A stretch of DNA of 64,000 nucleotides from Rhodopirellula baltica SH 1 (GTDB lineage Bacteria > Planctomycetota > Planctomycetia > Pirellulales > Pirellulaceae): assembly GCF_000196115.1 (NCBI RefSeq), contig NC_005027.1, positions 6,072,001-6,136,000 of the forward strand. Direction: 5' to 3'. Both the position numbers and the translations under genes were made by a program. Positions within the stretch are counted from its first letter, which is position 1. Each line of letters starts with the position of its first letter. Below the pieces are notes generated by a model. The model had not been told where the DNA came from. It saw only the letters and a list, made by a program, of their open reading frames with translations, and did not search any database. Shown piece after piece: positions 1-64,000 of this stretch.

Positions 1-1
1 C

Positions 2-646
2 GCGGCGTTGGCTCACGAGAGCCGCAATGCGATTCAGCGAATCAATGCAGCGTCGGAAGTTCTCGCCATCAACATTCGCGGTAACGTGGATTCGGAAGAA
101 GAGTTGTCGGTTGTCCAACGAGCCGCATCTGATCTGTCGACGCTGCTGGAAAGTGTGCGAGCATTTGCTGCACCGATTCAAGCAAAGCTCGAGTGCGCGG
201 ATCTTCGCGAGATTTGGCGCCGGTCTTGGGATGACCTGGAATGCAAACGTTCGGGACGCGACGTTGAGTTGGTTGAGAACGCGACCAGCTGTTTGCACGA
301 TGTGAAAGTCGACGTTTGCCGAATGGAACAGCTGTTTCGTAACCTGTTTCTCAATGCGCTCGAGGCGAGCGAAGGTCCCGTTCGCATCGAGATCGATTGC
401 GAATGCAACGACGAAATGGTGTGTTTGAAAGTGACTGATGACGGACCAGGGCTCACCGCCGAACAATCCGCTCATTTGTTCGAGCCCTTTTACACGACCA
501 AGCCAACCGGAACCGGTTTGGGCATGCCGATTTGCCAGCGCATCGTCGAAGCCCATGGCGGCACGATCGCCGCCGGAAACCATTTGAATGGAACGGAAGT
601 GGCGATTTGTGTGCCTCGAGTGAAAGCGGCGGTATTGGTGAGCTGA
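2..646 (+). CDS. Sensor histidine kinase, C-terminal part (5' end outside window)
   Basis: The reading frame is open to the window edge, so only the kinase core of a two-component sensor is present. A HisKA-like H-box is seen at the very start (LAHESRNAIQRI), with the phospho-accepting His in an H-E-S-R-N context. An HATPase_c domain follows, with an N box (RNLFLNALEAS), a G1 box (DDGPGLT) and a G2 box (TKPTGTGLGMPICQRIVEAHGG). This arrangement is typical of NtrB-like soluble kinase cores. The sensor region and any partner regulator lie upstream, so the stimulus cannot be told. The internal TTG at base 8 is not a credible start because it falls inside the H-box. Confidence 0.9.
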   Translation, partial: AALAHESRNAIQRINAASEVLAINIRGNVDSEEELSVVQRAASDLSTLLESVRAFAAPIQAKLECADLREIWRRSWDDLECKRSGRDVELVENATSCLHDVKVDVCRMEQLFRNLFLNALEASEGPVRIEIDCECNDEMVCLKVTDDGPGLTAEQSAHLFEPFYTTKPTGTGLGMPICQRIVEAHGGTIAAGNHLNGTEVAICVPRVKAAVLVS

Positions 647-694
647 TTCAAAGCGGCGTGCTGTCAATCGAAGGCAATCGATGACGCGAAGGAA

Positions 695-1033
695 TCAAGC
701 CTTTCGTACAAACTCGGACTTCAATCCCATCGCTCCGATTCCATCGATTTTGCAGTCGATGTCGTGGTCGCCATCGACCAAGCGGATGTTTTTGACTTTG
801 GTGCCCACTTTGACAGTCTGTCCGGCACCTTTGACTTTCAAATCTTTGATCACAACCACGGTATCGCCATTTTCAAGTGCGTTGCCGTTGGCGTCGCGAA
901 TGATGTCTGCTTCCGCGGCAGCCTCTGCATCGGCTGGCGACCATTCATGCCCGCAGCTGGGGCAAACCAAAAGGATGCCGTCTTCATAGGTGAATTCACC
1001 AGCACACTCAGGACAATTCGGAAGGTCACTCAT
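695..1033 (-). CDS. phnA: PhnA/YjdM-family zinc-ribbon protein
   Basis: A 112-residue protein starting [19 protein letters not shown]. It has an N-terminal zinc ribbon (CPEC about residues 7-10, CPSC about 24-27) and the compact C-terminal beta domain of the PhnA/YjdM family ([38 protein letters not shown]). Length and both domains match the family throughout. The family was named from a phosphonate gene cluster, but most members have no proven role in phosphonate use, and no phosphonate gene is nearby. The ATG at 1033 is chosen because family members begin just before the first CxxC. An upstream in-frame start would add 15 unconserved residues. Confidence 0.9.
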
Positions 1034-1270
1034 TTGGATAGATTGGTTGCATGGGATCGGACAGGAAGAACCCACCATTGTCGCAGGTTGAGTGGATGCG
1101 CGTAGTGGACGTTGCTTTGTGAGTGCGATTGGCCGTTTATCTTCTCTATTTCTTATGAGGGAACGCGACTAGCCCGATGGAACTTCCGAGACGCCAGTGG
1201 TGTCAGAAGGAGACGACTCTCCACGGATGATGTCGCTAGAAAGTCCGTTTTACGATTGGCCTCGAAATTC

Positions 1271-2515
1271 ATGAATGTCTCGTGTCCCGGTTGTCAGCGC
1301 ACCCTCAAAGTCTCGGATCAAGCAGCAGGAAAACGCCTGAGGTGCCCTCACTGCCAAACGCAATTTCGCTTGCCCTCCCGAGAGCCTGTTGTTGCTAGCC
1401 AACCGGTAGCGGCAAAGGCGGCCGTTCGTCCGGTGACACCGGTGCGGAAGCCAACCCGACCCGCTGGCGCATCATCGACCCGGGCGGTGCCTAGAACGCT
1501 TCCAAAGCAACCCGCCACGGTGCGAGCGTTCTCAGGGGCGACTGGCGCGGGTGTTTCTGGTGCGAATCGTCCAATCAATCGACAACAAAAAGCGAACCAG
1601 AACAGCGCGTTGGCATGGGTGAAAACGCATAAGTTTCACGTCGCGGTAGCTTCGTTCGCGATTTTGAATCTTTGCCTCAGTTGGCTCGCACCGTGGCCGA
1701 TGTTCATCGTCGGAATCTTTGAGGTCGTGTTGGGAGCGATCGCGGTTGGATTGTTGTTCCTGCCGCGGTTGCACATTCTGCGAAAGGTTTTTGGCGAACT
1801 GGGCAGTACCTTTGTCAGTGCGGCCGCCGGTTTGGGAACAACCGGAGTGCTCTGCATCGCTGGTGCGGTGCTTCTCAAAGTAGGTCTGCGACTGAATCGC
1901 AACGGTGCGGCCGAGAATTTGGATTTCAGTGGTTTGCAGGGTGGCGGCACCGCTGTGCTCATGCAGGTTGCATTCATCTTTCTGGTTGGGATTGTCCTGA
2001 TCTCGCTGTGGTACTGGATCGGAATCGCGCGAGCCTTGGCCGCGACCTACATCGCTCAAGCCGCTTTCATGGCAGTGATTGTTTTCGCGACTGTTCTCTC
2101 CGCACCTCCCATTCCCGATGCCAGTTGGCATGATCAACATGTCTCCGCCGAGTTCCCAAGTCCTGGCGGACCACGCGGGCATTCTCATCCACTTCCATAT
2201 GGTCATCCGGGCAATCGATCTGCACCGGATATGTTTGGTTCGGTCAATCCTTTTGGGGTGCCCGCAGAGGAAGCGGTTCGAGTTTTGATCGAATTCTCAG
2301 ATGGCCAGAATGCAGAAACCATACGATTCAAAATCGTTTCTAAGTTAAAGGCACGCCAATGGAGGGTACGTGCAATCGATGGGGAGCTCGTCCTGTGGGT
2401 TCGGACGAATCAGTCGTTTCAAGAGGTTCAAGATGCAATTGAAGACATCGACCAGGTCGAAGTGTTGGACTCGTCTGAATCTGACCGGTCATTCCGCATC
2501 CGGAAAGCGACTTGA
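1271..2515 (+). CDS. Zinc-ribbon membrane protein of unknown function
   Basis: Starting at ATG 1271 the protein has 414 residues. It opens with the planctomycete zinc-ribbon pattern NVSCPGCQRTLKVSDQAAGK...RCPHCQTQF (four Cys, residues about 5-28). A Pro/Ala/Arg-rich linker follows, then four or so hydrophobic segments between about residues 125 and 285. The C-terminal region of about 80 residues is soluble and resembles a small alpha/beta fold (VRVLIEFSDGQNAETIRFKIVSKLKARQWRV). The open frame extends upstream to 1112, but that part is not zinc-ribbon-like and the ATG directly before NVSCPGC is the natural start. Proteins of this layout are common and uncharacterised in Pirellulaceae. Confidence 0.75.
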   Translation: MNVSCPGCQRTLKVSDQAAGKRLRCPHCQTQFRLPSREPVVASQPVAAKAAVRPVTPVRKPTRPAGASSTRAVPRTLPKQPATVRAFSGATGAGVSGANRPINRQQKANQNSALAWVKTHKFHVAVASFAILNLCLSWLAPWPMFIVGIFEVVLGAIAVGLLFLPRLHILRKVFGELGSTFVSAAAGLGTTGVLCIAGAVLLKVGLRLNRNGAAENLDFSGLQGGGTAVLMQVAFIFLVGIVLISLWYWIGIARALAATYIAQAAFMAVIVFATVLSAPPIPDASWHDQHVSAEFPSPGGPRGHSHPLPYGHPGNRSAPDMFGSVNPFGVPAEEAVRVLIEFSDGQNAETIRFKIVSKLKARQWRVRAIDGELVLWVRTNQSFQEVQDAIEDIDQVEVLDSSESDRSFRIRKAT

Positions 2516-2760
2516 GAATATGATTTGTGCAACCTCCACGGCATTGGAAATGTTCGGAGGACAAATGGTAGCGGGCTACATCTGAACCGCGGCCCGTCTG
2601 TATCGCGGTAGGGTGCGACGATCCAATGTGTTCACGATCGCCCTTTTCGTTCTGCACCACTTATGCAAGGGCCGACACGCGGCAAGACTCGATCGCCTTG
2701 GTCGGTTGAAACTTCCCGAAGGAGTGCTGGGCACCTCCCAAAGCGTCGTTTTCCCAGAAT

Positions 2761-3201
2761 CTATTTCTTTGGAAGCTTCACCACGTTGACCCAGAATTCT
2801 TGAACGCTTTGAATCACCTCAAAGAATTGAACAAGATCGACTGGTTTGACGATGTAATTGTTGGCGGCCAATCCGTACGATTCGTGGATGTCGCGTTCTT
2901 GGCTGGAAGTGGTCAAGACGACCACCGGAATCGCCTTGATCCGATCGTCTGATCGGAGTTCTTTGAGGACGGTTCGGCCGTCCATTCGCGGCATATTGAG
3001 GTCGAGGAGAATTAGGTCGGGACGAACCGCGTCCTTGTACTCGCCTTCCTTGCGGAGGAATTGGAGCACTTCTTCACCGTCCCACACATGATAGATGTTG
3101 TTGCGGATCTTACCTTGTTGCAACGCATCCATGGTCAGCTCGGCATCGGTTTCGCTATCTTCGGCCAGCAGGATGTCGATGGGTTTCGCTTGGTTTGACA
3201 T
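2761..3201 (-). CDS. Single-domain response regulator (Rcp1-like)
   Basis: A 146-residue CheY-like receiver with no output domain. The acidic pocket (LLAEDSETDAE), phospho-acceptor Asp (LILLDLNMPRMDG), switch Thr (VVVLTTSSQ) and conserved Lys (NNYIVKPVDL) are all present. The extended insert (LRKEGEYKDAVRPD) and lack of an effector match the Rcp1 group, which pairs with membrane or phytochrome-type kinases. Its start lies inside the 3' end of the upstream kinase gene (47-nt out-of-frame overlap), so the two are almost certainly co-transcribed partners. The output would be by protein contact rather than DNA binding. Confidence 0.93.
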   Translation of the reverse strand: MSNQAKPIDILLAEDSETDAELTMDALQQGKIRNNIYHVWDGEEVLQFLRKEGEYKDAVRPDLILLDLNMPRMDGRTVLKELRSDDRIKAIPVVVLTTSSQERDIHESYGLAANNYIVKPVDLVQFFEVIQSVQEFWVNVVKLPKK

Positions 3202-4903
3202 GTTGAATTTCTTGAGCGGACGGGTCGGTCTGGGTATCGGCGGGAAGGGAGACGCGGAAGGTTGATCCCTCGCCTTCTTCGGAAATGAGTGAGATGGTTC
3301 CGTGGTGACGTTCCACGATTCGTTTGCACAGGGCTAGGCCGATGCCGGTACCCGGGATCTGTTCTCGACGATGCAAGCGTTTGAATAATTCGAAGACCTG
3401 AGCGTGGTGGGTTTTTGAGATTCCGATCCCTTGATCGGCAACCGTTATGTTGATCCGGGAATCTTTGGTGTGAGAGTCAATGTCGATCTTGGCTGTCTGA
3501 TCAGGTTTGCGAAACTTGATGGCATTGCTGATCAGATTTTGGAACAACTCGACTAAGAAACCCTCGTGTCCGTGGACAATACCCAGCTTTCCGATCCGAA
3601 TTTCAGGTTCGGTTTCTCGGATCAATTGCGAAAGATTTTGAAGTGCCATTTGCACGCAGTCGTCGAGATTGATCTCGGCGAATTCCAATTCAGATTGACC
3701 CACTCGCGAAAGCGTCAAAATATCGTCGATCAAAGTCTTCATTCGGCCGGCGCCTTCGACGATGTGCCTTAGGTAACCTTGCCCCTTTTCATCAAGCGAG
3801 TTGGTGTGCCGTTGTTGTAGAAGTTGACTGAATCCGGTGATCGCTCGCAGAGGTTCTTGCAGGTCGTGCGACGCTGCGAATGCAAAGCGTTGGAGTTCCT
3901 GATTGCTTTCTTGAAGCTCGTGTTCATATTTCTTGCTGTCTTCAATGTTGAAGATGGTTCCGGCTGTTCGAATCGGGGTTCCACTGTTGTCAAACAGCGT
4001 GTGGGCATGCGTTCGAAACCATCTATAGCAATCTTCGTGATCCAGCATGCGAAATTCGACGCTAAAAGGTTTGCGCGTTTGCTTTTGGTTCGCTAGCCGA
4101 TCAGCGAAAATCGCGATGTCTTCAGCGTGAATTCGATCGCGACTGGCGCTCACGTTTTCGGGGAATGATTCGGTGTCATCGCCCGCGTACCCAAGCAATT
4201 CGCGAAATTTCGGTGCGTACTGGACCTCATCGGTTTGGCGGTTCCAGTTCCAAATTCCACCGCTTTGCCCAAGCAGTTCGATGTAAACAACTTGGTTTCG
4301 CAGGTTCTTGATGTGTTGGCGGACATTGAAGGTCGCCAATGTGATCGCCGTGCCCAGACCTAGGATGACGTTGAGTATCATCAGCGCCCGAGTGAGGCGT
4401 TCTAGCCGGCCGGCTTCGGTCCGGTAAGCATCGCCGAGCGAATCGACGGTTGTCTTCAACTCGTTTAGTGTGGGCGTATCGTCGAAGCGAACCGCTGCGT
4501 CAATCTCACGGGCAGATGCATTTTCGCTGGCCATCTCATGAACGATCTGCAGTTGACGAGAGTACTCCGCGATCATGCGCCGGGTCTCTGGTAGCGGCTT
4601 CCCTTGGATGGGGCCCTGGTCAATCTGCTCCAGTTCGAGAATCAGCTGCAACGCTGTTTCAGCGTTCTGGATCGCGTCTTCGTAGTACTGTGACTCGGTT
4701 GGGCGAAGAACATAGTTTTTGAAATGATGTATCAGCCCGCCGTAGCCAATCTCTCGTTCTAACCGTTCGGTTGTGTCAATCGCTCGTGCTGCATTCTCAT
4801 TGACTACTTGGCGTCGCTGATCTGCCGAGATCATGTACCAGCTGATAACAGTCACGGCAGCGATGCATAAGCCAATGCATAGAATGAGCGTGGAAGTACG
4901 CAT
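3155..4903 (-). CDS. Membrane sensor histidine kinase with PAS domain
   Basis: A 582-residue protein. An N-terminal membrane segment (LILCIGLCIAAVTVISWYMI) is followed by a helical extracytoplasmic region of about 150 residues and a second membrane segment near residue 190. Then come a PAS/PAC module (GIWNWNRQTDEVQYAPKFRELLGYAGDD, about 215-335), HisKA (FAASHDLQEPLRAITGFSQLL, His about 345) and HATPase_c with N (NLISNAIKFR), G1 (VADQGIGIS) and G2 (GTGIGLALCKRIVERHHG) boxes. The His sits in the ASHDLQEPLR motif seen in cyanobacteriochrome-like kinases that pair with Rcp1-type regulators. That fits the overlapping regulator gene downstream. The ligand of the sensor region is unknown. Confidence 0.93.
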   Translation of the reverse strand: MRTSTLILCIGLCIAAVTVISWYMISADQRRQVVNENAARAIDTTERLEREIGYGGLIHHFKNYVLRPTESQYYEDAIQNAETALQLILELEQIDQGPIQGKPLPETRRMIAEYSRQLQIVHEMASENASAREIDAAVRFDDTPTLNELKTTVDSLGDAYRTEAGRLERLTRALMILNVILGLGTAITLATFNVRQHIKNLRNQVVYIELLGQSGGIWNWNRQTDEVQYAPKFRELLGYAGDDTESFPENVSASRDRIHAEDIAIFADRLANQKQTRKPFSVEFRMLDHEDCYRWFRTHAHTLFDNSGTPIRTAGTIFNIEDSKKYEHELQESNQELQRFAFAASHDLQEPLRAITGFSQLLQQRHTNSLDEKGQGYLRHIVEGAGRMKTLIDDILTLSRVGQSELEFAEINLDDCVQMALQNLSQLIRETEPEIRIGKLGIVHGHEGFLVELFQNLISNAIKFRKPDQTAKIDIDSHTKDSRINITVADQGIGISKTHHAQVFELFKRLHRREQIPGTGIGLALCKRIVERHHGTISLISEEGEGSTFRVSLPADTQTDPSAQEIQHVKPSETHRHPAGRR

Positions 4904-4992
4904 TGAGATTTCTTTTGCGTGTTGTTTGTGCCGAACGGTGGCATTTTGCTGCTAATTGCGGATAAACGCAAGGGATTGTTACACGCCGCGGA

Positions 4993-5364
4993 TTGTTCTG
5001 GCTCGCTGCCGCTAAAGACGGCTTGTTTCAGATTTTGATATCGACGATCGCGGCGAAAAGCTTTCGCAGTCATGGGGCCATGCATCTTGGATATGTTCAT
5101 GTCCAGGAGAAGCACGCCGGTAGTTAGTGCCTGGGAAAGTTCGTCACGCACTTTTTCGGCGTCTTCGAAGACGCTGGCATCGAAGTTGTGCCCCAGATGG
5201 TGTTCAGCCAAAACACTGCTTTTTCGTTGCTTGGCTCGACCTTCAATTTGGTGGGTCGGTTGACGGGCACTGAATGTTTGGCCTCTCTCGCAACGGCGGT
5301 GGCTGCAAACGGAGTCAGTCAAACGGCGCCAGCGCAGAGCCTTCGGATTTGCGTTTAAAGACAA
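4993..5364 (-). pseudogene. Decayed response-regulator receiver
   Basis: A minus-strand open frame with receiver-like sequence (FDASVFEDAEKVRDEL, GVLLLDMNISKMHGPMTAKAFRRD, LKQAVFSGSEPEQ) covering beta2 to beta4 of a CheY fold. The N-terminal acidic pair is not recognisable. After SGSEPEQ the sequence becomes unrelated, so the beta5 strand and conserved Lys are missing. It lies directly upstream of, and on the same strand as, the PAS histidine kinase. It is probably the relic of a second regulator of that system. A divergent but functional stand-alone protein cannot be fully excluded. Confidence 0.5.
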
Positions 5365-5379
5365 TCGTCAGAGGATCGC

Positions 5380-6903
5380 TTAGCGACCGACATTCCATCG
5401 CATCAACGCGTGCAACATGGTTTTACTGAACGGCGTTAGACGTGTGCGGTTGTATTGATCGCCCAATTTGCGGATCGCCTCGGCTTGCGTCGGGTATGGA
5501 TGAATTGCATTTGCGATCGCCCCCAGTCCCACGTTGTTGTTCATCGCAACGGTGATTTCCGAGATCATGTCGCCCGCGTTTTTCGCGACGATGGTCGTGC
5601 CGACGATTTTGTCAGTCCCCTTCTTCGTGTGGATTCTGACGAAGCCTTCTTCTTCACCCTCGAGGATGGCTCGATCAACTTCGCGAAAATGTTGGACGTA
5701 TGTGTCGATTTCGATGCCGGCGTCCTTGGCGTCTTGTTCGTACATGCCGACATGAGCAATTTCAGGGCTGGTGTAGGTTGCCCAAGGAATGATCAACTCG
5801 CTGGCCTTCTTTTTGCCGAACGGTCCAATCGCGAAAAGCGAATTTTGAATCACGATGCGTGCCAGAAAGTCTGCCACATGAGTGAATTGATATTTCGATG
5901 AAACGTCGCCCGCCGCGAAAATGTTGGGGTTGGTGGTTTGAAGGTTGTCGTTGACCTCCACGCCGTTTTTGTCAAATTTCACGCCGACAGCATCGAGGTT
6001 GAGTTTCTCAACATTTGGTGCTCGGCCAACCGCGACTAGCAATTGGTCGACCGGTTGGTCGTATTGGTTCCCATGGGAGTTCAGCGTCAAGCGGATCCCG
6101 CCTTCGTTCTTGATTTCGAGATCGTGTCCGCAACAAAGCAACTGAACACCATCGGCCAGCATTGCTTTTTGAACGATATCAGCGGCTTCGCGATCTTCTT
6201 TGGGTAGGATCCCGTGCTGAGATTCGATCAGGAAGACTTCCGAGCCTAGCTGGGCGAACGTTTGGGCCATTTCGCAACCGATCGGTCCCGCACCAATGAT
6301 CCCAATTCGCTTTGGAAGTTTCGTTAAAGAGAAAACGGTTTCGTTGGTTAGGTAGTCGACTTGATCCAAGCCTTTGATCGGTGGAGCCGCTGCTCGGGCT
6401 CCGGTTGCGATCACCGCTCGCTTGTACTGAAGTTTGGTTCCTTGAACATCAATTGTTTGGGAGTCGGTGAAGCTGGCTTGCCCAAAGTAGACGTCGACGC
6501 CTAGGTCCTGAAATCGCTTGGCGGAGTCGTTTTGGCTGATCTTTGCGCGAAGTTCCCGCATGCGGCTCATGACACCATCGAAATCGATCTCAACTCCGTT
6601 CGGCACATGGACTGAAAAATCCGATGCGTTCTTGACGGTCGCTGCGACTCGAGCGGCGCTGATGACTCCTTTGGATGGAACGCATCCAACGTTCAGGCAA
6701 TCACCGCCCATGAGGTCTCGTTCAATCAGCGCGACTCGGGCTCCCAACCCAGCCGCTCCTGCCGCGGTGACCAATCCGGCGGTTCCCGCACCGATGACAA
6801 CCAAGTGATACGGTTGTTTAGGACTTGGGTTTTGCCAATCGGTCGGGTGAACGTTCGCTTCAAGTTGTTGGTTGTGTTCGTCGTGGGGAAGCAGAGCGTT
6901 CAT
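5380..6903 (-). CDS. FAD-dependent pyridine nucleotide-disulfide oxidoreductase (MerA/Lpd-like)
   Basis: A 507-residue class I flavoprotein disulfide reductase. It shows an N-terminal FAD-binding GxGxxG (VVIGAGTAGLVTAAGAAGLG, about residue 35), the redox-active disulfide GGDCLNVGCVPSKG, an NAD(P)-binding GAGPIGCEMAQTFAQLG, the second FAD motif (NIFAAGDVSSKYQFTHVAD) and a C-terminal dimerisation domain with HPYPTQAEAIRK. It lacks both the N-terminal metal-binding domain and the C-terminal Cys pair of mercuric reductase, so the substrate is not mercury by this evidence. A VTT-domain membrane protein is encoded just upstream on the same strand (60-nt gap). That pairing recurs in bacteria and suggests a membrane-linked redox role. 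Confidence 0.9.
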   Translation of the reverse strand: MNALLPHDEHNQQLEANVHPTDWQNPSPKQPYHLVVIGAGTAGLVTAAGAAGLGARVALIERDLMGGDCLNVGCVPSKGVISAARVAATVKNASDFSVHVPNGVEIDFDGVMSRMRELRAKISQNDSAKRFQDLGVDVYFGQASFTDSQTIDVQGTKLQYKRAVIATGARAAAPPIKGLDQVDYLTNETVFSLTKLPKRIGIIGAGPIGCEMAQTFAQLGSEVFLIESQHGILPKEDREAADIVQKAMLADGVQLLCCGHDLEIKNEGGIRLTLNSHGNQYDQPVDQLLVAVGRAPNVEKLNLDAVGVKFDKNGVEVNDNLQTTNPNIFAAGDVSSKYQFTHVADFLARIVIQNSLFAIGPFGKKKASELIIPWATYTSPEIAHVGMYEQDAKDAGIEIDTYVQHFREVDRAILEGEEEGFVRIHTKKGTDKIVGTTIVAKNAGDMISEITVAMNNNVGLGAIANAIHPYPTQAEAIRKLGDQYNRTRLTPFSKTMLHALMRWNVGR

Positions 6904-6963
6904 GCGGTGGCCAATGGGTATGAAAAGCGTCGAAAAGATGAGGCGTCGTTTGTTCGATTCGAA

Positions 6964-8580
6964 CTATCGTGGCCGGCGATTCGGCAACGTGTTGAGCGAC
7001 CAGTCGTATGGCAGCCATTCGACGGTTGGATCCTGCTCGGAATCGATTGCTTGTCGAAGCGATTGTGAATAGGTGGCTGCAAAGTGTGGAATCGATTCCG
7101 CTGACTGCAAGAAATCGCCGGCGTACCAGTCGTAGAGCTTTGTGAGTCTTAGTTCGTTGGAGCCCGCGAGATGTTCAAACCAAGTCGCATGGTCGTGGAC
7201 GATCCGAGTCTGATCTTCCAGTTGTTCATTCAATCGATCGGGATGGTAGGCTTCGCGACGTAGAGGTGGGCAACCAACAGCGGCGCAAACCAGTGCGAAG
7301 TGGATGCGAGGCTCTTTGAAATGCGGGCGAATCTGCTCGTGCTCAATTTGGTTGAGACTCCAGATGTTCCCACCGATGTTCCATCGAACCGCGTCCCAGC
7401 GATCGGTCGCGGGAATGTCCTTGATGGAATCGACCGGGTAGTGGTCCACAATCAATTTCAGCGTCGATGCGTTGTAGCCGTTAAGAAGCAAGGCTAGTTT
7501 TTCATCACGGCCAAGATCGTCCCACGGTGCCGACGCCACAACGTCCAGGTATCGATCAAGCTTGCCAGTGTTGTCTCGCAATGCCTCATAGTTCACCCAA
7601 CCGCCTTCTTGAACGTGTGTCGCCAACACTTCATCCAGCAACGAGTGATCGATGTTTGGGCCACTCGGATTGGGCGAATGCGTTTCGGTTGCGTCGACTG
7701 CTGGTGGACCAAGCCAGCTGGTGACCGTGCTTTCGATGTCACCGGAGTTCATCGAGACGTAAACGGCAAGCAAAACCATTGAAACGGCAATCGTAGCTAG
7801 AAGCACCGTCCGGCGAGCGTTCGATGTTGCCACCGAGCCGGATTGTTTCGATGTGTCAGCGTTCTCACGCTGATCCTGGTCGACTTGTTCGTCCAGTTTT
7901 TGGCTGGCCAGTCGCGTGACATAGACGGTGACCGCGATGGTCGCCAGCAATCCCACCGCTAGCATCGCCCACTCCGCGGTGGTGCGTTCACGATCCGCAC
8001 CGACCGCTGCTCCCGTGACATGTCCCAAGTAAACATAAAGGAATGTCGCGGGTAGCATCGCAATCCAACTGGTGAGAACGTACGGCCAAAAGCGAATTGG
8101 AGTCAGGCCGTACAGATAGTTCTGTAAGTTGAAGGGCAAGGCCGGCGACAACCGCAACAGCCCAACGATTTTCCATCCGCCTTCTTCGATGGCTCGGTCG
8201 ATCGCGGCGAAGCGACGATTGTCTTTGGCAAGTTTGGCGACCCTCTCTCGGGCCACATACCGAGAAATCAAGAACGCCAGTGCGGCGCCGATCGTCGAGC
8301 CAATCGAAACCACGATGGTGCCAACGAGCAACCCAAAGATCGCTCCGGCGGCGAGTGTCAAAATCGTGCCTGGTACAAACAGAACTGTCGCGACGATGTA
8401 CAGCAACACGAGGACCACCGGGCCCCACCAACCCAAGCTACCGATCCACTCGTTCATCGCCGAAGTGACAACGTCAAACGGCAGCGTGCGGATGATGACC
8501 AGCAAACTGACCACGACGATCGCGATGGATCCCCAGCGGACGTACTGATTGATTTTCGCAGCGGTGGTCTCGGCTGGCAT
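6964..8580 (-). CDS. VTT-domain membrane protein fused to a DUF547 domain
   Basis: A 538-residue fusion. Residues about 15-215 are a VTT/TVP38 (SNARE-associated Golgi) membrane domain with the signature VPGTILTLAAGAIFGLLVGTIVVSIGSTIGA and LRLSPALPFNLQNYLYGLTPI. After a linker and a further membrane segment (about 258-280) comes an extracytoplasmic DUF547 domain with VDHYPVDSIKDIP, HFALVCAAVGCPPLRREAY and YDWYAGDF. VTT proteins are linked to lipid scrambling and membrane homeostasis. DUF547 has no known activity. The start ATG at 8580 is ten bases from the end of the NrtS-like gene, and the flavoprotein gene follows, so all three may be one transcript. Confidence 0.9.
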   Translation of the reverse strand: MPAETTAAKINQYVRWGSIAIVVVSLLVIIRTLPFDVVTSAMNEWIGSLGWWGPVVLVLLYIVATVLFVPGTILTLAAGAIFGLLVGTIVVSIGSTIGAALAFLISRYVARERVAKLAKDNRRFAAIDRAIEEGGWKIVGLLRLSPALPFNLQNYLYGLTPIRFWPYVLTSWIAMLPATFLYVYLGHVTGAAVGADRERTTAEWAMLAVGLLATIAVTVYVTRLASQKLDEQVDQDQRENADTSKQSGSVATSNARRTVLLATIAVSMVLLAVYVSMNSGDIESTVTSWLGPPAVDATETHSPNPSGPNIDHSLLDEVLATHVQEGGWVNYEALRDNTGKLDRYLDVVASAPWDDLGRDEKLALLLNGYNASTLKLIVDHYPVDSIKDIPATDRWDAVRWNIGGNIWSLNQIEHEQIRPHFKEPRIHFALVCAAVGCPPLRREAYHPDRLNEQLEDQTRIVHDHATWFEHLAGSNELRLTKLYDWYAGDFLQSAESIPHFAATYSQSLRQAIDSEQDPTVEWLPYDWSLNTLPNRRPR

Positions 8581-8589
8581 GAAATGATC

Positions 8590-8814
8590 TCATTGGCTGA
8601 CGTTGCGAAGGGCTCCCACACTGGAAACAGTCGAGACGATGTACGGCACCATTTACGTCAGTCCGATTTTAGCAGCGTGTCGAATTTCGAGGTTTCCATT
8701 CCAGATCACGTCGCCTTGGTTGATCGCAATCAGAATCGTGCCAACAATCGAGCTGCAGATCACTCCGCGTACAACGATCGATCGCTTGGTTGCCAAACGG
8801 ATCCAATCACGCAT
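8590..8814 (-). pseudogene. NrtS-like small membrane protein interrupted by an in-frame stop
   Basis: From ATG 8814 the frame reads MRDWIRLATKRSIVVRG..., then GTILIAINQGDVIWNG, then ...AAKIGLT. It stops at a TAA (8653-8655), and resumes in the same frame as MVPYIVSTVSSVGALRNVSQ before a TGA at 8590. The NrtS family (nitrate/nitrite transport-associated small membrane proteins of about 75-80 residues) has a GTxLxLINQGD motif followed by a tyrosine-containing TYxVPYxVST motif. The TAA stands exactly where a Tyr codon would be. The gene is therefore probably inactivated by a single base change. The open frame extends upstream to 8955 without further family similarity. Confidence 0.7.
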
Positions 8815-9007
8815 GTCAGGTTGCAAGTCGGAAGGAGTAAGAGGGGGCGAAGCTTCGGAGTTTGTCTGTCCGCCGATGGGCCACGACGAAGCGTTGTCGG
8901 GATTGTTGGAATAGTGAAGCGGCCACCCCATCCGCCAGCCGGGGTGGATCCGCAATGTCCGGGCGAGAGAACTGCAGTTGTCAACCCTTTCAAAATGAGT
9001 CTATCCG

Positions 9008-9550
9008 GTGATCTCAATTTCCGTGGAACAGTCGTGCCATTACGATTCGGTTCAACAGCTCACCGTTTCGGCTTTTGAAGCATCAAAGTTTGGTCATCAG
9101 GGCGAATCGGAACTGATCGAAGCCTTGCGTGACAATTGTGAGCGAGCAATTTCGTTGGTTGCTCTTGATGATCGAAAAGTGATAGGGCACGTGATCGCAT
9201 CGCCTGCCGTCATTCATTTCGCCGGCAGTGAGAGGAGCGGTTTGGCGATTGGTCCGATGGCGGTGATGCCGTCGTTTCAGCGGAGAGGCGTTGGTTCGCA
9301 ACTCGTTCGTGCGGTCGTTGAGCGAGCGGACGCTGCGGGCGAGTCCTTTATGGCGGTGGCTGGGCACCCGGAGTTCTACACTCGATTTGGGTTTCGGCCG
9401 ATTTTGGACTTTGGCGTTCAGCACTGTTTTGATGGAATGCCTGACGATGTGTTTTTCTTGCGAGGACTTCAGACCACATTTCCGGATCACTTCGAGAATG
9501 GACGCCTCGTTTACTCCAACGCGTTCGGTCGGCAAGACCGATTTGCCTGA
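9008..9550 (+). CDS. GNAT-family N-acetyltransferase
   Basis: A 180-residue acetyltransferase of the YhbS type (COG3153-like). The acetyl-CoA pyrophosphate loop Q-x-x-G-x-G is present in MPSFQRRGVGSQLVRAVVERA, preceded by the beta4 strand GLAIGPMAV. The family-specific GHPEFYTRFGFRP follows. The call uses a GTG start. No substrate can be inferred from the sequence; relatives acetylate small molecules or proteins. It stands alone between the minus-strand transport group and the plus-strand ferredoxin gene. Confidence 0.88.
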   Translation: MISISVEQSCHYDSVQQLTVSAFEASKFGHQGESELIEALRDNCERAISLVALDDRKVIGHVIASPAVIHFAGSERSGLAIGPMAVMPSFQRRGVGSQLVRAVVERADAAGESFMAVAGHPEFYTRFGFRPILDFGVQHCFDGMPDDVFFLRGLQTTFPDHFENGRLVYSNAFGRQDRFA

Positions 9551-9688
9551 TCGCGAACGGACGTTTGGTTTGATTCTGCCTGCGAACCATCGGCTGGAAT
9601 TCGTGTCCCTTTGATAGACGTGTCATGGCACATCTGCCGTGGACCAAATTGAATGATACGAACTTCGTTCTATTGAGAGGGACCTGCG

Positions 9689-9943
9689 ATGACGATGGTG
9701 GTGACGCAGCCGTGCATCGGTTGCAAAGACAAAGCCTGCTTGACCGTGTGCCCGGCGGATTGCTTTCACGAAGACGAGCAAATGGTTTACATCAATCCCG
9801 ACGACTGCGTTGATTGCGAAGCTTGCATTCCCGAGTGTCCGACCGAGGCCATCTTCGGCGAGGACGATGTGCCGGAGCAATGGAAGGACTTCATTGCATT
9901 GAACGCGATCAACGCGGACGCATGCCCGCCGGCCAGTGAGTAG
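9689..9943 (+). CDS. Small ferredoxin with two cluster-binding motifs
   Basis: An 84-residue cytoplasmic electron carrier. The first motif is CIGCKDKACLTVCP and the second is CVDCEACIPECP, the latter a complete CxxCxxCxxxCP 4Fe-4S site. The first has the wider spacing found in the 7Fe/FdxA class (a 3Fe-4S or 4Fe-4S site). The acidic C-terminal tail (ALNAINADACPPASE) also fits FdxA-type ferredoxins. A GAGGG ribosome-binding stretch lies just upstream of the ATG. No obvious partner reductase is adjacent. Confidence 0.92.
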   Translation: MTMVVTQPCIGCKDKACLTVCPADCFHEDEQMVYINPDDCVDCEACIPECPTEAIFGEDDVPEQWKDFIALNAINADACPPASE

Positions 9944-9957
9944 TTCGCGGTTCTCGA

Positions 9958-11022
9958 TCAGTATGGCGGTGCGAGTCGGCGAAAGCCGTGAAAAAGAACG
10001 ATCATCAGGAACGCGAGGTTGCGAAGAACGACTGCGAGTGGATTGATCCAAGGTGCTTTGTTGGGCGTTCTGCCCAGTGATGTTGGCTCCAATGTGTCGG
10101 CGAGTTTTTCAGCGAGGTGCTCGATCCACATGATGCTACGCGGCCAGTTTTGGATGCCGTCGAGCCATTTCGTTGGAATGCCATCGCGTCCCACACCGGC
10201 ACCAACGATTCCGCCAACAATCGCAGCAGTGGTGTCAGCATCACCGCCGCACTCGATGATGGAGGTGACCGCTTGTCGGTAGTCGTTTGGGCTGGACAGC
10301 CAGGCGTGAACGGCAAGCGGAACTGTGTGAAGCGTGTAGCCGGTGATGCCTCGTGAGAGTCCTTGTGAATCTGCAAAGTCTCGGGTGGATTCGTTCGACT
10401 GAGCACTGTCGATTGAGGCTCGGATTCGATTCAGTAATTCCGATTGCTCGTTGTTCAATGCCTTCTCAACGTCTTTCAGCCAAAGCTTGTGGTCGACCAT
10501 GGGAAAAGTTCGAGCGTGCCGTGCGGCAAGTGCGACCGCGATCGCACCTTGTTCTGCCTTTGGGTCAGAATGTGTCAATCGCGATGACGCACGCACGAAG
10601 TCCAGCATCAGCGAACGATCATCGATTGCCGCACCAAAGATGGCCGCTCGCATTGCCGGTCCGTTGCCAGCGGAGAAAACACCAGACGTTTGTGGCTTTG
10701 CGCCCAACCAAAGTTTGATACCGGATCGAGCCGTTGCTTTGCCGACTCCCGCGGGCAGTCCCAGGATCCACCACCGCAAACGCCATGCAAAACGCTTCGC
10801 GAATTGATTGACGTCGGATGGAGATTCCATTAACGATTGAGCCACCATGCAGGTGTGCTCCGTGTCGTCGGAAATCATCCCGTGACCAAGAAAAAAACGG
10901 TGTCGTGTCGGTGGGCCGAGAAGACGTGCGGCTCGATCGGGAGGCAAGCCTTCGTAGGGAAGTCCAAGAGCGTCACCAACGGCGGTGCCCAGCATGCAGC
11001 CAACAATGGATTTGTAATGCAA
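9958..11022 (-). CDS. ADP-ribosylglycohydrolase family protein
   Basis: A 354-residue member of the ARH/DraG superfamily, which hydrolyses ADP-ribose from proteins, nucleic acids or small adducts using two Mg ions. The N-terminal signature is GCMLGTAVGDALGLPYEG. The metal-binding motifs are MISDDTEHT (about residues 48-58) and GGDADTTAAIVGGIVGAGVG (about 255-275). A hydrophobic C-terminus (NPLAVVLRNLAFLMIVLFHGFRRL) is unusual and may anchor it to the membrane. It lies 63 bases downstream of the KptA gene on the same strand. KptA is also an ADP-ribose-transferring enzyme, so the two may act in one pathway. Confidence 0.92.
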   Translation of the reverse strand: MHYKSIVGCMLGTAVGDALGLPYEGLPPDRAARLLGPPTRHRFFLGHGMISDDTEHTCMVAQSLMESPSDVNQFAKRFAWRLRWWILGLPAGVGKATARSGIKLWLGAKPQTSGVFSAGNGPAMRAAIFGAAIDDRSLMLDFVRASSRLTHSDPKAEQGAIAVALAARHARTFPMVDHKLWLKDVEKALNNEQSELLNRIRASIDSAQSNESTRDFADSQGLSRGITGYTLHTVPLAVHAWLSSPNDYRQAVTSIIECGGDADTTAAIVGGIVGAGVGRDGIPTKWLDGIQNWPRSIMWIEHLAEKLADTLEPTSLGRTPNKAPWINPLAVVLRNLAFLMIVLFHGFRRLAPPY

Positions 11023-11085
11023 GACAGCTGCTCCAGGATGAAACGTTGGGTTTCGGTCAGTCAGATTCGCAAAACAGCCGACGGA

Positions 11086-11640
11086 TCACGTTGGGAAGGT
11101 GAGGTAAGTCGGCGGAACCGAATCGACTAACCAAACTTCATTCTCAGAGAGATAGAAAATATGACCGTCTTGATGCATTCGCTGTGCAGCGATGAGAAGG
11201 AGTTTGGGTTTGCCACGTCGCGAACCAACATTGGTTGCCGTTGCTTCGTCGGCGGAGAGGTGAACGTGGTTTCGAGATCGCTTTTGCAATCCTTGTTCAC
11301 GGATACGAGGAAGGAATGCATCCACGGTTCCATGGTAAAGCGTTGCGGGCGGATTCGCTTCGGTCAGGTTCAGGTCCACTCCTGCAACCGAATGCCCTTG
11401 GCTGGCGCGAATGCGAAGCCCATCATCGCTTAGGACAAAACGTTTCTTGTCATTTGTCGCGACCACTTCGTGAATCAATTCGAGCGTCAGCTTCTTGCCA
11501 CGTGTGTTTGCGTTTGCAATCAGTCCATCGATTTCGAGCCAGCCTTGCTCGTCCAGCGTCATGCCGATGACACCGGGTTGGTGTCGGAGGACGAGGCTCA
11601 GGAATTTGCTCGTCGACACGAGTTGTTTGTCTGCTTTCAT
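11086..11640 (-). CDS. kptA: RNA 2'-phosphotransferase (Tpt1/KptA family)
   Basis: A 184-residue protein beginning MKADKQLVSTSKFLSLVLRHQPGVIGM. KptA/Tpt1 uses NAD+ to remove a 2'-phosphate from RNA by forming an ADP-ribosylated intermediate. Visible family motifs are LSLVLRHQPG, the NAD-binding YHGT with its downstream HVHLSAD, and the C-terminal FYLSENEVWLVDSVPPTYL. Length is standard for bacteria. A much longer upstream frame exists but overlaps the next gene and lacks family similarity, so ATG 11640 is preferred. Bacteria have no tRNA splicing that leaves 2'-phosphates, so its substrate here is open. Confidence 0.93.
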   Translation of the reverse strand: MKADKQLVSTSKFLSLVLRHQPGVIGMTLDEQGWLEIDGLIANANTRGKKLTLELIHEVVATNDKKRFVLSDDGLRIRASQGHSVAGVDLNLTEANPPATLYHGTVDAFLPRIREQGLQKRSRNHVHLSADEATATNVGSRRGKPKLLLIAAQRMHQDGHIFYLSENEVWLVDSVPPTYLTFPT

Positions 11641-11672
11641 CGTGAAGATTCTATCGAAAGGCGGCGTTGAGG

Positions 11673-12044
11673 TTACGTAGTGGTGCGTCGCGTCAGGTCG
11701 ACGTTGTCGTAGAGATGCATGCCTTCCGTGTGCGATGAGGTCAGTGGTTGAGCAACGATGCCACCAAAGCGTGCTTCGGTCACGTACACCGGTCGGTGAT
11801 GGATCAGACAAAACACGGACCCGCAAACTCTGGACGCCGTGTCTGGTTCGTCCGCATAACCAAAGCAAAAGCCGCCCGAAAAACTCACGTTTCCAAATTC
11901 CAGGCGGCGGCCATCTCCATCCTCCGCCAGAGCCAAGCATTCTTTGCAGATGTACCAGGGATACCGAAGAAACACACGTTGCTTGGAACCACAAACTGGG
12001 CAATGGTGGTCGGGCAGTTCGCTTGAGGGTGAGGGCTGGGGCAT
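11673..12044 (-). CDS. Conserved zinc-ribbon protein of unknown function
   Basis: A 123-residue soluble protein with a four-Cys ribbon (HHCPVCGSKQRVFLRYPWYICKEC, residues about 13-37). A compact domain follows (LEFGNVSFSGGFCFGYAD, VFCLIHHRPVYVTEARFGGIVAQPL). The RYPWYIC and EARFGGIV stretches look like a conserved family found in diverse bacteria without an assigned role. It is the first gene of the minus-strand set with KptA (32-nt gap) and ADP-ribosylglycohydrolase. A link to RNA or ADP-ribose metabolism is suggested only by this position. Confidence 0.7.
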   Translation of the reverse strand: MPQPSPSSELPDHHCPVCGSKQRVFLRYPWYICKECLALAEDGDGRRLEFGNVSFSGGFCFGYADEPDTASRVCGSVFCLIHHRPVYVTEARFGGIVAQPLTSSHTEGMHLYDNVDLTRRTTT

Positions 12045-12197
12045 GGCCAGTTCAGGTTTCAGGGTGCGGTTTCGAAAGTGTCTGATTCGGTGACATGAAT
12101 GATTGCAGAATTGGTCGCGGGAGTGTGCGCGAGGCGACGGTCAACGGAGGGCTCGTTGTTGCGGCGATCGTTTAGGATAAATTTCAAGATTGAATGA

Positions 12198-12225
12198 TTG
12201 ACACCTCGTGATGTGACGATATATT
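12198..12225 (+). promoter_or_regulatory. Sigma-70-type promoter of the ArsR-family gene
   Basis: A perfect TTGACA (12198-12203), a 16-base spacer and TATATT (12220-12225) place transcription start near 12232, about 20 bases before the ATG at 12254. This is by far the best consensus promoter noticed in the window. Confidence 0.7.
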
Positions 12226-12233
12226 GGAGTCAC
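12213..12233 (+). promoter_or_regulatory. Operator-like inverted repeat overlapping the -10 element
   Basis: GTGAC, 11 bases, GTCAC (arms 12213-12217 and 12229-12233) straddles the TATATT box and the probable start site. ArsR-family repressors commonly bind imperfect palindromes at this position to block their own promoter. That the adjacent ArsR protein binds here is inference. Confidence 0.45.
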
Positions 12234-12253
12234 CGAGAGCGAGGGAGAACAAA

Positions 12254-12586
12254 ATGAATCGCAAAACAGAACTTAGAAACGAGCGTCCGTCAAAACCGCC
12301 CGGCACGGCAAGCGATTTTGCACAAGCCGCGGAATGTTTGAAGGTCCTCGCTCATCCAGTTCGTTTGCGAATTGTTCAGATGTTGCTACACGGCCGATAC
12401 ACGGTTGGTGAATTGGCATCGGATTGCGAGATCCAGAACAATGTCGGTTCGGATCATTTACGGCTGTTGCAGCGTTGCGGATTTCTGACCAGCAAGCGGG
12501 ATGGACGCAAAGTGTATTATCAAGTCGCTGAGTCTCATTTGGAGCAGCTGATGGCGTGCATCGAAGGACGCTTTCAGACGTCTTGA
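12254..12586 (+). CDS. ArsR-family transcriptional repressor, likely sulfur-responsive
   Basis: A 110-residue winged-helix protein (CLKVLAHPVRLRIVQMLLHGRYTVGELASDCEIQNNVGSDHLRLLQRCGFLTSKRDGRKVYYQVAE). It lacks the ELCVCDL metal site of arsenic and cadmium sensors. Instead it has Cys residues in the region of helix 3 (ASDCEIQ) and in the last helix (LMACIEG), the general placement of the persulfide-sensing Cys pair in SqrR/BigR proteins. It sits upstream of rhodanese, TSUP and CstB-like genes, so control of sulfide/persulfide detoxification is the best guess. The ATG at 12254 is preceded by a GAGGGAG ribosome-binding site, which decides it over the upstream in-frame start at 12224. Confidence 0.88.
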   Translation: MNRKTELRNERPSKPPGTASDFAQAAECLKVLAHPVRLRIVQMLLHGRYTVGELASDCEIQNNVGSDHLRLLQRCGFLTSKRDGRKVYYQVAESHLEQLMACIEGRFQTS

Positions 12587-12603
12587 AAGCAATTCAAAAT
12601 AGT

Positions 12604-12628
12604 GGGACGGACGGTCGTCCCTTTTTTT
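12604..12628 (+). terminator. Rho-independent terminator after the ArsR gene
   Basis: A perfect 6-bp stem (GGGACG / CGTCCC) with a 6-base loop is followed directly by seven T residues. It lies 18 bases beyond the ArsR stop codon and before the rhodanese gene. The regulator message probably ends here, or partly reads through, and the downstream sulfur genes need their own promoter. Confidence 0.75.
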
Positions 12629-12697
12629 AAACTGACATATCGTCGCATCTCGAGGTTTCGACCCATTTGTGGTGCGACCCTACAACGGAGTCTTCTC

Positions 12698-13243
12698 ATG
12701 CAGTCAATCACAGTTCAAGAGCTCGCCCAAAAGCAGAAGAGCACCAGCGTCGACTTGATCGATGTTCGGATGCCGACCGAGTATCGCGAAGTTCATGCCA
12801 CCGGAGCGGTCAGTGTTCCACTGGATTCATTGGATCCAAAGGCAGTGGCGCAAGCCATGCAAAACGGAAGTGGTGAGCCGATCTATGTCATTTGCAAGAG
12901 CGGGAATCGATCCAGCAAAGCCGTGCAGAAGTTCTTGCAGGCAGGCGTGCAAAACGTTGTCAACGTGGATGGCGGGACCAACGCATGGGTGTCCGCTGGG
13001 TTGCCAATTGTCCGGGGGCAGAAAGCCATTTCACTCGAACGTCAGGTTCGAATTTTGGCGGGGTTCTTGGCCTTGCTGGGTGCGGTCCTGGGGTTCTTCG
13101 TCCATCCCTACTTCATCGGACTGTCTGCATTCATCGGTGCCGGTTTGATGTTTGCCGGAATCACTGACACGTGTGGGATGGGCATGATGCTTTCGAAAAT
13201 GCCCTGGAATCGATGCGGAGATTCAGGGTCATGTTCGGTCTAG
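12698..13243 (+). CDS. Rhodanese fused to a membrane DUF2892 domain
   Basis: A 181-residue protein. The N-terminal half is a single rhodanese domain (VDLIDVRMPTEYREVHATGAVSVPLD) with active-site loop CKSGNRS near residue 66. It can carry sulfane sulfur as a persulfide. The C-terminal half has two hydrophobic segments of the DUF2892 type (ILAGFLALLGAVLGFFVHPYFIGLSAFIGAGLMFAGITDTCGMGMML), placing the rhodanese at the inner membrane. The ATG at 12698 is chosen because the upstream frame overlaps the terminator hairpin. Its stop overlaps the TSUP gene, so they are translated together. Confidence 0.92.
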   Translation: MQSITVQELAQKQKSTSVDLIDVRMPTEYREVHATGAVSVPLDSLDPKAVAQAMQNGSGEPIYVICKSGNRSSKAVQKFLQAGVQNVVNVDGGTNAWVSAGLPIVRGQKAISLERQVRILAGFLALLGAVLGFFVHPYFIGLSAFIGAGLMFAGITDTCGMGMMLSKMPWNRCGDSGSCSV

Positions 13244-14055
13244 CGATCTTGTTTGGCTGCATCGTCGGTTTTGCCCTCGGGCTTACCGGTGGGGGCGGCG
13301 GAGTTTTTGCCGTGCCATTGCTGGTCTATGGCATGTCGATCGCGCCACGCGAAGCGGTTGGGATCTCACTGGCATCGGTCGGCGGTACTGCGTTGTTTGG
13401 TGCGGTCCCAAGATTGATTCATGGTGAAGTCGAACTGAGGACCGGGTTGTTGTTTGCGATTGCTGGAATGATGGGTGCCCCGGTTGGATCGTATTTGTCG
13501 TCGTTGGTACCGGAGACGGCTTTGTTATTGATGTTTGCGGTGTTGATGCTCGTTGTTGCTTACCGGATGTGGGCGAAGACGAAAGATCCAAGCATTGTCA
13601 GCGGTGTGTGCAACAGCGAAGCGAGCATGGAACGCGATCGCAGTGCTTGTCAGCGTGATGAAGATGGCACGCTGCGATTGACATCGCGATGTGCACGGTT
13701 GCTGGTTCTGGTGGGACTGATGACGGGAGTGCTTTCGGGTTTGTTTGGCGTTGGTGGAGGGTTTGTCATCGTGCCCGCGTTGGTCTTGTTCAGCGGCATG
13801 GAAATTCACCGAGCGGTTGGGACGTCGTTGTTTGTCATTGTCCTGGTCAGCGTCTCTGGAGTCGCTTCTCATCTGCTCAGTGGCAACGAACTTTCCATCT
13901 CAACCGCATTGTTGTTCACGACGGGCGGATTCGCCGGCATGTGGTTGGGCGGGATCGTCGCGAAACGTTTGGAAGGTCCCACGCTTCAAAAAGTTTTCTC
14001 GATCGCGGTTGTGTTGGTCGCGACGTTCGTCCTTGTCAAATCAACGGTTTTGTAG
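13231..14055 (+). CDS. TSUP (TauE/SafE) family sulfur-compound permease
   Basis: A 274-residue integral membrane protein with two related halves of about four helices. Each half opens with the family glycine-rich motif (GLTGGGGGVFAVPLLVYG near the start and GLFGVGGGFVIVPALVLFSG in the second half). TSUP proteins move sulfite, sulfoacetate, thiosulfate or related anions. The central cytoplasmic loop (SEASMERDRSACQRDEDG) is longer than usual. ATG 13231 overlaps the rhodanese stop by 13 bases; an ATG at 13213 is a possible alternative. Context suggests export or import of inorganic sulfur species linked to the neighbouring rhodanese. Confidence 0.93.
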   Translation: MFGLAILFGCIVGFALGLTGGGGGVFAVPLLVYGMSIAPREAVGISLASVGGTALFGAVPRLIHGEVELRTGLLFAIAGMMGAPVGSYLSSLVPETALLLMFAVLMLVVAYRMWAKTKDPSIVSGVCNSEASMERDRSACQRDEDGTLRLTSRCARLLVLVGLMTGVLSGLFGVGGGFVIVPALVLFSGMEIHRAVGTSLFVIVLVSVSGVASHLLSGNELSISTALLFTTGGFAGMWLGGIVAKRLEGPTLQKVFSIAVVLVATFVLVKSTVL

Positions 14056-14084
14056 CTCACAGTCACTTTTGAGAGGAGACAATC

Positions 14085-15509
14085 ATGTTGCTCAAGTATT
14101 TCTATGATGACAAACTCGCACACGCTTCGTATCTGGTCGGATGTCAGCGCGTCCGCGAAGCCATCGTGATCGATCCAGGTCGCGACATTGAGGGCTATTT
14201 AGCGATGGCCGAGCGAGAAGGGCTCACCATCGCAGCCGTTGCGGAGACACATATTCATGCGGACTATGTGTCCGGTGCGCGGGAGCTTGCTGACCGGGTG
14301 GGGGCGAAATTGTACGTCTCCGATGAAGGCCCCGCCGAGTGGAAGTATTTGTACCTCGATGGATACACCAATCAATTGCTTCACGATGGCGATTCGTTTT
14401 CGATCGGCAAGATCAAGTTCGACGTGATGCACACGCCTGGCCACACTCCTGAGAGCTTGTCGTTTGTGTTGACTGACCAAGGCGGTGGAGTCACTAGTCC
14501 AATGGGAATTTTTACGGGCGACTTCGTTTTCGTCGGATCCATCGGTCGCCCAGATTTGTTGGAAGAGGCAGCCGGGATCGCTGGAACTGCTGAGCCGGGA
14601 GCAAAAGATTTGTTTGCGTCCATGAAGCGGTTTCGAGCATTGCCGGATCACTTGCAAGTTTGGCCAGCTCACGGGGCGGGCAGTGCCTGCGGGAAAGGAT
14701 TGGGGGCGATTCCCTCATCGACCGTTGGCTACGAGAAACTCACCAATCCCGCCCTGCAATATGACAACGAGGAATCTTTCGTGCGTTACATCCTGGCGGA
14801 TCAACCGGAAGCACCGAAGTACTTTGCGGTGATGAAACGCGTCAACAAAGAAGGGCCACGTGTGTTGGGTGAAGGGCATCATCATCAGATGCTTGACTTG
14901 GCAAAACTACATGCCGCATTGAAATCAGGGACCGTCATCGATCTAGCAACCTCCTCTGAATTCGCGAAAGGGCATGTGCCCGGGGCAATCAATATTCCGA
15001 TTGGCATGTTAGCGACCTGGGCAGGTTGGTTAGTCGACTACGACAAACCGGCGTACTTGATTTGCAAGCCGGAGCAATTGGAAGAAGCCGCTCGCGTGCT
15101 TCACAAGATTGGTGTGGAGGAAATCGTCGGTGCTTTTGACGCACACAGCGTTCAAGCGTCAGGGGAAGCCGATGAGGTCTATTCGGCCGCGAAGCCGTCT
15201 GAGTTGCTGCCTCGCATCGAGTCAGAGCGAGTGACGCTGATTGATGTGCGTTCGAACGAAGAGTGGAACGAGGGGCACATTCAAAATGCCAACCACTACT
15301 TTCTCGGTAGATTGCCGAGTCGTTTGAGCGAACTGCCCAAGGACAAAACCGTTGTCGTGCATTGCTTGAGTGGTGCTCGATCGTCGATTGCCGCCAGCGT
15401 TCTTCAAGCCAATGGCGTGAAAGACGTAATCAACATGGAGGGAGGCTACAAGGCGTGGGTGCAAGCGGATTTACCAAAGCAGAAAGAAACGGTGTCTTTG
15501 TCTAGCTAG
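14085..15509 (+). CDS. CstB-like metallo-beta-lactamase fold / double rhodanese protein
   Basis: A 474-residue fusion. Residues about 1-260 form a metallo-beta-lactamase-fold persulfide dioxygenase domain with ETHIHADYVSG, HTPGHTPESLSF, FTGDFVFVGSIGRPDL and WPAHGAGSACGKG. Two rhodanese domains follow. The first lacks a normal active-site loop, and the second has CLSGARS with its Cys near residue 427. The motif HIHADY rather than HxHxDH fits the mononuclear-iron persulfide dioxygenases. CstB-type enzymes oxidise persulfides to thiosulfate or sulfite. A strong AGGAG site precedes the ATG. It lies 29 bases after the TSUP gene in the same transcription unit. Confidence 0.93.
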   Translation: MLLKYFYDDKLAHASYLVGCQRVREAIVIDPGRDIEGYLAMAEREGLTIAAVAETHIHADYVSGARELADRVGAKLYVSDEGPAEWKYLYLDGYTNQLLHDGDSFSIGKIKFDVMHTPGHTPESLSFVLTDQGGGVTSPMGIFTGDFVFVGSIGRPDLLEEAAGIAGTAEPGAKDLFASMKRFRALPDHLQVWPAHGAGSACGKGLGAIPSSTVGYEKLTNPALQYDNEESFVRYILADQPEAPKYFAVMKRVNKEGPRVLGEGHHHQMLDLAKLHAALKSGTVIDLATSSEFAKGHVPGAINIPIGMLATWAGWLVDYDKPAYLICKPEQLEEAARVLHKIGVEEIVGAFDAHSVQASGEADEVYSAAKPSELLPRIESERVTLIDVRSNEEWNEGHIQNANHYFLGRLPSRLSELPKDKTVVVHCLSGARSSIAASVLQANGVKDVINMEGGYKAWVQADLPKQKETVSLSS

Positions 15510-15670
15510 CCTGATCGACCACGAGCGATTTACCACGGGGATTCGTCCGCAATTCCGGCGGTGGAATCTGGTTGGTTGATGAGAAGGCCATTTGGTCATA
15601 TGACATCCATGGCCGACACGATCGGCAGCACGAAGCGATTCACATTTATTGAAAACTTAGGAGACAAACG

Positions 15671-16150
15671 ATGAGTAAAACGCAAACGATTGAGAACTTG
15701 CAAAAAGCTTTGGCAATGGAATTGACGGCGACGCACCAATATCAGTTGCACGCCTGCGTGCTGGATGATTGGGGCATGGGGCTGTTGGCTTCCAAAATGC
15801 GTGAAGAACTACAAGAAGAGCTGGGGCATTCAGAAGACTTTTTGAACCGGATCTTGTTCTTGAAGGGAAATCCCAACTTGACGATGCAGAAAACGCCTGT
15901 CCAAGCAAAGTCGCTGAAGGAAATGTTCGAATCTGATCTGGCCGACGAAAAAGAAGCCATCGACTTCTACACGACCGCATCGATTCAGGCGAGTGAAGAC
16001 CGTGACATCGGGACGCGTCAATTGTTCGAACGCATTGCTGTGGACGAAGAAGGGCATGCGGGTTGGTTGGAGCTGCAACTGGATCTGTTGGAGCGGATGG
16101 GTGAACCAGCCTACATCGCCAAGCACATGCCAGCGAATTCGGATGAATAG
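15671..16150 (+). CDS. Ferritin-like (bacterioferritin-type) protein
   Basis: A 159-residue four-helix protein. The diiron ligands of the bacterioferritin class can be followed: Glu in AMELTATHQYQLHA, EExxH in EELQEELGHSE, Glu in LADEKEAIDFY, and Glu and His in AVDEEGHAGWLE. It may store iron, or act as a diiron oxidase/peroxidase. An AGGAG site precedes ATG 15671. It sits at the end of the sulfur gene group, separated by 161 bases from the CstB-like gene. It could supply iron to, or protect from iron released near, the persulfide dioxygenase. That role is inference. Confidence 0.9.
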   Translation: MSKTQTIENLQKALAMELTATHQYQLHACVLDDWGMGLLASKMREELQEELGHSEDFLNRILFLKGNPNLTMQKTPVQAKSLKEMFESDLADEKEAIDFYTTASIQASEDRDIGTRQLFERIAVDEEGHAGWLELQLDLLERMGEPAYIAKHMPANSDE

Positions 16151-16213
16151 GCAGCTGTTGATTTTTTACTGAGATGTTGTTTCCGGCGTGAACTTTGAAA
16201 TAGGAACGATTCA

Positions 16214-17386
16214 ATGAACCGAATGATTGGCTTGATGACGCTTTGGTGTTTGACGTTCCTAGTGAGCGTGCCAGGGTTCGCGCAAGAGAATGCTGGAGAT
16301 GCTCAGCCAGATGTCAGGCGAGGGCCGGGATTTGGGCAAGGGCCGCGAGCCGGACGTGGTCCGGAAGGTGGCCAAGGTTTCGGTCGTGGCCGAGGCATGC
16401 GGAACGGTCAGAGATTTGGGCGGGGAGCAAACGGAACGGAGGCGAACAGGGCGGCGGCTGAACAGCACGGCCATGATGACCGACATGATTCCGATCACGA
16501 GGTGTTTCAGTTCCTGCTTCAAAACCATGAAGCAATCCAGCGAACTGTTAAGGAGTTGGCTTCCGGTGTTGAAACGTTGACCGAATCGGATGACCCGAAG
16601 ATTGCCGAGGCGATTCAGGAACACGTCGAATGGATGGAATACCGGATCGAAGAGACCAATCCGATTCGCATGCGAGATCCGTTGTTCGCGGAAATCTTCC
16701 GTCACACCGACAAGATTAAAATGGTCCACGAGAACACTGAAAAAGGTGTTCGCGTGACAGAAACCTCCGATGACGCCTACGTGGTGAAGTTGATTCAAGC
16801 ACACGCGAAAGCCGTTTCTGGTTTTGTCGAGCGGGGATTCGCTGAAGCCATGAAGAATCATCCGGTGCCTGAAAGGTCCGGCGATTCCGATGTGCACGAA
16901 AAGCAGTCTTTCGAAGCAACCACCCCGGTGATCGCTGGGGTGGGAAAGGTCGTGAGACTGCCCAGTGCGGTTCAACAACCGAAGGTTGGAGCGAAGCTGT
17001 TGGTGGATTTAACAAGCGGTGCCGAGCCCGGGAAAATCAACCCTGGGCTAGAGAGAGTTGCGAAGTATCTGAACATCTACGCAGGTGCGGGTGAACTTCC
17101 GACTGAAGTCCAAATCGCGGTTGTCATTCACGGCGGAGCAACGTTGACGGTACTGAATTCAGACGCCTACGCGGCGAAGTTCGGCACGGAGAGCAACCCG
17201 AATCTGGAGCTGATGCATCAATTGCACGAGGCCGGAGTGGATATGTATGTGTGTGGTCAATCGTTGATCGCTTCGGGTGCAAAGCCGAACGAAGTGGTCG
17301 TGTTTGTCGACACGGCGGTTTCAGCTTTGACCGCTGTCGTCAACTTGCAGTCGGATGGCTTCGCTTACGTTCCCGTCAGCAAATGA
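16214..17386 (+). CDS. Secreted protein with His-rich helical domain and C-terminal DsrE-like domain
   Basis: A 390-residue protein. The signal peptide (MNRMIGLMTLWCLTFLVSVPGFAQE) is followed by a Gly/Arg-rich low-complexity stretch (about residues 30-75). A helical region has repeated His (HGHDDRHDSDHEVFQFLLQNHEAI, HVEWMEYRI, FRHTDKIKMVHENTEKG, HAKAVSGFVE), and a DsrE/DsrF-like fold follows from about residue 240 (VQIAVVIHGGATLTVL, MHQLHEAGVDMYVCGQSL). The one Cys in YVCGQS matches the sulfur-carrying Cys of DsrE proteins. The spaced His may bind haem or metal, though no CxxCH is present. Position after the persulfide genes supports periplasmic sulfane-sulfur handling. Confidence 0.82.
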   Translation: MNRMIGLMTLWCLTFLVSVPGFAQENAGDAQPDVRRGPGFGQGPRAGRGPEGGQGFGRGRGMRNGQRFGRGANGTEANRAAAEQHGHDDRHDSDHEVFQFLLQNHEAIQRTVKELASGVETLTESDDPKIAEAIQEHVEWMEYRIEETNPIRMRDPLFAEIFRHTDKIKMVHENTEKGVRVTETSDDAYVVKLIQAHAKAVSGFVERGFAEAMKNHPVPERSGDSDVHEKQSFEATTPVIAGVGKVVRLPSAVQQPKVGAKLLVDLTSGAEPGKINPGLERVAKYLNIYAGAGELPTEVQIAVVIHGGATLTVLNSDAYAAKFGTESNPNLELMHQLHEAGVDMYVCGQSLIASGAKPNEVVVFVDTAVSALTAVVNLQSDGFAYVPVSK

Positions 17387-17413
17387 AGCAAATGAAGCAA
17401 ATGAAGCAAATGA
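17378..17413 (+). repeat. Four tandem copies of a 9-bp unit covering a stop codon
   Basis: AGCAAATGA is repeated exactly four times. The TGA of the first copy is the stop codon of the DsrE fusion gene. Each later copy repeats the Ser-Lys-stop triplet series, so copy-number change by slippage would leave the protein unchanged. Confidence 0.95.
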
Positions 17414-17452
17414 GCGGAGTGATCACCGACTCGGGAAGCGTTTCGAACTGTT

Positions 17453-18331
17453 TCAATTCGTTTGTGCGGAGGAATCCGTTTTGATCTCGATGGGTTGGTG
17501 TGAAATTGCAATTTCATCAATCCAAACTTCCGAGGCGTGATCGGTGGCGGTGATTCCGACTTCCAGAGCGTTGAGCAAGGAGTCTGATGCGGGCAACGTT
17601 GCAACTTTTTCGTCGATCAGAAGCTGATCGTTCTGCCAGATTTGTACTTGTCCATTTTTATGATGCAAAACGAGGTGCACGGTTAGAAAGAACCACTCGC
17701 CGATTGGGACTTCCACCTCGGACTGACGCATCTTTGGTTTCCAACCTGATTTGAGTTCATAGCCGAGATACTTTTGATCCCAAATTGTGATTCGTGGACC
17801 GGGGCTGTTGTAACGCCCACGTTCTTGGAAGTCGGCGATTGTGAACGGAACTCCTGATTGGAGCTTGTATTTGCCACGGAACCAAAGGTCGTCGCCTTCA
17901 ACAAACCAGAGTCGATTGTTTTCTAGCATGGACTTTGATGTCACCATCGATTGGGTCGGCGCGACGGCGGTGAATTTTGCGATCCCATCCGCTGACTCGA
18001 TCCGATTGTCTAGGAAATCACTTTCGCCCGAGAAGATCTTTCGACGCAAACTGACGTAGGCTTCCAGCGATGGTGATGCGGGCGAGAGTGTGTCGATCGT
18101 GGTCCAGCGGTCTTCACCAAACCAGTTTCGGAACTCGGGTTCCGAGAAGTCATCGAAGAAGGCTTGGTACATTTTGCCCGTTTGCTCTTGGTGACGCACC
18201 AGGACATAGTCCGAGGTTTGTTCCAGAACGTCGATGTCGGAAACTGTTGTCTTCGAGGGCATCCACGTCCACAACACGACCGCACCGACAACGCAGCAAA
18301 TCGCGAAACCCAGATAGACGTGTCGGCTCAT
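17453..18331 (-). CDS. Membrane-anchored protein with a possible concanavalin-like domain
   Basis: Starting at ATG 18331, this is a 292-residue protein. A single N-terminal membrane segment (YLGFAICCVVGAVVLWTW) is followed by a beta-rich extracytoplasmic region. The pattern (FFDDFSEPEFRNWFGEDRW, LWFRGKYKLQSGVPFTIADFQER, GEWFFLTVHLVLHHKNGQVQIWQNDQLL) resembles the jelly-roll lectin/polysaccharide-lyase-like domains common in planctomycete surface proteins. No catalytic residues can be assigned. A GTG nine bases upstream is the only alternative start. It is convergent with the DsrE fusion gene and oriented away from the efflux genes. Confidence 0.7.
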   Translation of the reverse strand: MSRHVYLGFAICCVVGAVVLWTWMPSKTTVSDIDVLEQTSDYVLVRHQEQTGKMYQAFFDDFSEPEFRNWFGEDRWTTIDTLSPASPSLEAYVSLRRKIFSGESDFLDNRIESADGIAKFTAVAPTQSMVTSKSMLENNRLWFVEGDDLWFRGKYKLQSGVPFTIADFQERGRYNSPGPRITIWDQKYLGYELKSGWKPKMRQSEVEVPIGEWFFLTVHLVLHHKNGQVQIWQNDQLLIDEKVATLPASDSLLNALEVGITATDHASEVWIDEIAISHQPIEIKTDSSAQTN

Positions 18332-18505
18332 GGAAATCACTTCGCTGGGAAGAAAGTCGACGCGGTGGCATGGAGTTGTTAGGACGCGCCCGACGTCTTG
18401 ATGGTAAACGCTCCAGCGGTGGCGAGAGAATTGTATAGCTCAAATTTGCCATTTGCTGGACATCAGACTGTTCGTTCATTTTGGGTTGGACTAAAATTGG
18501 ATGCT

Positions 18506-18991
18506 ATGTTTGCCAGCTTACCACACCCGAAATTTCAAAGCCGCTTGACCGCGCGTGTTTGTTTGGTGTGGTTGGGGTGCGTGATGTTGCTGCCTTTACC
18601 GGTGCCAATGATGCACCGTCACGATTGCATCGAAGCTCCTCAGGCGTTGGAAAACCATTTGGGCCAGTTGCATTCGCAATCGCAACTGCAGTGTCTTGAA
18701 CCGGACGAAGCTCATTGGCACTTGGTGCTCCCTTCGCATCGATGCAATGAGGATGGGACTCACGACGGATTGCCGATTCCACCCAGGGACTATGTCGGTT
18801 CGGCTGGTGAGTCGGGATCGAGCTTGGTTTCGGTGGTGGAGCAATTGACCAGCCTTTCATGGGTGCTGGTCTGCGCGGATCATGAATCAACGTTGGCGTC
18901 AACGTTTTCGGTTTGTGACCCAAGGATCCAGATTGCATCCGCGTCATGGCAGCGCGATCGTTGCACGCTTTCTTGCGTGATGCGTTGTTGA
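18506..18991 (+). CDS. Small secreted His/Cys-containing protein of unknown function
   Basis: From ATG 18506 the protein has 161 residues: MFASLPHPKFQSRLTARVCLVWLGCVMLLPLPVPMMH gives a signal-anchor. A short region follows with many His and some Cys (MMHRHDCIEAPQALENHLGQLHSQSQLQCLEPDEAHWHLVLPSHRCNEDGTHDG). It precedes the RND adaptor gene on the same strand by 80 bases. The His/Cys content suggests metal binding, perhaps as an accessory of the efflux system, but no known family is recognised. The longer frame from 18398 is less likely because it lacks a signal sequence. Confidence 0.6.
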   Translation: MFASLPHPKFQSRLTARVCLVWLGCVMLLPLPVPMMHRHDCIEAPQALENHLGQLHSQSQLQCLEPDEAHWHLVLPSHRCNEDGTHDGLPIPPRDYVGSAGESGSSLVSVVEQLTSLSWVLVCADHESTLASTFSVCDPRIQIASASWQRDRCTLSCVMRC

Positions 18992-19071
18992 TTTTGGTTC
19001 TCGTTTGATCGTTCGCTCGCGATCGTCACTGTTCGCGAGCAACCCGAGAACCTTTCTTCATCAACATCAAC

Positions 19072-20547
19072 ATGAAACTAAAATATTGGTTGAGCGCGCT
19101 CGTTGCGCTCCTCGTCGTTGTCGCGATTGCCTGGAATTTTTCAAACCGAGAATTGGATACATCTCGGGTCGATTCTGTCGCAAGTGAGGGAGCTGACCGC
19201 GAGGTATCGACGCCAAGCGAAGTCGACGGCACTCAACAGGTTCGTCTGAGCGATCGAAAGATCAACGTCGCGGGAATTCGCTCGGAAGAAGTCGAGCGAG
19301 GAACGCTCGTCATCACACGGACTTTGCCGGCCCGATTTGCATACGACGACACGCGCCACGTTTCACTGCGGACGCCAACGGACGGCGTGTTGGAATCCAT
19401 CTTGGTCAAAACCGGTGATTCGGTTGATCGCGGGCAACCGGTCGCGGTGCTTCGCAGTCCGTCCATCGGAACGGCACGGAACCAAATCCTGAGCGAGAAG
19501 GCAAATTTGGAACTCGCCCAAGAAGCCTATCGCTGGGAGGCGGACATCCATGCGGGTGTATCAGATCTGGCCAAGCGGATTCGTGCCGGTGAAGCGATCG
19601 ATGCGATCAAGCAATCATTGCAAGACAAAACGATCGGCGAATTTGGCGGGCAACTGCTGACGATGTACAGCAAATCCAACCTTGCCAACCGACTTTCCCG
19701 CTCGGTCGACGATCTTGGTGGCAGCGGAGCGATCAGTGGCCGAGTCGTTCAGGAACGGCAAAGCGACCGGCAGCAAAGCGAAGCGATGCTTGAGGCAGCC
19801 ATCGAACAATCACTGTTCCAAACTCGCCAATCGATGATACAAGCCGAAGCCAAACGGAACGAAGCGGAACGTCGGCTGCGAATCGCGAAACAAACGCTTG
19901 GTACCTTACTGGGAACGCTGGCGGATTCGATGGGTGGTTTGGATGTTTCGCCCAACGAACTCGATGTATCTCGACTGACGATTCAGTCTCCGCTTTCAGG
20001 AACCATCGAAAGCAAGGCGTTCTCCGCTTCCGAGCGTGTGGCGGCGCAAAACGAGTTGTTCGTGATCGCCGATACATCGAGCTTGTGGGTGGAAGCGGAC
20101 ATTCGCGGCCGAGATTGGGAATCCATTCACGTCGGTCAGGGCGATGAGGTGATGGTGAGCACTCCCGCCATGAACATGCCTCCGCACCCCGCCACGGTTT
20201 ATACCGTTGGTCGTCAAGTGGATCCGGCGTCGGGGGCGATTCCCTTGGTCGCAAAGATTGACAATTCAAAAGGGCACTTTCGACCGGGCTTGTTCGCTCG
20301 CATGGCGGTGCCAATCGAAACTCGGCACGACGTGATTCTTGTTGCTGAATCCGCCCTGATTGATCTGGACGGTCAGACGAGCGTTTTTGTGATCAGTGAG
20401 GACGGTTTCGAACCCGTCACTGTTGAGGTTGGGGCACAGGGCGGCGGCATGGTCGAGATCCGAGAAGGTTTGATCGAAGGGCAGTCGGTCGTTGTCTCCG
20501 GTGCATTCGCTCTCAAGAGCGAGCTGCTGCTGGAAGGGGAGGAATGA
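19072..20547 (+). CDS. RND efflux periplasmic adaptor (CusB/CzcB-like)
   Basis: A 491-residue membrane-fusion protein. The N-terminal membrane segment (WLSALVALLVVVAIAWNF) is followed by a barrel-sandwich half (TDGVLESILVKTGDSVDRGQPVAVLRSP), a long helical hairpin (about residues 140-285, Glu/Gln/Arg rich), the second lipoyl half (LTIQSPLSGTIESKAFSASERV) and beta-barrel and membrane-proximal domains (FVIADTSSLWVEADI, GHFRPGLFARMAVPI). It links an inner-membrane RND pump to an outer-membrane channel. It overlaps the pump gene by four bases (ATGA). No TolC-like factor is in this window. Confidence 0.95.
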   Translation: MKLKYWLSALVALLVVVAIAWNFSNRELDTSRVDSVASEGADREVSTPSEVDGTQQVRLSDRKINVAGIRSEEVERGTLVITRTLPARFAYDDTRHVSLRTPTDGVLESILVKTGDSVDRGQPVAVLRSPSIGTARNQILSEKANLELAQEAYRWEADIHAGVSDLAKRIRAGEAIDAIKQSLQDKTIGEFGGQLLTMYSKSNLANRLSRSVDDLGGSGAISGRVVQERQSDRQQSEAMLEAAIEQSLFQTRQSMIQAEAKRNEAERRLRIAKQTLGTLLGTLADSMGGLDVSPNELDVSRLTIQSPLSGTIESKAFSASERVAAQNELFVIADTSSLWVEADIRGRDWESIHVGQGDEVMVSTPAMNMPPHPATVYTVGRQVDPASGAIPLVAKIDNSKGHFRPGLFARMAVPIETRHDVILVAESALIDLDGQTSVFVISEDGFEPVTVEVGAQGGGMVEIREGLIEGQSVVVSGAFALKSELLLEGEE

Positions 20548-23500
20548 TCATGCTTCAGCGACTGATTGAGTTTTCGCTTCAGAATCGTTTTTTGATCATC
20601 ATCGGCACTTTGTTGATGGCAGGTTTGGGAATCCGGAGCGCCTTGATGCTTCCGATTGATGCGGTTCCCGATTTGACCAACACGCAAGTCACAGTCATCA
20701 CCTCGGCAGGGTCTTTACCGCCGGTCGAAGTCGAACGGCAAGTGACTTATCCAATCGAATGGTCGATGGGCGGACTGCCTGACGTCGACGAAGTTCGCAG
20801 CGTATCGAAATTTGGATTGTCGGTCATCACGATTGTTTTCGATGAAGGAACCGATGTGTACTTCGCCAATCAACAAGTTGGTTCGAGGTTGTCGGCTGCC
20901 GCGGCGAGTCTGCCGGAAGGTTACGGACCACCTGAAATTGGGCCGATGACCACCGCACTGGGAGAAATCCTGCAGTTCGAAGTTCGAAGCGAATTGAAAA
21001 CGCCGATGGAACTGCGCACCTTGCTCGATTGGGAGATCGCACCGAAGTTGAGGGAGGTCAGTGGTGTGACCGAGATCAACGTGATGGGAGGTTTCTACAA
21101 AACGTTCGAGGTTCGGCCTGACCCGGACGGCTTGATGGATCAGGGTTTGACGCTGGAGGAACTGTATTCGCGGATCGAAGCGGCCAATGCCAATGCAGGT
21201 GGTGGCTATGTCATACACCATGACGAGCAACGATTCATTCGCGGGCAGGCATTGCTTGCCAGCGTGGATGATCTGAAAAGCATTGTATTGCGGCGGGGAG
21301 AAAATGGATCGCCGTTGCTATTGTCGGATGTTGCCGATGTCACCATCGAACCAATGTCACGTCAGGGGGCTGTCAGTCGAGACGGCAGGGGCGAAGCGGT
21401 GACAGGAATGGTGATGATGCGTATCGGCGAGAACTCTCGCGAAGTCGTCGGACGCATCAAAGAACGTATCGCAGAGGTGCAAGCGACGCTTCCCGAGGAT
21501 GTGGTCTTGGACGTCATCTACGACCGGGAAGATTTGATCAATCGGACACTTCACACCGTGATGAAAAACCTGCTCGAAGGCGGGGCGTTGGTTGCCATCG
21601 TTTTGCTGATCACTCTGGGCAGTCTTCGAGCTGGAATCATCGTTGCGTTGGCCATTCCGCTGTCGATGTTGTTTGCGTCGAACATGATGTTGGCCATGGG
21701 GATCTCCGCGAGTTTGATGAGTCTGGGTGCGATCGACTTTGGGTTGATCGTCGATTCCTCCGTCATCATGGTCGAAAACTGTGTTCGTAGACTGTCGCAA
21801 CGAGAATCGACCGATGAGATTGGATCATCCAGCGAAGCAGTGGTTGGGAACCCGCCGAAGCATTCGCAATTGATTGGAAAAGCTAAATCACGATTGGCGA
21901 CGATCCGAGATGCATGCATGGAAGTTCGCGGGCCAACGATGTTTGGTGAACTCATCATTGCGGTCGTCTATGTCCCGGTGCTTTTGCTTGAAGGAACCGA
22001 GGGGAAGATGTTTCGTCCGATGGCAATGACGGTCCTCTTGGCTCTTTTTGGTTCCTTCATTTTGTCGATGACCTTGATGCCTGCACTCGCATCGTTGGCG
22101 CTTCCCAAGAATCCTCATGACCACGATTTGTGGCCGATTCGAATGCTGAAGAAGGTTTATTTGCCTTTGGTGGGGCGTGCGATCGCGTCGCCCGCGGTCA
22201 CCGCATTGCTCGCCACATGTGTTTTCGCGGTCAGCATACCCGTCGCACTGAACTTGGGCGCCGAGTTCATGCCGAGACTTAACGAAGGGGACCTGTTGGT
22301 CGAAGCGGTCCGGTTGCCCAGTGCATCGTTGGAAGGTGCCGAGATCATGGCGAGGCAAGTCGAAACGGAATTGTTGAAGTTGCCGGAAGTGAAGACGGTG
22401 TTCACAAAGACCGGTCGACCCGAAATCGCGAATGATGTCATGGGGGTTCACCAAAGCGATGTTTGGGTGATGTTGAATCCGCCGGATACGTGGCCGACGG
22501 CTAAGACGCGAGAAGAGCTGATCGGGGAGATGGAAGTGATGCTTACGGAGAGCGTTCCTGGGGTCGCCTTTGGGTTCACCCAGCCGATCGAAATGCGTGT
22601 TGATGAATTGGTTGCGGGAGTGAAGGCGGATGTGGCGGTTCTTTTGTATGGCGATGACCTGGAGACTCTATCGACCAAAGCCAAACAGATTGAACGTGCG
22701 CTACGCAGTGTCCCCGGATCAGCGGATGTGAAGGCCGATATTCAATCGACACTGGCGACGCTGACGATCGAACCTGACCGCGAAGCGTTGGCCAGGTATG
22801 GCATCGACGCTCAACAAGTCATGGATGTCGTTGATGCACTGGGTGGCCGTCCGGTGGGGGAAGTGATTGACGGCCGAGCACGATTTCCGATTCAGGTGCG
22901 TCTTCCAGAAAATTGGCGAAGCGATGTTGAGTTGCTCAAACAATTGCCCATTGCTTTGGCAGGAGGAAAGCCGGTGCCGATGTATGAGGTCGCCAACATA
23001 CAGTTGGAGCAAACGCCACCTACTGTGGAGCACGAGGACGGACGCCGACGCACGTTTGTTTCGGTGAATGTGCGGGGACGCGACGTTGCTTCGTTCGTTA
23101 CGGAAGCCCAATCCATCGTGGCTCGCGATGTGGCATTGCCGCCCGGATACGAACTGCGTTGGGGGGGCGATTTTGAGAACCTTCAATCCGCCAGTCGTCG
23201 TTTGGCCATCATCACACCAATCATATTGATTGTGATCTTCTTGCTGCTCTTCACTTCCTTCGATTCCGCTTCGTTGGCCTCACTGATCTTTTTGTGTGTG
23301 CCGATCGCTGCCAGTGGTGGTGTGTTTGCATTGATGCTTCGTGGCATGCCATTCAGCATCGCAGCGGGTGTGGGCTTTATCGCTCTGTTTGGCGTGGCGG
23401 TTTTAAATGGATTGGTGTGGGTGAGCGACGCCGAGCACCATCGCATCGCTGGCACGGGCGCGCGGGAGGCGGCGAGAAAGGCGGCCGACGATCGATTGCG

Positions 23501-23705
23501 TCCGGTGTTGATGACCGCGATGGTTGCCAGTTTGGGATTCCTGCCGATGGCACTGTCCACCAGCGACGGTGCGGAACTACAACGCCCACTCGCAACGGTC
23601 GTCATTGGTGGCTTGATCACCAGCACACTGTTAACTTGCGTTGTAATCCCAGCGATCTACCCTTGGTTTTCATCGCCAGAGTCGCCGGAGTCGATTAACG
23701 GCTGA
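20544..23705 (+). CDS. Heavy-metal RND efflux pump (CusA/CzcA family)
   Basis: A 1053-residue proton-driven inner-membrane transporter with 12 helices and two large periplasmic loops. HME-RND features are LIEFSLQNRFLIIIGTLLMAGLG, DAVPDLTNTQVTVIT, YPIEWSMGGLPDVDEVRS, and helix-4 proton-relay residues in MSLGAIDFGLIVDSSVIMVENCVRRL. The C-terminal helices (FIALFGVAVLNGLVWVSDAEHHR, RLRPVLMTAMVASLGFLPMALSTS) complete the fold. Length is normal. Substrate specificity within the copper/silver versus zinc/cobalt/cadmium group cannot be settled from the sequence read by eye. It is translationally coupled to the adaptor. Confidence 0.95.
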   Translation: MIMLQRLIEFSLQNRFLIIIGTLLMAGLGIRSALMLPIDAVPDLTNTQVTVITSAGSLPPVEVERQVTYPIEWSMGGLPDVDEVRSVSKFGLSVITIVFDEGTDVYFANQQVGSRLSAAAASLPEGYGPPEIGPMTTALGEILQFEVRSELKTPMELRTLLDWEIAPKLREVSGVTEINVMGGFYKTFEVRPDPDGLMDQGLTLEELYSRIEAANANAGGGYVIHHDEQRFIRGQALLASVDDLKSIVLRRGENGSPLLLSDVADVTIEPMSRQGAVSRDGRGEAVTGMVMMRIGENSREVVGRIKERIAEVQATLPEDVVLDVIYDREDLINRTLHTVMKNLLEGGALVAIVLLITLGSLRAGIIVALAIPLSMLFASNMMLAMGISASLMSLGAIDFGLIVDSSVIMVENCVRRLSQRESTDEIGSSSEAVVGNPPKHSQLIGKAKSRLATIRDACMEVRGPTMFGELIIAVVYVPVLLLEGTEGKMFRPMAMTVLLALFGSFILSMTLMPALASLALPKNPHDHDLWPIRMLKKVYLPLVGRAIASPAVTALLATCVFAVSIPVALNLGAEFMPRLNEGDLLVEAVRLPSASLEGAEIMARQVETELLKLPEVKTVFTKTGRPEIANDVMGVHQSDVWVMLNPPDTWPTAKTREELIGEMEVMLTESVPGVAFGFTQPIEMRVDELVAGVKADVAVLLYGDDLETLSTKAKQIERALRSVPGSADVKADIQSTLATLTIEPDREALARYGIDAQQVMDVVDALGGRPVGEVIDGRARFPIQVRLPENWRSDVELLKQLPIALAGGKPVPMYEVANIQLEQTPPTVEHEDGRRRTFVSVNVRGRDVASFVTEAQSIVARDVALPPGYELRWGGDFENLQSASRRLAIITPIILIVIFLLLFTSFDSASLASLIFLCVPIAASGGVFALMLRGMPFSIAAGVGFIALFGVAVLNGLVWVSDAEHHRIAGTGAREAARKAADDRLRPVLMTAMVASLGFLPMALSTSDGAELQRPLATVVIGGLITSTLLTCVVIPAIYPWFSSPESPESING

Positions 23706-23777
23706 GTATTCGAACGATTCTCCGTTTTCCTGTGTGACAATGCTCGAAACGCTGTGTTTGGCTGGTAGGAGAAAAGA

Positions 23778-24383
23778 ATGTTGCAAGGTCCGGAAACACG
23801 AGCGTCACTGATTGGCAAACTGAATGAGCCGGCTTCGGAAGAAGTTTGGACGGAGTTTGTTTCGATCTATCGTCCGCTGGTGGTCCGGGTTGCCTTGGCA
23901 AAAGGATTGCAGCACGCCGACGCGGAAGACTTGACGCAAGACGTTTTCGCGGCGGTGCGACGGTCGTTGATAAAGTTCGAATCGCGTGGCAGCGGTTCGT
24001 TTCGGGCTTGGTTGTTCCGAATCACTCGCAACTTGGTCGTCAACCATCTGACCCGTTCCAAGGGACCGATCGGTTCGGGGGACAGCCACGTTCAACAGTG
24101 GTTGATGCAGCAACCTGAACGAGAGAACGAAACCGCCACGCTGTTCGATCACGAATTGCGGCGTCAGCAATTTCAGCTTGCCGCCGATCGTGTGCAACCG
24201 CATGTGGAACCCGCGACGTGGCAATCCTTTTGGATGACGGCCGTCGAGGGCAAATCCATCTCCTGTGTCGCGGAATCGCTTGGGAAGTCCGAGGGATCCG
24301 TGCGAATGGCAAAGTGCCGCGTGTTGGCTCGTTTGCAACAAGAAGCTCAAGCAATTTCTAGTCAGTGGGAGACGGAAGCATGA
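23778..24383 (+). CDS. ECF-type RNA polymerase sigma factor
   Basis: A 201-residue sigma factor. Region 2 is FVSIYRPLVVRVALAKGLQHADAEDLTQDVFAAVRRSLIKFESRGSGSFRAWLFRITRNLVVNHL (DLTQDVF and FRAWLFRI are the usual signatures). Region 4 is WQSFWMTAVEGKSISCVAESLGKSEGSVRMAKCRVLARLQQE. The GSGSFRAWL insert is typical of planctomycete ECF groups genetically linked to Ser/Thr kinases. A GGAG ribosome-binding site lies before ATG 23778. The stop overlaps the kinase start (ATGA). Activity is therefore probably controlled by that kinase. Confidence 0.95.
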   Translation: MLQGPETRASLIGKLNEPASEEVWTEFVSIYRPLVVRVALAKGLQHADAEDLTQDVFAAVRRSLIKFESRGSGSFRAWLFRITRNLVVNHLTRSKGPIGSGDSHVQQWLMQQPERENETATLFDHELRRQQFQLAADRVQPHVEPATWQSFWMTAVEGKSISCVAESLGKSEGSVRMAKCRVLARLQQEAQAISSQWETEA

Positions 24384-26935
24384 TCGCACGCATTCGAGAT
24401 GAGAAGCACGACGGTGGACTTCACTACGATCGAGAAACGCTCAACGACTACCTGCACGATCGCTTGGACGCGGACACGCAAGAAGTCACCCAGCACATCG
24501 AGGTGTGCGAGCAATGTCAGGCTCACGTGGAACGTTTGGTCACCGATGACGTGACGTGGGAGGAAGTCGGCGAGTTGCTTCGGGAGCCGATCGCGAATGG
24601 CGGCGAACACCGCTCGGACGACTTTGAATTCGAATCCGAAGCCAAGGACCGCTCGAGCTGGATTCAGTTCCTTCAGCCTTCCGACTCGCCCGGATCCATC
24701 GGCCGTTTTGCACGCTATGAGATTCATCAAATCCTTGGCCGCGGCGGGATGGGAATCGTGATGGAAGCGACGGACACGTCACTCGGCCGTCGCTGCGCAG
24801 TGAAGGTTCTGGCACCTGAATTGGCCACGTCCGCCGCCGCCCGCAAACGTTTTTCGCGGGAAGCCAAAAGTGCCGCGGCGGTGGTTCATCCGCATGTGGT
24901 TCCGATTCAAACGGTTGACGAACACGAGGGGCTTCCGTACTTGGTCATGCCGGTCGTGGATGGTCCGAGCCTGCAACAGCGAGTCGATCGCGACGGGCCG
25001 TTGTCCTTGATCGAAACCGTCCGCATCGCGTCGCAGATCGCCGATGGGTTGGCGGCAGCGCACGAGCAAGGATTGGTGCATCGCGATATCAAACCCGCCA
25101 ACGTGTTGTTGGAAAATGGTGTTGAACGAGTTCAAATCACGGACTTCGGTTTGGCGCGAGCGGTGGACGACGCCAGCATGACTCGCAGTGGCGTGATCGC
25201 GGGAACGCCGCAGTACATGTCTCCGGAACAGGCCCATGGGGATTCGATCGATCATCGCAGCGATCTGTTTTCACTGGGCAGTGTGATCCACTTCATGTTG
25301 TCCGGTCGCAGCCCGTTCCGGTCGGAAACGACGATGGGAGTTCTCAACCGGATTGGCAACGACCAACCAAGGTCGCTTCGAGAGATCAACCCGGACGTTC
25401 CTGAGTGGCTTGATGCGATTGTGGCGAGATTGCTGAGCAAGGATCCCGACCTTCGCTACCAAAGCTCATCGGAAGTCGCTGAGTTGCTAAAGAATTGGCA
25501 GGCTCATCTGCTGGACCCGGCCAACGCCAGAGCACCTGAGTCCGCATCGCAAGCGAAACCGCTGGCAAGTCGTTCCAGCATCGGCGGGCGTTTCAATGGC
25601 AAGCTGCCTTGGTTTCTTGCCGCCGGGATGTTTGGTTTCTTCGCTTGGGCGACGACCGTCATCATCCTGCAGACCGACCAGGGAACACTCCGGATCGAAA
25701 GCTCCGCAGACGCAAACGTGCCGATTGTGATTCGCAAAGGAAACGAAGTCGTCGAGGAATTGACCGTGACCAGCGACGGTGCATCCGTCGAAGTGAAGGC
25801 GGGCGAGTATGTGATCGAGATCGCCGGTGAAGCGGACGGGTTCGAGGTGTTGGACCAGTCCGTCGTCATTCAACGTGGTGAGACACAGGTGGCAAGGATT
25901 GCTCTGCTTGCGTCAGATGCGTCTGATCGAACCAGCGTGATTGAACGGCGAATGGAAGGCAAAGAACCGCCCAAGGTCTCTCCGTTCACCCGCATGGATT
26001 TCGAGGGTGGAAGGATCTTCGTGCGGTTCGAGTCCAATCGCTACGAGTTGTATGCGGTGGATTACTTCTCGAAAGGAGAACTCATTCGGATAGCTCAGAT
26101 GCATCATGGTCGCAAATGGAAGAAACGATTGAGTGAGGACTTGGTCGAGGTGCTCTGGGGGATCAACCATTTTCCTGGAAACACAGTGCGTCTTCTCCTG
26201 AAGGATCCCAAGACAGGTGAGGTCCGAAAAATCGGAGATGCGGAAATGACCGAAGCAAATCGAAACGAACTGTATCAGGACAATGAGCACAATCAGATGG
26301 AGGATGAAAGCATTGCTTTGGATGTATTTACGGGAATGGATTCCTATGGGAATCGGTGCCCAGAGTACTGGTTTGTTCAGCCCTATGGACACCGCGTGAC
26401 GCTTGATGATTCCATTAAACACTCGGGTGAGTTTAGTGCGTTGCTAGAACGCACGACTGAATTTCGGTTGCCGCGATTTGGAACCTTGATTCAAACGGTT
26501 AATGCCTATGTTTATCGAGGACATAGAATTCGTTTTAGCGGTTTCTTAAGGACCAGCGAAGTTGCAAAGGCGGGTTTGTGGTTGCGAATTGACTCTGGTG
26601 ACAGTGAAATGGTTTTGCTCGACAATGTGCAGTCCCACGGGATAGCCGGAGCAAACGAATGGCAAGAGCTAGAGATTGTTTTGGATGTTCCCGAGGATGC
26701 AACCGTGCTGACATATGGTGCGATTCTCTTTGAAATAGGTCAGTTGTGGGTGGATGATTTGTCCCTGACCCTCGTCGGATCGGATCGTCATCCGACTCAG
26801 CATCCGTTGGAGGCGCCGACCCAGAGAGTTCAGCCAAATCGAGGACAGTTGCTAGGTCGAATGCACCCCAATCCGGCCAATTTGAATTTCGAACTCTTGC
26901 ATTCGTCAACTCAACCCAATGGGCGACTTGAGTGA
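24380..26935 (+). CDS. Ser/Thr protein kinase with anti-sigma-like zinc motif and sensor domain
   Basis: An 851-residue protein. Residues about 20-60 carry an H-x3-C-x2-C motif (HIEVCEQCQAHVERL) as in zinc-binding anti-sigma domains. A Hanks-type kinase domain follows (about 110-380) with ILGRGGMGIVMEA, catalytic Lys in CAVKVLAPE, HRDIKPANVLLEN, DFGLA and SPEQAHG. After a single membrane segment (LPWFLAAGMFGFFAWATTVIILQ) comes an extracytoplasmic region. This has a PEGA-like part (DANVPIVIRKGNEVVEELTV) and a C-terminal jelly-roll-like domain. It overlaps the sigma factor gene by four bases. The likely job is to sense an external signal and phosphorylate or release the sigma factor. Confidence 0.94.
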   Translation: MIARIRDEKHDGGLHYDRETLNDYLHDRLDADTQEVTQHIEVCEQCQAHVERLVTDDVTWEEVGELLREPIANGGEHRSDDFEFESEAKDRSSWIQFLQPSDSPGSIGRFARYEIHQILGRGGMGIVMEATDTSLGRRCAVKVLAPELATSAAARKRFSREAKSAAAVVHPHVVPIQTVDEHEGLPYLVMPVVDGPSLQQRVDRDGPLSLIETVRIASQIADGLAAAHEQGLVHRDIKPANVLLENGVERVQITDFGLARAVDDASMTRSGVIAGTPQYMSPEQAHGDSIDHRSDLFSLGSVIHFMLSGRSPFRSETTMGVLNRIGNDQPRSLREINPDVPEWLDAIVARLLSKDPDLRYQSSSEVAELLKNWQAHLLDPANARAPESASQAKPLASRSSIGGRFNGKLPWFLAAGMFGFFAWATTVIILQTDQGTLRIESSADANVPIVIRKGNEVVEELTVTSDGASVEVKAGEYVIEIAGEADGFEVLDQSVVIQRGETQVARIALLASDASDRTSVIERRMEGKEPPKVSPFTRMDFEGGRIFVRFESNRYELYAVDYFSKGELIRIAQMHHGRKWKKRLSEDLVEVLWGINHFPGNTVRLLLKDPKTGEVRKIGDAEMTEANRNELYQDNEHNQMEDESIALDVFTGMDSYGNRCPEYWFVQPYGHRVTLDDSIKHSGEFSALLERTTEFRLPRFGTLIQTVNAYVYRGHRIRFSGFLRTSEVAKAGLWLRIDSGDSEMVLLDNVQSHGIAGANEWQELEIVLDVPEDATVLTYGAILFEIGQLWVDDLSLTLVGSDRHPTQHPLEAPTQRVQPNRGQLLGRMHPNPANLNFELLHSSTQPNGRLE

Positions 26936-27015
26936 ACTCGTTTGCAGCCAATGATGAGACGCGATCATCTGCGTGCATGGATTGGCGGAACGATCTGCGA
27001 CAAGGTAGAGCAATC

Positions 27016-27074
27016 AGTGGGATAGGCTTCCAGCCTGTCGTGGAGGGAATGACAGGCTGGAAGCCTATCCCACT
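27016..27074. repeat. Perfect 24-bp palindrome with 11-base loop (REP-like)
   Basis: Arms 27016-27039 and 27051-27074 are perfectly complementary; the core reads GATAGGCTTCCAGCCTGTC. It lies between the convergent kinase and AAA ATPase genes, so as RNA it would form a very stable hairpin at the ends of both messages, though no T-tract follows. A diverged copy is at 60631-60807. Confidence 0.95.
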
Positions 27075-27129
27075 TGATACTCACCGAATCGAAAACGCGT
27101 TCTTCCCCAGCCACCCACGAAAGCAACGC

Positions 27130-28293
27130 CTACCGCGCCGGCCACTTCCATCCGTGCTGGCTCAGCAAGTCGCTTCCTTCGACGATGGTTTCACCCGTTT
27201 CTTTGTTCAGACGCACCGGCACGCAGATGTCGTCCCGTTCCAGTCGGGCAACGAGTTGCTGGTTGTGGCTGACGACGATGACTTGGCTTCGCTCAGCCGC
27301 TCGGCAGATCATGTTTGCCAGCGGTTCGATCAGCTCCGGATGCAAGCTGGTTTCAGGTTCGTTCAACACCAACAACTCCGGTGGTCGAGGTGAGAACAAT
27401 GCGGCCAGCAACAGCAAATACCGAAGCGTGCCATCGGACAATTCTCTGGCCGTGAGCCCACGCAGCATGCCAGGTTGAGTCAGCACGACTTGCATGCCGT
27501 TCTCGCCGGATTGCACGTAGAGTTGTGAACCAGGAAAGGCTTCTTCAATCGCTTGTTCGACGATGTGGCTGTCGCCGATCTCACGGATCGTTTGCAGAGC
27601 CGCGGCCAAGTTGGATCCATCGTTGGCCATCACCGGAGTGAACGTTTGAGGCGATGGCAATCGAGCGGGTGCGTGCGAGTCACACCGGAACGTGTCGTAG
27701 AATCTCCATCCCCGCAATTGCTCCTTCATTACGATGATCTCGGGAGCCGCAAAAGGATCGGCGTACTCGGTCATCAGGCTTGTCCCGCGAGACAAGTGCA
27801 AGTCGATGTCTTGCCATTTGCCTTTCCCCGATCGGCATCGCAAGTTCGCTCCCTTGCGATCAACGCACAGCGATCTGGCGTCCGGCGTCGGCCCCGTCCA
27901 AATGCATTCGCGTTTGATCTCCGGGTCACCATCGAACATGGAGTTGGATGGAACGGGGCGACCCAGGTCGATGCAGTAGCTCATCGGGTCGGCGGAGAAG
28001 GCAAGCTTCAATGCGATGGGTTTTCGACGCAAGGTTCCTTGCACGGGAACGTCACCCCGCTTCATTTCGTTGGGGATCGATTCTGGACCCGCCCAAAGCA
28101 CGGATTCAAATCCGCCTTCTTCCGCCAACGATTGGTTCAGGTTGCCATTGGCAGCCGAAGCAATCAAACGCAGCGAACGATACAGGTTTGTCTTACCGCT
28201 TCCATTTGGTCCGGTGACCACCGTCAACTCACCCAGTCTCACGGTCAGCGAGCGGATTGAACGGTAGCCGGTGATTGCGATTCGGTGGATCAA
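27130..28293 (-). CDS. RecF/SMC-like AAA ATPase (AAA_21 type)
   Basis: A 387-residue P-loop ATPase of the OLD/RecF-like group. It has Walker A GPNGSGKTN about 30 residues from the start, a signature-like LSDGTLRYLLLLAALFSP, and Walker B with Glu in LLVLNEPETSLHPELIEPLANMI, followed by the His switch (VIVVSHNQQLV). The N-terminus RIAITGYRSIRSLTVRLGELTVVTGPNGSGK is complete from a TTG at 28293. That TTG overlaps the stop of the upstream gene as TTGA and decides the start over an upstream ATG lying inside the other gene. Without a nuclease domain its role in DNA repair or defence is not defined. Confidence 0.9.
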   Translation of the reverse strand: MIHRIAITGYRSIRSLTVRLGELTVVTGPNGSGKTNLYRSLRLIASAANGNLNQSLAEEGGFESVLWAGPESIPNEMKRGDVPVQGTLRRKPIALKLAFSADPMSYCIDLGRPVPSNSMFDGDPEIKRECIWTGPTPDARSLCVDRKGANLRCRSGKGKWQDIDLHLSRGTSLMTEYADPFAAPEIIVMKEQLRGWRFYDTFRCDSHAPARLPSPQTFTPVMANDGSNLAAALQTIREIGDSHIVEQAIEEAFPGSQLYVQSGENGMQVVLTQPGMLRGLTARELSDGTLRYLLLLAALFSPRPPELLVLNEPETSLHPELIEPLANMICRAAERSQVIVVSHNQQLVARLERDDICVPVRLNKETGETIVEGSDLLSQHGWKWPAR

Positions 28294-29252
28294 GAGAAAG
28301 GTGCCGTAGGGATCCAGAGTCGGACGTGTTTCTGGTAGCGATGATAGTCCTCCCCGAACCGAAGCTGAAGATCGCATTCTTCGACGGGACGCACGAAGAG
28401 GTGCCAGACCACCGCTCCGCACAGCGAGTAAACGATGACGGGGATGCTGCCGAGAAACCATTTCACCGCGAGGCCCTGAACGATGCCCGCGAGTGCCATC
28501 GGGTTCCGAACGTAGCGGTACGGGCCGGCGACTACCAAACGAGGTGCGGTGGCCGTGGGCAGAGGCGTGCCATCACCACGGATCGCCATCGTGATGCCGC
28601 TCCACAATCCCAGCCATGATGCGACGAGAAACAGGCCGATCGAAATTTCGCTCTGCAGCGGATGTTGAAACGGCAACCACCCGAGTCGTTGTTGCAGTTC
28701 AACGATTCCCATTGGCAGCACCCACAGAAACGTCCCCCAAAAGATCACCGTTTGCAGCAGAGTCAACGTGGTTGCAACAGCAGGACTCATCGAAGCAACC
28801 CGAATCGTGGCGGGAGATTGCGACGTGTTTCCATGGATCGTTGCCATGGACAGAGACAACCCAGCCATGCAAACCATCATCGCCGACGCGATCCAGGCTT
28901 CTCCGGTTTGCACGCTGGTCGCGATGCAAACCAAGGTTGGGTACCAAGTCACCGCGGCGATGACCCAAACCAACGTGGCGGCGGAGGATGTTCGTCGCCA
29001 CACGCAAATCGCGGCCAAGAGTGAGCCGGCGACGATCAATACAAAGTCTGCCATCCAAAACGAAAGCAATGAGCCATCCGGCCAAGAAGCCGGCTGAAAC
29101 CACTGGATGCTGGCTGGATAGACGAGCAGCAACATCCACCACCCCAGCGTCCCAATGGCTTGCACCACAAGATAGGCCGAGACGATCCGAACGGGAGTGT
29201 CACTCACCGTTGTCTCGCCGTCGCTCGATTGTTTCTCGTTACAGTCGGTCAC
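28290..29252 (-). CDS. Isoprenylcysteine carboxyl methyltransferase-like membrane protein
   Basis: A 320-residue protein with eight or so hydrophobic segments. The last third holds the ICMT/PEMT signature: LVVAGPYRYVRNPMALAGIVQGLAV, then RPVEECDLQLRFGEDYHRYQKHVRLWIP, where RxxRNP-like and E-E/F-Y residues bind S-adenosylmethionine. The substrate in bacteria is usually unknown; methylation of a lipid or isoprenoid compound is the family expectation. The additional N-terminal membrane segments are longer than in minimal bacterial members. It is translationally coupled to the ATPase gene by a four-base overlap. Confidence 0.82.
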   Translation of the reverse strand: MTDCNEKQSSDGETTVSDTPVRIVSAYLVVQAIGTLGWWMLLLVYPASIQWFQPASWPDGSLLSFWMADFVLIVAGSLLAAICVWRRTSSAATLVWVIAAVTWYPTLVCIATSVQTGEAWIASAMMVCMAGLSLSMATIHGNTSQSPATIRVASMSPAVATTLTLLQTVIFWGTFLWVLPMGIVELQQRLGWLPFQHPLQSEISIGLFLVASWLGLWSGITMAIRGDGTPLPTATAPRLVVAGPYRYVRNPMALAGIVQGLAVKWFLGSIPVIVYSLCGAVVWHLFVRPVEECDLQLRFGEDYHRYQKHVRLWIPTAPFS

Positions 29253-29310
29253 ATCGTTCCAGACAGCCGCGAAATGAGATGGTGATAAGCCCGCAGGAAT
29301 CTTGAATGGA

Positions 29311-30588
29311 TCAACGTTCTAGGTCGCCGATTAGCATCAATGATGAGGCGTACCATGTGTGGTCTTTGTACTTTTCTGGCTTCGCATCGAAATCCGTTTG
29401 GTTTCGTTCAAAGAGGATCTCTCGTTTGTCCAGTTGATTCGGCAACAGTTCAATTTTGACGGTGTGTTTGCCCGGTTCCAACTCCGAGCCAACTTTCAGT
29501 GTTGCCATTCGGTGGTAGGTGCAATAGCCATCGATCCGATTACGAGTGAATTCATTCCCGTCAATTTGGACACGCACTTCGCCACCATCCGGACCGAGGA
29601 TGTCGAACACTCCCGCGTTGGTGCCTTCGAAAGTGAATTCCAAAGTGGCGCCGGGGCCGTTGGCTTGGTAAAGCTCAGGCATGTTCCGCTGGAACCGCTT
29701 GGCCAACGAATGATCCGCCGCCAGCTTGGTCCAATTGCCCGACAGCATCTCGGGCTCAATGGAGACCATCTTGGCTCGTTCCCAGTTGTCGTCTCGGAGT
29801 GGGGGGCCAAGCAAATGAGGTTGTGCGGTTTGATTTGCTTCCATGATCTTCGGCCATGATCGAGCAATTGTTTCGGTGTAGATGCGGTGTCCGGTCTCGA
29901 CGTGCGGATGAACTCCGTCGCTCGAGAACACCATTGGTTCCGCATTCATATCCGCAGGCTTGGGGGCTTTGAAAACAAGTTTGCCGGCAGATTCCAAACG
30001 TGCGACTTCGACACCGAAGTGGATGGAGGGAATCGAATAGTGATCGGCCAACACTTCCATGGCACTGGCTGCGCGAGGCATCTTGCCAGCCTGCAAATCG
30101 GAGAGCATCTGCTGCGTCAGTGTGTAAACAAAGCAAATGTCGGTGTTTGGATTCGCTGCCCAGGTTTGGCGGACGATCCCTTCCATGGATTGATGGATGC
30201 GCTCGGGAGCCACGCCTCCATCGTTGACCGCGAATTCGACAAACAGCAAATCCGGGGCGTGTTGCAACGCATCACGCTGCAGGCGAAACACACCGAGGTC
30301 TGACCCCGTGCCACCAATCGCGGCATGAATTTCTTCGATGGTTGCCTTCGGGTATTGCTGTTGCAACCACTGGCGTGATTGGATCCGCCAACCCGGTGCC
30401 GCAGTGATGCTGCCGCCGAGATAAGCAACTCGAACCGTTTCGCCAGATTCGATTTTGGCGGTGAAATGCGGCAATCCAGCGCGAGGGTGGCATTCCACCG
30501 CATCGCGAAGTTCAAACTCGCCATGAGCTTGATGTGAGGCGAGCAACCAAAAGGTCAGGAGGCAAAGCGTGCTTGAGGTTCGGAGCAT
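29311..30588 (-). CDS. Secreted SGNH/GDSL hydrolase
   Basis: A 425-residue protein starting MLRTSSTLCLLTFWLLASHQAHG, a signal peptide. The SGNH blocks are visible: block I with the nucleophile Ser in YLGGSITAAPGW, block III in LLFVEFAVNDGG (Asn), and block V in SSDGVHPHVETG (Asp, His). A C-terminal beta-rich domain (TLEFTFEGTNAGVFDILGPDGGEVRVQIDG) resembles a carbohydrate-binding fold. The protein is likely a periplasmic or surface esterase acting on acetylated polysaccharide. The frame extends upstream to 30780, but the ATG before the signal peptide is preferred. Confidence 0.85.
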   Translation of the reverse strand: MLRTSSTLCLLTFWLLASHQAHGEFELRDAVECHPRAGLPHFTAKIESGETVRVAYLGGSITAAPGWRIQSRQWLQQQYPKATIEEIHAAIGGTGSDLGVFRLQRDALQHAPDLLFVEFAVNDGGVAPERIHQSMEGIVRQTWAANPNTDICFVYTLTQQMLSDLQAGKMPRAASAMEVLADHYSIPSIHFGVEVARLESAGKLVFKAPKPADMNAEPMVFSSDGVHPHVETGHRIYTETIARSWPKIMEANQTAQPHLLGPPLRDDNWERAKMVSIEPEMLSGNWTKLAADHSLAKRFQRNMPELYQANGPGATLEFTFEGTNAGVFDILGPDGGEVRVQIDGNEFTRNRIDGYCTYHRMATLKVGSELEPGKHTVKIELLPNQLDKREILFERNQTDFDAKPEKYKDHTWYASSLMLIGDLER

Positions 30589-30782
30589 TGGAAGGAAATT
30601 GGTGAGAGGAAGGCGTTTGCGGTGGGAGCGATGGGGGCCGTCGCCGGTGCTACAATCATGCGGGTTTGCGAGAGCGAACTTTGGCCGGTAGGAATCGCGA
30701 TTGTAACTGCGATTGTGAAATGATTTGAGTTTTCGGTTCGGATCGCGGTTGGTTTCGATAGGTTGAAGAAAGACGTTCACTC

Positions 30783-32327
30783 ATGCGGAACGGAACGAGT
30801 TACTTGCAAAATTTCTTTCCTGGTTATCGACGCCTCTCACGATTGCCAAAACAGTGCTTGGCGATCAATCCGTTCGCCGGGGACTGCATGCCGTCACGCG
30901 TGCGTTTGTTGGCTCCCAGATCAGACCGACCCACCCAGCCATTTCCGCATCGATGGAATTACGAAGATCCGGTTCGTATTCTCGAAACGTATTTTTGGAA
31001 GGCTGATGAAGAACAGGGGCCGGGACGCCACAATCGGTATCTCGATGTTCCTGGGTTTGCTCCTGTGCTGGTGACTCGTGACCCGGGAATGATTCGAGCC
31101 ATCGCGACAGCGACCGGGGACCGAGAGGGGCAATTTGATCGAGACACGCTTCCCTCGGTCGGCATTGCTCGAGCGACCGGCACCGATACGTTGCTATATG
31201 CCAACGGAGCTGAATGGAAAAAACAGCGGAAAATCGCGGCTTGCCCGTTTGGTAAAACAACCTTGTTTCAACCGGAACAATTTTGCGAATTCGCCGACAC
31301 CTTTCGCGAAACTGTTCGCGGGCGGATCGATGTGTTGCGGCAGCATTTGACGGCCAGTGGGAAGAAAACGGTCGACATTCAGTTGGAGCCCGAGGTCAAG
31401 GTGGTGATGTTGGAAATGCTGACCAACAACTTTTTCGGTGCCGACATCAGCTATGAGGAACTACGTGAAAAGTATGTTCCCGCTTTGGAGCGTGTGATTG
31501 ATCATATCGTCAAGGATACGGTGAAGAATCGGCTTGGGATTCCGTGGCGGAAGTTTCCAAGTGTGAGTGATCGAATTGTTCGAGCGAAAGCGGATGATGC
31601 GACGTTTGAGGAATTGACTCAGCGAATCTTGGTGCCCCGCGGCGAGAAGAAAGCGTTGTGGAAACAATTTAAATCCGATGCACCGGATGCGAAACTGATC
31701 AGCAATCTAAAGGTCTTCCTGGCCGGAGCTTTGGAGGCAACGACGTCCTACGCAACTTGGGCAATCTCTCATCTGGCGCGTCATCCGGACGCGCAAGAGA
31801 AAGTCTTCGAAGAGGTGAAGGACATTGATGTTTACACACCAGAGATCTTGGCGGGGGCAAAGTATCTGCGTGCGGTGCTGGACGAGACTCTGCGGTTGAC
31901 TCCATCGTTGTACTTTCTGCCGCGACGAGCCACCGCCGATACTTGGGTGACATCGGCGGACGGTCGAAAGATGTTCATCCCCTGGGGCACGCATTTGCTG
32001 TTAGACGTCTGGCATGCCAATCGCCATGAAGATCACTGGGGCGTGCAAGTATCCGGCTATCCGGCGAACGAGTTTGAACCCGATCGCTGGCGGATTCTTG
32101 CTGAGTGGGGGCGCGCAACAAAGGACACGTTGCATTTCGGTTTCGGACACGGTCCGAGAGTTTGTCCCGGTAAACACTTGGGCGAATTGGAAGTGGGGCT
32201 GACTGTTGGCGCGTTGGTGAAAACGTTCCGTTTTCAGTCGGAATCGCCGGAGAATCTCGCGCGCGCGGGCGTCTCCACCAAACCAGCCGATGGAACCCGC
32301 GTATGCATGTCACTCCGTTTGTCGTGA
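30783..32327 (+). CDS. Cytochrome P450
   Basis: A 514-residue haem monooxygenase. The I-helix oxygen-activation motif is AGALEATTSYATWAISHLARHP (AGxExTT form), the K-helix ExxR is LDETLRLTP, the PERF-like region is FEPDRW, and the haem-ligand loop is FGFGHGPRVCPGKHLGELE with the axial Cys. The N-terminus has no membrane anchor, so it is probably soluble. No ferredoxin or reductase gene is adjacent; the 7Fe-type ferredoxin at 9.7 kb could serve but this is speculative. Substrate is unknown. Confidence 0.95.
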   Translation: MRNGTSYLQNFFPGYRRLSRLPKQCLAINPFAGDCMPSRVRLLAPRSDRPTQPFPHRWNYEDPVRILETYFWKADEEQGPGRHNRYLDVPGFAPVLVTRDPGMIRAIATATGDREGQFDRDTLPSVGIARATGTDTLLYANGAEWKKQRKIAACPFGKTTLFQPEQFCEFADTFRETVRGRIDVLRQHLTASGKKTVDIQLEPEVKVVMLEMLTNNFFGADISYEELREKYVPALERVIDHIVKDTVKNRLGIPWRKFPSVSDRIVRAKADDATFEELTQRILVPRGEKKALWKQFKSDAPDAKLISNLKVFLAGALEATTSYATWAISHLARHPDAQEKVFEEVKDIDVYTPEILAGAKYLRAVLDETLRLTPSLYFLPRRATADTWVTSADGRKMFIPWGTHLLLDVWHANRHEDHWGVQVSGYPANEFEPDRWRILAEWGRATKDTLHFGFGHGPRVCPGKHLGELEVGLTVGALVKTFRFQSESPENLARAGVSTKPADGTRVCMSLRLS

Positions 32328-32374
32328 GCAAACAATGCCGCCTGGCCAGAGCAATCGCCAACGGTGGACTCTAG

Positions 32375-32491
32375 CGGCCTGTTGATTTAATGAGCCGAAC
32401 CGCGTTAGCGGCGGTTAGTCAGACGCCAACCGGGGCCAACGCCCATCGGCTAATTGTTGTCACTCGGTATACGACTAAATCAACAGGCTGC
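32375..32491 (+). mobile_element. 117-bp inverted-repeat element, copy 1 (MITE-like)
   Basis: The ends are near-perfect inverted repeats (CGGCCTGTTGATTTA at the left; the complement of GCAGCCTGTTGATTTA at the right). It is flanked by a 3-bp duplication TAG (32372-32374 and 32492-32494). The interior is almost identical to copy 2 at 60683-60799, which has the same length. There is no coding capacity. The right end abuts the stop codon of the phosphatidyltransferase gene. Confidence 0.85.
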
Positions 32492-33171
32492 TAGGTCAGG
32501 TTTTGTTTCCCGCGGACATGAAAGATTGACGTCACATCGCTGATCGGTTCCTTCAAAGAATAGGTCAGCAGTCCACTTTCGAGATTGGCAACGATAGCGC
32601 TCGTCATGGCGATATGAAGAGGCCAAGCTGGTCCGCCGATCAACAGGTTGACCGCGGCGACCCCGACCAAGAGCCAAGCGGTCTTGGCCGTTCGAGTGTG
32701 GTAGGTCGGCAGTTTTCCAAACTTGAGCAGAGCAAAACACTCTGCCGCGATGAAGCTTCCGATCGCCGCGGCAATCCAAATGGCTTCATCCGCCAATAGG
32801 TCAGCTCGCAGAAACAACAGCGACAATGCCAAGCAAACGTACATGGCCGCATCCGCGATGCTGTCGAGTTTGGGGCCAATCTCCGTGCGCTGGTTGAGCC
32901 ATCGAGCGAGCTTTCCATCGACCGTGTCAGACAAGGTCAAAATCAGAAATAGGACCAGTGTGGCTTGGCCCTGGTCGTTCCAAGCCAAAAGCACCATCAC
33001 CGGAGATAGCAACGCACGCAAGACACATATGATGTTGGGCACTGTCAGGTTGGAAACAACCCGACTGGACGCGGCATGACCGGAAGCAGTGGATGTCGAT
33101 TGTGCATCGCTTTCTGCAACGTTGGAATCACTGTTTGTGGAAGGTAACGCGGTGTGTTCGGCGGTTTTCAT
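32491..33171 (-). CDS. CDP-alcohol phosphatidyltransferase
   Basis: A 226-residue membrane enzyme that joins a CDP-diacylglycerol-derived phosphatidyl group to an alcohol. The family motif is complete: DTVDGKLARWLNQRTEIGPKLDSIAD (D-x2-DG-x2-AR-x8-G-x3-D-x3-D). Several membrane segments follow. The alcohol (glycerol phosphate, serine, inositol phosphate) cannot be read from the motif. The N-terminal 30 residues are Ser/Thr/Ala rich and cytoplasmic. It is the last gene of the lipid operon and overlaps cdsA, the source of its CDP-lipid substrate, by four bases. Its TAG stop coincides with the end of the inverted-repeat element. Confidence 0.93.
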   Translation of the reverse strand: MKTAEHTALPSTNSDSNVAESDAQSTSTASGHAASSRVVSNLTVPNIICVLRALLSPVMVLLAWNDQGQATLVLFLILTLSDTVDGKLARWLNQRTEIGPKLDSIADAAMYVCLALSLLFLRADLLADEAIWIAAAIGSFIAAECFALLKFGKLPTYHTRTAKTAWLLVGVAAVNLLIGGPAWPLHIAMTSAIVANLESGLLTYSLKEPISDVTSIFHVRGKQNLT

Positions 33172-34130
33172 GAGAGGACCTTCATCAGCAGCAGTGCGAC
33201 CGGGGCGGTGAATGTGAGGGAATCGATGCGATCAAGAATGCCGCCTTGCCCGGGCAAGACATTGCCGCTGTCCTTCACCCCTGCGGAACGTTTGATCGCG
33301 GACATGTTGAGATCGCCAAGAGTCCCCGCAATCGCGATTGCTAAACCAAAAACGCTGCTCGTTGCGTGCGACATGTCGGTTATGTTCGGGCCGATAAGAG
33401 TGGCTAGCGTGATTGTGGTGAGGGCGCCACCGATGAATCCTTCGACGGTCTTGTTGGGCGAAAGGGTCGGGGCGAGTTTGTGTCGTCCTAACGCCCTGCC
33501 GAACCATGCCGCGGTGATGTCGTTGACTTCCGTTACGCCAATCAACAACAAGAACCAACCCGGAAGTGCGAGTGACGGGGTCGGGTTGGATGGAAGCAAC
33601 AAAATTGATGCAGCAGGAAGACAGCCGGTCAGGGTGACTCCGTAAACAATGCCCCCAACGTTGCTTGTGAAGTGTTTCGTGGAAGCCGTCGCCATCAGCA
33701 CACTGCCCGCGATGATGACGCACGCCAGTGGGAGGCAAACGAGGAGCGTGTGGTCCGCACCCGCAGCGAGCCCCGCGTACAGCAATGCGATGCAGACGTA
33801 ACCTACCACCATGATCGGCATGGCGGGCAGAGCGTTTGTCCGGTCTTCGAAGTGGGGTTCAATAGCGGGTTGGCCGCTTTCGTCGTCGTGATGAAAAGCC
33901 AATCTCGCATATTCGCGGAGTGCGAGCGTGCTCACCGTCGCAAACAACAAGGAGGCGATGATCGTTCCACCGACTGCACACAGGAGAACCCATGTGGCAA
34001 CAATCCACCATGAAAGCAGGCTGCCCAATCGTTTGCGAGCCAGATCACTGGTCCAATCCCGCAGCGTTGCCAAGCGATAGATGGTGCCCACGAGCAACAA
34101 TCCAAACACAGAGATTGCAACGTTGGTCAT
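33168..34130 (-). CDS. cdsA: Phosphatidate cytidylyltransferase
   Basis: A 320-residue multi-pass membrane protein that makes CDP-diacylglycerol from phosphatidic acid and CTP. The C-terminal signature is LGDLNMSAIKRSAGVKDSGNVLPGQGGILDRIDSL, matching the CDS motif S-x2-KR-x4-KD-x5-PGHGG-x2-DRxD with Gln in place of the His of PGHGG. PNKTVEGFIGG upstream is also characteristic. It overlaps its neighbours by four bases on both sides. The operon supplies phosphatidic acid (lipid kinase) and consumes CDP-diacylglycerol (phosphatidyltransferase). Confidence 0.95.
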   Translation of the reverse strand: MTNVAISVFGLLLVGTIYRLATLRDWTSDLARKRLGSLLSWWIVATWVLLCAVGGTIIASLLFATVSTLALREYARLAFHHDDESGQPAIEPHFEDRTNALPAMPIMVVGYVCIALLYAGLAAGADHTLLVCLPLACVIIAGSVLMATASTKHFTSNVGGIVYGVTLTGCLPAASILLLPSNPTPSLALPGWFLLLIGVTEVNDITAAWFGRALGRHKLAPTLSPNKTVEGFIGGALTTITLATLIGPNITDMSHATSSVFGLAIAIAGTLGDLNMSAIKRSAGVKDSGNVLPGQGGILDRIDSLTFTAPVALLLMKVLS

Positions 34131-34840
34131 CGCGAGCTTCCTTCGATGGGACTTGTGTCTTCGCCAGTCTCACGAAATCGCCGCGATGAATGAGTGATGA
34201 TCAACGGGATCGCGATCACGACCGAACTGACCAGAAGAATCTTCCAGTCCACCACGGTCCACAGATCCAGTTGTCCCAAACGATCAACGCTGGGAAGACG
34301 AGAGCCCGCGAGTACGAAGACGACGTTGCTGGGGATCATGCCAATCAACGTTGTCCATGCGAATGTCGTAATCCGCACGTTGGTGGCGCCGGCCGAATAG
34401 TTCACTCCCGTGTAGGGTGCATGCAACAATCGAAGTGTCAGCAAACATGTCGCTTGGCCACCCACGTTGAGAGCGGATTCGATTTTTCGAACCAATCGAG
34501 GGACTTTTCGAAGTGCCCAATCGCGAAACATCAGTCGAACGGATAGCAAAGCGATGCAGGCGGCGATTGTCAGCGAAAGACTGACAATTGCCAGGCCGAT
34601 CCACAGACCGAACAGCCATCCGTAGAGGATGGATTTGCCTGTCGTTCCGGGGATCAACGACGTGAGAATGTAGATGCCAGTGGCTGCTGCGATTGAAAGG
34701 ATGGGATGGTCGTTGATCAGGGACCGAATCCACTTCTCGTTTTCCGCGATGGTTTCGTGATGCATGGAAGCATCCGAGAAATACCAAAGCGTCGCGAGAA
34801 GTGCCACGACCAGCACCAAGATCAGCCATCGTCGCATCAC
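34127..34840 (-). CDS. VTT-domain (TVP38/DedA-like) membrane protein
   Basis: A 237-residue protein with five or six hydrophobic segments. The VTT core is SLIPGTTGKSILYGWLFGLWIGLAIVSLSLTIAACIALLSVRLMFRDWA, followed by LLTLRLLHAPYTGVNYSAGATNVRITTFAWTTLIGMIPSNVVFVLAGS. Family members act in phospholipid transbilayer movement and membrane integrity. That suits its place inside an operon for phosphatidic acid and CDP-lipid synthesis. Four-base overlaps join it to the DksA-like gene upstream and cdsA downstream. It is distinct in sequence from the VTT-DUF547 fusion at 7-8.6 kb. Confidence 0.88.
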   Translation of the reverse strand: MMRRWLILVLVVALLATLWYFSDASMHHETIAENEKWIRSLINDHPILSIAAATGIYILTSLIPGTTGKSILYGWLFGLWIGLAIVSLSLTIAACIALLSVRLMFRDWALRKVPRLVRKIESALNVGGQATCLLTLRLLHAPYTGVNYSAGATNVRITTFAWTTLIGMIPSNVVFVLAGSRLPSVDRLGQLDLWTVVDWKILLVSSVVIAIPLIITHSSRRFRETGEDTSPIEGSSR

Positions 34841-35202
34841 ACGGCCATCAGTTGACTATTTTCACTTGCCTTTTGACATCGCACACACCGGCGAGCGTGA
34901 GGGACGACTTGCAGACGATTCATCGGAATCGATTTCCCGCAATCTTCGCAATCACCAAACGTTCCATCTCGCAATCGTTCCAGAGCCTCTTCAATGTCGG
35001 CCAGTTCGCGACTTTCTGATTCGGCCATGCGGCTGGTCAGTTCGCTGGCATGAGATTCAATGCCGCGATCACCGGCGTCGCCGACGGTATGATCACTGAC
35101 GTGCTGAAGCTCAGCGAACTCGGTGCGAACCATTTCCTGGATCTCCGCTGCTCGACGTTGAAGTTTGTTCACCAGGCTGCGGATCAGATCGTTTCGAGTC
35201 AT
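34837..35202 (-). CDS. DksA/TraR-family zinc-finger protein
   Basis: A 121-residue protein. The N-terminal part is a helical hairpin (LVNKLQRRAAEIQEMVRTEFAEL ... SRMAESESRELADIEEALERLRDGTFG). The C-terminal four-Cys zinc finger is CEDCGKSIPMNRLQVVPHARRCVRCQ. Such proteins enter the RNA polymerase secondary channel or act as small regulators. The coiled-coil tip lacks the classical DxxDxA pair of E. coli DksA, so ppGpp-type action is doubtful. ATG 35202 fits the family length; an upstream frame adds 18 unrelated residues. It overlaps the VTT gene by four bases. Confidence 0.9.
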   Translation of the reverse strand: MTRNDLIRSLVNKLQRRAAEIQEMVRTEFAELQHVSDHTVGDAGDRGIESHASELTSRMAESESRELADIEEALERLRDGTFGDCEDCGKSIPMNRLQVVPHARRCVRCQKASENSQLMAV

Positions 35203-35306
35203 TGTGTCACCTCGTTGTGGATTGGATGACTCCAATGGAAGCAACTGCCGCGCCAATTTGACAGCAAAACGACCGCGAACTTTTTTGCTTCGTCGCTGGC
35301 CTGCCC

Positions 35307-36245
35307 TTACGGCTGGGTGGCAGTTTGGAACGCACCGGGTGACTGCACGCCGACGGCTTCAGAATGACAGGCGACACGCATTGCTGCGGGGCGGACAGAA
35401 AACTCAACGCCGTCACTTTGTTCGGTTTCGCCATCCAAACTGTATGGCAGCGGAGGTGTGGACTCGACGCGAACCCAGCGAGCGGTGAAGGTCGCGATAC
35501 GCCCGGATTCGTGATACCAGCCAAACGTTGTGTCGACTCCCGCGGCCAACAATTCAGAAACGGGCATCACGGGCACAACCGTGACATCCAGCAAACCATC
35601 ATTGACTGTTGCCTCGGGCGCCACCGGAAACCCGCCACCGACATACCGACCGGATGCCACCGCTAATCCAAACACCTCAAACTTGGCTTGTGTGTCATCT
35701 TGAAAGGTCAACTCGAGTGAGTACTTCGGTAACGATGTCAGATGGGTGACGGCGGTGATCCAGTATGCCATCGATCCCCACCGTTGCTTGTCGGCCGAAC
35801 TGACTTCACCCGAAACCAATCCGCCGAAGCCAGCTGTGGCGGCGTTGATGATCAAGTGGGCGGAACCATTGCGAATGTCAATCAAATCAATTGGCGTTGC
35901 TGGTTGCTCTGTTGCGGTAGCGTAAGCGTCACGCCATGGCAGTCCGTGCATTCCGATTGAGCGAGCAAAGTCATTTCCGGTTCCGCCTGGGATTAAACCC
36001 AGTTCGAATCGATCCAGCATCTTTTCGTGGTCAAGTTTTTGGACCACCTTGGAGAGTGTCCCGTCGCCTCCGAAGATACAAAGCCGTTGTGGAGAGTTGT
36101 TTCGGATTTGATCAAGCCAATGGTCGTCTGGATCGAGTTTGACCAGATCATGTCCTCGCTCGCTCGCTGAACGCTCAAGGTCATCGCGACAACGATCCCA
36201 GCCGGACGCATGAGGGTTGCAGAGGATGGAAACGGATGAATTCAT
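35307..36245 (-). CDS. Diacylglycerol kinase-like lipid kinase
   Basis: A 312-residue protein of the YegS/DgkB catalytic family. It opens with SVSILCNPHASG and carries the nucleotide-binding GGDGT motif in LCIFGGDGTLSKVVQKL. LGLIPGGTGNDFARSIGM follows. The C-terminal beta-sandwich (GGFPVAPEATVNDGLLDVTVV) is also normal. It would phosphorylate diacylglycerol or a similar lipid to phosphatidic acid, the substrate of CdsA encoded three genes downstream. The start at 36245 is preferred over an upstream ATG at 36302 because family members begin at the first beta strand. The gap to the DksA-like gene is 104 bases. Confidence 0.9.
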   Translation of the reverse strand: MNSSVSILCNPHASGWDRCRDDLERSASERGHDLVKLDPDDHWLDQIRNNSPQRLCIFGGDGTLSKVVQKLDHEKMLDRFELGLIPGGTGNDFARSIGMHGLPWRDAYATATEQPATPIDLIDIRNGSAHLIINAATAGFGGLVSGEVSSADKQRWGSMAYWITAVTHLTSLPKYSLELTFQDDTQAKFEVFGLAVASGRYVGGGFPVAPEATVNDGLLDVTVVPVMPVSELLAAGVDTTFGWYHESGRIATFTARWVRVESTPPLPYSLDGETEQSDGVEFSVRPAAMRVACHSEAVGVQSPGAFQTATQP

Positions 36246-36474
36246 CGGTATGCGAATTGCAACAATGAGGAGCGGTGGGACAAGCTTGCTTGGTTTTGCC
36301 AATCCAAGCTGCCCGAGACGAAGCAGATGTTGCGGAGTCGATTGGTGCTTCAGCCGCTCGTGGTCGCCACGGTTTCAACACGGAACCAAGGCCAAAGACC
36401 GAACGGTTCATGTGCTTGCCAAATCCTTTCTCCGTACACGCTTCACGAACCTTTGAACGAGCAATCCGTGTGCC

Positions 36475-37389
36475 ATGAAAATCTTGCATATCTCCGACGT
36501 TCACTTCGGACCACCCTATTTGCCGAACGTCGGTGAGGCGTTGCTTCGGACGGCTCCCTCGATCGATCCAGACGTCGTGGTGGTCAGTGGTGATCTGACC
36601 CAACGGGCCAAACCGCAGCAGTTTCAACAGGCCGCTGAGTTCATCAAGCAACTGCCAGACGTTCCTCGGATTGTCATTCCAGGCAATCATGACGTGCCGC
36701 TATACCGAATCATGGAACGACTGACTGATCCGCATCGTTACTATCGCCAATACATCAGCAACGAACTGAACACGGTGCTTCAAACACCCGATGCCCTCTT
36801 CGTGGGCCTCGACTCCACCGCTCCGCGATCGGCCATCAGCAACGGACGCATTCATCCGTCACAACTCGATTTTTGTCGCGATGCATTTGGCAGTGTTCCG
36901 GATGGGTTGGCAAAGATTGTTGTCGCACATCATCACTTTGCGCCGGCACCAGACTACTTGCACGACCAAACGATGCCGAAGGCGAAGCGAGCGATCAACT
37001 TGTTCGTCAAGCTCGGAGTCGAACTGATTTTGGGCGGCCATTTGCACCGTGCCTTCATTGGCAACACGCTCGACTTCTATCCGGGTGCAGGTCGCGCTCA
37101 TGGCATTGTGATCGTCCAGTGTGGAACAACGACATCACGCCGTGGTCGAGGACGTGAGAAAGAGAAGAACTCGTTCAACGAGATTGACGTGACCGAGCAA
37201 ACGATCATCGTGACTCATCATATTTTTGACGATCAAACGGGCCAGTTCGCTCCTTTGAGCCGACATGAATTTGCCCGAGGTGGGCGTCGACTGGAAAACG
37301 CTTCCCCACGATCCAGCCACAATCCGCGTGCGACAAAGTCGATTGAATCCAACCCACTCCCTCAAACGCTTCGGTCGACGAGAGTGTAA
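36475..37389 (+). CDS. Metallophosphoesterase (Icc/CpdA-like)
   Basis: A 304-residue calcineurin-like phosphoesterase. Metal ligands lie in MKILHISDVHFG (D-x-H), VVVSGDLTQRA (GD), VIPGNHDVPLY (GNHD), IVVAHHHFAP (H) and LILGGHLHRAF (GHxH). Members act on cyclic nucleotides, phospholipids or other phosphodiesters, and the position next to a divergent lipid-kinase operon makes a phospholipid substrate reasonable but unproven. A 229-base intergenic region with room for divergent promoters separates it from the lipid kinase gene. The last 40 residues are basic and poorly conserved. Confidence 0.93.
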   Translation: MKILHISDVHFGPPYLPNVGEALLRTAPSIDPDVVVVSGDLTQRAKPQQFQQAAEFIKQLPDVPRIVIPGNHDVPLYRIMERLTDPHRYYRQYISNELNTVLQTPDALFVGLDSTAPRSAISNGRIHPSQLDFCRDAFGSVPDGLAKIVVAHHHFAPAPDYLHDQTMPKAKRAINLFVKLGVELILGGHLHRAFIGNTLDFYPGAGRAHGIVIVQCGTTTSRRGRGREKEKNSFNEIDVTEQTIIVTHHIFDDQTGQFAPLSRHEFARGGRRLENASPRSSHNPRATKSIESNPLPQTLRSTRV

Positions 37390-37737
37390 ACCAACGACGT
37401 CGTCAATCGTCCAAACAATCGCTCATCGAATGTGGGACATCAGCGGTTATGTGCTAAGTCGCACAGTCCAACAGCTAAGAAAGTTGACAGTCAGTGCCCG
37501 ACCGCACGATCCTTGGCGGTCCCAGCTTTTGGGAAGACATCTCTAGCTCAGTGAGCGGTCGCAAAGTGGGCCGTGTTCGGGGACGACGAACATCGTCTTC
37601 GCGATGGCGGTTAGTCAGTGACTTTTCGGTTGGATGTCTTTCGATGGCAGTCCTGTTTTCGTAAGGACCGTGTTTCCTTTGTGGCGTGGTCGTTCTTGTG
37701 GCCGCAGTTTTTTGCCCCAGTTTTTTGACACAGTGCA
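37390..37737. other. Intergenic region without a recognised gene
   Basis: About 350 bases between the phosphoesterase and cytochrome genes. A 13-base match to the interior of the 117-bp element (GGCGGTTAGTCAG, near 37607) may be chance or a worn relic. No convincing open frame or terminator was seen. Confidence 0.6.
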
Positions 37738-38583
37738 ATGCGTAGGCTTGGTATTTTTCGATCATCAAAGTTGCGGCTTGCGATCACGGGCGGCATGGTC
37801 GCGGGGACATTGGGTTGGATGGTGGGGGTGAATCAGGATACGGCATCTCGGGCAGCAACCAGACGTCCCGTTCCGGTGCGATTGGTTGCAACGAATCAAT
37901 CGTCATCGAGCCAGCCCTACCCGCCTGGAGAACTCGGCGAAATCGTGAGGCTCGGTGAGTCGCTGGTCAAAACAACCAACACGCATCCGCTATCGAGTCC
38001 GTTCGTTGGCAATTCGCTGAAGTGCACCTCCTGTCACCTGGATGCCGGTCGGCATAAAGAGGCGGGATCATTCATCGGAGTTGCGGCGGCGTACCCCGCT
38101 TACTCCCCCAGAGAGAAAAGCGTGATCACGCTCGAAGATCGGATTTTGAACTGTTTTATCCGAAGTCAGAATGGGACCCGGCCACCGAATGGTTCCAAGG
38201 TGCCGGTCGCGATTGCCGCTTACATCACTTGGCTATCACAGGGCACTCCCCTGAAGATGAACCCGGCAAAGCCGCTCGGTCCAAACCACATGACGCTGCT
38301 CGCCGAACCTCCCAAGGCACCCAGTGTTGATCGAGGTGAGTCGCTTTACATGGATCGCTGTGCTTCGTGTCATTCGGACGATGGATTGGGAAGCGATGAC
38401 GGGCCGCCGGTTTGGGGTGATCAATCTTTCAACGACGGTGCCGGGCTGGCTGGAGTGCAAAAAATGGCGTCCTGGCTTCAAGTCGCGATGCCTCTGGACG
38501 ACGCCGATTTGACCGACCAAGAGGCATACGACATCGCCGCTTACGTGAATTCGCACGATCGGCCAAACTTCGCACCGAACTGA
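37738..38583 (+). CDS. Exported diheme cytochrome c, TsdA-like
   Basis: A 281-residue protein with a basic N-terminus and a hydrophobic export segment (LAITGGMVAGTLGWMVGV). Two haem-binding motifs are seen: CTSCH (residues 96-100) and CASCH (208-212). Between them ILNCFIRSQNG holds Cys139 in the setting of the Cys haem-ligand of TsdA thiosulfate dehydrogenases (CxxRSxNG). VAMP near residue 251 could supply the Met ligand of the second haem. TsdA enzymes interconvert thiosulfate and tetrathionate in the periplasm. This would connect to the sulfur cluster at 12-17 kb, which should produce thiosulfate, but the two loci are 20 kb apart. Confidence 0.85.
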   Translation: MRRLGIFRSSKLRLAITGGMVAGTLGWMVGVNQDTASRAATRRPVPVRLVATNQSSSSQPYPPGELGEIVRLGESLVKTTNTHPLSSPFVGNSLKCTSCHLDAGRHKEAGSFIGVAAAYPAYSPREKSVITLEDRILNCFIRSQNGTRPPNGSKVPVAIAAYITWLSQGTPLKMNPAKPLGPNHMTLLAEPPKAPSVDRGESLYMDRCASCHSDDGLGSDDGPPVWGDQSFNDGAGLAGVQKMASWLQVAMPLDDADLTDQEAYDIAAYVNSHDRPNFAPN

Positions 38584-38900
38584 ACCCGGTCGCCTCTCAC
38601 TTTGTCATCCATGTCATGCTTAGTTCTAGCTGTTGAAGCGACCGAGAGCTGTTCCATTTATGTCGGCCGTTTTGGGCGATGTCTGGCTCCTGCATCGAGC
38701 AAAGATCGGTTTTGGATTCGACGGACTTGGAAGTCCATCGTACGGTTGGCCAGACCAAGAATGGGGCGTGACCGGTTGATGAGTTCGCGACTTCTGGATG
38801 GATGTGGTGCTTGCGGGTGCGAGTGCGTCAAAGCGGCCGAGTGCATCAAAGCGGAACTGAGAAGATGAATTTTTTGGTGGTGAGATAGGTTGGGATTGGA
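38584..38900. other. Intergenic region without a recognised gene
   Basis: Roughly 320 bases. Minus- and plus-strand open frames here show no family features. A short direct repeat (GTGCGTCAAAGCGG then GTGCATCAAAGCGG) lies near 38820-38855, upstream of the MFS gene. Confidence 0.6.
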
Positions 38901-40127
38901 ATGGATTTAGAACAAAAGCCTGCCTTGCCGTTGGGTGAGTTCGTGACCCTGATGGCGTTGATGATGGCCCTCGTCGCGTTGGCGATCGATGCGATGCTGC
39001 CCGCCTTGCCAATCATCGGTGAGGAACTCGGGGCCAAGCATGAGAACGACAGCCAACTCATCGTGTCATTGCTTTTCCTCGGCATGGCTCTGGGGCAACT
39101 GTTCTTTGGACCACTGTCAGACAGCATTGGCCGAAAGACGGCGTTGTGCGCCGGGCTCGGTCTGTTCGTTGTAGGGTCGATGGTCTCGCTGGTCGCGGAA
39201 AGCTTCACATGGGTGTTGGTGGGACGCTTCGTTCAGGGACTCGGCGTCGCCGGACCTCGCAGCGTTTCGTTGGCGTTGATCCGTGACCAATACGAAGGGC
39301 GGGCCATGGCACGAGTGATGTCGTTCGTGATGACCATTTTTATCTTGGTGCCAGTGATCGCGCCGACTTTGGGCCAAGCAATCCTTTGGGTGGCGAATTG
39401 GCGAGCGATTTTTGCGGTGCTCGCCGTCTTGGCTTTGATGCTGTTTGGTTGGTTCGCATGGCGACAGCCGGAAACACTCTTGCCGTCGCATCGAATGCCG
39501 TTCTCGCTGCAACGAATCCTTCACGTCTCACGCGAAGTTTGCACCAATCGTATCGCGTTTGGTTACACGATGGTCGCGGGTTTGGTGTCGGGGGCGTTTC
39601 TGGGGTTTTTGAGTTCGGCGGCTCAGATCTTTCAGCAACAATACGGACTCGGTTCGTTGTTTCCGATCTACTTTGCCGTGTTGGCATCGGCCGCCGGTGT
39701 TGCCTCGCTGATGAATGCCAATTTGGTAATGCGTTTTGGCATGAGAGCATTGATCAGCCACGCGATGCTATCGCTCGCCGTCACCTCGGCCGCTTTCTTT
39801 GGATTCGCATTTCTTCACGCCGGAAGTCCTCCGCTGTGGTGCACGATGGCTTATCTGCTCGCGATATTCTTTGCCATCGGAATCTTGTTTGGAAACTTAA
39901 ATTCCTTGGCGATGGAACCATTGGGGCATGTCGCTGGGATAGGATCCGCACTGGTTGGTTCGATTTCAACATTGATCTCTGTGCCGCTCGGTATCCTGAT
40001 CGGTCACAGTTACAACGGCACCATTTTGCCATTGGTAGGCGGTTTCGCGGTCCTGGGAGCATTGTCATTGCTGGTCATGCGATGGATCGAAAGTGCTGCG
40101 GTACAACCCTGTACAACCGTTTTATAA
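38901..40127 (+). CDS. MFS drug-resistance transporter (Bcr/CflA family)
   Basis: A 408-residue permease with 12 predicted membrane helices. Helix 1 has the Bcr/CflA pattern ALAIDAMLPALPIIGEELG, the loop 2-3 motif A is FFGPLSDSIGRKTAL, and helix 4-5 carries RFVQGLGVAGPRSVSLALIRDQYEG. It should export small toxic compounds in exchange for protons. It is a single-gene unit; no regulator is adjacent. The C-terminus ends in VQPCTTVL after the last helix. Confidence 0.93.
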   Translation: MDLEQKPALPLGEFVTLMALMMALVALAIDAMLPALPIIGEELGAKHENDSQLIVSLLFLGMALGQLFFGPLSDSIGRKTALCAGLGLFVVGSMVSLVAESFTWVLVGRFVQGLGVAGPRSVSLALIRDQYEGRAMARVMSFVMTIFILVPVIAPTLGQAILWVANWRAIFAVLAVLALMLFGWFAWRQPETLLPSHRMPFSLQRILHVSREVCTNRIAFGYTMVAGLVSGAFLGFLSSAAQIFQQQYGLGSLFPIYFAVLASAAGVASLMNANLVMRFGMRALISHAMLSLAVTSAAFFGFAFLHAGSPPLWCTMAYLLAIFFAIGILFGNLNSLAMEPLGHVAGIGSALVGSISTLISVPLGILIGHSYNGTILPLVGGFAVLGALSLLVMRWIESAAVQPCTTVL

Positions 40128-40295
40128 GCGGTTCGCTGTCTTTTGGTACATGCGAGTGGGCCGCGTCTCAAAGCGTCCTCGTGAACGACTACAATGCGTT
40201 TGCGACCTTCGACGTAGATGGTTGAACAGTTGCTCAAAAACCTGCGTCGGCGGCAGGGCAAGCTAAAAGAGTGACTCGAGGTGCAGGCGGATTGC

Positions 40296-43085
40296 ATGAA
40301 TTGTCGACAAATGACGCAAGCGTTTTTTGCGTTGGCACTCGTTTTTCTCCACATCGAATGCGTCCACGCTGAAGCGGTGGATTTTGAAAAGCAAATTCAG
40401 CCCATCTTCGCTGTCCACTGTTTGGAATGTCATGGTCCAGACGCACACGAGTCCGGTTTGCGACTCGATCAACGCGGTAACATGCTTCGCGGAGGCGACT
40501 ATGGCGAAGCTACCATCGTTCCCAATGATCCTGACGCGAGTTTTTTGCTCCGTGTGGTGAGTGGGGATGAACCCGATATGCAAATGCCTCCGGAGGGACC
40601 GCCACTCTCACCGGAACAGGTATCGCTTCTAGAACGCTGGGTCCAGGAAGGTGCCAATTGGCCGGGCCAAATGGATGCGGATGCCGATGAGGTCCACAGC
40701 GATCATTGGTCCCTGCAGCCCATCGCCGATATTCAACCGCCGCGGAGTCAAACGTCGCCGTCTCACCCAATTGATGCTTTCGTTGTCGAGTCGCTGAAGC
40801 AACGCGGTCTTCAACTGTCGACGCAAGCCGATGCCGCGACGTTGGCCCGACGTGTTTCGCTGGTCCTGACTGGACTTCCTCCGACCCCTGAGGAGGTTCG
40901 TGCGTTTGTTGAGCACCCAGAAGGTTTGGAATTCGCCTATGAGGAACTTGTTGACCGCTTGTTGGATTCACCTCGTTATGGCGAGCGGTGGGCCCAGCAT
41001 TGGTTGGATGTGATTCGGTGGGCGGAGACGGTTGGATTTGAGACGAATTCGCCTCGCCCCAATGCTTGGCCCTATCGCGACTGGGTCATCGACTCGCTCA
41101 ATGACGACAAACCTTACGATCGATTCCTCTTCGAACAATTGGCGGGCGACACCGTGGGCGAAGACGCCGCTCTCGGTTTTTTGGTCGCCGGTCCCGCCAA
41201 CTTGCCGGGCCAGATTGGGCGTGACGAAGAGGCGATGCGTCAGGCTCGACAAGACGAACTGGACGAAGTGATTCGCACTGTCTCGCAAGGGTTCTTTGGA
41301 TTGACCATCGGCTGCGCACGCTGTCACAACCACAAGTTCGATCCGATCCTGCAACGCGACTACTACTCCATGCAAGCGGTGTTTGCGGGGCTCACCTATG
41401 GAGAACGACGTCTACGCGGAGAGCAAAACGATGCGATGGCCGCGCAAGTACCCGCGGTTCGAGATCAGTTGAAAGCTCTACGCACCGAATTGGATACTTT
41501 ACGGCAAAACCATGACTTGCAGCCAGCCTTGGTCGACCGGCAAACGGAGACGTTTTCTCCGGTACTCGCATCCTCCGTTCGGATGAACATTCAAGCGACC
41601 GCGAATGGCTCGCCTGCTTCTTTGTACGAGTTCGAAGCCTGGACGGTCGCCACTGAGAAGCAGCCCGCCCGTAACGCAGCCTTGGCATTGAACGGTGCGA
41701 GGCCATCCGCATCCGGTTTCGCGTTGGCCAATCAAACTCGGCACTTTGACAATCTGGTGGATGGCCAGTCGGATCGACGTCAGGCCTTTCCGTGGGTTGC
41801 GGACAAAGGTGGTCCAGCTTGGCTGCAGGTTGACTTCAAAGAGCCAGTGATGATCGATCGAGTGGTCTGGGATCGTGGCAGCAGCGTGCCGGTGGACTAC
41901 ACCATCGAGATGCAACTTTTAGGATCCGATGACTGGCAGATCGTTGCCAGTCCAAAGAATCGCATGCTGCGTGAAGATGATTCGCGAAAAACGGATCAGA
42001 TTCAACTCGCGAATTTGAATTCCAATCAGGTGCAAGCATTGGTTGGCAAGCTCAGCGACATCCGTCAGACGCAAAAGAAGTTGAGCCGTTTGGCGGGAGG
42101 TCCCAAAGTCTACGCCGCAAGTTTTAACCCTTCGCCGGAGCCCACTTGGTTGCTTCGCCGCGGTGATGCCATGCAACCAACCAAAAAGCTGGCCCCCGCG
42201 ATTCCCATTGTGCTGGGCGATCTGGGAATGACGGTCGATCAGCACGAACCGGATCGTCGGCTCGGACTGGCGAAACACCTCACACGCCCCGATCACCCGT
42301 TGACCGCACGAGTCATCGTCAATCGGGTCTGGCAGAAACACTTTGGAACCGGATTGGTCGAAACGCCATCCGATTTTGGAGTCATGGGGGCCGCCCCGTC
42401 GCATCCTGAATTACTGGATTGGTTGGCGTCGGATTTTGTTGCCGGTGGTTGGTCTCTCAAGCGACTGCATCGTTTGATTGTGACGTCCAAAACGTTTCAG
42501 CAATCGAGTCAACCAAACTCAGAAGGCATCGCCATCGATGCCGATTCGCGATTGTTATGGAGGTTCCCAGCTAGGCGTCTCGAAGCAGAGGCAATTCGCG
42601 ATTCAATGTTGGTCGCCAGCGGCAAATTGAATTTGGAAATGGGCGGACCAGGATTCGATTTCTTTGACCGGCGTGGTGGGCTGTCAGACTACACCGCGAA
42701 GGAAACGTTTGATGAATCAGGTTGGCGGCGGATGATCTACGCTCACAAGATTCGCATGCAAGCCGTTGACATCTTTGGGGCGTTCGATTGCCCCGACGCT
42801 GGGCAGATGACTCCCAAGAGAACGCGATCGATCACACCGATTCAGTCCCTAAGTTTGCTGAACAGTCCCTTTGTGAATCGGCAGGCGGCATATTTTGCCG
42901 ATCGAGTTCAAACCGAAGCGGGGGAAAGTCTTTCGGACCAAATCGATCGTGCTTTTCAGATCGCATTGTCCCGAGCACCCAGCGAAATCGAACGAAGCAA
43001 GATGCATGACTTCGCGAGCGAACACGGTCTCGCACAACTTTGTCGAATTTTGATGAACACGAGCGAGTTCTTGTATATCCAATGA
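40296..43085 (+). CDS. Planctomycete cytochrome c / DUF1549 / DUF1553 protein
   Basis: A very large secreted protein of the type abundant in planctomycetes. From ATG 40296 it has a signal peptide ([20 protein letters not shown] comes shortly after the start). A PSCyt1 haem domain follows with [17 protein letters not shown] near residue 45. Then come DUF1549 ([45 protein letters not shown]), a coiled/discoidin-like middle ([11 protein letters not shown]) and DUF1553 ([44 protein letters not shown]). Function is unproven; proposed roles involve breakdown of sulfated polysaccharides or electron transfer. ATGs at 40281, 40296 and 40311 are all possible. It overlaps the DUF1501 gene by four bases. 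Confidence 0.9.
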
Positions 43086-44548
43086 ACCTTTCAAACATGC
43101 ACTCACGATCGAAGTTGCAAGCGACTTCCAGTCGTCGCCAGTTTCTCGCAAATGCTGGTGGCGGATTGTCGGCACTTGGTGTGGCAGCGGCGCTCGCTGA
43201 TTCATCTCGCAATTCCACTTCCGAGATCGATCCGGCGAATCCTTACGAGCCCCGACCGTCGCACTTTCCGGCGAAAGCCAAAAGTGTCATCGTCGTTTTC
43301 TGCTCGGGAGCGTTGAGTCACGTCGACACGTTCGACTTCAAACCGGAACTCGAGCGTCGTCACGGTCAGCCAATGCCTGGCAATGAAAACCTGGTTTCGT
43401 TCCAAGGACCCAACGGCAATTTGACACGGCCGCTATGGAAGTTTCAGCCCCGAGGTGAGAGCGGAAAAATGATTTCTGATCTCGTGCCTCACATCGGTGA
43501 GATGGCCGATGACCTGTGCTTCTTTCATTCGTTGACGAACAAGTCCAACACGCATGGACCCGCCGAGAACGTGATGAACACGGGATTCACATTCGATGGT
43601 TTTCCCAGCATGGGAGCGTGGGTCAACTTTGCCCTGGGCAGCGAGAATCGTGATTTGCCGTCGTTCGTGGCGATGGAGGACCCGCGTGGGATGCCTCAGT
43701 CGGGACCGAATAACTGGGCCAACGGCTTTTTACCAGCAGCGTTTCAAGGCACACCGTTCAGTACCACCAAACCGATTCGCTACTTGGATCGTCCCGATTC
43801 GATCTCTGCAAGCACGGAGCTTGCGTCATGCGAAGCACTCCGGTTTTTAGAGCAACAATACCAGGATCGTTTTCCCGGTGACCAGCAACTAGCCGCACGG
43901 ATGGCCAGCTATGAATTGGCGGCTCGAATGCAATTGCAGGTGCCTGATGTGGTGGATCTGTCAGGTGAACCAAAACATGTTCTAGAACTTTACGGTGCTG
44001 ACAGTTCCAACAAGACCAAAGCCGACTTCGCAAACAACTGCATCCTGGCCCGTCGAATGATCGAACGGGGCGTTCGGTTCGTCCAATTGTTCAACGGAGC
44101 GTACGCATCGGGCGGCAAGATCAACTGGGATGGTCACAGTAAGCTCAAGGAACAATACGACGTCCACGGTGAAATCCTGGATCAGCCGGTCGCTGGATTG
44201 CTAAAAGACTTGAAGCAGCGTGGGCTGTTCGATTCGACGCTGGTAGTCTTTGCCACGGAGTTCGGTCGAATGCCAATGTTTCAAGCCGGAACGTACGGTC
44301 GCGACCACAACCCCAATGGGTTCACGTGTTGGTTGGCGGGTGCGGGGGTGAAGCCGGGGTTCAGCTATGGTGCGACCGACGAGTTTGGTTTTCGAGCTCA
44401 AGAAAACGTGATGACCGTGCACGATTTTCACGCGACCATCCTTCATTTGATGGGATTGGATCACAAGCGGCTGACGTTCTACCACAACGGAATCCAACGC
44501 CGCCTGACCGACGTTCATGGGGAAGTCATCCGCGACGTTCTGGCATAG
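43082..44548 (+). CDS. DUF1501 family protein with Tat signal
   Basis: A 488-residue alkaline-phosphatase-superfamily-like protein. The N-terminus carries a twin-arginine signal ([24 protein letters not shown]). Family landmarks are [68 protein letters not shown] and [37 protein letters not shown]. It is almost always encoded next to a PSCyt1-DUF1549-DUF1553 protein, as here, with ATGA overlap. The two probably form one secreted or periplasmic system. The TAG stop is followed directly by copy 3 of the inverted-repeat element. Confidence 0.93.
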
Positions 44549-44803
44549 GCAGGCTGTTGAGTTAGTCACATACCGATAGTCGCATAAGGAACGACAACAA
44601 TTCGCCGTTTGGCGTCAGCCCTGATTGGCGTCTAGTTAACCGCCGCTCACGGAGGTCGTGCGGTTCTTGAGTGCTGTGTTCGTGATGTCTTGCAAACCCC
44701 GCCCACGCAGCGGGAGAGGTACGGTCCGCGAAAGCAGCAGAGATACCTGCATCAACAAACTGCAAGACCTCCACGTGGTAGGGGCGTTGAATCAACAGCC
44801 CGA
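44549..44803 (-). mobile_element. Inverted-repeat element, copy 3 (diverged, enlarged)
   Basis: Starts GCAGGCTGTTGAGTTAGTC directly after the DUF1501 stop. It matches the reverse complement of the 117-bp element, with many substitutions, through TTGGCGTCTAGTTAACCGCCGCT (split here by small differences) to about 44670. After about 115 unrelated bases the opposite terminus appears (GAATCAACAGCCCGATAG, ending near 44803). TAG is found on both sides, as in copy 1. Confidence 0.6.
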
Positions 44804-44950
44804 TAGCCCTCTCGCGCAGGCTGGACTGCGGAGGCAGGATTGAAAGCGAAGTTCCCTCGTCAACGCTCGTGTCAAGGTTTAAACCATATTGTTCGGTAGA
44901 ACACGTAAGAATGGCGCAGTGCACCAGCCAGCAAGGGCTCTTGAAGGGCA
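44804..44950. other. Intergenic sequence
   Basis: No gene is supported between the element and the membrane-protein gene. A minus-strand open frame spanning 44562-44975 crosses the element and has no family features. Confidence 0.5.
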
Positions 44951-45670
44951 ATGGAGATTTCAAAATTGGCAGCACGAGTTCCGATCTACCCGCTATTCAT
45001 CGCGGCGAGTTTGCTCGTTGGATGGTTCATGCCCGACTTTTACGCATGGACGGATTCCGACCAAAGCCGTCCTTCGCCACTGCTTTGGAATTTGCCTATG
45101 TGGTCGGCGATTGCTTCCTTGGTTTTCTGCTTGGCTCTACCGTGGCTGCCCATCGCGCCAAGGAAACTAGACGATTTGCAGCGGACACCGATGCGGTTCT
45201 CGGTTCGTGCCTTGTTGCTTCTCACCGCTGGTGTCGCAATCGCGATACCGATGCTCGCGAAGTTTCCAATCGTGTTGAGCGGGATCGTTTGCATCGGGGC
45301 GTTTGCGTATCTGGCTGCGTTCGGTGCACGGCATCCTGAACATCGCATGGCCGCGGTGACCTTGGTTGCATGCATGGCATTGCCCTATAGCTGGATGGTT
45401 GGCGATGAGGATATTGGCAATGTCCTTTTTGGTCTCATGATAATGTTGGTCGAAATGCCCGCATTTCTTCCAACGGCATTGTTGAGCATACCACTTGAAC
45501 AATATGTTTTTGACATGCAGTGGCTGGCGGTTTCGCTGAACGCACTTGAGATCATCATCGGCATCTGGATCATCCGGTTGGGACCAAAACGAACGATCGC
45601 GTACCTACTGCTGGTGATTCAAATGTCCGCAGTCGGCTCCTTGGCGTTCTACGCGATGTGCGTTGCTTGA
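44951..45670 (+). CDS. Membrane protein of unknown function
   Basis: A 239-residue protein with about eight hydrophobic segments (FIAASLLVGWFM, WSAIASLVFCLALPWLPI, FSVRALLLLTAGVAIAIPMLA, IVLSGIVCIGAFAYLAAFGA, and others) and short loops. The motif RFSVRALLLLTAGVAIA is the RFSLRTLLLxxTxxA pattern that recurs in many planctomycete membrane proteins of unknown function. No transport or enzyme motif is seen. Confidence 0.7.
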   Translation: MEISKLAARVPIYPLFIAASLLVGWFMPDFYAWTDSDQSRPSPLLWNLPMWSAIASLVFCLALPWLPIAPRKLDDLQRTPMRFSVRALLLLTAGVAIAIPMLAKFPIVLSGIVCIGAFAYLAAFGARHPEHRMAAVTLVACMALPYSWMVGDEDIGNVLFGLMIMLVEMPAFLPTALLSIPLEQYVFDMQWLAVSLNALEIIIGIWIIRLGPKRTIAYLLLVIQMSAVGSLAFYAMCVA

Positions 45671-45960
45671 AAAGATTTGTGGTCGATCTGAATTTGAAGT
45701 GATACAACTTCACTCTTCGGATATCGCAACGTGCGTGCATCTTTGATGCATCGATTCAAGATTGGGGCTGCTGCGTCTGGCAACGCAATTGGCAGATCAG
45801 GCACGACTTGTCAGCCTCAAACGGTACATTGTCGAAGAAGGTGATTCATGCCACGCATTGCTCCTGGCAAAACTCTTCGAACACTCGGTGTCGTCATTCG
45901 ATTACTTCTGTATGTAGTCTGCGTTCGCACGTTGTCCATTTCCTTATCAAGCTTCCATTC

Positions 45961-46356
45961 ATGACCTGGCGAGACTGGTACGACGCCCTCGATAAACCGA
46001 CTTGGACCCCCGAGCCATCGACGATCGGACTGATTTGGCAGATCCTCTACCCGATCATCTTGGTCACGTTCGGCTACGTTTTCTATCGCGTTTTCCGTAA
46101 GCAAATCCCATGGTCTGTCGCGGTTCCTTTCGCGATCAATCTGCTTGCCAACATTGCCTTCACGCCAATTCAGTTCGGTTTGCGCAACCTCCCGCTTGCT
46201 GCTCTCGATATTGCGATCGTTTGGGGCACGATTCTGTGGGCGATGAGAGCCATCTGGCCACACCATCGTTGGGTCGCTTTCGCACAGATTCCGTACTTAG
46301 TTTGGGTGACGATCGCGAGCATCTTGCAGTTCTCAATCACCTGGAACAACTGGTGA
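45961..46356 (+). CDS. tspO: TspO/MBR family protein
   Basis: A 131-residue five-helix membrane protein. It starts MTWRDWYDALDKPTWTPEPSTIGLIWQILYP, with the family W-Y-x-x-L-x-K-P-x-W-x-P-P pattern. FAINLLANIAFTPIQFGLRNLPLAALDIAIVWGTILWAM and AQIPYLVWVTIASILQFSITWNNW follow. TspO proteins bind tetrapyrroles and affect stress and pigment regulation. It is shorter than many members at the N-terminus but complete. The ATG at 45961 is chosen because upstream residues are not membrane-like. Confidence 0.92.
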   Translation: MTWRDWYDALDKPTWTPEPSTIGLIWQILYPIILVTFGYVFYRVFRKQIPWSVAVPFAINLLANIAFTPIQFGLRNLPLAALDIAIVWGTILWAMRAIWPHHRWVAFAQIPYLVWVTIASILQFSITWNNW

Positions 46357-46709
46357 CACGTCAGTGGGATCACTGTCCGTTCCATTGATCCAGCAACGGC
46401 AACTGTGAGGTTTGTCTCACGTAATTACCTGAACCCTCTGCCCATACATTCGCCGTTTTGGCGTTCGCCAAAGCTTTTACTGACATTCGGTCTGAACACC
46501 CATGTGGCCCATGAGTTTGCCGACAGTCATTTCTGCGTTCCCTCTATTTTATTCCTGACATGGCAGGCCGCAACGCCGCTCGGTGAAGTCGCCTGCGGTT
46601 GGGAAGCATCGAGAGGTCGAGTTGTTGACTAGATGAACACTTCAAGCGTGATCGGAAACATCGATAGGCTTACAATTGGGCTTTTGTCGATGGAGCAACA
46701 CGGATTTGA
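46357..46709. other. Intergenic region without a recognised gene
   Basis: About 350 bases following tspO. Contains CGCCGTTTTGGCGTTCGCC (near 46451) with a short inverted repeat (GGCG/CGCC). No open frame with family features was found. Confidence 0.5.
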
Positions 46710-47525
46710 ATGATGAGCGAGCGTTTTGAATTCCCAGACCTCGACAACCTATCGGCGGTGGACCCTGCAGGTTGTGAGTATTCGTCCAAGTTGGTGGAAG
46801 TCGAAGGGGTCGTTTCCCAGTCGAGTCAGAGTGGCTGGCCCGGATCGGAAGGCTACTCTGTTCATCTGTTTTCGCTTGCGGCTTGGCTGGTTGTAGGAGA
46901 ACCGTTACGTCGCAATACGCTGTTGTTGCTTCGGCCCGTTCCGGTAGAGGCTGACTATTTCGGTGACTTCGCGGCGGGGACGCTGCACCGGTTCGAAGTC
47001 GTGTTGTCGGTCGATCAGACTCGTGCGGTTGTATCCAAGCTGACGAAGAGAGACATCGTAAACCGCGAGCTCGCAACTGTTGCGAAAGAGCTCGAACAAC
47101 CGGTCGTCGTTAAAACAGAACGGTTCGGCGACCTCACGTTGAACCGCAGCATTGGCTGGTTCGAAGGTCTCGCGGATTGGAATGGAATCGAAGTCGAACT
47201 CTCGATCGAAACAGACGAGAGTTTGGACATTGCGAGCCAGCTCGAAACTGCAGAAACACTTTTTCGTGATGCGACGCAATGGCAGAAGAAAATCGATGCG
47301 TTCGCGGTTGCCGAGAAGTTAGAGTTGGCGAACGATTGGCAGGAGGTCGGAAATGAGATGGACGCGGAGGAGTTTTTGGATCGTATGGTGTTGGAGTCGA
47401 TCTCAATTGGTCCCGACGGTGAATTTGAGTTTTGGCACGACGATGGTGATATCTTCTATGGTCATTCCATTCAAATCAGCGGCTCGTTGAGTGAGGGTTT
47501 GACTGATTCGGACATCCCTGGCTAA
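46710..47525 (+). CDS. DUF2262-like protein
   Basis: A 271-residue soluble protein. The C-terminal 140 residues have the look of DUF2262: FGDLTLNRSIGWFEGLADWNGIEVELSIETDE, a run with two conserved Trp, and DAEEFLDRMVLESISIGPDGEFEFWHDDGDIFYGHSIQISGSLSEGLTDSDIPG at the end. The N-terminal 120 residues form a separate alpha/beta region (KLVEVEGVVSQSSQSGWPGSEGYSVHLFSLAAWLVV). DUF2262 proteins are often found near polymorphic toxin or immunity genes, but none is seen here. The next gene starts 13 bases downstream and may be co-transcribed. Confidence 0.75.
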   Translation: MMSERFEFPDLDNLSAVDPAGCEYSSKLVEVEGVVSQSSQSGWPGSEGYSVHLFSLAAWLVVGEPLRRNTLLLLRPVPVEADYFGDFAAGTLHRFEVVLSVDQTRAVVSKLTKRDIVNRELATVAKELEQPVVVKTERFGDLTLNRSIGWFEGLADWNGIEVELSIETDESLDIASQLETAETLFRDATQWQKKIDAFAVAEKLELANDWQEVGNEMDAEEFLDRMVLESISIGPDGEFEFWHDDGDIFYGHSIQISGSLSEGLTDSDIPG

Positions 47526-47538
47526 GGAGCCAACGCAA

Positions 47539-48036
47539 ATGGACCCGTTTGGACAGGTTTGGGAATCGTCTCGGACGAACGCTTTTTCTTGGGGCTATGC
47601 CGCCACCCTGTATGCAGGAGTTGGCGTGCTCATTGTGTTGTCAGTGATCCAGCGTGATGCTTTTCGTCGCACTTTGAAAGCGATTGCGATCTTTGGTTTG
47701 GCGATCATTGCAACGCAGTGGTCTGCATCCGAGATCGAAGAGAAGTGGCGGATCCGACGCGAGTGGGCGGACGCACATCCGGCTGAGATGACCCAGGAAG
47801 GCTACATGGGTTTGACGGTCGATGGTGCCAACCGATCTCTTGGTCCATTGATCTATGGCTTCCAGGCGTTCTTGCTTTTCTGCGTTGTCGCCATCGCCCT
47901 GTTTGTGATCCGTGCCATGATGTTCCAGAGACCGGTCGACTCACCAATCGAAGCCACTCCGGAAGACGAAGCCAAAGTTGCAGCGGATCTGTCTGCTTCT
48001 GACAATCCCTACCATCCCCCAGCGGAATCAACCTGA
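47539..48036 (+). CDS. Small membrane protein of unknown function (intact paralogue)
   Basis: A 165-residue protein with three membrane segments (ATLYAGVGVLIVLSVIQ, TLKAIAIFGLAIIATQWSA, LIYGFQAFLLFCVVAIALFVIRAM) and an acidic C-terminal tail (PIEATPEDEAKVAADLSASDNPYHPPAEST). No known family is recognised. It has a decayed copy at 57724-58220 that shares the tail and part of the 3' flank. It lies 13 bases after the DUF2262-like gene. The NPYHPP ending resembles the NPYxPP tails common on planctomycete membrane proteins. Confidence 0.8.
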   Translation: MDPFGQVWESSRTNAFSWGYAATLYAGVGVLIVLSVIQRDAFRRTLKAIAIFGLAIIATQWSASEIEEKWRIRREWADAHPAEMTQEGYMGLTVDGANRSLGPLIYGFQAFLLFCVVAIALFVIRAMMFQRPVDSPIEATPEDEAKVAADLSASDNPYHPPAEST

Positions 48037-48125
48037 ACCGTTCCCGATTCAGTTCCGAGGCGAAACCTGGTTGATCGCCCTCCGCGAGCCCAACGATGAC
48101 CCCTGCCTCCGTTTGGGCTCGCCTC
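48035..48125 (+). repeat. 3'-flank repeat, copy A
   Basis: Begins TGAACCGTTCCCGATTCAGT and continues to ...CCCAACGATGACCCCTGCC. Related sequences are at 58217, 53306 and 62085. In copies A and D one frame reads EPFPIQF..E..L..LREPN.DP, so it may come from an old coding end. Confidence 0.65.
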
Positions 48126-48243
48126 CTTTGGGACTTCCGAGCACCCGCGATTGTCGGTTGTTCGATGTCATCGGCAATTACACACACTGAAAGATTGATT
48201 TGACGATTTGCTTTCCGCTACACCAATGAATTGGAGGCTTGTC

Positions 48244-48648
48244 ATGAAAGGCGACGCCGTCACCGAAAACGCAATTGGTCGTGAGCCAAAAATCTTGCAC
48301 CGTTCTGATTGGGCATCACACGATCAACTCTGGAAGGGAGACGTTCAGGGAAAGGACATCGGGACGGAAGTGACCGTCTTGTTCTATTGCACGGATGAAA
48401 TCGGAGCCGGGCCTCTCTGGCATGTTCATCCATACGATGAAATTTTCATCGTCCGCAACGGGAACGCGTTGTTCACCATTGGTGACAAAAAGATCGAAGC
48501 AACAGCGGGCGACATTTTGCTGGGGCCAGCGAACGTCCCACACAAATACCACAACGTTGGCCCCGGTTCACTGGAGACGACTGACATCCACGTCTCAGAA
48601 AGCTGGATACAGACGGATCTTGACGACCCTGAACTGATGGCTGAATGA
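48244..48648 (+). CDS. Cupin-domain protein
   Basis: A 134-residue single-domain cupin. Motif 1 is GPLWHVHPYDEIFIVRNGNALFTIGD (His-x-His and Glu metal ligands) and motif 2 is GDILLGPANVPHKYHNVGPG (the His ligand). Such proteins may be isomerases, dioxygenases or binding proteins, and the sequence gives no substrate. A GGAGG ribosome-binding site eight bases ahead of the ATG at 48244 decides this start over two upstream in-frame ATGs. Confidence 0.88.
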   Translation: MKGDAVTENAIGREPKILHRSDWASHDQLWKGDVQGKDIGTEVTVLFYCTDEIGAGPLWHVHPYDEIFIVRNGNALFTIGDKKIEATAGDILLGPANVPHKYHNVGPGSLETTDIHVSESWIQTDLDDPELMAE

Positions 48649-49138
48649 AGCATCGTCTCAGACGGCCATGAAACGTTGGTTGCCTACTTCCGCTGCACTT
48701 CCGAAGATGGTTTCAGTGTGCCAACGGAGGAGGCAGACCGGTGACTGGCCGACCGATATGACCGGCTGCCAGATGGGCAATCCATGATTCCAGGCTCAAT
48801 GAAATATTGCGGGTAACCAACGTCCCTGTGATCCAGACGATGTCGAGATGCCCTTATCGCTTCGCCTGACAAGCTACACAATCACCGGTCAACATCGCGG
48901 CAAAATCCCGAGCAAAAGTCTCGACTTTGCTCGGTGATTATGAGCGTTGCTCAACAAATCAGCTGTCACGTCAAAGGCAGGATGCCATTCTGTGCCATCG
49001 CTCTCATTGGCCGGAGCAGGACCCAAAGAACGGCGACGATATTCCACATGCCGTTTTTCCAAAGCGTCTTGCAACCATGATACGCTGAATTGAGTCACGC
49101 CACCGGCGTTCATCTCTTCCTTTCGGCAGGAGTGCAGT
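48649..49138. other. Intergenic region, possibly gene remains
   Basis: Nearly 500 bases with several short open frames on the minus strand (for example 48889-49182, which overlaps the start of the next gene). None has a recognisable domain, so no gene is called. Decayed coding sequence is possible. Confidence 0.5.
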
Positions 49139-52100
49139 ATGAGATCCCCACGCATCTTCACGATGAAACGAAGTCTCGCCAAGCAACTTGCTCGTGGTGT
49201 TCACGTTGGTGGTCAATTTGTGTTCGTTGATCTAGGTGCGATCGATCGAGATAAAGTTGAGTTTGCGAGCGATCTTCATCCTGCGTTCTCTGACATTGCT
49301 ACAAATGCTGATCAAGGGCAATGTCGATTGACGATTCCCATTCCTCAGGGGGAAAGACTCACGTTGCCAGGTGTCAAGGTCAAAGCAACTCAGCCACCCC
49401 CTTTGGCGCTGGCAAGCCTGACGTGCGATCGCGATCTTTATCGATTTGGTAGCGATCAAGTGAACGTCTTGGTCGTCGATCTTGATTCACCGCAGCAAGA
49501 GGTTTGTGTTGATCTGCTGTTGGGAACTGCGAACGGCAGTCCAACACAGTTCGATCAACGGCACGTTCGACTCAATGAGTGCGGACTGGGGATTGTTCGC
49601 TTTGATGATTTACCAATTGGAACCTACCAAGTCGTTCGAGCGGATTCTCCTTGCAAAATTGATGGTTGCGAGTTTTCGGTTGCGGGCTTTGACTTGGCAC
49701 CGCTTGTCGCGACGATCGGCCAGATTCAACTTCGCAAAAAAGCGATGTCGTGCACGCTGCGCATTTCTCATTTCTCCAAACCATTGACCGGTGCAATTCG
49801 CGTTGACTTGTACGATCAGAAGTCTCGAATCGACTCCCGCCGGGTCGGCGTCAAACAAGGGTTAGCCATTGTCGGGTTGGAGATCGATGGCGACGGACCG
49901 CACCACTTGGAAATCACCTTGGTGAAAGACTCTTCCGCCACCGCAACGATCCCGCTGCCGGGAAGCGAGCGACAGCAAAGGCGGGAAACTGTCTTGACGA
50001 GTAGTGGGCCCACGACAACCGCGTCGCTAATGCCCGGACAGGGCACCACCGAAGCACTTGGTTTGCATGTCCGTCAGACCGGACAAGATAATTCGCCTGT
50101 CCAAATCACCGATACGCTGCGTGGTGTTGTCCGCATCGGAGCAATGCAGGATATCGAGGACTGTGTGGTTTGCACTTGTCCTTTTCTCTCTCCGAGGGCC
50201 ACCTCAAGCGAAGCTGCCAATGCACCCTCGCCGAACACGTATTCACGGCGACTGGGGGATTTGGCGGCTGGAGAAGTGATCGAGTTCCCGTCGAGCGAAT
50301 TGGCTGGGTTGATTTCAGTTGGTTGCTTCGTCGATGAAAAACCGTGGGAGGCACGAGCGGTCACGCTGCAACGCTGCAACTGGAATCCATCGGTTCGGAT
50401 TGCTCAGAGCAATGATTCAAGCAATGAAAGGGAACTCGAGGATGAATTTGACAGGAAGGCTTCTTTCGAACCGGGAACGAACGTTTCGATGGCCATCGAT
50501 CTGGGAACGGAAGAGTCCGGGTATGCGGCGGTGGTGATTCGTGATGCTCGATTGCAGCCGAGTTCACGTCCAAAGCAGCGGTTGGCGGCGAGTATCAAGG
50601 TCGCTGCCGAGCAAGCACTGATCGGCGAAGTTGAAACACAAACGGTCTACGGCTCTAGCGAACAATCGGAACGCGATCCGTACTGGGCACATTTCTCGAC
50701 GCGGACGCCGCCTATCGACGATGAAACGCTTTCAAAGTTTGTCGATCGTGAACTCATCAGCGAATCGCAGGCTGATCATGTGATGGAAGCGGCGTCCGAG
50801 TGTGGAAAACCTTACTTCACGTTGCTTCAGGATTATGGTTATGCCGCCGACGACGACATGTCGCGAGCTCTCGCTGAAATCTACGGATACCAATTTGTTG
50901 ATTTGGACAATTTGTCAATCAACGAGGCAATTATTGAGCTGTGTCCCGAGTCGATTGCACGCGAGAACACTGTCATTCCCATCCGCGAAGATTTTGACGG
51001 CAATCTCGTCTTCGCAATGTCCAATCCCATCGACTTGGAAACGATTGAAAAGCTCCGCTTTATCTTGAATCGTCATATTGAGACCGTTCTCGCCACGCCC
51101 GATGCCATTGTTGAAGCGATCAACCATTTCTACGGGCAGATCGAGGGAGAATCCGCTGACAGCATGTTGCAGGAGTTCACCGATTCAGCGATCGATTTTA
51201 CCGAGACAATGGATGCGGGCTGCGAAAGCGTCGTGCCAAATCCAGTCGCAGCGAATGATAGCGAAACCGCGTTGTCACCACCGGAGCAGCTGGATGCAGA
51301 GGATGCTCATGTCATTTTCTGCGAACTGATTGAATGTCCGTCGGGTCGAGGCCAAGCGGCGGTGGAGTTGCCAGAACGAATGGGACGCTACACCGTTGAC
51401 TCGTTCGTTGTTTCTGGACGTCAGTGGTCGCATGTTGAGAACGAGTTTGAGGTGCATGCCGATCCCTATGTCAAACTTCAGGTCCCGGCGGTTCTCTTGG
51501 ATGGCGACCAAGCCAGTGGTCGGGTAATCGCACGGTGCCAGTCGGGGAATTTTTCTCTGACGGTTGATTGTGACGGGACTTCAGTAGAACTTCATCTTGC
51601 AGACGCTCCCTACGATCCGGTCACGACGGACCATCTGACGACGGCGGAATCCGAGTTCACCTTTGTTGTCGGACTCGGGCGGTACACGGCGAAGGTCTGC
51701 GATCGGGTCAGCGGTAAAACTCGAGAAGATATCCATCAAGTCAAGCCGCTCGGGAAGCTTGTCGAGCTTCGGCGAACCATGCGGATGCTCACCGACGGTG
51801 AACGGATTGAACTCGGCGATCAGATTCGGCAGATTCGTTTGCTTCCCAGTGTGCAACCAATGAAGCAAATGGTGGCGGAGGCGACGACGAATTACGATCA
51901 TCTTTGTTGTGAACAAACTGCGGCCAAGCTTTTCTCGGCAGTCGTCTGTTTGGCAAATCAAATTGGCAGCGGTGAACCAATCGAAAAATCCTGCACGGCG
52001 ATCCGTGTCGGCCTGAAACGACAGCAACGCATGTGGTTGCCGGGAAAAGGATTCGCAATTTACCCAGGCAATTCACCGGACGTGACCTGGGGACGCATGG

Positions 52101-52990
52101 CGACCATGCATTTACTGAAAATGGATTTTGTGAGTGAGCTGATTGAGTCCAACAGCATGGCACGCTCGCTGCTCGGCGAAGTTCGACAGCTTGCCCGCGA
52201 GTCAGCCAAGCATTACCGGATCGCTTGGCCACCAGAGTCGATCGGATCAAGCGAAGACGCCTACGCTCAATTGCGTTTCGGTCACGGGGACCAGAGCCAA
52301 GCCCTCGAATACGCACGCTTGCAAGCCCGAAAGCCGATTGCTGGCGTTCGAACATTTTGGCGCGCCGATCAAGCGATGGCTGCTGCTGCTCTGCTCCGTG
52401 GAGGAAGCGAGCAGGCTGGCACGCGAGCATCTGATACCGCCGAAGCCACGCGATTGTCGAATCGATTGTTTGATGAGCTTGGGCCGGAGGGGCGTTTGTA
52501 TTCGACCGTTGACTCTGTCGCACTCATTGTTCTGCTGCTTGAGCTTTCTCGAACGGAATGGATGCAGTCGGATTGCACAATAACGGTCAATGACCAAGTA
52601 CAAACGATCGCCAATGCCATCAACAGCACTGAGCCGATTGAATCATTGCAAACCAATCATGGAACCCTCGCGGTGGAGTATCTTTCCTATGTCGAGCAGG
52701 ACTGGATGCGTTTTGTTTCCAACACGCCAATTACTGTCCAGTTGATGGTAGGTGGTCACGCCCAAACGCAATTCCAGGAAGGCGACGTGATTGAACTTCG
52801 CGTGCGGATCAAGCAAGGATACAAAGCGGGGGACCTTGTTTGGGTCGCCTTGCCACCATGCCTGTCACGAATCCAAGGTGGCGGCCAAGTCAAGCAATTC
52901 GCGGTCGACATGGAGGGAGAATCGGAAACGGCGATCCGCCTAGCGGCAACTGCACCCTCGTCACATCCATTTTGTCCGCCGGCGAGTTAG
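49139..52990 (+). CDS. Alpha-2-macroglobulin-like protein with inserted MshEN domain
   Basis: A 1283-residue protein. Residues about 90-500 are macroglobulin-like beta domains (ASLTCDRDLYRFGSDQVNVLV; SGYAAVVIRDARLQP). Residues about 525-680 are a MshEN/GspE N-terminal domain (FVDRELISESQADHVMEAA, DDMSRALAEIYGYQFVDL, LVFAMSNPIDLETIEKLRF). From about 725 the macroglobulin pattern resumes (GQAAVELPERMGRYTVDSF). The thioester domain carries YDHLCCEQTAAK: Cys923 and Gln926 match the C-x-E-Q thioester of complement and YfhM proteins. The MshEN domain sits about where the protease bait region lies. Its c-di-GMP-binding RLG motif is degenerate. No signal peptide or lipobox is visible; ATG 49163 is an alternative start. 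The frame stops at TAG, after which a conserved-looking tail continues. Confidence 0.82.
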   Translation: MRSPRIFTMKRSLAKQLARGVHVGGQFVFVDLGAIDRDKVEFASDLHPAFSDIATNADQGQCRLTIPIPQGERLTLPGVKVKATQPPPLALASLTCDRDLYRFGSDQVNVLVVDLDSPQQEVCVDLLLGTANGSPTQFDQRHVRLNECGLGIVRFDDLPIGTYQVVRADSPCKIDGCEFSVAGFDLAPLVATIGQIQLRKKAMSCTLRISHFSKPLTGAIRVDLYDQKSRIDSRRVGVKQGLAIVGLEIDGDGPHHLEITLVKDSSATATIPLPGSERQQRRETVLTSSGPTTTASLMPGQGTTEALGLHVRQTGQDNSPVQITDTLRGVVRIGAMQDIEDCVVCTCPFLSPRATSSEAANAPSPNTYSRRLGDLAAGEVIEFPSSELAGLISVGCFVDEKPWEARAVTLQRCNWNPSVRIAQSNDSSNERELEDEFDRKASFEPGTNVSMAIDLGTEESGYAAVVIRDARLQPSSRPKQRLAASIKVAAEQALIGEVETQTVYGSSEQSERDPYWAHFSTRTPPIDDETLSKFVDRELISESQADHVMEAASECGKPYFTLLQDYGYAADDDMSRALAEIYGYQFVDLDNLSINEAIIELCPESIARENTVIPIREDFDGNLVFAMSNPIDLETIEKLRFILNRHIETVLATPDAIVEAINHFYGQIEGESADSMLQEFTDSAIDFTETMDAGCESVVPNPVAANDSETALSPPEQLDAEDAHVIFCELIECPSGRGQAAVELPERMGRYTVDSFVVSGRQWSHVENEFEVHADPYVKLQVPAVLLDGDQASGRVIARCQSGNFSLTVDCDGTSVELHLADAPYDPVTTDHLTTAESEFTFVVGLGRYTAKVCDRVSGKTREDIHQVKPLGKLVELRRTMRMLTDGERIELGDQIRQIRLLPSVQPMKQMVAEATTNYDHLCCEQTAAKLFSAVVCLANQIGSGEPIEKSCTAIRVGLKRQQRMWLPGKGFAIYPGNSPDVTWGRMATMHLLKMDFVSELIESNSMARSLLGEVRQLARESAKHYRIAWPPESIGSSEDAYAQLRFGHGDQSQALEYARLQARKPIAGVRTFWRADQAMAAAALLRGGSEQAGTRASDTAEATRLSNRLFDELGPEGRLYSTVDSVALIVLLLELSRTEWMQSDCTITVNDQVQTIANAINSTEPIESLQTNHGTLAVEYLSYVEQDWMRFVSNTPITVQLMVGGHAQTQFQEGDVIELRVRIKQGYKAGDLVWVALPPCLSRIQGGGQVKQFAVDMEGESETAIRLAATAPSSHPFCPPAS

Positions 52991-53071
52991 CGTTTTCTGG
53001 TGTGCTTGCGAAACATGTATGACGAGGATCGAATCGGAAACCTCGGGCCGATCTCGGTCCAGGTTACGTAA
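52991..53071 (+). pseudogene. Detached C-terminal tail of the macroglobulin-like protein
   Basis: Directly after the TAG stop (52988-52990) the same frame continues RFLVCLRNMYDEDRIGN, then LGPISVQVT, and ends at TAA 53069-53071. The stretch R-F-x-V-C-x-R-N-M-Y-x-E-x-R-x-G resembles the receptor-binding or C-terminal strand region expected of the protein. It is therefore probably the original end of the gene, cut off by a CAG-to-TAG change. Confidence 0.55.
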
Positions 53072-53655
53072 TGAACTTGTAGGCTTGAACGCGCCGAATG
53101 AATTTGACGATTGATGTCGCGATGTTAGTGAGTGGTCTACGCAAAGTTCCGGTTTACTCGTCCATGACAAGAATCAGTGCACACCGACTCGCTGTCCACA
53201 AACAACTTGCCGCACGAACTGACGCATCCATGCAGAAAATTGAAACCATTGTTGCATCGGATTCGCCTGCCTCCGACAATCTATGTTATTCCTGTTGATC
53301 CGAACTGAACCGTGTCTCTTCGGTTTCAATCCGAATCAACAGTGTTCGCTCTCCGTGAGTCCAATGATGACACCCCTGCCGTTTTAGGCGTCTAATAGGA
53401 TCTGACGCTCGCGATCGCGTTGTGATCATAGCGATTCAGGCATTCAGGAAGGGCGACTTTTGCGATGGCGATTCTTATCTTCCGAATTTGGCACAATGAT
53501 GTTCAGTTGAGCTGACCACCCATCGCGTTTTCGCACGCCACCATGCTTTCTGGGACATGAGCTTTCTGTTCGGTTCTTAGACTTACGCGATAGCTTCACA
53601 CTGACGAGTCGTTGGAAGCCACCCCGTTTCTCTTCACCTTTCTCGAGTGTCTACG
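53072..53655. other. Intergenic region holding a weak copy of the 3'-flank repeat
   Basis: Nearly 600 bases. TGAACCGTGTCTCTTCGGTT at about 53306, followed by CTCTCCGTGAGTCCAATGATGACACCCCTGCC, is the weakest (copy B) of the 3'-flank repeats. The short open frame at 53098-53298 has no family features. Confidence 0.5.
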
Positions 53656-55196
53656 ATGCTGCGTTGGATCAGAAACTTCCTTCTGTTTTGGACGATCGTT
53701 CCGGTGGTGTCTCTGGCGAGAGCCCAGGAATCGGACGCTTCTACAACGAATGAAACGTTCTCGCTGAAGCTTTCGACGCCAACGCCGATCGTTCATGTCA
53801 ACACCGAGGGTGACCTCGCACTATGTGCTCAGTGGCTTCCAGCTGGTTTCGATGATGGAGAGAAGCGACTCGGCACAGCCGTGGTCCGGTTGGTAACCGT
53901 CGATCTTGATTCCCGTAGGCTGCTTGAACAAACGGATTTGCCAGCCAAAGTATACGGATTTGGAATCGGACACGAGCGGTTGTACATCGTAACTTTGGAT
54001 GCCGGGGAAGTCAGTGTGTTGGATGCACGCACTCATGCAAACCTGGGAACTCAAAGCCACGAAGATTGCTTTGGGCAGTTGGAGGTCGTGGCAAACCGAC
54101 TCGTTTGCTCGTCAGAAGGACATCTGCGGCTCAACCTAAATGACTTGACAGAATCGAAGCGTTGGGCTGGCCTTGATCCTGCAACGCTTCGGGGAAATGC
54201 TCCGTTGCGGCGGCATGCCGAGGTTTTTTCAGTTGAGGGAGCATGGCACTTGGACGGCATAATGTATGGTGAAGCGATGAACCCATTGATGATCGTGGAC
54301 GGACGTATGTCGAGAGAGCAGCTTTTTGGGTTTTGGCGAATGGAAGCACAGGCCAAGAGACCAATTGGCAACATGGCGTGTCGTGATCTTCCACTGACAG
54401 TGGTCGTGTCGTCCAAGGGCTACGCGAGTGAGGAGGCAGGGATGGAGCTCGTAGCGAAGGTGTTTTGCAAACATCAGACATTACCTCTCGCAGAATACGA
54501 CATCGGAAAAGTTGACGGCAAGCACTTCAGGATGAAAGGGGAAAGGATCGTTTGGAAAAGGCGTGAAACGTCGGCCGGGAAACCTTTTGGATTTGCACAA
54601 TTCGGACGGTACAAGCCATTGAGGACACAGTTCTATTTGGGTGACGACAACGAAATTCCGCTTGCAATGGCGAACGCCCGTTCTCGTGTGGTCATTGCGT
54701 CGGAAGGCTTCCTCCATGTAATTGATCTTGGCGATTCGGTCAAAGAGCAGGTTGAGAAAATTCCGCGTTTGAAGAAACAGCAGACCTTCGTGTCAATCTC
54801 GCTTGCTGGCGAAGACGTGGTTCTTGAGCATGAGCTGTGGAAGCAATTACCCGATGTAAGATTCGGCGTTTCGGTGCCTTGCATCTATGGGGAAGATCGC
54901 ACCGTCGTGGATGCATCGAGTGGTACTGCGCGGGTTTCAGCGAAACAGTTGGAAGAAGCAATTCAGAATAAGATTGCCATGCTTTCTCCTGAGAGACTGA
55001 ATGCTGATGAGCAAAAGGCGGTGACGTACTTCAAGCAGGCATTTAATAAACCGCCAACGGGGCGATGTTTTCTGCAGCCGGTGAACGTGACTGCAGTCGC
55101 TACCAGTGAGGGAAGAGAGGTTGCCGATTCGCTCAGATATTCAATGATCGTTGAAATCCCAGAGGCGACCTTTCTGAGCCTTCGGCAAAACAAAGA
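53656..55196 (+). pseudogene. Secreted/membrane protein gene, 5' part, split by IS66-type element
   Basis: ATG 53656 gives a signal peptide (MLRWIRNFLLFWTIVPVVSLARAQE) and about 490 residues of beta-rich extracytoplasmic sequence (LYIVTLDAGEVSVLDARTHANLG, VVIASEGFLHVIDLGDSV) that may be a propeller. The insertion sequence enters after base 55196. The present frame runs on into the element and stops at 55269 after 24 foreign residues. Joining 53656-55196 to 56676-57624 gives 2490 bases, exactly 830 codons without a stop, so the original protein had 829 residues. No known family is recognised. Confidence 0.85.
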
Positions 55197-56667
55197 GTAC
55201 TTGTTTACCGTGCCGCGATGGGCAGAGGCAGGGCAAGCGGGCTCGTCGTGGTCAATTGACAGCGGATGAAGTCGAAAGGATCGGCCAGTCTTTGCTTGCA
55301 CGTTTGCATCACGCTCATGATTCGTGACTGGGCCAATGCTCCGGCTTCGGTGCGGTTGCCGCCCCATACTTTTCGATTCACGACCGCCGGACGGATCGCC
55401 TGCTCGCCTCGCCAGTTCGTTGCGTCGGCACCGGGACGGTGCAGGAACGTGAATAGATCATCGAGATGATTTTCCAAAAACTTCGCGAAGCGTTCATTGG
55501 CAGCATGCTTCTTTGGGTGACGAACCAATTTCCACATCTTCATCGTCAATCGGCCCGCCATCACCTTCATCCCATGTGCCGTCATCTCATCGGATCGAAA
55601 ACGGTTGCGATACTCGAAGCCTGCGAGCAGCAAGTCTTTCACTCCACGCGGAAACGCCAACGCACCACTGGTCCCGCTTTGGATTAACGATTCACATCGC
55701 CGAAGCAGGTGCGCAAAGCATTGTTGATGAGTCGCTGCGGTGAACTTGTCATAGACCGCCCAGCCGTCGTGTCCAAAGATTCCCGACCAGTCGATGCCCA
55801 GCAGTCTTTCCGCCGGCCCGATGCTTCTCGTCGCATCCACTTCGTAACACGTCGCGGTCAGTCCGACGAACGCATGAAGCCAAGCCCCACGTCCATCGAC
55901 TCGCCAACCCGTTTCATCTCCGACCACCTGAGGCGAACCACGCACGGCCCTTCGGACCTGAGCGTAGGCGTCCTCTAGTCGATCAGCGGTGCGAAGCATG
56001 CTTCGGCAACTGGTGCTGCGACTGACCCGAATCTCAAAAAGCATTTCCAGCAGACGCTTGACCTTGCCGTGACTGAGCCCAAGTTCTTTGTTCAAAAGCG
56101 CCATCGCGGCGTGAACGTTCGGTCCGAGTTGAGCCGCGGCGGCTCCGACCGCGTCGGACGTTTGCAGTTTGTGCCGACCCTGGACATGAGATCCACAGCC
56201 ACAGCAAATTCCAGCGTCGATGTTGAATTGCCGGTTGATGACGACGCGAGGGATATCGGTTTGGAACTGCACGAGCGTTTCGGTCTTGGTCAGTTCGCCA
56301 TGGCCGCAGTCGGGACAGCACGCTGGTAGGGGAACGTCGTACGTTTCATCGATCTGTTCGGGCACGGCTCGGCGATGGTGCTTGCCGTGATCTTCACCGC
56401 TTTTACGCCCTGGCTTTTTCGGATCGGCTTTGCGTTTCTTGCGAAACGGAGCCGCTTGGCGTTTACCTTCGCGTTCAACTTTCTCAAGACGTGCCGTGAG
56501 CAACTCAACTTGCTTGACCAGCATGTCGATGATCGCCTGCTGCTTCTCAAGCAGCGGCTTGCAATCCGGGCAATCGGTGGTGATCTTGGGCACATCCATG
56601 ACCCGCGAATTGTGGTCGATTCAGGCCAAATTCACCAACACCAGTTTTTCGCTGGGTAAACAAGTAC
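55197..56667 (-). mobile_element. IS66-family insertion sequence (ISBst12-like), complete
   Basis: A 1471-bp element. The 13-bp ends GTACTTGTTTACC (55197-55209) and its complement (56655-56667) are perfect inverted repeats starting with GTA, as in IS66 elements. An exact 8-bp target duplication AACAAAGA flanks it (55189-55196 and 56668-56675), the length known for IS66. Only one transposase gene is present and tnpA/tnpB are absent, which is the ISBst12 arrangement. Perfect ends and duplication point to recent insertion. Confidence 0.93.
55205..56599 (-). CDS. tnpC: IS66-family transposase (TnpC-type)
   Basis: A 464-residue protein. An N-terminal coiled coil (LEKQQAIIDMLVKQVELLTARLEKVERE), a basic patch and a zinc-binding region (LPACCPDCGHGEL, CCGCG) are followed by the DDE core (VVGDETGWRVDGRGAWLHAFVG; GIFGHDGWAVYDKF). 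The IS66 C-terminal signature is NWRGEQAIRPAVVNRKVWGGNRTEAGALAQSRIMSVMQTCKQRL. Length and motifs are complete, so the element may be able to move. It fills nearly the whole element and is opposite in direction to the gene it interrupts. Confidence 0.95.
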   Translation of the reverse strand: MDVPKITTDCPDCKPLLEKQQAIIDMLVKQVELLTARLEKVEREGKRQAAPFRKKRKADPKKPGRKSGEDHGKHHRRAVPEQIDETYDVPLPACCPDCGHGELTKTETLVQFQTDIPRVVINRQFNIDAGICCGCGSHVQGRHKLQTSDAVGAAAAQLGPNVHAAMALLNKELGLSHGKVKRLLEMLFEIRVSRSTSCRSMLRTADRLEDAYAQVRRAVRGSPQVVGDETGWRVDGRGAWLHAFVGLTATCYEVDATRSIGPAERLLGIDWSGIFGHDGWAVYDKFTAATHQQCFAHLLRRCESLIQSGTSGALAFPRGVKDLLLAGFEYRNRFRSDEMTAHGMKVMAGRLTMKMWKLVRHPKKHAANERFAKFLENHLDDLFTFLHRPGADATNWRGEQAIRPAVVNRKVWGGNRTEAGALAQSRIMSVMQTCKQRLADPFDFIRCQLTTTSPLALPLPIAAR

Positions 56668-56675
56668 AACAAAGA

Positions 56676-57624
56676 TTCGGTTCGAAATCAAATCACGGCA
56701 AAATTGCAGCAAGCGGAGCAAAAAGCCAGCCTTGCCAAGGCAGCAGCGAATCAGAAGCGTAGGCAAGAGATAGCGAACGAAAAAGCAATGGAGAAATGGC
56801 AAGAGGACCGATTCAATTTCATCGTTCGTTGTTTTTACGGTAGTCTTGTTATGTTCGCTTTGTCCCTCTTGGTCTTCAAGTTGTGGAAATGGAGGCGTGC
56901 TTCGTTGCAAAAAATGGCATTGGCAGATTCTAGTGTTGTTGTTCCGGATTCCCACGGGCTGCGTAAAGGGTTGCTCACTGTCCATTGGAGCATGATTGCT
57001 CTACTGGTAGTCGGATTGCTGCCGTTAATAGGAGCGGCGTGTGAAGCGGTCGGGGTGATCTCTGAGATTCGAATTCCGATGGGGCCGCTCGTGGTCTGTG
57101 CGTGCTGTTGTGTTGCGGGCATTCTCGCCGGAACGGGGTTGTGCATCACTGGGCCTGAATCTCTTGGTTCTAGGTTGTATGCAACCGGCACGCTTGTTTT
57201 GGGAATCGCCTCAGTCTTTGTATTGGTCGGTTTCGTAACTGCGGTATTTCTTAGCGTTGGTCTTCGGGCCAATGAGTCGAGTGCGTTGTCCGTCCTCGCG
57301 CGTTTGCTCGCATGGACGAGCATGATCGTGTTCGTTTCAGCCTGCGTTTCAATGCTGCTTTTTCTTCGCACCCTCGCTGAGTCGCTGCAGCACCATGGGG
57401 GGATCATACGCGCAAACGTTGCAATGTTTGGGGTTGCTCTTTGCGTTTTGCTTTTCGTGTTGTGTTATGCTCATGCATGGAATTCATCCGGACGTGCTAC
57501 CTACCTGGAAATGATGCGCGGTGTGGTGTTTTTATGGGCCGTGATCGCCTGCGTTGCGTTTGCCATCTACATGATCTCCGTAGGGTTGATTCGAGATCTT
57601 GCCAAGCTACTTGGGCGTGATTGA
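56676..57624 (+). pseudogene. Secreted/membrane protein gene, 3' part, split by IS66-type element
   Basis: Continuation of the gene broken at 55196. After the target duplication the frame reads a Lys/Gln/Glu-rich coiled coil (LQQAEQKASLAKAAANQKRRQEIANEKAMEKWQED). About eight membrane segments follow (FYGSLVMFALSLLVF, MIALLVVGLLPLIGA, GTLVLGIASVFVLVGFVTAVF, and others), ending LIRDLAKLLGRD. A TTG at 56704 could restart translation of this part, but the sequence is best read as the C-terminal 316 residues of the 829-residue protein. Its membrane domain would have anchored the exported N-terminal domain. Confidence 0.85.
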
Positions 57625-57723
57625 TTCTCTCGAGCCGATTGGTTTGTTTGTGCAAGCCTGCATGAGATCAGTCGCGAGCATGCGTCGCAGTTTGCGATAT
57701 GTCTTGTGAAGGATTTAATGTCA

Positions 57724-58220
57724 ATGGAACCGTTTAAGCAAATCTAGGAATCGCCGCGGACAAATGGGCCTTCTTGGGGCGATCCAGCTGTCGTGTACAT
57801 AGGAGTAGGTGTGCTGATTGCGTTGTCTGTGATTCAACGCGACGTTTCCCATCGGATTTAGAAAGCCATTGCGATTTTTGGTTTTACGATCGCTGCAGCT
57901 CAGTGGTCTGCGTTCGGAATCGAAGAGAAGTGCGGATATGACGCGAGTGGGCGGACACACATCCGGCTGAGATGACCGAGGAAGGCTACATGTAATCGAC
58001 TGTCGATGGCGCCAACCGAGCCCTTAGCCCCGTGATCTACGGCTTCCAGGCGTTCTGGCTTTTCTGCGTTGTCGCCATCGCCCTGTTTGTGATCCGTGCC
58101 TTAATGTTCCAGAGACCGGTCGACTCACCAATCGAAGCCATGCCGAAAGACGAAGCCAAAGTTGCAATGGATCTGTCTACCTTCGAGGATCCCTACCATT
58201 CCCTAGCGGAACCAACCTGA
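57724..58220 (+). pseudogene. Decayed copy of the 47539-48036 membrane-protein gene
   Basis: Begins ATGGAACCGTTTAAGCAAATC then TAG where the intact gene has TGG. A second TAG (TTG in the intact gene) lies near 57860. A one-base loss near 57933 shifts the frame, and TAA follows ATG in GGCTACATGTAA near 57990. The last 60 codons are again in frame and nearly identical (YGFQAF.LFCVVAIALFVIRA, FQRPVDSPIEA). The downstream 35 bases also match the intact copy, so the repeat unit included the 3' flank. Confidence 0.92.
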
Positions 58221-58265
58221 ACCGTTCCCGCTTCAGTTCCGAGGCGAAGCCGGATTCGTCACCCA
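58217..58265 (+). repeat. 3'-flank repeat, copy C
   Basis: TGAACCGTTCCCGCTTCAGT followed by TCCGAGGCGAAGCC matches copy A nearly base for base over about 35 bases, as part of the same duplication as the upstream pseudogene. Confidence 0.7.
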
Positions 58266-58478
58266 ACGTGAATCCGAAAAAGACCCTCGTCGCCTTTTGG
58301 GGCCCTGTCTGGTGTTTGCCACGTTGGGTCGAATACGATCTGCTGCCGCTCGAAAACCCTTTCAGTTCATTGTCGGTTCACAGGTCAGCCCAGTCGCGAT
58401 CCGTTTTGGACGAGGCAACCAGTTCGCGACGCCAGGAATCGTCGCCTCGTCCACTACCAACTCGAATATTGAGATCCC

Positions 58479-59645
58479 ATGAGCGAATACCAGTATGTGG
58501 CCTTCCGTGCCGTTGACCGAGCATTGGATGACAAACAACTTGAGTTTGCTGCACAGCAATCGTCGCGTTCAGAGCTTTCTCGTTGGGAGATGTCGGTTGA
58601 GTATCACTACAGTTCGTTTGGTGGTGACGTTGATGGCCTGCTGCGGCGTGGCTTTGACGTATATCTGGCGTACGCGAACTACGGTTCTCGTGAGATCAGA
58701 CTGCGATTATCAAGTGGCCTGCCATTTTCAAAATCGACGCTCAAGCCGTTTCTCAATTGTGACGGGATTTCTTGGAAAAAGGATCCCAAGGGTAAAGCGG
58801 GAGTCCTCAGTGTTTGTCCCTATCATGAGTCAGGAAGCATTGAGGACGTCTGGGAGTTTAAGGATTACCTGGATTCGCTGGCGAAAGTCCGCGAGCAACT
58901 GATCGATGGTGATTTGCGAGCGTTGTACTTGCTGTGGTTGTGTGCTGCGTACGATGACAACGAACTTCCAGAGCAGACGATCGAACCTCCTGTGCCGCAT
59001 GGTCTGGACACGATGCCATCAGGCAGCAGCGATTTGCTGCCTTTCTTTGGACTTGATCCGTTGACGTTGAAAGCGGCTGCGGATGGCGTGCCGAAGCTTG
59101 CTCCGCAGACCGACGAGGAAGATCCGATTCAAAATTGGTCACGTTCGATAAGCGAAGCGCGTTCGCGAGCTTTGTTGCGTCGGCTGTTGAAAGAGGATCC
59201 CGCGTCACTCAAAGCCGAATTGCTTGCCGAGATTCGCGAATCCGGATCGGCTGCTGCTTGGCCCACGACGGTGCGAGGTCACTCGCTTGAGACGCTGCTT
59301 TCTTCGGCTAATGAATTGCGAGAGAAGGCGAACGCAGTGAAAAGGAAGAAGGAGCTTGCAAGGGCCAAGCGAGAAGCCGCCAAGGCAGAGAAAGAACGCC
59401 AAGCCCGAATGGAGAAGATGAAAGAATCGCCAACGACATGGCTTGCCAAAGCCGAGAAGATCGTGGCCGTTCGCGGCACGGAAAACTACAAGGCCGCCGC
59501 CGAGATCCTCGCCGATCTGCGAGACGCAGTTGGCGGCGAAGCGGGAAAGAAGCTTGCTCGCGACTGTGCCGAGAAGATGGTCAAAGCCCACCCCACGCTC
59601 AGCATGCTCAAGTCATCGTTGCGGAAACGTGGGCTCTTGAACTGA
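58479..59645 (+). CDS. Conserved protein of unknown function with Lys/Glu-rich coiled coil
   Basis: A 388-residue soluble protein starting MSEYQYVAFRAVDRALDDKQLEFAAQQSSRSELSRWEMSVEYHYSSFGGD. The N-terminal 200 residues have a regular globular pattern (GFDVYLAYANYGSREIRLRLSSGLP, LRALYLLWLCAAYDD). They are followed by a helical part and a charged coiled coil (ANAVKRKKELARAKREAAKAEKERQARMEKMKES). The YQYVAFRAxDRxLxxxQLxxxxxxSSRAxI start recurs in bacterial genomes next to SWIM zinc-finger or helicase genes, but its role is not known. It is convergent with the winged-helix/pRiA4b gene. Confidence 0.82.
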   Translation: MSEYQYVAFRAVDRALDDKQLEFAAQQSSRSELSRWEMSVEYHYSSFGGDVDGLLRRGFDVYLAYANYGSREIRLRLSSGLPFSKSTLKPFLNCDGISWKKDPKGKAGVLSVCPYHESGSIEDVWEFKDYLDSLAKVREQLIDGDLRALYLLWLCAAYDDNELPEQTIEPPVPHGLDTMPSGSSDLLPFFGLDPLTLKAAADGVPKLAPQTDEEDPIQNWSRSISEARSRALLRRLLKEDPASLKAELLAEIRESGSAAAWPTTVRGHSLETLLSSANELREKANAVKRKKELARAKREAAKAEKERQARMEKMKESPTTWLAKAEKIVAVRGTENYKAAAEILADLRDAVGGEAGKKLARDCAEKMVKAHPTLSMLKSSLRKRGLLN

Positions 59646-59651
59646 GTCTCT

Positions 59652-60548
59652 CTACCAGGACGGCATTCCCGTTTGCATGAGATGCGTTGCTTCTGCATTG
59701 TCAAATTCAGTCGCGTCAAATGGACCGCTCCATTCCATGTACTCCTCGTGCTGAGGATGCTTGGGATTGCTGATCGCTTCGAGGTATTCGTAGTAGCCCC
59801 AGATGCCGCCGACATCCTCCGGCGGACACGCGTTTTTACCGGCGGTGCAACATGGATAGGTGACATTGCGTTTGGGAGCAACGATTCTTTCCAACACGAT
59901 GTTGTGAGTCCAGCCATCGCCAAAATCATAGTCGTATTGCATCTTCAGCTTGGCACCATGCATTGCCACCAGTTTGGCGATCGTGATTCCTGAGTAGGAT
60001 TGGGCCCAATCCATCATCCCATGCTCGAGGCCACGCGGATCCACATAGTGGGCTTCCCCGATCACAAACTGATGCAGGTGAGAGTTCGTCCAGCCCATTG
60101 CGGCCTGAATCAACTCATGCAATTTGGCCAAGGAAACGTCACCGGTTTCGACGCGTCGCCAAATCGGCGGTTTGGAGCCCGACAGCGTGATCTTGATGAC
60201 GTAGATTTCAGCGGGTGGCTTGTGTTTCTTGTTCGCGAGTGTTGGCCGGGCTTGCTTCTTTGCATCGGAATTCGTCATCACCCACTCGCGGACGACCCGA
60301 GTGATCTTGCCGCCAGACCACTTAGGGATCAGCGATTCGTCAATGAGAATCTGAATCGACCGTGGGACCCCAGGCTCGCGATGAATGAGTCCTTTCTTTT
60401 GCAGCGTCTTCATCATCTGGTTGACTGACGGTGGTGAGACGCCGATGGCCTCCGCGATTTCAGATTCCGCGGGCGGCAATCCGAAGCCTACGGTGTAGGC
60501 ATGAATGTAAGAAAGATACCGGCCCTGGGTTGGGGTGAAATCTGCCAT
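59652..60548 (-). CDS. LexA-like winged helix fused to pRiA4b ORF-3-like domain
   Basis: A 298-residue fusion. Residues 1-75 are a LexA-type DNA-binding domain (FTPTQGRYLSYIHAYTVGFGLPPAESEIAEAIGVSPPSVNQMMKTLQKKGLIHREPGVPRSI). Residues about 110-290 are the plasmid pRiA4b ORF-3 domain, recognised by YVIKITLSGSKPPIWRRVETGDVSLAKLHELIQAAMGWTNSHLHQF, YDYDFGDGWTHNIVLE and CCTAGKNACPPEDVGGIWGYYEYLEAI. The second domain is frequent in accessory regions and its activity is unknown. The fusion suggests a transcription factor whose sensor is the ORF-3 domain. It lacks the LexA Ser-Lys protease part. Confidence 0.9.
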   Translation of the reverse strand: MADFTPTQGRYLSYIHAYTVGFGLPPAESEIAEAIGVSPPSVNQMMKTLQKKGLIHREPGVPRSIQILIDESLIPKWSGGKITRVVREWVMTNSDAKKQARPTLANKKHKPPAEIYVIKITLSGSKPPIWRRVETGDVSLAKLHELIQAAMGWTNSHLHQFVIGEAHYVDPRGLEHGMMDWAQSYSGITIAKLVAMHGAKLKMQYDYDFGDGWTHNIVLERIVAPKRNVTYPCCTAGKNACPPEDVGGIWGYYEYLEAISNPKHPQHEEYMEWSGPFDATEFDNAEATHLMQTGMPSW

Positions 60549-60630
60549 GAACGGGGCTTTTCAAAAGAACGACGACAACATTGCCGTCGCAGTTTAGCAA
60601 CGAGCGAAGAAGAAGTGTTGGATCGAAATT

Positions 60631-60807
60631 GTGGCATAGGTTTCCAGCCTGTGTTCCTCGCAATCACAGGCTGAAAGCCTATCGGGCTGTTGATTAAATG
60701 AGCCGTACCGCGTTAGCGGCGGTTAGTCAGACGCCAACCGGGGCTAACGCCCATCGGCTAATTGTTGTCACTCGGTATACGACTAAATCAACAGGCTGCT
60801 ATGCCAC
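60631..60807. repeat. REP-like palindrome interrupted by the inverted-repeat element
   Basis: The left arm is 60631-60653. The right arm is in two pieces, 60665-60682 and 60803-60807, parted by element copy 2. Removing the element and one TAT restores a near-perfect complement of the left arm. The arms are the same sequence family as the palindrome at 27016-27074. Confidence 0.85.
60683..60799 (+). mobile_element. 117-bp inverted-repeat element, copy 2 (MITE-like)
   Basis: Begins CGGGCTGTTGATTAAATGAGCC and ends ACTAAATCAACAGGCTGC. The interior differs from copy 1 at only a few bases and the length is identical. It is flanked by a TAT duplication (60680-60682 and 60800-60802). It has landed inside one arm of a REP-like palindrome, so its borders are fixed exactly. 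Confidence 0.88.
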
Positions 60808-60839
60808 CTGTCTTCCGCTTAGTCCTCAATCACAGGCTG

Positions 60840-61667
60840 CTATCGAATGTCGTCACGCTCGTAGGGCTGCAAGCTATCAGTGGCGACGTATTCAGTCTGA
60901 TTGGAAAGAAATCCATCCAATGATCCGGCGAGTCGCAAGATCGCATTCCAGTTCTCCTGGGTGTAGGGCTGGGAGTGCGCAAGATTATTGCGAAGGCTTT
61001 CAAGCTCTTTGACAATGCGACGAATTTCATTTCGTGAGCGATTCCAAAACAGTTCTCTTAGCTTGTCTGACTTCGCAAACAACTGACCTTTGTCTGACAA
61101 TTGCAAGCAGTCGACCAATTGCACCTGCTGGTTTCGTCGTACTCTTTCCGCCTGCAGTTGTTCCGCTTTCTCAATCCTGGTGGGCGACAACAGTTCGCGC
61201 CAAGCATCGCTGGGGAACGCTTGCTGGAGCACGCGTGTGATGCTCATCTCAAACAGAGTGATCGTGCCGAACAACCACATTCGCATGGGTGGCTTTTCCA
61301 AGTCACCTCGCATGATCACACCCACTGGCTGGCCCAGCGTCGAAACCAAAACGAACGACGTCTCGTCCAAAAGACCAACGACTTGTTGCACCGGCGTCGT
61401 CGTTTCCACCACCGCCACTTCGGCAAGCGGCAGCATTTGCTCGCTGATCGGTCGGTCATCAATTTGGTCTTGATGCAAAAGACCAGTGACAACGCCCTTG
61501 TGACGAATTCCCAGTACCGACAGCGGCCGGTCCAGCATGAACTCACGCAAAGTGTCGAGTTCGGTGGTGTCATCAAAAGAAGCGAGCGGCTCGGCGAGAT
61601 CGCGAGCCACAATGCTCTCTCGAAATACGCGACGCAAACTACGGACGGTCGAAGATGTGTCAGTCAT
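60840..61667 (-). CDS. CBS-domain pair fused to a HEPN-like domain
   Basis: A 275-residue protein from ATG 61667. Residues about 15-130 look like a degenerate CBS pair (ESIVARDLAEPLASFDDTTELDTLREFMLDRPLSVLGIRHKGVVTGLLHQDQI; PVQQVVGLLDETSFVLVSTLGQPVGVIMRGDL). The C-terminal half is helical and ends with LRELFWNRSRNEIRRIVKELESLRNNLAHSQPY. Arg226-Asn-x3-His231 fits the R-x4-6-H motif of HEPN RNases. CBS pairs bind adenine nucleotides, so nucleotide control of an RNA-cutting or toxin-like activity is plausible. The longer frame to 61748 adds 27 unrelated residues. No antitoxin-like partner is adjacent. Confidence 0.78.
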   Translation of the reverse strand: MTDTSSTVRSLRRVFRESIVARDLAEPLASFDDTTELDTLREFMLDRPLSVLGIRHKGVVTGLLHQDQIDDRPISEQMLPLAEVAVVETTTPVQQVVGLLDETSFVLVSTLGQPVGVIMRGDLEKPPMRMWLFGTITLFEMSITRVLQQAFPSDAWRELLSPTRIEKAEQLQAERVRRNQQVQLVDCLQLSDKGQLFAKSDKLRELFWNRSRNEIRRIVKELESLRNNLAHSQPYTQENWNAILRLAGSLDGFLSNQTEYVATDSLQPYERDDIR

Positions 61668-62343
61668 GCGAATCAAGGTATCACGGGCAAGCGCGTTGCA
61701 ACATCCACGGCCGATTCCCAATTGGTTCGCCACCCGCACCCACTCCATTCAGCGAGCCCTTCGAACCCGTGCGAGGAGAGTTTTTCTTTTTCGTGCGAAG
61801 ATTTGAAGTCTTCCGTTACATCACCGTGAGCGGAATCACTCGCCAAAGCGAGAGTGACCGGCCTAGCAAACAGCCATCTCATGAAGTTCTCCAGTGTGTA
61901 CGGCGGAGTTCAATCTCAGTCGTCCCGAAACGACTTTGCCAACGATTCCATCGTCGAAGCAAACGCGTGCCGGATGTTCAAGCCACGGTTCACCCCACCA
62001 ATCGCAGTCATGCTGGGAAACGAAACGGCACCGACAATCGAAAGGTCTATTTCCGATGATCCGCTTCTCCTCCAGCGTCCCGAGTTGAACCATTTCCGAT
62101 TCAATTCCACCGCGAAGCAGGGCTCAACATCCTCCGCGAACCCAATAATGACCCCCACCCCAATAGTGTTCGGCCCGGCGTTTGCCGGCCTGGAATATTG
62201 GCGGATAGTTGCCGAGTTGAATGTAGGTTCCTTGCAAAGGAAATGAAGCGATCGTCTTGCTAGGATCGTTGCGTTTGTGTGTTGGGGACCGCGCAGCATT
62301 CATGCCGAGACCAGTCAGGCAAAATGACCTCCCACAACGCCGA
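61668..62343. other. Intergenic region with 3'-flank repeat copy D
   Basis: About 680 bases without a supported gene. GAACCATTTCCGATTCAATT at about 62088, continuing to AACCCAATAATGACCCCCACCCC, is copy D of the 3'-flank repeat. The plus-strand open frame 61854-62246 crosses the repeat and has no family features. Confidence 0.55.
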
Positions 62344-62720
62344 TTAGCAAATTTCTTTACGCTCCTCTTTGGCACGCTTTGCCTCTTCTGCAGCTGCTTG
62401 CTTTTCGATGTGAGCAATCAGCTCCTCATCAGTGGCTAAGCCTTGGAAGTAGAAGCTGATTATTTCAAACGTTCGTTTCGTGGGGCGAGATCCAGTCCAC
62501 AGGTTGATCAGCAAACAGGCAATCACCGAACAGTAGACTTGAATCTGGATTCCATTGGCGTTGTGGCTGATAAGGTGATCGCCGCCCATCAGTTGCTTGT
62601 AGAACCGAAAGAAGATTTCAATTGTCCATCGGTAGGCGTAGATCAGGGCAATGATTTCAGCAGGTACATTCAGTAGATTGGTGGCAATGCGAAGGATCCC
62701 ATCGCTGTTGAGGGTCTACT
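62344..62720 (-). pseudogene. IS4-family transposase, C-terminal remnant
   Basis: The minus strand reads SDGILRIATNLLNVPAEIIALIYAYRWTIEIFFRFYKQLMGGDHLISHNANGIQIQVYCSVIACLLINLWTG in consecutive short pieces to a stop at 62344. YAYRWTIEIFFRFYK is a perfect Y-x2-R-x3-E-x6-K (YREK) motif of IS4-family DDE transposases, with the catalytic Glu. Everything upstream of about 62720, including the two catalytic Asp, is absent. No inverted repeats were found. Confidence 0.85.
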
Positions 62721-64000
62721 CCACTTCGTTCATCGATCGCTTTGTAATCCAACTCTCCAAGAGCATTAAGTTCGCCCGCAAGCACCCGAACCCAAAGTGG
62801 ATTCTCGGAACATCTTCTACCGTCATTGCGTTTCTTTGCGACCGCACGCTCAATTACATGCGTTGGAAGTTCCCTGCAAAACTGGGCAGACGCCGTTTCG
62901 AATAGAGAGGCTGCGTTCTCAATCGTGAACTCGTCTGATTCGAGCTGAATTGACTCCCATTCGTCCGCCAGAAAAGACGTGTGAGTTGAAAATTCGGAAG
63001 CACTCCGCGCGGATACCAAAAGGCGTCCGCTTTTCGGCAGGCATTCTGTAAGCCACCGCAATGTACGATCAGACAAATCGATGTATTCATCCATTCCATC
63101 GACGACAATAAGCAACGCCCCTTGCCTGGCTGCCTCATGGAACAGCGATTCTAGGCGTTGATTCGCTTGAGACGAAGTCAAATTATTGTTCACTGGTTGA
63201 CGATCTGTGATTCTCAGAAGTTCTTCAAGTTCTTGAATCCATCGCAGTTGCAAGTGATGCTTGCCGTATTTGTGCCCTAGAATTGTTGCGTAAACTAAGA
63301 GAAAGCACGGCAGATCCTTGGTGATCGTAGGTGCATCGTGATCAATTCGCTGTCTGGTTATCGAGCGTGATTTATTGATCGCGGCGACAAAAGCAAGTAG
63401 AAGCGTGGACTTACCCAATCCCGCTTCTCCCGTGATAACTAATGCTCGCCGGTGGGCTGTGGTCCACCATCGCCAGAGCTGAGAGACGAGGCGAGTCCGA
63501 CCTTGAAAATCACATAGTTCAGCGCGCAGTCTGTGAGTTTCGCGGTCGGCTGCTGTTGATGAATGCCTCTGGGTTTGTGATTTGGACCTTGCGAGCGACT
63601 GCGCCCCGTTTCCCACCCATTCGCGTGCCCTTTCTTCGAAGTAACCCTCTTCTTCGGACGCAAGTGTCCAACGCTTACCGTTTTGAGTTAATGTTGCTGG
63701 GTACTCGGTTATTAGGTTCGGGTATTCGTCCTCGATTCGACGAAGAAGAAGCCGTAGCCTATTTGAATTCTCAGTGGCACTGGCTTCGCCAGTCGTATCA
63801 GCTGCGTAATGGTCATCAAATTGCAAGCGATCCGCGTGCGGCACATGTCGGTAGTCTGCCTTCCTGACAAAAAAATGAACTCGATTCTCGTCGATCTCTC
63901 GGCGAAATGCTCCTATCTCTATTTCCAGCTCCGTAACGCTCTTCCTCCCAGGCGGTGGTCGGTGCCCCAATTCGGCTAACGCCCGTGCTACCGGGTGATT
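62657..64000 (-). pseudogene. STAND-type NTPase with DUF4062-like N-terminus, truncated
   Basis: The minus-strand frame is open to the window edge. Its first residues (GRKSVTELEIEIGAFRREIDENRVHFFVRKADYRH) match the second half of the DUF4062 domain. An NTPase domain follows with Walker A GEAGLGKST and Walker B ALLIVVDGMDEY, then a helical arm (CLPKSGRLLVSARSASEF; ENPLWVRVLAGELNALGEL). After KAIDER the frame enters IS4 transposase DNA out of frame and ends 20 codons later, so the C-terminal sensor (often WD40 or TPR repeats) is gone. Whole members of this group are implicated in defence or signalling. The N-terminal end lies outside the window. Confidence 0.75.

Follow-up and report, generated by a model that had tools for sequence, protein, structure and literature searches.

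A gene in the window, by which we mean the whole stretch of 64,000 nucleotides of Rhodopirellula baltica SH 1 DNA analyzed here, encodes a 1283-residue member of the A2M/C3 superfamily (A2MF), composed of MG domains, a CUB domain, a helical thioester domain (TED), and a C-terminal MG domain. In the structure model, an MshEN domain fills the MG6 insert, which is the activation slot. As a whole explanation, to which we give about an even chance, we propose a cytoplasmic A2M/C3 thioester protein with a PilB-derived MshEN domain and linker in the MG6 slot, in which docking would be followed by covalent coupling.

The features of the gene are collected in Table 1, where the MG numbering of residues 85–470 derives from aligned ranges. 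The AGGAG ahead of the ATG supports the start at 49139, and in the open reading frame listing the 1283 codons contain neither a further stop nor a frameshift. The gene end given in the first-pass annotation, 53071, runs through the in-frame TAG at 52988, so that the premature stop was missed. Residues 1–84 stand where bacterial A2Ms carry N-terminal MG domains and a lipobox, and fold alignments to E. coli A2M start at residue 385 of that protein. By eye in the ORF lists, we recognized neither an adjoining pbpC-like ORF nor conserved operon partners.

Table 1. Features of the A2MF-MshEN gene and its product (positions within the window)
Feature	Position	Strand	Basis or remark
A2MF-MshEN gene	49139..52990	+	1283 codons plus TAG; relatives L008/L038 (82%), L009/L039 (38%)
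AGGAG, Shine-Dalgarno-like	49128..49132	+	direct reading; 6 bases ahead of ATG
N-terminal segment, residues 1–84	49139..49390	+	no recognized domain; absent from structure model
MG beta-sandwiches, MG2 to first half of MG6, residues 85–470	49391..50548	+	model secondary structure, VIA-align ranges
MshEN domain (MshEN_N plus MshEN_C), residues 524–668, within MG6	50708..51142	+	
PilB inter-domain linker motif SADSMLQEFTDSAIDFTET, residues 672–690	51152..51208	+	identity to PilB/GspE-type relatives
Flexible tether, residues 691–724, fast-changing	51209..51310	+	identity, dN/dS, pLDDT
MG6 second half, MG7, CUB start, residues 725–903	51311..51847	+	weak PF00207; C3 alpha-chain alignment
Thioester domain (alpha-helical), residues 906–1138	51854..52552	+	
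CCEQ thioester motif, residues 923–926, Tyr919 at 'lock' position	51905..51916	+	identical in 5/5 family members
CUB remainder and C-terminal MG domain, residues 1147–1283	52577..52987	+	last two predicted strands missing
Premature TAG stop	52988..52990	+	CAG in G151 remnant, Gln in G154
Frame remainder after TAG	52991..53071	+	26 codons incl. RNMYDEDRIG, then TAA; in frame in G154, G033, G588, G630

When a 1200-residue model is used for a structure search, 38 of the 50 matches listed are A2MF proteins by title (CD109, TEP1, C3, C4, C5, A2ML1, and A2M of man, frog egg, E. coli, and Salmonella), and the remaining 12 are MshEN/GSPII structures by title. When the query is the last 590 residues of the G154 protein, A2MF titles make up 47 of the 50 listed matches; two squalene-hopene cyclases and an entry named as a factor H complex account for the rest. 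The fold alignments are collinear over residues 1–1107 of the model and 1–590 of the C-terminal model, for which pTM is only 0.39 and 0.53. The TED superimposes on the C5 TE domain at 3.6 Å over 216 residues and on C3d (2gox) at 3.9 Å over 211 residues; squalene-hopene cyclases fit the TED barrel equally well. The macroglobulin/TED fold proposed in the first-pass annotation survives structure prediction, and its reading of the protein as A2M-type, with MshEN where the bait region would lie, is borne out by these matches and by the MG6 placement described below.

At the sequence level, hhalign pairs residues 917–986 of a five-member profile (window, G154, G033, G588, and G630) with residues 1181–1254 of E. 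coli YfhM, including its CLEQ, at an E-value of 9e-5, together with weak non-collinear matches such as that of 1215–1241 to 755–782 (E = 0.022). The profile matches the exported A2M encoded in the same genome weakly (best E = 0.007), and a tblastn search of plasmids with the C-terminal part matches two annotated alpha-2-macroglobulins at the TED (E = 3e-3). Among solved structures searched by sequence, the N-terminal half has no match up to E = 10; the best for the C-terminal half is to Protein A repeats (E = 8e-4), which we judge to be chance, no single stretch having passed the limit, and Salmonella A2M scores E = 0.37. The HMM profiles suggested earlier divide at the curated Pfam cut-offs: PF05157 lies above its threshold, whereas PF00207 reaches 15.3 bits against 21, and PF07678 and PF01835 are absent. 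Passing these cut-offs does not define the superfamily, and the shortfall marks a limit of detection. The CxEQ motif is intact, as had been noted, and Tyr919 lies four residues ahead of Cys923, like Tyr1183 in E. coli A2M (YfhM), which has a lock role (PMC4498604). Cys923 and Gln926 would form a buried thioester, with covalent trapping after activation as the putative function. The dN/dS of 0.17 overall (0.13 in the TED, 0.06 past residue 1230) indicates purifying selection.

The MshEN domain, which has the MshEN fold, sits with its tethers between model strands 378–386 and 642–650, as expected of an insertion in MG6, and the C3 alpha-chain alignment starts at C3 residue 746 for model residue 640. 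The bait-region position assigned earlier stands and is refined to the MG6 insert, occupied by the bait region in A2M and by the anaphylatoxin domain in C3 (PMC9156758, PMC13069473). From sequence comparison, the fused module resembles the MshEN of planctomycete PilB-type ATPases, including their highly conserved linker (DSMLQEFTDxAIDFTET). Compared with 30 PilB/GspE-type relatives, the median identity is 0.92 for linker residues 667–690 in the window and G154 (0.71 in G033), 0.51–0.59 for MshEN_C, and 0.26–0.31 for MshEN_N. The coding pattern of the linker has two exact matches in its own genome, in the A2MF-MshEN gene and in one PilB-type ATPase gene. Behind the linker, residues 691–726 are 31% identical to G154 with a dN/dS of 0.85, and pLDDT is below 50 across residues 667–723; this low-confidence, fast-changing tether is compatible with proteolytic triggering.

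As a receptor domain for c-di-GMP, MshEN is known from many fusions (PMC5013675), which favors a ligand switch, with a nucleotide such as c-di-GMP freeing the thioester without proteolysis. We consider this highly improbable, as the tandem 24-residue RLG...Q motif, strict or relaxed, has no match in the three fusion proteins, and the ligand-binding MshEN_N is their least conserved part (just 21% identity between the window protein and G033). The earlier remark that the c-di-GMP residues are not conserved therefore holds, and the accompanying idea of ligand sensing through MshEN instead of proteolysis is unsupported, given also the fast-changing tether that follows. In a scan of 33 loci, six of the own genome and 27 others, the relaxed motif has any match in just two (L003 and L012, the latter counted irrespective of match position), and its loss is not special to the fusion proteins. 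Since MshEN_N is the least and MshEN_C with the linker the best kept, c-di-GMP sensing is unlikely and docking or recognition is more likely.

A search for the same architecture in other planctomycetes had been suggested, and we find it in 3 of 241 family genomes, the two others at 82% and 38% identity. This recurrence refutes an assembly or annotation artefact fusing two genes, for which nothing was found in favor and whose probability is negligible. The fused MshEN segments group together in a single clade (support 99/97; recovered in 100% of 200 bootstrap trees), and another two planctomycetes encode this same A2M-like protein, with flexible linkers in place of MshEN. In one scan of named genome contigs, the MshEN region has just one relative, and 12 plus 6 genomes from the classes of G588 and G630 contain no extra member above a weak level. 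A mobile or phage origin was considered and rejected: tblastn with the C-terminal part hit no phage records, and patterns revealed no relative on viral contigs. In open-licence literature, we find nothing that joins MshEN or T2SSE_N with a macroglobulin, and, judged by title and abstract, the open-licence papers that mention both Rhodopirellula and macroglobulin do not concern this protein.

Thioester macroglobulins and complement proteins are, to our knowledge, exported, and roles of C3 within human cells have been proposed. By hydropathy and motif, as opposed to a dedicated predictor, none of the five members has a signal-like N-terminus or lipobox. With an 11-residue measure (a 19-residue one failed to separate YfhM from the window protein), N-terminal hydropathy is 0.83–1.62 in the five members versus 3.15 and 2.65 in two exported A2Ms, and the Cys counts are 27, 25, 23, 15, and 29 versus 6 and 3. 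The lack of a detected signal sequence and the richness in Cys point to the cytoplasm, in agreement with the first-pass annotation, and the protein is probably cytoplasmic. Two described bacterial A2Ms, E. coli ECAM and P. aeruginosa MagD, are periplasmic (PMC5764988, PMC3328433, PMC4498604), yet it is very unlikely that we are dealing with an exported A2M that leaves the cell by an unrecognized route: apart from these N-termini and Cys counts, the alignments start only after the N-terminal MG domains of the E. coli protein, and MshEN is known elsewhere from cytoplasmic ATPases.

In the mechanism that we propose, the domains would follow the order MG2 to MG6, MG7, CUB, TED, and MG8, with the PilB-derived MshEN and linker in the activation slot. 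Through MshEN_C and the linker, the protein would dock on a usual partner of the PilB-type ATPase (a platform for pili or secretion, or PilB itself). Once the flexible tethers next to MshEN are cut or displaced, the released TED would couple covalently to a nearby protease or target. The occupied slot, the preservation of the linker and not the ligand pocket, and the restriction of the exact coding pattern, within the own genome, to this gene and one PilB-type ATPase gene would also fit an integrated decoy, in which the PilB MshEN_C/linker is the bait and a protease or invader factor attacking the PilB linker cuts the MG6 copy and is covalently tagged. We regard this as unlikely, since the tether after MshEN looks more bait-like and no protease that cuts the PilB linker is known to us. 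Moreover, four VIT-VWA proteins of related genomes bear the MshEN sequence with the linker (two more have the linker motif alone), and the presence of the same module outside any A2M slot fits docking better. Quite unlikely, in our estimate, is intracellular complement-like surveillance in planctomycetes, in which a cytosolic thioester trap with a trigger imitating the PilB motor would tag attackers or binders, and the VIT-VWA proteins may serve the same site.

Whichever of these applies, the last 26 residues are lost behind the TAG at 52988, so that the window copy is probably impaired. Strands 563–571 and 584–589 of the G154 model fall inside the missing part, and the C-terminal Met-Tyr (EXMY) motif, which shields the thioester in E. 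coli A2M, is gone in the window and kept as RNM[YF] in G154, G033, G588, and G630. In the sister genome G151, nearly the whole gene is deleted. An IS66-family element interrupts a gene about 2 kb away. It is a roughly balanced question whether the window copy is a freshly broken relic, its product misfolded or its thioester unprotected, which is compatible with the other readings and with a function in G154 or G033. The 26 missing codons that four relatives keep, a C-terminal domain stripped of its last two strands and its Met-Tyr motif, the deletion in G151, and the nearby IS66-family interruption speak for it, whereas the 1283 codons free of other lesions and the low dN/dS, also near the C-terminus, speak against it.

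Compared with bacterial type I A2Ms (E. coli YfhM/ECAM and Salmonella SaA2M), the window protein shares the collinear MG domains, the MG6-type insert, the CUB, the TED with CxEQ and lock Tyr, and the C-terminal MG domain, but it has no recognizable signal, lipobox, or N-terminal MG domains, is rich in Cys, and has CCEQ instead of CLEQ and MshEN in the bait slot. A bacterial cytoplasmic lineage would raise the question of what a thioester is directed against and how it works amid the nucleophiles of the cell. The CAGE complex (PMC12485934) likewise involves large proteins containing beta domains like those of A2M, many of them from Planctomycetota; these have about 2,300 residues and, in bacteria, mostly signal peptides, and the main text of that paper does not contain the word 'thioester'.

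With the MshEN (GSPII) of PilB/GspE/MshE, the full MshEN fold and the PilB linker are common, whereas here no ATPase follows, the domain lies inside an MG domain, and the c-di-GMP residues are gone. The VIT-VWA-MshEN proteins of related planctomycetes (L087, L088/L092, L091, and a diverged one in L093) also place a PilB-type MshEN and linker in a large protein that recalls plasma proteins of eukaryotes; their MshEN stands behind VWA, and the two scanned with Pfam then have a T2SSE stub and no thioester domain. The PilB linker, common to the A2M-like and the VIT-VWA proteins, may be a docking motif, of which we know no description. Finally, complement C3/C4/C5 likewise has a folded domain in the MG6 slot, and the TED of the window protein resembles C3d and the TE domain of C5. 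Unlike complement, the window protein has MshEN rather than an anaphylatoxin domain, leaves no room for C345C, and is bacterial and probably cytoplasmic. That the slot of C3a and the bait region accepts a bacterial signaling or docking domain opens the trigger step of the superfamily to experiment.

The window covers bases 6072001-6136000 of a single-contig genome of 7,145,576 bases, and the architecture, slot, motif residues, insert origin and selection of the A2MF-MshEN protein were established by computation. The first-pass annotation had called the gene at 49139-53071; its ATG, preceded by AGGAG, stands, but the frame closes earlier, at a TAG at 52990, and 53071 is the next in-frame stop. 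The product clearly has the fold of the alpha-2-macroglobulin superfamily (A2MF). In the structure model, a strand ending near residue 469 and another starting at 725 flank MshEN and its tethers, and the fold alignment with the C3 alpha chain starts at C3 residue 746, where the second half of MG6 begins. Passages of PMC9156758 and PMC13069473 describe the bait region as an MG6 insert whose place is taken in complement by the anaphylatoxin domain. With the slot so described, the flanking strands and C3 alignment place MshEN with high confidence in this MG6 position, as had been proposed.

The MshEN segments of the three fusions (window, G154, G033) form one clade (support 99/97; 100% of 200 bootstrap trees) in a tree with long branches, where their relatives are mostly PilB-type proteins of the family. 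A Walker A motif identifies 31 of 32 MshEN loci as ATPases. Median identity of the fusions to 30 ATPase-type sequences is lowest in MshEN_N (0.26-0.31, versus 0.45 among the 30), intermediate in MshEN_C (0.51-0.59 versus 0.67) and highest in the PilB inter-domain linker (0.71-0.92 versus 0.96). Similarly, the window and G033 proteins are 38% identical overall, 21% in MshEN_N, 56% in MshEN_C and 67% in the linker. The part kept is thus the one without a ligand-binding role; c-di-GMP as the role of the module is highly improbable.

MshEN-like sequence with linker also occurs behind the VWA domain of four VIT-VWA proteins (G158, G190, G222 and, diverged, G005). Pfam finds MshEN and a T2SSE stub in the two scanned, those of G158 and G222, the G222 stub falling below cut-off. 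The VIT-VWA proteins of G072 and G079 have the DSxLxEF motif without MshEN, and 6/15 VIT-VWA loci scanned carry the linker motif. In the window genome, the linker-motif DNA pattern has two exact matches, the A2MF-MshEN gene and a PilB-type gene with Walker A, and three more sites at two mismatches; a control pattern matched once. This pattern result and the sharing of the PilB module with VIT-VWA proteins favour docking over bait: docking or recognition is somewhat the likelier role of the MshEN/linker module, and a decoy, despite the bait-region position, is unlikely.

Coordinates of features in the window and compared loci
Feature	Sequence	Coordinates	Strand	Remarks
A2MF-MshEN gene	window	49139-52990	plus	1283 residues
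IS66-family element	window	55189-56675
Transposase ORF	window	55205-56599	minus	PF03050, E 7e-33
Gene seemingly split by IS66-family element	window	53647-55269 + 56704-57624
KptA-family (PF01885) and ADP-ribosylglycohydrolase (PF03747) genes	window	9958-12003		adjoining; ~37 kb upstream of A2MF-MshEN gene
DNA matching KptA-family RNA 2'-phosphotransferase and ADP-ribosylglycohydrolase genes	L038 (G154)	7219-7809, 14105-14854		near A2MF gene
Prok-JAB gene adjoining ThiF-family gene	L038	2513-3849		~4 kb from A2MF gene
Gene remnant	L045 (G151)	9240-9640		3' end alone survives
Ordinary A2M	L052 (own genome)	2460-8603	minus	near base 4921500; 2046 residues
Extra N-terminal region of A2MF relative	L065 (G588)	9000-9658		~200 residues
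VIT-VWA, PilB-type MshEN, linker	L087	1592-4756		no Walker A motif
VIT-VWA, PilB-type MshEN, linker	L088	1202-4420		no Walker A motif
VIT-VWA, PilB-type MshEN, linker	L091			no Walker A motif
VIT-VWA, PilB-type MshEN, linker	L093			no Walker A motif
VIT-VWA, DSxLxEF motif alone	L095
VIT-VWA, DSxLxEF motif alone	L096

The reported lack of an export signal is borne out. Within the first 40 residues, the hydropathy of 11-residue segments peaks at 1.48, 1.36, 0.95, 1.62 and 0.83 in five members (the fusions and the proteins of G588 and G630), none of which has a hydrophobic N-terminus by this measure, versus 3.15 in the own genome's exported A2M and 2.65 in E. coli YfhM; a 19-residue measure does not distinguish the window protein from YfhM. 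Cysteines number 27, 25, 23, 15 and 29, versus 6 and 3. MshEN is otherwise known from cytoplasmic ATPases. Together, these features argue that the protein is very probably cytoplasmic. The ordinary A2M of the genome has a hydrophobic N-terminus, an ECSEQ motif and Pfam MG2, A2M and bMG10 above cut-off.

The search in other planctomycetes that had been suggested, scoring two candidate places per genome, found the full protein in 3/241 family genomes: the window genome, G154 (same genus, 82%) and G033 (another genus, 38%). An order-wide search of 396 genomes matched the same three. When the region following MshEN was used as query on 240 family genomes, one more turned up, G151, which has just a 52-residue remnant. 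Across the phylum, a five-member profile matched 20/392 genomes, strongly in the window genome, G033, G588 and G630 and weakly in 16; all weak matches lie in open frames of 1043-2088 residues, and Tyr precedes CxEQ in 10/10 inspected. G588 and G630 encode the same CCEQ protein; Pfam finds MshEN in neither, and gives no match for the G588 protein. Their slot fillers (270 and 135 residues) are 26% and 17% Pro + Gly, versus 8-11% in the fusions, so the ancestral slot may have held a flexible bait-like region later replaced by MshEN.

Between window and G154, dN/dS is 0.17 for the whole gene, 0.13 for the thioester domain and 0.85 for the tether. The TAG removes 26 residues including RNMYDEDRIG, whose Met-Tyr corresponds to MY at 1634 of E. 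coli A2M; passages of PMC4498604 place that pair in the thioester-shielding pocket and in the EXMY motif binding the cleaved bait region. Whether the window copy is impaired is an evenly balanced call. In G151 the TAG position reads CAG, and the segment corresponding to about window 48700-52858 is deleted between stretches of matching DNA. The low dN/dS, TAG and deletion point to selection until recently and present dispensability in part of the genus. The terminal repeats of the IS66-family element are GTACTTGTTTACC, and its target duplication, AACAAAGA, is 8 bases long; the element's site is uninterrupted in G151.

The thioester, probably competent in intact members, would form in the A2MF-MshEN protein, the PilB module would dock the protein on a partner, and cutting or displacement of the tethers would release the thioester. 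Our search of open-licence literature found no paper combining MshEN (or T2SSE_N) with a macroglobulin. Unlike bacterial type I A2M, the protein has no recognisable export feature, and the window copy no Met-Tyr motif; with its A2MF fold, it is therefore classed as an A2MF variant in its own right, outside bacterial type I A2M.
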